Of a stretch of DNA of 18,982 nucleotides, positions 1 to 18,982 are shown in pieces. The notes under the pieces are model-generated. The model worked only from the letters and a program-made list of their open reading frames with translations, was not told the DNA's origin and did not search any database. The stretch covers positions 1 through 18,982 of the forward strand of contig VSJD01000271.1 in NCBI GenBank assembly GCA_008636095.1. Reading direction: 5' to 3'. Made by a program: the position numbers and the translations under genes. The stretch comes from Kiritimatiellota bacterium. Lineage in GTDB: Bacteria > Verrucomicrobiota > Kiritimatiellia > JAAZAB01. Positions within the stretch are counted from its first letter, which is position 1, and the number at the start of each line of letters is the position of its first letter.

Positions 1-393
1 CACAGATTCCAGCATCGCCACCTGGCTGAGCTGGTCGGACGTCAGTTCTACGATAAAGGCGTTATCAGGCAGATAACCGCCCAGCCGTGCGCCGGTTTGT
101 TCCACCGCCTGTTTCCATGCCTGTTGAACGGGGCCGGTAAATTGGATGATGAACGGCAAACGCCTGCCCGCATCGCCAAACTGCGCCAGCATGGATTTTG
201 AATCAGCGGATATTTTGTTTTGCGCGTTTAGCACGCCACGCCGAGCCTGTTGTGCGGCGGCCGAAGTGTCGACGATAGCGTTCCGCAACCGGATACATGA
301 TTCCGTGTCCGGCGAGCCAGCCAACGACAACGACGGCAGTAGTGCCGCCCAAAGCGCTCCCACCAATATCCACAAGACGCCACATTGCTTCAT
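1..393 (-). CDS. Partial secreted protein, probable subtilase (S8) with N-terminal propeptide; runs off the left edge
   Basis: Only the first 131 codons lie in the window, and the frame stays open to base 1. The ATG at 393-391 has a strong Shine-Dalgarno (GAGGAGG, complement of 400-406) six bases upstream. Residues 1-27 are a Sec signal peptide (MKQCG, hydrophobic core, then SLAG). Residues about 80-131 contain FIIQFTGPVQQAWKQAVEQ, then GARLGGYLPDNAFIVEL, then LSQVAMLESV. This beta-alpha-beta pattern (QF.GPV..AWK, GYLPDNAF.V) is what I associate with the I9-like propeptide region of exported S8 serine peptidases in PVC bacteria. The catalytic domain would lie outside the window, so protease identity is inference. 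The gene is in the same direction as the three repeat proteins to its right and has a copy of their upstream element (475-572). A minus-strand ORF at 436-203 overlaps it in another frame and is rejected. Confidence 0.6.
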   Translation of the reverse strand, partial: MKQCGVLWILVGALWAALLPSLSLAGSPDTESCIRLRNAIVDTSAAAQQARRGVLNAQNKISADSKSMLAQFGDAGRRLPFIIQFTGPVQQAWKQAVEQTGARLGGYLPDNAFIVELTSDQLSQVAMLESV

Positions 394-474
394 GACTAAC
401 CTCCTCATTGGTTGTTACTACCTGAATCTCGCACAAACATCAGTGCATCTGTTGTCTTTTAAAAAATAAATTCT

Positions 475-572
475 TGCATATATGCATGCCTGGGGATTTT
501 ACAACTACTTTGGGATGCAGTTTATTTCGTTCCGGAAGACGATTCCACTTCTGATTTGATTTGATTACGTTT
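475..572 (-). promoter_or_regulatory. Conserved upstream element, copy 1 (before the edge gene)
   Basis: The core CGGAAGACGATTCCACTTC at 533-551 is identical to 10060-10078, and the match continues as T/C then GATTTGATTT. It contains an inverted repeat, CGGAAG (533-538) with CTTCTG (548-553), in which one pair is a G-T wobble. Nearer the gene, both copies share AAAATC followed by a TATATGCA stretch; here TGCATATATGCA (475-486) is a perfect palindrome. Read toward the gene, TTGTAA, 16 bases, then TATATG could be a sigma-70-like -35/-10 pair (inference). The remainder of 394-713 holds the degenerate segment listed separately. Confidence 0.55.
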
Positions 573-589
573 CACCGACAACTTGTTAC

Positions 590-713
590 GGAACAAACGG
601 GTGTTGATACGGCAGGTATTTACCCCCGAGGACAGCCAGAACGCCCAGCCATGGTTGACAATCGGCCAGCCCATCGCCATCAAAATCGATCGCCACAGCA
701 TCCATAGACAACA
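590..713 (-). pseudogene. Remnant of an FG-GAP-like coding segment just after the RCC1/FG-GAP gene
   Basis: Immediately after the stop codon of the 3746-714 gene, and in a different frame, the minus strand encodes MDAVAIDFDGDGLAD, which has the DxDGDGxxD calcium-loop signature of the preceding repeats. It then loses resemblance and stops at about 586. A homologous but more damaged segment follows the next paralogous array (about 3870-3942; GCGACCGATTTTGA against GCGATCGATTTTGA here). Position and homology suggest a decayed continuation of the array module. It has no start or SD of its own, so I do not call it a gene. Confidence 0.4.
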
Positions 714-3700
714 TTAACGCTCTGGGGTCCAATCCGACCCGCCCCAGACGCCGGCATTGATGAACATAATTCCGCTCGCCATCGAGTAAATGGACCAATA
801 GCCGTCACAATACACGGCCAAGTCGGATTTGCCGTCACCATCATAGTCACCGGGCACTGGGATCCAACCCGGTCCGCCCCAGACACCTGCGTCGAGGAGG
901 ATTATTCCATAAGCCAACGAGTAGATCGACCAATAGCCGTCACAATACACGGCCAGGTCAGAATTGCCGTCACCGTCGTAGTCCCCGGGCACAGGGATGG
1001 AATCCGGTCCACCCCAGACACCTGCTTCGAGGAACATAATTCCGCTCGCCATCGAGTAGATCGACCAATAACCATCACGATACACGGCCAGGTCAGACTT
1101 ACCGTCACCGTCATAGTCCCCGGGTACCGTGGTCCAGCCCGGCCCGCCCCAGACGCCGGCGTTGAGAAACATAATTCCACTCGCCATCGAGTAGATCGAC
1201 CAATAGCCATCACGATACACGGCTAAATCGGTCTTGCCGTCACCGTCATAGTCCCCGGGTACCGTGGTCCAGCCCGGCCCGCCCCAGACGCCGGCGTTGA
1301 GAAACATAATTCCGCTCGCCATCGAGTAGATCGACCAATAGCCATCATTATATACGGTCAGATCAGATATGCGGTCACCGTCATAGTCACCGGGCACCGT
1401 AGCCCAGCCCGACCCACCCCAGACGCCGGCATTGAGAAACATAATTCCGCTCGCCATCGAGTAGATTGACCAATAGCCATCACGATGCACGGCCAGGTCG
1501 GATTTGCGGTCACCGTCATAGTCCCCGATGACCGAAGCATTTGGTTTCACGGTTATTGGAAGAAGAGAATAATACCAATCCCCATACCCAAGCTGGCCAT
1601 AACCATTATTTCCCCAGACCGCAACGCTTCCATTAGCCAGCAAAGCCATTGAGTGAAAATATCCCGCGGCAATGGCAATCGCATTGGTGATGCCCCGCAC
1701 TTGTGTCGGACGATTTGTGCAGGTCGTAGTTCCATTCCCAAGCTGTCCATACCAGTTATTACCCCAGGCCCAGACGGTCCCATCACTTTTAAGCGCCAGC
1801 GAATGATAACCATCTGCGGCAACAGCCGTCACCCCCGAAAGCCCGCTAACCTGCGTCGGCGTGCTTGTTTCGGTCGTTGTCCCGTCACCAAGCTGGCCAT
1901 TCAAGTTATACCCCCACGCCCATACAGTTCCATCGTTCTTGAGTGCCAGCGAATGCGTCCAACCTCCTGCCATGGCTGACATGCCGGAAAGCCCGCTTAC
2001 CTGAACCGGAGTATTTTTACTGATTACCGTGCCGTCGCCAAGCTGGCCATGATTATTCCAGCCCCACGCCCATATAGTTCCATCGCTGTTTTTTAGCGCG
2101 AACGAATGATACGAGCCGGCCGCAACCGCCGATGCGCCCGCAACCACTAATGTCTGCACTGGAAGATTTGTCGTGTTCCAAGCCCCATTGCCAAGTTGGC
2201 CTGAATCATTACGTCCCCAGGCCCGGACCGTTCCATCATTCATAAGTGCAATTGAATGCGCATAACCTGCGGTTACATTGGAAACCCCGGAAAGACCGGT
2301 CACCGGCACAGGAAGATTCGTGCTATCCCAGGTTCCATCGCCAAGCTGGCCATAATCATTATCTCCCCACGTCCGGACTGTTCCATCGTTCTTTAACGCA
2401 ATCGAATAAGAATCACCCGCTTCAACTTTTAAAACTCCGGAAAGACCGATCACCGACACCGGCCGATTCGTGATAGTTGTCGTCCCATTCCCCAGCTGGC
2501 CATCACTATTCAATCCCCACGCCCGGACTGTTCCATCGTTCTTTAACGCAAGTGAATGATCGCCGCCGCCGGCTATACCTGTCACTTCGGTCAATCCATC
2601 CACTTCACCAAATGTCACCGCATAGCCAAGAATGCCGTTATCCAACTGGCCATCAAATCCGTCACCCCAGGCCCATACAGTTCCTGCGCTATCCATCACC
2701 ATGGAAAAATATTTTCCGGCCGCGATAGAAACAATATTAGAGAGCCCGACCACCTGAACAGGCAGATTTGTGTTAATGAAAGTCCCATTCCCCAGCTGGC
2801 CATACCCATTATACCCCCACGCCCAGACTGTCCCATCGTTCTTGAGCGCCAGCGAATGATATTCGCCGGCCGCCACCGCCGACACATCCGAAAGCCCGGT
2901 CACCGGCACAGGAAGCGTATTAGCCGTCCAGCCGTTCGTTCCATTCCCAAGCTGACCACACGTGTTATTGCCCCAGGCCCGAACTGTCCCGTCGTTTTTT
3001 AACGCCAGCGAATGATAGCCGCCGGCCGCCACCGCCGACACATCCGAAAGCCCGGTCACCGGCACAGGAAGGTTTGTACTGGTCGTCGTTCCATTCCCCA
3101 GTTGACCATCACCATTCCATCCCCAAGCCCGGACTATTCCGTCGTTCTTTAACGCCAGCGAATGATAACCGCCGGCCGCAATCGCTGAAACATCAGAAAG
3201 ATCACTTACTGGAACAGGAATGTTCGTGCTTGCCCAAGTGCCGTTCCCAAGCTGGCCATCACTGTTTTGGCCCCACGCCAGGACTGTCCCATCGTTTTTG
3301 AGCGCGAGCGAAAACCCATCAGCGTTGATCCCGCCGCCCCAATTCCATGTTATTCCGCCTCCGGCCACGGCCGTCATGCCCGCAAGCCCATTTACTTGAG
3401 CAGGCGTGTTTCTATCGGTCAGGGTCCCATCGCCCAGCTGGCCGAACTGGTTATTGCCACATGTCCACACGGTCCCATCGTTCTTGAGCGCCAGCGAATG
3501 CGAACCACCGGCCTTCATATCCGAAACACCGGAAATTCCACTGATTTGCTTGGGATAACTTGTATTTGAACAGGTTCCATCGCCAAGTTGCCCGAACATG
3601 TTATCTCCCCACGCCCAGATTGTCACATCGTTGCATATTTTGAACGCATGCGCGCCACCCGCAGCAATTCCGACCGCCTGCGCCGAAATCACGGTTAAAG

Positions 3701-3746
3701 ACACGCTAAAAAGCGCGACAATAATTTTAACTGCTCTCTTGTTCAT
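714..3746 (-). CDS. Secreted RCC1-repeat protein with C-terminal six-unit FG-GAP/VCBS-like array (1010 aa)
   Basis: Residues 1-24 are a Sec signal peptide (MNKRAVK, hydrophobic core, SAQA cleavage). Residues about 25-738 are fourteen RCC1 repeats of about 50 residues, consensus AAGxxHSLALKNDGTVWAWG, then NxxGQLGNGT, then a hinge ending PVPVTGLSxV. RCC1 propellers have seven blades, so fourteen repeats fit two propellers. Residues 739-1010 are six 45-residue units with GDYDGDGKSDLAVY and DGYWSIYS; the D-x-DGDG-x-x-D loop is EF-hand-like and likely binds calcium. The first two units carry Arg at the sixth loop position (DYDGDRKSD, DYDGDRISD). The ATG at 3746 has SD GAGGA (complement of 3754-3758). 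It lies 196 bp downstream of a gene with the same C-terminal array. Probably an extracellular or surface binding protein; ligand unknown. No enzyme motif seen. Confidence 0.85.
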   Translation of the reverse strand: MNKRAVKIIVALFSVSLTVISAQAVGIAAGGAHAFKICNDVTIWAWGDNMFGQLGDGTCSNTSYPKQISGISGVSDMKAGGSHSLALKNDGTVWTCGNNQFGQLGDGTLTDRNTPAQVNGLAGMTAVAGGGITWNWGGGINADGFSLALKNDGTVLAWGQNSDGQLGNGTWASTNIPVPVSDLSDVSAIAAGGYHSLALKNDGIVRAWGWNGDGQLGNGTTTSTNLPVPVTGLSDVSAVAAGGYHSLALKNDGTVRAWGNNTCGQLGNGTNGWTANTLPVPVTGLSDVSAVAAGEYHSLALKNDGTVWAWGYNGYGQLGNGTFINTNLPVQVVGLSNIVSIAAGKYFSMVMDSAGTVWAWGDGFDGQLDNGILGYAVTFGEVDGLTEVTGIAGGGDHSLALKNDGTVRAWGLNSDGQLGNGTTTITNRPVSVIGLSGVLKVEAGDSYSIALKNDGTVRTWGDNDYGQLGDGTWDSTNLPVPVTGLSGVSNVTAGYAHSIALMNDGTVRAWGRNDSGQLGNGAWNTTNLPVQTLVVAGASAVAAGSYHSFALKNSDGTIWAWGWNNHGQLGDGTVISKNTPVQVSGLSGMSAMAGGWTHSLALKNDGTVWAWGYNLNGQLGDGTTTETSTPTQVSGLSGVTAVAADGYHSLALKSDGTVWAWGNNWYGQLGNGTTTCTNRPTQVRGITNAIAIAAGYFHSMALLANGSVAVWGNNGYGQLGYGDWYYSLLPITVKPNASVIGDYDGDRKSDLAVHRDGYWSIYSMASGIMFLNAGVWGGSGWATVPGDYDGDRISDLTVYNDGYWSIYSMASGIMFLNAGVWGGPGWTTVPGDYDGDGKTDLAVYRDGYWSIYSMASGIMFLNAGVWGGPGWTTVPGDYDGDGKSDLAVYRDGYWSIYSMASGIMFLEAGVWGGPDSIPVPGDYDGDGNSDLAVYCDGYWSIYSLAYGIILLDAGVWGGPGWIPVPGDYDGDGKSDLAVYCDGYWSIYSMASGIMFINAGVWGGSDWTPER
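717..1532 (-). repeat. Six tandem 135-nt coding repeats (45 aa FG-GAP/VCBS-like), array 1
   Basis: 816 nt, 272 codons, from the Val after PNAS to the residue before the stop. The units are nearly identical in DNA and share SMASGIMFLNAGVWGG, unlike the SLVNGLILINGGAWGG units of arrays 2 and 3. This points to homogenisation within the gene. It ends in DWTPER and stop. Confidence 0.9.
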
Positions 3747-3942
3747 TGTTTTTTCCTCGTTTTTGTGATGATTTTTATTTTTTTAATCAAAAATCGTCAG
3801 GGACACGGGCATGCAATTACCAGACAAAAAAACACATTCCATTCATGGCCCGCCTCATAACTGACTACCTAATCGGCCTTACCGGCCGTCAAAATCGGTC
3901 GCCATCGGCATCCTGCCAACAAACGACCATCCGCAGACCATA
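3747..3942. other. Intergenic gap between the RCC1 gene and the upstream paralogue
   Basis: 196 bp without a credible gene. It holds the SD of the RCC1 gene (3754-3758), an AT-only inverted repeat GATTTTT/AAAAATC at about 3770-3796, and at about 3870-3942 a degenerate copy of the post-array segment seen at 590-713. I see neither a GC-rich hairpin terminator nor the 100-nt upstream element, so read-through from the gene before it is plausible. Confidence 0.5.
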
Positions 3943-6870
3943 TTAACGCACGGGTGTCCAATCCGGCCCGCCCCACGCGCCTCCGTTGTTGAGGATGATT
4001 CCGTTCACCAACGAGTAGATGGACCAATAACCGGCATTATACACGGCCAGGTCGGCCTTGCCGTCACCGTCGTAGTCACCGGGCACCGGGATCGAATCCG
4101 ACCCGCCCCACGCACCTCCGTTGATGAGAATTATTCCGTTCGCCAACGAGTAGATGGACCAATAGCCGGCATTATATACGGCCAAGTCGGACTTACCGTC
4201 ACCGTCATAGTCACCGGGTACCGGGATGGAATCTGCATCGCCCCACGTACCTCCGTTGATGAGAATTAATCCGTTCACCAACGAGTAGATTGACCAATAG
4301 CCGGCATTATACACAGCCAGGTCGGCCTTACCGTCACCGTCATAGTCACCGGACACCGGGATGGAATCTGCATCGCCCCACGCCCCGCCGTTGATGAGAA
4401 TTAATCCGTTTGCCAGCGAGTAGATTGACCAATAGCCGGCATTATACACAGCCAGGTCGGCCTTACCGTCACCGTCGTAGTCCCCGGGTACCGGGATGGA
4501 ATCCGCCCCACCCCACGCCCCGCCGTTGATGAGAATTAATCCGTTCACCAACGAGTAGATCGACCAATAACCGGCAGTATACACCGCCAGATCGGCCTTG
4601 CCATCACCGTCATAGTCACCGGGCACTGTGGTCCAGCCCGACCCACCCCACACCCCTCCGTTGATGAGAATTAATCCGTTCACCAACGAGTAGATGGACC
4701 AATAGCCCTCACGGTACGCGGCCAAGTCGGACTTGCCGTCACCGTCATAGTCTCCTTCCACGGAAGCGTTCGATTCAGCGTTCAGGGCTTGGCTATAAAG
4801 GCCGATTGTCGTACCGACCATCAGCTCATCCCAAAAGAGAGTCTTAATTTGCGTCCCGTTTGGATAATTAGCCACCGTAATCCAGCTACTCCCGCCATAG
4901 GGCAAATAATAAAGTGTGCGTACTGACGCCAGAACGGGCACATCGTTAAAGGCGCCATCCTTACCGACGACAATAACAGGTCCGACATCGCGGCCAAGGA
5001 TTTCACCACTCCCAAAATCACCCGGCAAACCGTTCGTAGTCAACATACTCCAGGTTGAACCGGCATCCCGATAATAAGCAACTACACCGTACCGAGATGG
5101 GTTCAAAGCATCCGGCAAAGTTCCGGAAGCATAAATGCCGCCGACCGAATCTTCTGCCATATCGCGGATATTCACCTCATTGGTCATATCCAGATCAACA
5201 GAAGACCCTATACGGTAAATGCCGCCTTGATCCCCTGCCTTGCTTTTTGACATCGCCGCGTAAATAATCCCCGCACCGCCTTCATTCCTGATAAGCAACT
5301 TATTAACGTCAACATTGGTTATCACGGCAGTCCAATTTGAACCGCTGTCCGTGCTGACAAAAACGCCGCCGCTCGGGCTGTCCAGCGAATAGCTGTAATA
5401 ACCCAAAGCGACCAAACTACTGTTGGCCTTAACCGATTTGATTTCGCCATCGGTCAAGTTGTAATTTGTCCAATTAAAGAGCTGAACCCATGAGGAATCG
5501 TTCGTGCCGCCGCCGGTGGTTGTTTTATAGAGCCGGCAACTGCCGGCATAGCCGGTCATGCCGCTTGGATCATCTGAATCAATCGCACAGGAAAATACAA
5601 TGGCGTCCGGAAAATCGCCGTCTGTCCAAACCGGGGTGGTGTTGAAATTGGTCGCAATGCGGACGCCGGCTTTGGAGGCGATCCAGGCAATAGTCTTGTT
5701 AGACAAGGCGTCAATATCATTAATCTGGAACGCCAACAGGCCGTTATTGAGTTCCACCACATCCAGGCCGGCGTTGGTTGAGCCACCAATACCTTTATCA
5801 GTGGTAACATAAATGAACTGCGAATTATTCGGGTCTACCTTTGTACACCCGGCATTAACGTGCATTGAAGGCGGCCGATACCCGCCGGGACGGGGCAACC
5901 CTATCCAACTGCCGTCCTCCCCTTTATTGGTGCTGACCGCCGCGCCATAATAAACTTCATAAGCGTTGGATGAGCCGTTACAGACAATATTAAGCCCGCT
6001 TCCGCCGCCGGAAAGAAGGCCACTCGTGTCAACATTAGTCCACGCCCCCCCATCGTCATCCGAATACGCCACCAATATCGTGGAGGAACCACCGCCCAGA
6101 AATAATCTGCCGTCTGGCCCGACCGCCACCTGACTTATGGACTGCTCCGTAACCCCCGCAACGGAGATTACCGAAAAAGTTGTCGCTGCACTAAAAGCGT
6201 CGTAATCATCCGATGACTTTAACAAGACAAAGTTTGTCTGATTATCACAGAGGACATAAACCTTATTACTAACCGGGTCGATGGCCAGCGACACAGAATT
6301 GCCGTAAAAATTAGTGCTGAGCGCAGCACCTAAAGTCAGGTTGCCAATGGTATTAAGCTCGCCGTGATATAGCGTCCGAGGATTCTCCGGGACCGCATGA
6401 CTAACGGCGAAAAGATGCGAGTTTTTTATCAAAACAAAGCCTATCGTATCATTAATGTTCGTCACCAAGCTGCCGCTGGAGGTAGTACAACTCAAAAGAC
6501 CACTGCTTAAACCGACATAAACCCTGCCCGACTCTTGATGGGCCGCCAACCATTCCGGGGCACCCAAATTGGAACTGGCATCCATGTCCGGCAAAACCGT
6601 AAAAACAAAGTTCGTGCCGAACGGCGTCGCGCTGGTATGATCCACGTCCGCGTAGAAGACCGAGTTGGCACTGTCAGTTGATGCAAAGACCCTGGTTTTA
6701 TTGGTATCACCCGGAACCTGGATGGCATCTATCGTGCCAATAGTACCGCCATAGACTTCAAATGCTTGCGGCACGGCGTTGGTGACGCCGTAAGCGTGCG
6801 AAGCGAACAACAAAGCAACTGGAATAATCCCGCAATATAGCCGTTTCCAACAATTAGTTTTCGAGCGCAT
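3943..6870 (-). CDS. Secreted Asp-box (BNR/sialidase-like) propeller protein with six-unit FG-GAP-like array (975 aa)
   Basis: Residues 1-28 form a signal peptide (MRSKTNCWKR, hydrophobic core, ending SHAYG). Residues about 30-695 are beta-rich with Asp-box motifs S-x-D-x-G-x-x-W: S270-D272-G274-W277 and S506-D508-G510-W513, plus a degenerate one near 449-461. These mark BNR/VPS10-type propellers, which occur in sialidases but also in many non-enzymatic binding proteins. I see no sialidase arginine triad or FRIP motif, so no enzyme activity is claimed. Residues 704-975 are six 45-residue calcium-loop units ending DWTPVR. It is a paralogue of the next upstream gene: VPQ..E.YGG.I at 33-43, then ANSVFYADVDH. 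SD AGGAGGAA (complement of 6876-6882) fixes the start. It lies 69 bp downstream of that paralogue and is likely co-transcribed with it. Confidence 0.8.
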   Translation of the reverse strand: MRSKTNCWKRLYCGIIPVALLFASHAYGVTNAVPQAFEVYGGTIGTIDAIQVPGDTNKTRVFASTDSANSVFYADVDHTSATPFGTNFVFTVLPDMDASSNLGAPEWLAAHQESGRVYVGLSSGLLSCTTSSGSLVTNINDTIGFVLIKNSHLFAVSHAVPENPRTLYHGELNTIGNLTLGAALSTNFYGNSVSLAIDPVSNKVYVLCDNQTNFVLLKSSDDYDAFSAATTFSVISVAGVTEQSISQVAVGPDGRLFLGGGSSTILVAYSDDDGGAWTNVDTSGLLSGGGSGLNIVCNGSSNAYEVYYGAAVSTNKGEDGSWIGLPRPGGYRPPSMHVNAGCTKVDPNNSQFIYVTTDKGIGGSTNAGLDVVELNNGLLAFQINDIDALSNKTIAWIASKAGVRIATNFNTTPVWTDGDFPDAIVFSCAIDSDDPSGMTGYAGSCRLYKTTTGGGTNDSSWVQLFNWTNYNLTDGEIKSVKANSSLVALGYYSYSLDSPSGGVFVSTDSGSNWTAVITNVDVNKLLIRNEGGAGIIYAAMSKSKAGDQGGIYRIGSSVDLDMTNEVNIRDMAEDSVGGIYASGTLPDALNPSRYGVVAYYRDAGSTWSMLTTNGLPGDFGSGEILGRDVGPVIVVGKDGAFNDVPVLASVRTLYYLPYGGSSWITVANYPNGTQIKTLFWDELMVGTTIGLYSQALNAESNASVEGDYDGDGKSDLAAYREGYWSIYSLVNGLILINGGVWGGSGWTTVPGDYDGDGKADLAVYTAGYWSIYSLVNGLILINGGAWGGADSIPVPGDYDGDGKADLAVYNAGYWSIYSLANGLILINGGAWGDADSIPVSGDYDGDGKADLAVYNAGYWSIYSLVNGLILINGGTWGDADSIPVPGDYDGDGKSDLAVYNAGYWSIYSLANGIILINGGAWGGSDSIPVPGDYDGDGKADLAVYNAGYWSIYSLVNGIILNNGGAWGGPDWTPVR
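3946..4761 (-). repeat. Six tandem 135-nt coding repeats, array 2
   Basis: 816 nt, exactly the same length as the arrays at 717-1532 and 6943-7758. It follows the junction LNAESNAS-V, which is identical in array 3. Units are near-identical in DNA. Variation is by position: the middle units carry WGDADSI, and the last carries NNGGAWGG.DWTPVR, as in array 3. Confidence 0.9.
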
Positions 6871-6939
6871 GTGACTTCCTCCTGGTTAAGACCGCTTCGT
6901 TTTTCGAACAATGACTGGTGAAAACATCCCCAGCCAATA

Positions 6940-9900
6940 TTAACGCACTGGGGTCCAATCCGCCCCACCCCACGCACCTCCGTTGTTGAGGACGATTCCG
7001 TTCGCAATCGAGTAGATGGACCAATAGCCGGCATTATACACCGCCAGGTCGGACTTGCCGTCACCGTCATAGTCACCGGGCACCGGGATCGAATCCGACC
7101 CGCCCCACGCACCTCCGTTGATAAGAATTAATCCGTTCGCCAACGAGTAGATGGACCAATAGCCGGCATTATACACCGCCAGGTCGGACTTGCCGTCACC
7201 GTCATAGTCACCGGACACCGGGATGGAATCTGCATCGCCCCACGCGCCGCCATTGATGAGAATTAATCCGTTTGCCAACGAGTAGATGGACCAATAGCCG
7301 GCATTATACACTGCCAAGTCGGACTTGCCGTCACCGTCATAGTCACCGGGCACCGGGATGGAATCTGCATCACCCCACGCCCCTCCGTTGATGAGAATTA
7401 ATCCGTTTGCCAACGAGTATATGGACCAATACCCAGCACGATACACCGCCAGGTCGGCCTTGCCGTCACCGTCATAGTCACCGGGCACCGGGATGGAATC
7501 CGCATCGCCCCACGCGCCTCCGTTGATGAGAATTAATCCGTTCACCAACGAGTAGATCGACCAATAACCGGCACTATACACCGCCAGATCGGCCTTGCCG
7601 TCACCGTCATAGTCTCCGGGCACCGTGATGGAATCCGACCCGCCCCACACCCCTCCGTTGATGAGAATTAATCCGTTCACCAACGAGTAGATGGACCAAT
7701 AACCGGCACTATACACGGCTAGGTCGGACTTGCCGTCACCGTCATAGTCGTTTTCCACGGAAGCGTTCGATTCAGCGTTCAGGACTTGGCCATACAGTCC
7801 TTCGCTGGTGCCCACCATCAGCTCATCCCAGTAAAGGACGTTGATCTGCGAACCAGCCGGGTAAGTCAGCGACGACGACGTCTGCCACGCGGATCCTCCA
7901 TGCGCCAAGTAATACAAGCTGACGCTCACGGCCATGATAGGCAAATCGTTGGTGTTGTTGTCCTTACCTACGGTTATCACCGGCCCCCGCCCGTTCACAG
8001 CCTGCAACTCCGGCGGCAACCCTGTGGTGGTGACTTCTGTCCAGGTGGCGCCCGAGGCCGCGCGATAATAAACCTTCAGGGCGTAACTCGAGTCCTGGCC
8101 GCTGGCATAGACGCCTCCGCTCGAATCCTCCGCAAGATTGCGGATACCAACCGCATTCGTCAACTCACGGATCACGGCTGTCGCGGCCACCTGATAAACA
8201 CCTCCCACGCCGGTGGCCGAGTCATAAGCCGCCGCCACCAGCAGGGTACCGTCGCTCATGAGCAGGACATCGTTGACGTCAACCTCCGTCATGGCCTGCG
8301 CCCAGTTGGTACCGCTGTCCGAACTGATCAGCAGGCCGCCCCGCGTTGTGCCCTGATCGTAAAACCCGGCAACCACAGTCTGACCCGATGCCTTGAGCGA
8401 TGAAAAATATCCGCCACTCTGGAACCCGTTGGTATTTACGTCAATATTCCATATCGGGGCGGGCCAGTTGGTACCGCCATCCGTTGTCTTATAGAGACGG
8501 GCATTACCAGCATACACGGTATTGCCGCTGGCATCGGTTTTGTCAATGGCAATGGAATAAAACGGCGAGCCGTCGAAATTCGGGAAAATGCCGTTTTCCG
8601 TCCACTGGAGCGCCATGGGGGTTCCGGTTCCTTTGCGCAACCCGGATTTGGAAGCCGTCCACGCCAGGGTTTTGGCCGCGTTCATGTCCAAGTCCTGGAT
8701 TTGTACGGCCTCCAAGCCGTAATCTATTTCAAAAAGATCGTGCCCGCCATTGGTCGAGGCGCCGATACCCTGGTCGGTGGTGACATAGACCGTGAGCGAA
8801 TTAATGGCATCGGCAACGACCACACCGTCGTTGGGATTGGTTTCTCTTGTGCCGAATTGCGCGATGCCCTGCCAGGAACCGGTGATACCTTTATTGGTGC
8901 TGACCATACTGCCGAAATACACGTGGTAATTATTGGTGTCGCCGGCACATTCAACATTGCCGCCGGTCGTGCCTCCCGCGCCGGTATCAACCGTAGTCCA
9001 CGATTTGCCATCATTGTCGGAATAGATACAGGCTTTGTTGCCTCCGGAATTGTTGCCCGCTATAAACAGCCGGCCATCCGGAGCAATACCGAAGCGCTTG
9101 GTGCCGGTCCAGGACGATATTACGTTGGTCACGTTCACACTCGAGAACGTCGCGCCGGAAAGCGCGTTAAAGGCGGCGGTAGATTTGATTAAACCGTTAG
9201 TGCTGTCACAGTCATAGATGTAGACACACTGATTGGTGGGATGGACAAGCAGGGCACGGGCATTGACGCCGGAGCCCCCGATGGTAATCGGGGAATCGGA
9301 TTTGGTAAAATTGCCGCCGGTGTCAATGGCGCCGAAATACAGTAAATTGGAATCGCCCATGTTGCCGATGGCCAGCAGGGTGGAGTCTTGAATAAAGATG
9401 GAGATAAAACACGGACCAGACGGCACTGGCGGCGCTGGCGGCGGCGGCTGCGTAACTTGTCCGATGATATTGGTAATGCGCGTTCCAGCGGTGGTAGGAT
9501 CACAGCTAAGCAGTCCGGCGTCATCCACGATAAATAATCGACCGGAAGCCGGATGGCCAGCGATGCCGCCGACCTGGCCAAAATTGGCCTGGGCATTGAA
9601 ATCAGGAACGACCGTAAACCTGAAATTATTGGTTGCATAGGGCATGGCCAGGGCATGATCCACGTCGCCATAAAAGATGGAGTTGGCGCTTTCCGTGGCG
9701 GCAAAGACGCGGGAGACATTCGGCTGATCGGTCAGTTCAATGGAATTGATGGCGGTAATGCGCCCGCCATAGATCGCCTGAATCTGTGGCACCGTGTTTG
9801 TGGTAGCTTCCGCAACCGACAAACTGATCAGCGCCAACAAGGCCACCAGGCACATTCCCGCCAAAAACACATTGCTGTTTCGCGTTGCGTCTGTTCGCAT
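6940..9900 (-). CDS. Secreted Asp-box (BNR/sialidase-like) propeller protein with six-unit FG-GAP-like array (986 aa)
   Basis: I start at the ATG at 9900 rather than an in-frame ATG at 9939. It has SD AGGAGGAA (complement of 9906-9913), gives a clean signal peptide (MRTDATRNSN, hydrophobic core, VAEA), and the upstream codons overlap a palindrome (9920-9939). Residues about 33-705 are a beta-propeller-like region with Asp-boxes SDNDGKSW (294-301), TTDGGTNW and SSDSGTNW, plus a proline-rich loop QPPPPAPPVP (151-160) absent from its paralogue. Residues 715-986 are six 45-residue units with GDYDGDGK(S/A)DLAVY. It is paralogous to the next gene downstream across its whole length. It is the first gene of the three-gene cluster and carries the cluster's upstream element (9995-10097). 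Probably an extracellular binding protein. The ligand is unknown and no catalytic residues are recognised. Confidence 0.82.
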   Translation of the reverse strand: MRTDATRNSNVFLAGMCLVALLALISLSVAEATTNTVPQIQAIYGGRITAINSIELTDQPNVSRVFAATESANSIFYGDVDHALAMPYATNNFRFTVVPDFNAQANFGQVGGIAGHPASGRLFIVDDAGLLSCDPTTAGTRITNIIGQVTQPPPPAPPVPSGPCFISIFIQDSTLLAIGNMGDSNLLYFGAIDTGGNFTKSDSPITIGGSGVNARALLVHPTNQCVYIYDCDSTNGLIKSTAAFNALSGATFSSVNVTNVISSWTGTKRFGIAPDGRLFIAGNNSGGNKACIYSDNDGKSWTTVDTGAGGTTGGNVECAGDTNNYHVYFGSMVSTNKGITGSWQGIAQFGTRETNPNDGVVVADAINSLTVYVTTDQGIGASTNGGHDLFEIDYGLEAVQIQDLDMNAAKTLAWTASKSGLRKGTGTPMALQWTENGIFPNFDGSPFYSIAIDKTDASGNTVYAGNARLYKTTDGGTNWPAPIWNIDVNTNGFQSGGYFSSLKASGQTVVAGFYDQGTTRGGLLISSDSGTNWAQAMTEVDVNDVLLMSDGTLLVAAAYDSATGVGGVYQVAATAVIRELTNAVGIRNLAEDSSGGVYASGQDSSYALKVYYRAASGATWTEVTTTGLPPELQAVNGRGPVITVGKDNNTNDLPIMAVSVSLYYLAHGGSAWQTSSSLTYPAGSQINVLYWDELMVGTSEGLYGQVLNAESNASVENDYDGDGKSDLAVYSAGYWSIYSLVNGLILINGGVWGGSDSITVPGDYDGDGKADLAVYSAGYWSIYSLVNGLILINGGAWGDADSIPVPGDYDGDGKADLAVYRAGYWSIYSLANGLILINGGAWGDADSIPVPGDYDGDGKSDLAVYNAGYWSIYSLANGLILINGGAWGDADSIPVSGDYDGDGKSDLAVYNAGYWSIYSLANGLILINGGAWGGSDSIPVPGDYDGDGKSDLAVYNAGYWSIYSIANGIVLNNGGAWGGADWTPVR
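6943..7758 (-). repeat. Six tandem 135-nt coding repeats, array 3
   Basis: 816 nt, 272 codons, with the same junction (LNAESNAS-V) and same terminus (DWTPVR, stop) as array 2. Most unit differences are single substitutions (S/A in GDGK.D; S, R or N before AGYWSIYS). The pattern is compatible with gene conversion between the two neighbouring genes. Confidence 0.9.
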
Positions 9901-9919
9901 GACACTTCCTCCTGAGTTC

Positions 9920-9939
9920 GTGACAGGTTTTACTGTCAC
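9920..9939 (-). promoter_or_regulatory. Perfect 7-bp inverted repeat in the 5' leader of the 9900-6940 gene
   Basis: GTGACAG (9920-9926), six bases, CTGTCAC (9933-9939). It lies 20-39 nt upstream of the chosen ATG, immediately before the SD. It could be an operator palindrome or a small leader hairpin affecting ribosome access. Function is inference. Confidence 0.4.
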
Positions 9940-9994
9940 CCTGTTTTTATCCAGCGCTTTATTTTACTCGCCTCTGGCGGCAGGGGCAAGGGGT

Positions 9995-10097
9995 CCGTGC
10001 ATATATACATACACGGAGATTTTGCATCTACCCAAGTTGTCCTACGACTTATTTTGTTGCGGAAGACGATTCCACTTCCGATTTGATTTTAGTACAT
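9995..10097 (-). promoter_or_regulatory. Conserved upstream element, copy 2 (before the three-gene cluster)
   Basis: It shares the core CGGAAGACGATTCCACTTC (10060-10078) and the flanking GATTTGATTT with 533-562, at similar distance from an AAAATC and ATATATGCA block. Here the inverted repeat is perfect: CGGAAG (10060-10065) with CTTCCG (10075-10080). A second inverted repeat, CCGTG (9995-9999) with CACGG (10012-10016), brackets the AT-rich -10-like block. Being found only before the first gene of the cluster and before the edge gene, it is best read as a promoter/operator region. The rest of 9940-10191 is AT-rich and holds no gene that I can support. Confidence 0.55.
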
Positions 10098-10191
10098 TCA
10101 GTCTGATTTAATGCATTGCGCGCCATTACACAGTTCAAATAAACACCAAATTTATAATTATATTTTATCTTTTCATTGCAGCATGTCAACA

Positions 10192-13100
10192 CTATTTATC
10201 ACACTGTTTTTCACCTCGTTTATCATATGGCTCGACAGCGCAAAACGCCCGCGCAGCCAACAGGCAAAGCAGGCTCGACATTTTGAGTGCCGCCAGCAGG
10301 AAGCAAGTAGCCGTAATCCCAAACAGGGGCAAGAGAAAGACGCCGACAACCAATCCGCCCAGCGCGGCCCCCACGAGATCCGCCGCATTGGTAATCGCAG
10401 CGGTCCCTCCCTTGACTTTGGCAGGATCAACAGGCATGGGGCCAGCATCCGCTGAAATCGTGCTTTGCAAATTTTCCGCCGCATAATTAGCTTTGCATCC
10501 GCGATGGCTCATAAGTTCATTGACCAGCGCAAACTGGGCGCCAACCAGGGCGCCGCTCCCGGCAATCACCCCGTATATGAGCGCCTCTACCCAGCCCCAC
10601 GGAATCCAATTCATCAGGCCGGAAGAGAGTGCGGTCACCAGCCATGGGATACAGGCCGCCTCCACGATCAAAAGGATTTCCATGCTTATCATGGCGCGCC
10701 ATTGTCCCGACCTCTTGAGAGTCGGGACACACACCGTCGCGCCTAACATCAGCCCTAACATGAACATGGCCACGATCAAGCCGACCTTGGAATACACGTA
10801 CCCCAGCAGGGCCTGAAATACAAAGATCAAAATCAGTTCCAACGCCATGCCGCACAACCCGGTAGCGGCCATCACCAGCACCAGCATGCTCCGGGAAAAA
10901 ACGACCCCACTCCGCCTGCCCGCCAACTTGTCCGCCAACGTGTCCGGCGAAGCCTTGGCGAAGACGGAAGCTCTCGCCTCGGCGTAGCCTCCGGACTTCG
11001 GCGAGCTCAGTCGAGCCGCGGAGCCCGGGTCAGCGACGGTGGAAGCCTTGGCCTGCCTGCGCGAAGCGCTTCGGCGAAGGCAGGCGCAGGCGGGCCGGCG
11101 ACCAAGCACCGCTCCCATGCCGAGACATACAACGCCAAAACCCAGCAACGCACCCGCCACCCACTCCAGGCGCAAACGGGCAAGCCGCGCCAGCAGGGAT
11201 TCCAAGCCCGATTCGCTGAACCGGCTCCACAACGCAATCTGATAGAACGTGGACACGGGTTTCAAGACGGTGTTGGCCGTCACCGGGATGGCCGCCAGCC
11301 GCCGCTCGACAAAATCAAGTTTTGCCGGATTGATTTCATCGGCATTGAGAAAATACTCCGGCCGGAAGTAACGGGTCTTGAGATCCGCTCCGGCGCTACG
11401 CCGGAACAGCGTCGCGCGTTCCAATGTAATGGAGCTATTGGTTGCGCCGGCGAAAAACTGGTTTTTCGTGCCGGAGGTCACGAGCACGCGATCGAACACG
11501 GTCCTGATGGTTTTTGCTATGGAAGCGCTCAGAAACGCCGCCTCGCCCTGCAGGTCTGCGGACGCCGAGACCGCCGTGTAAAGAAATCCGCCGGGCGACA
11601 GGATGGAGCGAATGTCCCGGTAAAAGTCTTGCGTGTAAAACCGGTTAAGCGCAATTGTGGCCGGCTCGGAGGCATCCACCAGGATGGCGTCAAACAGTGG
11701 CGTACCCCCACCCCGTAACGAGTCAGTTACGGGAGTGTTGGTCCCAATGGCGGAAAAACCATTTCCACCTTTGTTATAGGGGGGGTATCGCGCCGGGTCT
11801 GCGGGCGCGATGGCGTCCGCAACGTGCATTTCGGCGCCCACCTCCTGGCGGGATTCGATCTTTTTGGGCAAGTTTGGTGCAGATGGCGGCGCGCCGCGTA
11901 CCGCGCTGGATATGTATCCGCGCAAACGTGGGAAGCCGGCAGATGCGCCAAAATCGCCCGAAAATATCGAACGAAATGCACGGCGCATGACTTCACCAAC
12001 CAACCCGGAGAAAACAAGCGAACTATTTCGTCTTACACCCAGCTCGTCCAGATTCCGTCCGTACTGCTTGGCGTAACGGGGCGCGTCCACGTGGACCTGC
12101 ACCAGGCGCGGATCGCGCAAGGCTTGGCGGTAAGCACTGGTCGCCACCAGCTCGAGCAGGCGACCGATTTTTTCATCCAACTCCACGTAGACCAGCTGTT
12201 CCAACGGGTATTTCAAAAGCTCAGGAATATCGTTGATCGGATTGCCGCCAATCAGCAGGACCCGCCGGGCATCCGGTTTCTGTGCCATAATAAAATGAAT
12301 CTTGTGCTCGCCGGTAACGGCGTCGGGAAAAACGGCCATCACCTGGCCGTTGGCGTAAAGGGTCATCTGCCCTTCGGTTTCGATTAACGCCAGATTCTGG
12401 TAGCGCGAATCACAGGAGGCCAGCAGACGCGAAGCGGACGAGGAACCGGATACCGGCAACGCGCCAAAGGAACGCCAGCGCGCCTCGACACTGGCATGCT
12501 CCAGCCTGCCCAAGCTCGACCAGGGCGGCGCCAGATAAGCAGGGCAACACGCGCTGACCGCAAAGGCGAACGCAATCAGCCCCAATAGCCAGCGGCATGT
12601 CCGTGTAGTGGTCAGCCAGGCCGCGCCCAGCAGAACGATGGCACCGGCCAACGCCGCCACGGCCAGTGGGCTCATGACCCATACCAGCCAGAACGAAAAA
12701 GCCACTCCCGCCGCCATACTACCCAGCGATTCAACCGCATAGACGCGGCTGACCGCGAACGGCAATTGCCGTGCAGGCAACTGCCGCGCGGCCAACCGGC
12801 AGGCACAGGGGAACACAATCCCGATGATCAGACAGCCGGGCGCAAGGATGACCGCCAGACTGGCAAGTATGGAAAAAAACGGGGCGTATTCCCCATACGC
12901 CACGTGGAGCGCGGTCCGCACGATGCGGATCACCCAGACCTGGAGCGGCAACAGAAAGGCCGCCAGCGTCAGCAAGACCACCAGCAGAACCCGCAGGCGT
13001 TCCTCCGGCCAGCGCGCGACCAGGGAGGTTGCCAGGAGCGAACCCGCGCCGATCAGTACCAGCCATGCGCTGAACACAGCGCCGATGGTGAGTTCGTTGC

Positions 13101-13236
13101 CAAAAAACACGACCAGGAATTCGCGCAGAAGCAGGACCTGCGCCAGGAGCGCATAGACTCCCATGCAGACCATGAGTGCCAGAATCCGACTGAAACCGGG
13201 GAAACCCGATATATCACCATTTGAGTCAAGGCTCAT
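10192..13236 (-). CDS. Fused-MFS/spermidine-synthase-like polytopic membrane protein with in-frame repeat insertions (1014 aa)
   Basis: Residues about 17-235 hold six or so membrane segments, with the family-typical QVLLLREFLVVFFGNELTIG at 33-52. A soluble Rossmann-like aminopropyltransferase region follows: RYQNLALIE, LYANGQVMAVFPD, EHKIHF, LLIGGN, VYVELDEKI, and, after an insertion, FDAILVDASEP and LNRFYTQDFYRDI. Further membrane segments run from about 680 to the end, including NAADLVGAALGG. The SAM-loop consensus GGGxGG reads GGNPIN here, and the usual DE.YHE patch is only partly present, so polyamine synthesis is doubtful. About 110 residues (about 400-514) are inserted between the DAPRYAK strand and FDAILVD; about 70 more (about 709-779) separate two membrane segments. 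Both inserts consist of dispersed DNA repeats, yet the frame is intact. The start at 13236 has no clear SD. It is divergent from the gene at 13645. Confidence 0.75.
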   Translation of the reverse strand: MSLDSNGDISGFPGFSRILALMVCMGVYALLAQVLLLREFLVVFFGNELTIGAVFSAWLVLIGAGSLLATSLVARWPEERLRVLLVVLLTLAAFLLPLQVWVIRIVRTALHVAYGEYAPFFSILASLAVILAPGCLIIGIVFPCACRLAARQLPARQLPFAVSRVYAVESLGSMAAGVAFSFWLVWVMSPLAVAALAGAIVLLGAAWLTTTRTCRWLLGLIAFAFAVSACCPAYLAPPWSSLGRLEHASVEARWRSFGALPVSGSSSASRLLASCDSRYQNLALIETEGQMTLYANGQVMAVFPDAVTGEHKIHFIMAQKPDARRVLLIGGNPINDIPELLKYPLEQLVYVELDEKIGRLLELVATSAYRQALRDPRLVQVHVDAPRYAKQYGRNLDELGVRRNSSLVFSGLVGEVMRRAFRSIFSGDFGASAGFPRLRGYISSAVRGAPPSAPNLPKKIESRQEVGAEMHVADAIAPADPARYPPYNKGGNGFSAIGTNTPVTDSLRGGGTPLFDAILVDASEPATIALNRFYTQDFYRDIRSILSPGGFLYTAVSASADLQGEAAFLSASIAKTIRTVFDRVLVTSGTKNQFFAGATNSSITLERATLFRRSAGADLKTRYFRPEYFLNADEINPAKLDFVERRLAAIPVTANTVLKPVSTFYQIALWSRFSESGLESLLARLARLRLEWVAGALLGFGVVCLGMGAVLGRRPACACLRRSASRRQAKASTVADPGSAARLSSPKSGGYAEARASVFAKASPDTLADKLAGRRSGVVFSRSMLVLVMAATGLCGMALELILIFVFQALLGYVYSKVGLIVAMFMLGLMLGATVCVPTLKRSGQWRAMISMEILLIVEAACIPWLVTALSSGLMNWIPWGWVEALIYGVIAGSGALVGAQFALVNELMSHRGCKANYAAENLQSTISADAGPMPVDPAKVKGGTAAITNAADLVGAALGGLVVGVFLLPLFGITATCFLLAALKMSSLLCLLAARAFCAVEPYDKRGEKQCDK
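10913..11099. repeat. GC-rich dispersed palindromic repeat inserted in frame in the membrane-protein gene
   Basis: The 34 bases at 10938-10971 match intergenic 13557-13590 at 32 positions. Farther in, GCCTGCC (11051-11057) pairs with GGCAGGC (11079-11085) around the perfect palindrome CGAAGCGCTTCG. On the gene strand it encodes the Ala/Arg/Ser-rich stretch at residues about 709-779, between two hydrophobic segments, where homologues would have a short loop (family knowledge). Confidence 0.65.
11712..11733. repeat. 8-bp inverted repeat inside the large insertion of the membrane-protein gene
   Basis: CCCGTAAC (11712-11719), six bases, GTTACGGG (11726-11733). It is followed within 70 bp by CCACCTTTGTTATAGGGGGGG, a style of C-run/G-run hairpin common among dispersed repeats in environmental genomes. 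It encodes the low-complexity residues just before FDAILVD. Together with 11824-11981 it makes the insertion a mosaic. Confidence 0.5.
11824..11981. repeat. ~157-nt palindromic element, in-frame copy inside the spermidine-synthase-like domain
   Basis: The outer stem is GTGCATTTCG (11824-11833) with CGAAATGCAC (11972-11981). The inner stem is TTTGGTGC (11873-11880) with GCGCCAAA (11945-11952), flanked on both arms by the conserved loop bases AGATG/CAGAT. The apical helix is CGCG (11895-11898), GCGC (11903-11906), bulged T, GGATA, loop TG, TATCC, GCGC (11920-11923), CGTG (11927-11930). The same architecture is present at 16064-16220 with compensating changes. On the gene strand it encodes about 52 residues (about 419-471), including SGDFGASAGFPRLRGY and PPSAPNL. 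Confidence 0.75.
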
Positions 13237-13396
13237 ATCATTCTACGTAGCAGATACATCCGGTCATGGCAATGGTGAAAGGATGTAGAATGGCATTTCA
13301 TATCTCGCAATCGGCAAATGTTCTGCTATATTTCTGAATCTTACATCGCGTTAGTTTGGCGCATCCCGCTCGGGGTGAGACTGGGTTGCACGCTTG

Positions 13397-13490
13397 CCAC
13401 GCGTTTCGCGCGGGCGCGCGGGGTACCGCTGTATAAGCATACCACGCGTAGCGCGTGGCAGGCTGTAATTTTATCACGCCCCAGGCGTGA
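13397..13490. repeat. Cluster of short GC-rich hairpins in the divergent intergenic region
   Basis: CCACGCG (13442-13448), TAG, CGCGTGG (13452-13458) is a perfect stem. A related but imperfect CCACGCG...CGCGCGG lies at about 13397-13413. TCACGCC (13474-13480), CCA, GGCGTGA (13484-13490) is another perfect stem. None is followed by a good T-run on either strand, so I treat them as REP-like repeats, not terminators. The gap 13237-13644 must also hold both divergent promoters; I cannot place these with confidence. Confidence 0.5.
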
Positions 13491-13546
13491 CTGCTCGCAA
13501 TCCATCAGCTGACGGACGCCAAAATTACGCGAGCGTCTTTTACGAA

Positions 13547-13607
13547 CTGCCTGCCGACGTGTCCGGCGTAGCCTTGGCAAAGACGGAAGCCTTGGCGCAG
13601 GCAGGCG
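13547..13607. repeat. GC-rich dispersed palindromic repeat, intergenic copy
   Basis: CTGCCTGC (13547-13554) pairs with GCAGGCAG (13597-13604). The interior 13557-13590 matches 10938-10971, inside the membrane-protein gene, at 32 of 34 positions. It lies about 40 bp before the beta-helix gene start, so it may form part of that gene's leader. Confidence 0.6.
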
Positions 13608-13644
13608 AACATCAGCGTTTCTGCAGGATGCCTTCATAACCCAA

Positions 13645-15417
13645 ATGCAATACAGAGTTTTTAGAGATGTCCCGATGTATGTTCTGCTTGCAACGCTGGT
13701 GGCGTGCTTATCCGTAAGGGCGTCGAGCAACGACGCCGCGATCGCCGAGGCGCTCGCAAAACCAGACAAGGTTGTCAAGGCAAGCTGGTTCGGCTATGAG
13801 GCTGCGGAAGCGACGAAGGCGTTGCAAGCGGCGATCAACTCCGGCGCAAAGAAGGTCATCATTGACAATGCCGGCGAATGGATCGTTGAACCGATAATCC
13901 TGACAAGCGACCAAGTGATAGAAATTGAGAAAAGCGCCGTCATCACCGCCAAACGAGGAGCGTTCAAGGGCACAAGTGACAGCCTGTTCAATCTCATCGG
14001 CATCCGCAATGTCACGATCGACGGCAACGGTGCGCTCCTGCGCATGTGGAAGAGCGACTACTTCAGCCCCGAGTATAAAAGGGGCGAATGGCGCACGGGC
14101 ATCAACATCCAAAGCTGTTCGAACATCACAGTTGGCGGGCTCACCATAAAGGATAGCGGTGGCGACGGCATCTATCTCGGCAACGCTGGCGAAGCACAGC
14201 CGTATTGCAAAGACATCGTCATCCGCAACGTCGTCTGCGACGGCAATGCGCGCCAGGGAATATCCGTCATCAGTGCGGAGAACCTGCTCATTGAAAACTG
14301 CACGCTTATCAACACGATCGGCACGCCGCCCGAGGCGGGTATCGACTTCGAGCCGAACTTCCCCCATGAACGCCTGGTAAACATCGTCGTGCGCAACTGC
14401 GTTGCGGAGAACAATAAAGGCGGCGGATACATCGTGTATTTCTGCAATTTCAATGAAACAACGACGAATGTTTCTATAACTTATGATAACTGCAGCGCAA
14501 AGAACAATGCGTTCGGCGGTTTCATGTACAGTTTTTGGCAAGGCTTTGAGGATTTCCCGGGACGAACAAAAATACGCATGCTAAATTGTCGCGCTGAAGT
14601 CCGCGGCTCGAACGAGACGTACAACACTGACGATTATGTGGCGGGCATCACGGCCGGCCTTCTAAAATTCAAGAAGAAGCAAAAGAGCGACATCATTTCA
14701 CGGACGAAGCCGTTTTCCGGTGACGGCAAAACATACGTTCCATTTAAGTCGTCAACCTCACCGGGGAAAGCACCGCCAGCGAAAGCACCGACGCCGCAAA
14801 TGCGTGAAAAATTCCGCTGTCTCCTCTATGCGCGGCAGGGGGAAACGGTAACGTTCAACGTCACCTTCAATAAGATCGGCGAGGCGGATATGACGCTTGC
14901 ACTCGATATCACCTCGCCGTCGGGAAATAAAATTGCCGTCGAACCCGCGCCCCTCGACCAGAAAAAAGAGTATCAATTTGCCGCAACGGAGACGGGCGTC
15001 TATACGATCAAAGGGCTTCCCGGCCTGTGCACGGCACAGCTCTCCTCCAAAACGCATTGCCTGTCCTTTGCTGTGGACACGCCGCTTAATATATTCAAAA
15101 GCACGGTATCGCTGTATTTCCTGGTGCCCGCAGGGGTAAAGGATTTTTATGCAAAGGTGTGGGGATCAGGCGGGGAAAAAGTGAATGCGACCCTTATCGA
15201 TCCGCAGGGCACAATGGTGAACAAACAGGACAACATTTCCGAATTTGCGTTCAAACTCGCCGCAAGCAGGAAGACTGCATGGAAGGATGAGGTATGGGCG
15301 ATAAAATTCGAGAAGCCGTCCGACGGATCCACCATCGAAGACTACTTCTTTTCGCTGTACGGCGTGCCGCCGGTGGTGGCATCGTCGAAAGGCTCGCTCC
15401 TTGTACCGCAGCAGTAG
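13645..15417 (+). CDS. Exported right-handed parallel beta-helix protein, possible lipoprotein (590 aa)
   Basis: This is the only plus-strand gene. The N-terminus MQYRVFRDVPMYVLLATLVAC is a signal peptide. LVAC matches the lipobox with Cys21, so lipid anchoring is plausible. Residues about 45-320 are parallel beta-helix repeats of the pectate-lyase-like/PbH1 type: WFGYEAAEATKALQAAINSG, NVTIDGNGALL, GGLTIKDSGGDGIYLGNAG, IVIRNVVCDGNARQGISV and LLIENCTLIN. A Lys/Pro linker (about 368-386) leads to a beta-rich domain (about 388-575) that I cannot name. DGNGA and GGDGIYLG recall GH28/pectate-lyase helices, but I cannot assign catalytic residues, so substrate and activity are open; polysaccharide binding or cleavage is the family expectation. 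The start is either 13645 or the internal ATG at 13675; neither has a strong SD, and I kept the longer form because it supplies positive charges before the hydrophobic core. Confidence 0.75.
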   Translation: MQYRVFRDVPMYVLLATLVACLSVRASSNDAAIAEALAKPDKVVKASWFGYEAAEATKALQAAINSGAKKVIIDNAGEWIVEPIILTSDQVIEIEKSAVITAKRGAFKGTSDSLFNLIGIRNVTIDGNGALLRMWKSDYFSPEYKRGEWRTGINIQSCSNITVGGLTIKDSGGDGIYLGNAGEAQPYCKDIVIRNVVCDGNARQGISVISAENLLIENCTLINTIGTPPEAGIDFEPNFPHERLVNIVVRNCVAENNKGGGYIVYFCNFNETTTNVSITYDNCSAKNNAFGGFMYSFWQGFEDFPGRTKIRMLNCRAEVRGSNETYNTDDYVAGITAGLLKFKKKQKSDIISRTKPFSGDGKTYVPFKSSTSPGKAPPAKAPTPQMREKFRCLLYARQGETVTFNVTFNKIGEADMTLALDITSPSGNKIAVEPAPLDQKKEYQFAATETGVYTIKGLPGLCTAQLSSKTHCLSFAVDTPLNIFKSTVSLYFLVPAGVKDFYAKVWGSGGEKVNATLIDPQGTMVNKQDNISEFAFKLAASRKTAWKDEVWAIKFEKPSDGSTIEDYFFSLYGVPPVVASSKGSLLVPQQ

Positions 15418-15722
15418 ATACGCGAACATCACGAGCATGCTGCCGCTCCTATCGCCGACGAAGAAAGACCTGTTCGTACCGGAAAAACAACACAAAAAAA
15501 ACGCCATGCATCAGGAAAACAGATACTACTACATCAATAATCCCATCGTAAACTCGATAAAATATTTAACCATAACAAGTCACATCTTGAGTAAAATAAT
15601 TTCAACAAGTCATTATCGGTCATCACAAGCATATATTCGCACATCCCGCCTAAAACTCAATGCTCAACCAGTACAGGACAGAGCACTATCGGAACGAAAA
15701 ACCAAGCACCAAGAACTGATCA
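15418..15722. other. Gene-free gap with low-complexity sequence
   Basis: 305 bp, AT-richer than the flanks, with no supported gene. The right end (about 15718-15744) is a degenerate direct repeat of the type TGATCACTAATCACTGATTACTGA, which also supplies the last codons of the small minus-strand gene next to it. No clear rho-independent terminator is seen for either converging gene. Confidence 0.5.
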
Positions 15723-15923
15723 CTAATCACTGATTACTGACATCTGCCCTATGACTTCCGATTGCTCGTGGCTCAGATGCCACCAACGCGCACCCAAACC
15801 TAATAACAGCAAACCAAGGATCACGGCGATGGAAAGCCGTTCGTTGGCCGTCAGGTAAAACCAGGCCCGCGGCAGATGCCGCCAGCCGTTATTCCCTTTT
15901 CCGGATGATTCATGGTTAGTCAT
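15723..15923 (-). CDS. Small single-pass membrane protein, 66 aa, possibly truncated
   Basis: The sequence MTNHESSGKGNNGWRHL, then AWFYLTANERLSIAVILGLL, then LLGLGARWWHL gives one membrane helix at about residues 29-46 with a polar N-terminus. LTANERL before a Leu-rich helix resembles the start of ComEA-like helix-hairpin-helix proteins in related bacteria, but no HhH domain follows. The C-terminus (GQMSVISD) is encoded by the low-complexity ATCACTGATTACTGACAT repeat and stops inside it, as if the gene had been cut short there. No convincing SD. It is the next minus-strand ORF after leuS, 455 bp downstream. A real small gene or a truncated remnant; I lean slightly to real because codon use and the helix look protein-like. 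Confidence 0.45.
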   Translation of the reverse strand: MTNHESSGKGNNGWRHLPRAWFYLTANERLSIAVILGLLLLGLGARWWHLSHEQSEVIGQMSVISD

Positions 15924-16020
15924 GGATCGTGTCTATATCCGTAACGTGCACGCTATTTACGGAGATCTTTTTAGTCAATTTTTTACAGAGAAAACGAGCA
16001 AGTTAAACGTTGCCTTGACC

Positions 16021-16046
16021 TACCCTCTCCAACGGGGGAGATTGGG
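16021..16046. repeat. Short C-run/G-run hairpin in the gap after leuS
   Basis: CTCTCC, AAC, GGGGGAG followed by ATTGGGTGG is a short hairpin of a kind often dispersed in environmental genomes. It lies just before the 157-nt element. The gap 15924-16378 contains these repeats and no supported gene. Confidence 0.4.
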
Positions 16047-16063
16047 TGGCATGTCAACGCAGG

Positions 16064-16220
16064 GCGAATTTCGCTTCCCGCGCAAGCGGGATTTGAAAAG
16101 CAAGACAAGTTTGGCTCAGATGCGCCGGCGGCGTGCGTAGCGCAATACTCGTGTATGCGCAAGCACGGCAACGGGGCAGATGAGCCAAAATCGCCGCCGC
16201 CTTTTTCAAACGAAATTCGC
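16064..16220. repeat. ~157-nt palindromic element, intergenic copy
   Basis: The outer stem is GCGAATTTCG (16064-16073) with CGAAATTCGC (16211-16220). A side hairpin is TCCCGC-GCAA-GCGGGA (16076-16091). The inner stem is TTTGGCTC (16110-16117) with GAGCCAAA (16182-16189). The apical helix is GTGC (16133-16136), GCGC (16140-16143), bulged A, ATAC, loop TCGT, GTAT, GCGC (16157-16160), GCAC (16163-16166). It matches the copy at 11824-11981 in length, orientation, loop sequence and helix order. The minus-strand frame used by the other copy is also open here (GGGDFGSSAPLPCLR ... SEPNL). Confidence 0.75.
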
Positions 16221-16378
16221 GCTGCTATTCACGATGACAGGCAACGCCGCAGCCGGGCCGACATCACGCGCAATCCATTTTGCCCGATCCGCAACACTTC
16301 GGCTTGGCACAAAAGCATCAACCGCGTCAGCGCTCCGTCAAGGCAAGTGAGAACAGCAAAGTAACCGCCGACCCAAGT

Positions 16379-18961
16379 TCAAGGCTTAAACACGATATTG
16401 ACCAGCTTGTCCGGAACAACCACCATCTTGACCACCTGCTCGCGCTTGACCACCTTGGCAATTTGCGACTGAGCCAGCGCCATATCCTCCAGGCTTTTAC
16501 GGTCGGAACCGGCCGGCGCCATCATCGTGCCGCGGAACTTACCGTTAAGCTGAAGCGCAATTTCCACCCGGTCACGCGCAAGGGCGGCGGGATCGGCCAC
16601 CGGCCAGGCGGCCTGCAGGACACCGGGGGCGTGACCCAACTCCACCCATAACTCTTCGGCAATATGCGGGGCCAGTGGCGCAAGCAGGAGGATGATAGTA
16701 TCAACCGCATGGCGGACGACAGATGACGGAGGATAGACGACAGACGACGGACGGCAGACGGCGGAGGCGGGAGGGCAGAAGCGTTCCACCTCGTTCATAA
16801 GTTCCATGATCTGGGCAACAACCGTGTTGAAATGGAAGGCGCCATCCAGACCGCTGGTGACAGACTGAATGGTTTCATGGGTCTTGCGGTAGAGATCGCG
16901 CTCCTGGGCGTTCATGCCCGCCAACTCCGGCGCGAGTGTCGCGGCCATTCGCAGAACATCGTGCCGCTCATACACGAAGCGCCAGAGCCGCTTGAGGAAC
17001 CGGAACGCCCCCTCGATGCCCTGGTCACTCCATTCGGCATCCTTCTCCGGCGGCCCGATAAAGAGCGTATAGAGCCGCACCGTGTCGGCACCATAATCGC
17101 GGATCAACTCGTCCGGGCTCACCACATTGCCTTTTGACTTGGACATCTTGTAAAGCTGGCCATCCTTTTCACTGCGTTTGCAGATCATACCCTGCGTGAA
17201 CAGGTTGGCAAAGGGCTCGTCGAAACTCACCAGCCCCATATCGAAAAGCGCCTTCGTGAAAAACCGCGCGTACATAAGATGCAGAATGGCGTGCTCGATG
17301 CCGCCGATATATTGATCTACCGGCAACCATTGGTTACAAACTTCGGTCTGAATGGCCTGATGGTCATCGCGCGCGGAAAGATAGCGCAGGTAATACCAAC
17401 TTGAATCAACAAACGTGTCCATCGTGTCGCTTTCGCGCTGGGCGGAAGCACCGCACTTCGGGCAGGTCGTGTTCATGAAGTGCGGATCGCGCTTCAGGGG
17501 CGATTCGCCCGTCGGCTTGAACTCCACGGTATCCGGCAGGAGTACCGGCAGATCCTTTTCCGGTACCGCCACGATACCGCAGGTCTTGCAATAAACAACC
17601 GGGATTGGCGCGCCCCAATAGCGCTGGCGGCTGATCAGCCAGTCGCGCAGGCGGTAGGTCACCATGGCACGCCCGAACTTTTTCTCCTCGGCATAAGCCG
17701 TCATCCGCGCCCTCGCCTGGTCGCTGGGTAGCCCGGTAAACGGGCCGGAATTTGCCGTGACGCCGTCCTCGGCATAGGCATCCGCCATGGTTTCCAGCCG
17801 GAGTGTCTGCTCCGCGTTCTGGATGGAAAGTTTTATGGGCAGACCGTATTTTTTGGCAAAGGCCCAATCACGCGTGTCATGCGCCGGCACGGCCATCACG
17901 GCGCCGGCGCCATAACTCATAATGACGTAATCGCCGACCCACAGTGGAATTTTTTCGCCGGTATAGGGATTGACCACGAACCGCCCCGTGAACACACCGT
18001 TTTTATCCAGGGTATTGCCCGCGCGGTCAACGGCGGCAACTTTGACCGCTTGGGCCGCAAATTTCATGACCAACGCTTCTTCCGGAAGGCCCTTCACCAG
18101 TTCCGGTAACTCCGGATATTCCGGGGCCAGGACCATGTAGGTGCACCCGAAGATCGTGTCCACCCGCGTCGTAAAACAGGCCACGCCAACGGCGGGCCTG
18201 CCCACCATAGCTTTAGCGACGGCAGGGTCCTGCTTGCCATCACGGCGCGGGACCAACGGGAACTCGATGCGCGTGCCTTCACTGCGTCCGATCCAGTTCT
18301 TTTGCATCAACTTGACCCGTTCCGGCCAGCCGGTCAGCTTGGCCAGATCGTCCAACAGGCGCTGGGCATAGTCGATGATCTTGAAAAACCACTGCTCAAG
18401 ACGCTTCTCCTGCACTGACGAATCACAACGCCAGCATTTGCCGTCAATCACCTGCTCGTTGGCCAGCACGGCCACGCAGGATGGGCACCAGTTGACCGGC
18501 GCAAACGCCTTGTAGGCCAGACCACGCTTGAAAAACTGCAGGAACAGCCATTGCGTCCAGCGGTAATAGTCCGGCAAGCAGGCGGTTACCTCGCGGTCCC
18601 AGTCATAACAACACCCCCAGGCGTTCAACTGCCGCTTCATGGTGGCGATATTGGCGAGCGTCGTGATACGGGGATGGGTTCCGGTTTTGATGGCGGCGTT
18701 TTCAGCCGGCAGGCCAAAGGCATCCCAACCCATCGGCGTCAACACGTTGAACCCGCACATTTTCTTGTAACGGGCCACGGCATCGCCAATGATGTAATTG
18801 CGTCCATGCCCCACGTGCAGGGCCGCCGACGGATACGGAAACATCATCAGGCAATAATATTTCTTATCGGTCTTACTCAAGTCCGCCTTGAACAAGCCCC
18901 GTTCGCGCCAGTAGGCCTGCCACTTCGGCTCAATTTCATCAAACGGATATTTTTCTTTCAT
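16379..18961 (-). CDS. leuS: Leucyl-tRNA synthetase
   Basis: Class I aminoacyl-tRNA synthetase that charges tRNA-Leu in the cytoplasm; 860 residues, normal for bacterial LeuRS. The HIGH motif is HVGH (49-52) within [20 protein letters not shown]. Zinc-type cysteines follow at about 158-178 (CPSC...CWRC). The CP1 editing domain carries [20 protein letters not shown] (about 260-279) and [17 protein letters not shown] (about 354-370). A second Cys pair CPKCG precedes [13 protein letters not shown], and KMSKS is at 605-609. The C-terminal anticodon-binding domain and tail end in NIVFKP. The ATG at 18961 has SD AAGGA (complement of 18968-18972), six bases away. Odd: a low-complexity segment, about residues 728-751, lies between [18 protein letters not shown] and [20 protein letters not shown], apparently an insertion. 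Core motifs are intact, so the enzyme should be active. Confidence 0.97.
16711..16780. repeat. Low-complexity GACGGACGACAGAC-type repeat inserted in frame in leuS
   Basis: Degenerate tandem units of 7-8 nt (GACGACA, GATGACG, GACGACG and similar) make 70 bp of biased sequence. They encode [13 protein letters not shown] and YPPSSVVRH, unlike any LeuRS core sequence. The unit looks like intergenic low-complexity DNA, not codons under selection. It falls in the helical anticodon-binding domain, at a loop where length can vary. Confidence 0.6.
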
Positions 18962-18982
18962 AACAAGTCCTTGTCGCCTGCA

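Follow-up and report, generated by a model that had tools for sequence, protein, structure and literature searches.

Small palindromic repeats usually have a narrow host range and are regarded as debris. Rickettsia palindromic elements (RPEs) are described as palindromic sequences of about 150 bp with an open frame whose in-frame insertion is tolerated, and nearly half of the first-described ones were inside genes (PMC10969869). The bcr1 repeat is described as interspersed and intergenic, 147 or 167 nt long, with a conserved stem-loop (PMC2267715), and a reference title in PMC3446304 gives its host range as the B. cereus group only. Repeats of the Bacillus cereus group are presented in PMC3446304 as MITE-like and often located in UTRs or intergenic operon RNA. 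ERIC sequences are reported to be intergenic, with tens to hundreds of copies, and sometimes intragenic (PMC10969869), while REPs are given as 20-40 bp (PMC3733652). For a named ISL3 transposon, the inverted repeat GGGTCTTCGGA and 8-bp, once 7-bp, duplications are recorded (PMC9782665).

The window analysed here is a whole stretch of 18,982 nucleotides from a Kiritimatiellota bacterium. Two palindromes of ~157 nt in this window are members of one interspersed repeat family with an RNA-like fold. The family, found in the class Kiritimatiellae, probably consists of non-autonomous mobile elements that have a structured core and are moved in trans.

Copies in the window and the interrupted gene

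The initial annotation had described one element of ~157 nt present in two copies. Both copies are real and belong to one family, but the repeated unit is larger, having a 5' hairpin module and a 3' module, and the two copies belong to different subfamilies with a third, interrupted related copy lying between them. The features were as follows.

10192..13236, minus strand: host gene for a membrane protein that combines spermine-synthase and MFS-like parts (Pfam PF01564; PF07690 below cut-off)
11787..11818, plus strand: A-iii 5' hairpin module (ATCGCGCC...GGGCGCGAT) and linker GGCGTCC, which precede other A-iii copies too
11819..11986, plus strand: core of the intragenic copy, subfamily A-iii (covariance model 139 bits, E 6.7e-30)
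11987..12040, plus strand: A-iii 3' module with terminal TTTCGTCTTACACCC; in recent G003 A-iii duplicates the homology ends at TTTGTCTTACACCC
13327..13643, plus strand: diverged relative, assigned to family B, that shares the core motif and is broken by nested small palindromes (nhmmer B profile; pieces 13327-13543, E 1.6e-11, and 13604-13643, E 7.8e-8)
15928..16307, plus strand: whole composite A-i element, its approximate extent judged by aligning A-i copies together with their flanking sequence; the 5' module covers about 15928-16058 and the 3' module about 16226-16307, with the core between them
16059..16225, plus strand: 168-nt structured core of the intergenic copy, subfamily A-i (covariance model 178 bits, E 2e-39), with outer stem GCAG.GCGAATTTCG/CGAAATTCGC.CTGC, small variable hairpin and long inner hairpin
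16379..18961, minus strand: leuS, adjoining the intergenic copy and convergent to it (Pfam tRNA-synt_1_2, tRNA-synt_1)

The A-iii core is read on the minus strand within the host gene, and residues about 396-508 of the host protein are insert material. Comparison with homologues, which had been proposed as a check, found the segment (residues about 396-507) missing from orthologues in eight genomes (G003, G004, G005, G007, G008, G009, G011 and G015), all of which align on both sides of it. Among 685 candidate proteins scored, just 2 matched residues 405-510, and one of these is the window protein. The minus-strand frame, noticed earlier as shared by both copies, is the best of the six frames: 25 of 29 related copies have it open, where shuffled sequences gave about 8. 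These alignments indicate that the A-iii copy entered the gene and left the reading frame unbroken, and it is the only copy whose insertion in a gene was confirmed with orthologues. The G002 orthologue lacks the core and keeps the 5' hairpin module and the 3' module, therefore its "empty site" looks like the loss of a hairpin rather than a naive site. The copies most similar to this A-iii core are on contigs C174, C130 and C307.

The A-i composite is 96.6% identical with its G002 orthologue over 352 bp, the G002 contig ending on the 5' side. Around the same copy, homology with G003 breaks off at 15923 and restarts at 16379.

Fold, covariation and host range of the family

The core of about 168 nt forms a long imperfect hairpin, and a separate 5' hairpin stands before it. 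In plus orientation, the core is predicted to form an outer stem that encloses two hairpins, one small and exchangeable, the other long and interrupted by internal loops. Both window segments match the model on the plus strand with the same nested helices, and both fold far below shuffled sequences (z -8.3 for 11819-11986 and z -6.8 for 16059-16225; 0 of 200 shuffles equal). In the two folds, the conserved AGATG and CAGAT bases come together as a symmetric GA/GA internal loop. The exchange of T16116-A16183 for G11879-C11946 was read correctly from the sequence, and the position is an alignment pair (columns 64/132) with the types U-A, C-G and G-C.

The covarying helices noticed in two copies withstood a statistical test. 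In the genus alignment, double compensatory changes were found in 35 of 52 pairs, with 195 double-changed cells against 60 in shuffles, and 0 of 500 shuffles reached the observed value. Class-wide, they were found in all 57 of 57 pairs among 37 sequences, in an alignment that had been fitted to the model. One fold is kept across the class by compensatory change, the sequence itself being almost free.

That the plus strand is the folded one is supported, though less firmly. The G-U excess rests on the class-wide MAFFT alignment and is weak in the genus alignment. With a strand-neutral choice of pairs, the former showed G-U against A-C cells of 124:40 (33 against 8 pairs). In the genus alignment the ratio was 43:23 at one cut-off and 13:18 at a stricter one, and about even when the fold pairs of both strands were pooled. 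The minimum free energy was lower on the plus strand in 25 of 29 copies.

The further copies anticipated from the window were found in its own MAG and in related genomes. The covariance model gave 74 matches in the own MAG, sorted into 57 non-redundant places (E <= 6e-11) and 17 others, of which 8 are the same palindromes read with the strands swapped, 8 are relatives that have the core alone and 1 is a truncated copy; blastn gave 44 matches there at E <= 10, pieces counted in. Four further genomes of the genus had 20-59 matches each. The family is present in 30 of 193 genomes of the class, the genus counted in, and reaches other families of the class. A phylum sample had 29 positive genomes out of 387, every one within the class, and the hosts with names are Kiritimatiellae and similar MAGs. 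The most similar paralogues within a genome reach 97.1% (G000) and 98.2% (G003) identity; with such near-identical copies, the family has moved recently.

A search of viral contigs with one core pattern gave 0 matches. In 20 loci, no Rfam model matched at its gathering score, and over window positions 11700-16400 the two sub-threshold matches were both elsewhere than the element. None of the titles listed from the open-licence PMC papers on repeats or structured RNAs of Kiritimatiellota, Kiritimatiellae, Lentisphaerae or Verrucomicrobia deals with this family.

Mobility and placement among genes

The A-i subset has the marks of a MITE: it is short, lacks a transposase, and shows terminal inverted repeats (GGTTCTTCCG...GAAGGACC, ISL3-like) and target duplications. 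Only seven catalogued copies have the ISL3-like left end. The right end is found in five of these seven, with perfect 8-bp target duplications in four and a 7-bp one in the fifth. Such ends were not seen in other subfamilies, and no target duplication was noticed at the inspected borders of their near-identical duplicates. Where duplicates within one genome are near-identical (95% or more), their homology extends over 204-422 bp, which leaves no room for a transposase gene. No mobilising enzyme lies near the window copies, as had been remarked at first. The cognate ISL3 transposase domain, PF01610, was not found in G000 (87% complete) or G003 (93%), both carrying ISL3-ended copies; within the genus, it is present in G002 (open frame) and G004 (fragment) only.

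Copies would move as DNA via transposases supplied in trans, which for A-i copies with these ends would presumably be of ISL3 type. New copies would survive mainly between genes and more often in sense orientation, the folded RNA being perhaps harmless or useful in sense transcripts, and stop-poor frames would allow few copies to persist within genes. As the sequence diverges, the pairs would be kept by selection acting on the folded strand, either for transposition or because of an RNA effect. Compensation after insertion is mixed and counts against this explanation: among changed base pairs in 12 same-site copy pairs, 51 were double and kept, 34 single and kept, 33 single and broken, and 7 double and broken.

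Another reading, possible though doubtful, is a functional structured RNA, leader or intercistronic, which would act on the stability, processing or translation of its own transcript, would be spread and exchanged through both transposition and recombination, and would be kept at certain sites. It agrees with the orientation of copies in co-directional spaces (sense to antisense 43:14), although this count includes copies at orthologous sites, which are not independent, and single genomes show a modest bias (G000 21:7, G003 10:3). The 3' end of a copy is usually about 50 nt before the next gene, and in several copies an SD and a start codon follow the same 3' module, but the downstream neighbour is on the opposite strand in 27 of 84 cases. 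Sister species have seven sites with the same orientation and a different best subfamily profile; two of these pairs are still alignable (75% and 67%), and the count leaves out L282/L161, which align throughout at 68%, and L127/L272, with two inverted copies against one. In 1.2 Mb of G003, chosen without regard to elements, the sites of 12 G000 copies could be mapped; 7 of the 12 faced an element, which in five cases belonged to another subfamily; against this, the other five sites had no recognised element in G003, one being a core-less version. Identity with the G002 orthologue is 97.6% for the intergenic window copy and 86.6% for the leuS side, yet some same-site elements diverge more than their flanks (71% against 93%). 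Species differ in the presence or absence of copies at sites. In the comparisons of G003 L116 with G002 L170 and of G001 L161 with G000 L125 a clean empty site was not found.

Re-occupation of sites by other subfamilies, together with the class-wide fold, exceeds what simple parasitic insertion predicts. One could picture a class-wide transposable riboregulator, in which one RNA fold with various transposon ends would be set down, lost and replaced time after time at given intergenic sites, without a change of orientation. We regard this as unlikely; if true, a site would retain "an element" while the sequence family switches between sister species. Besides its class-wide fold, the family offers one subfamily that bears transposon scars and another that is inserted in frame in a protein, and the different subfamilies at the same sites of sister species add to its importance. 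It makes testable whether small palindromic repeats undergo selection as RNA, and how non-autonomous elements outlast the transposases moving them.

Movement of the hairpins as single-stranded DNA by a RAYT or IS200-IS605-type Y1 tyrosine transposase, in the manner of REPs, is improbable. The palindromic single-strand fold would suit it, and Y1_Tnp genes are present in 162 of 193 class genomes, but they show no clear association with the element (28 of 30 positive against 134 of 163 negative genomes). G002 (70% complete, 20 element matches) and G056 have elements and no Y1_Tnp match, 12 fetched Y1 loci, a part of the Y1 genes, had 0 copies in their surroundings, and one subfamily has 8-bp duplications. 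The RAYT suggested in the initial annotation is therefore rejected as partner; its palindromic covarying family with intergenic and in-frame copies is real.

A reverse-transcribed element or retron-like RNA, with an outer stem round a small and a long hairpin, is very improbable. Retron RNAs are similar in architecture and length, but reverse transcriptase genes had no clear association across the class (17 of 30 positive against 69 of 163 negative genomes), G004 (25 matches) and G007 (8 matches) have none, and this partner was rejected. Chance similarity or an ordinary protein domain, which the open minus frame might favour, is refuted by dozens of intergenic copies, compensatory changes and orthologues without the segment.

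Comparison with known systems

We take the family as non-autonomous elements moved in trans, and by analogy the element appears to work like RPEs and bcr1; membership of either is not demonstrated. A likeness to integron attC was considered and dropped, because family B varies at the GTTAG bases. Compared by description, ERIC is alike in its intergenic multicopy habit and differs in host group. REPs are palindromic and dispersed as here, but are shorter, and no Y1 association was found here. The A-i subset resembles ISL3 transposons and MITEs in its ends and its 8-bp (once 7-bp) duplications; unlike ISL3, only the outermost bases GGTCCTTC are common to the A-i ends and the G002 ISL3 element, and the other catalogued copies have no left end. 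The RPE likeness proposed initially holds, judged from descriptions, for size, palindrome, open frame and tolerated in-frame insertion. It fails for frequent residence in genes: a crude ORF caller placed 7 of 102 genus copies in called ORFs, 6 of them near the ORF end, and most copies are intergenic, whereas almost half of the RPEs described first were genic. With bcr1 and the B. cereus repeats, as they are described, the family shares intergenic location, similar length and a stem-loop; it differs from bcr1 in having one fold throughout a class, 5' and 3' modules that differ, and subfamilies that vary at the same site.

Fold and anatomy of the element

The two palindromic segments reported in the initial annotation are present in the window as described, the nested helices common to both were borne out by alignment, and the quoted base-pair exchange between them is correct. 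Both segments fold far better than dinucleotide shuffles. With one relative, the copies in the window are:

16059-16225: intergenic copy of the folded core (~168 nt), subfamily A-i, beside leuS (from 16064 in the initial annotation)
11819-11986: intragenic copy, subfamily A-iii, in a membrane-protein gene (from 11824)
13327-13643: a relative belonging to family B, located between the two copies above and interrupted by nested palindromes

The core has an outer stem of ~9-11 bp and, directly within it, a small hairpin swapped among copies (e.g. TTCCCGC...GCGGGA, TCCGTCAGCTGACGGA, CCCCGAGCTTGTCGAGGGG). The long hairpin that comes next contains a GA/GA internal loop, to which the AGATG/CAGAT bases noticed earlier correspond, and more internal loops; its apical stem has a single-base bulge. 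A 5' hairpin and short linker precede the core, as judged by eye in the genus copies listed and most of 20 distant copies, and a 3' module differing among subfamilies comes after it. Full-model matches were 144-227 nt long, most of those listed being ~160-172 nt, in distant families too. Nested small palindromes occur in several copies, one site in G003, a genome of the same genus as the window's own MAG (G000), has a core-less version with outer stem and small hairpin only, and in other families the whole unit is found in tandem duplication (344 nt, 92.7%, at G031 L104:725-1479); G060 L387 has repeated units. Inverted element pairs with 5' ends facing each other, spaced ~170 to 1,330 bases, were seen at L188, L169, L184, L127 and L363-L365, in five genomes of two families. 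Six copies (L082, L129, L128, L068, L165, L180) had a common 3' module end, AATCATCA(T/C)AGGAG. Because a start codon lies <=10 nt past this end in 5/5 copies listed beyond it, a ribosome-binding site apparently comes with the element as part of this module.

The helices covary, as had been claimed. In A2, an alignment of 29 full copies, 95.6% of cells pair and double changes occur in 35 of 52 pairs (slid versions of the pairing, 8-12 pairs). Double-change cells numbered 195 vs 60 in shuffles, and 0/500 shuffles reached 195, a count which is not a probability because the A2 copies are related. In a class-wide set of 37 sequences, whose alignment was fitted to the covariance model R1, all 57 predicted pairs showed double changes. 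When the same sequences were aligned with MAFFT and pairs were picked on Watson-Crick content alone, G-U vs A-C was 124 vs 40, and 33 pairs leaned to G-U vs 8. On A2 this signal was weak (43:23; 13:18 with a stricter cut-off), and combining the fold pairs of both strands gave no bias. The MFE of the + strand was below that of the - strand in 25/29 copies. We read the + strand as the one that folds, probably in RNA form. Pair compensation after insertion was mixed: among base pairs that changed in 12 same-site copy pairs, 51 double and 34 single changes kept the pairing and 33 single and 7 double changes broke it, and the sole changed pair between the window's intergenic copy and its orthologue in G002, of the same genus, is broken.

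Distribution and position relative to genes

G000 is a MAG of 3.8 Mb in 357 contigs, 87% complete. Searching G000 by blastn with the intergenic copy gave 44 matches (E <= 10); the best match other than itself was 93% identical over full length, and the nearest relatives of the intragenic copy were on three other contigs. R1, built from A2, gave 74 matches in G000 (150 of 2,011 first-look candidates scored), of which, by our sorting, 57 are non-redundant places (E <= 6e-11) and the other 17 comprise strand-swapped readings (8), core-only relatives (8) and a truncated copy (1); further genomic copies are thus confirmed. With strand-swapped readings included, the four other genus members had 24, 20, 59 and 25 matches and other genera of the family 1-8. 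Any R1 match was found in 15 of 38 genomes, G000 among them. In a survey of the class (193 genomes, at most 14 candidates scored per genome), 30 genomes including the own genus matched at E <= 1e-6, from 22/97 genera. The class-wide model R2 was run on 387 genomes sampled from the phylum, this class included; 29 matched, all of them in the class. A 21-base core pattern matched 26 stretches over GTDB contigs, 25 of them from MAGs named Kiritimatiellae, Kiritimatiellaeota, Lentisphaerae or Verrucomicrobia; the remaining one, from a Clostridia MAG, was taken as chance.

Copies had been claimed both between and inside genes. Both kinds exist and the intergenic kind dominates: by a crude codon-usage gene caller, 7 of 102 copies scoring >= 60 in five genus genomes lie in a called ORF. 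In co-directional spaces of these genomes 43 were sense vs 14 antisense (21:7 in G000, 10:3 in G003), and a distance of ~50 nt typically separates the element's 3' end from the following gene; for these counts the relatives had been retrieved by their element score, and copies at orthologous sites do not count as independent observations. A 1.2 Mb portion of G003 chosen without regard to elements had 20 copies scoring >= 60, 4 of them in called ORFs; its co-directional spaces contained 9 sense vs 3 antisense copies, numbers too small to be used by themselves.

The copy inside the membrane-protein gene

The host protein has 1014 aa with spermine-synthase and MFS-like parts, and ~113 residues (396-508) are insert material. 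The expectation that homologues would miss the insert was confirmed in eight orthologues (G003, G004, G005, G007, G008, G009, G011, G015), whose flanks align on both sides without this segment. The G002 orthologue (open frame 936 aa; 89% and 81% identity on the two sides) kept the flanking modules, and the core is absent; probably G002 lost the hairpin, or else the core was gained in the window gene. An ordinary domain shared with distant taxa had been considered earlier. Residues 405-510 are not a widespread domain, because only two of 685 scored candidates matched, the window protein and a 78% identical relative (926 aa). One minus frame is open in 25/29 copies vs 8 expected, and the five other frames in 11-17 of 29 vs 7-9 expected.

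Other repeats in and near this gene are:

11712-11786: palindromic insert adjoining the A-iii copy, read as PPYNKGG, within the residues that orthologues lack
10929-10971 and 13548-13590: repeat pair, 88% identical, a second repeat kind in the membrane-protein gene; the first lies inside the gene, its partner between the two pieces of the family-B copy
714-9939: 135-nt tandem repeats common to three adjacent large genes; two were scanned, with FG-GAP repeats in both and RCC1 repeats also in one

Turnover, mobility and kinship

Seven orthologous sites occupied in two species had different best subfamily profiles, with the same orientation in all, in a sample biased by fetching relatives around elements:

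the window's own site next to leuS: A-i (G000, G002) or A-iii (G003)
other six sites: L137/L181, L085/L255, L070/L254, L074/L174, L157/L179, L121/L172

Sequences were viewed at six sites, and L074/L174 was judged by profile only. At four (window, L137, L085, L121) blastn gave no alignment between the two elements, though both flanks align. Since the cores align at L070/L254 (75%) and L157/L179 (67%), the difference at these two may be divergence in place. Of 73 catalogued G000 copies, B and C types among them, 12 could be mapped by both flanks onto the 1.2 Mb portion of G003; 5 faced no element and 7 faced one, 2 of the same subfamily and 5 of another, two of these 5 facing one single copy. 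This portion contains 767 spaces, 210 of them >= 250 nt, and 20-28 copies; we roughly estimate chance occupancy at ~3-13%, so co-occupancy by chance is unlikely, on small numbers. In twelve same-site pairs labelled with the same subfamily, element identity was lowest at 71%, where the flanks are 93% identical, and highest at 97.6%, where the flank has 86.6%. Element replacement and repeated hot-spot insertion could each account for this turnover.

Identity between paralogues goes up to 97.1% in G000 and 98.2% in G003, and recent duplicates have abrupt homology borders. An A-i group has the ends GGTTCTTCCG (left) and GAAGGACC (right), with target duplications of 8 bp (AAAAAGAA, ATTTTAAT, AGAATATA, AACCGGAA) and 7 bp (AAACTTA); the right end was not recognised in 2 of 7 copies having the left end. 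No duplications were noticed in other subfamilies at borders of the recent duplicates listed. Y1_Tnp (28/30 element-positive vs 134/163 negative genomes) and RT (17/30 vs 69/163) were not convincing as partners. For PF01610 transposase genes, G000, G001 and G003 had no match, G002 had an open frame and G004 a fragment; 9/20 genomes were positive.

In ends and duplication length the A-i group resembles a named ISL3-family transposon, reported to have such ends (IR GGGTCTTCGGA) and 8-bp, once 7-bp, duplications (PMC9782665). The ISL3 element of G002 starts with GGTCCTTC, as does the inverted right end of the A-i MITE, and further in the sequences differ. We do not assign the element to RPE, REP or bcr1, because defining features failed or were compared at the level of descriptions. 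By kind it belongs with the structured interspersed repeats, together with bcr1, ERIC and RPE. As far as our literature searches reach, its novelty lies in the host group, in how deeply a single fold is conserved, in ends that differ and in the fixed-site turnover.
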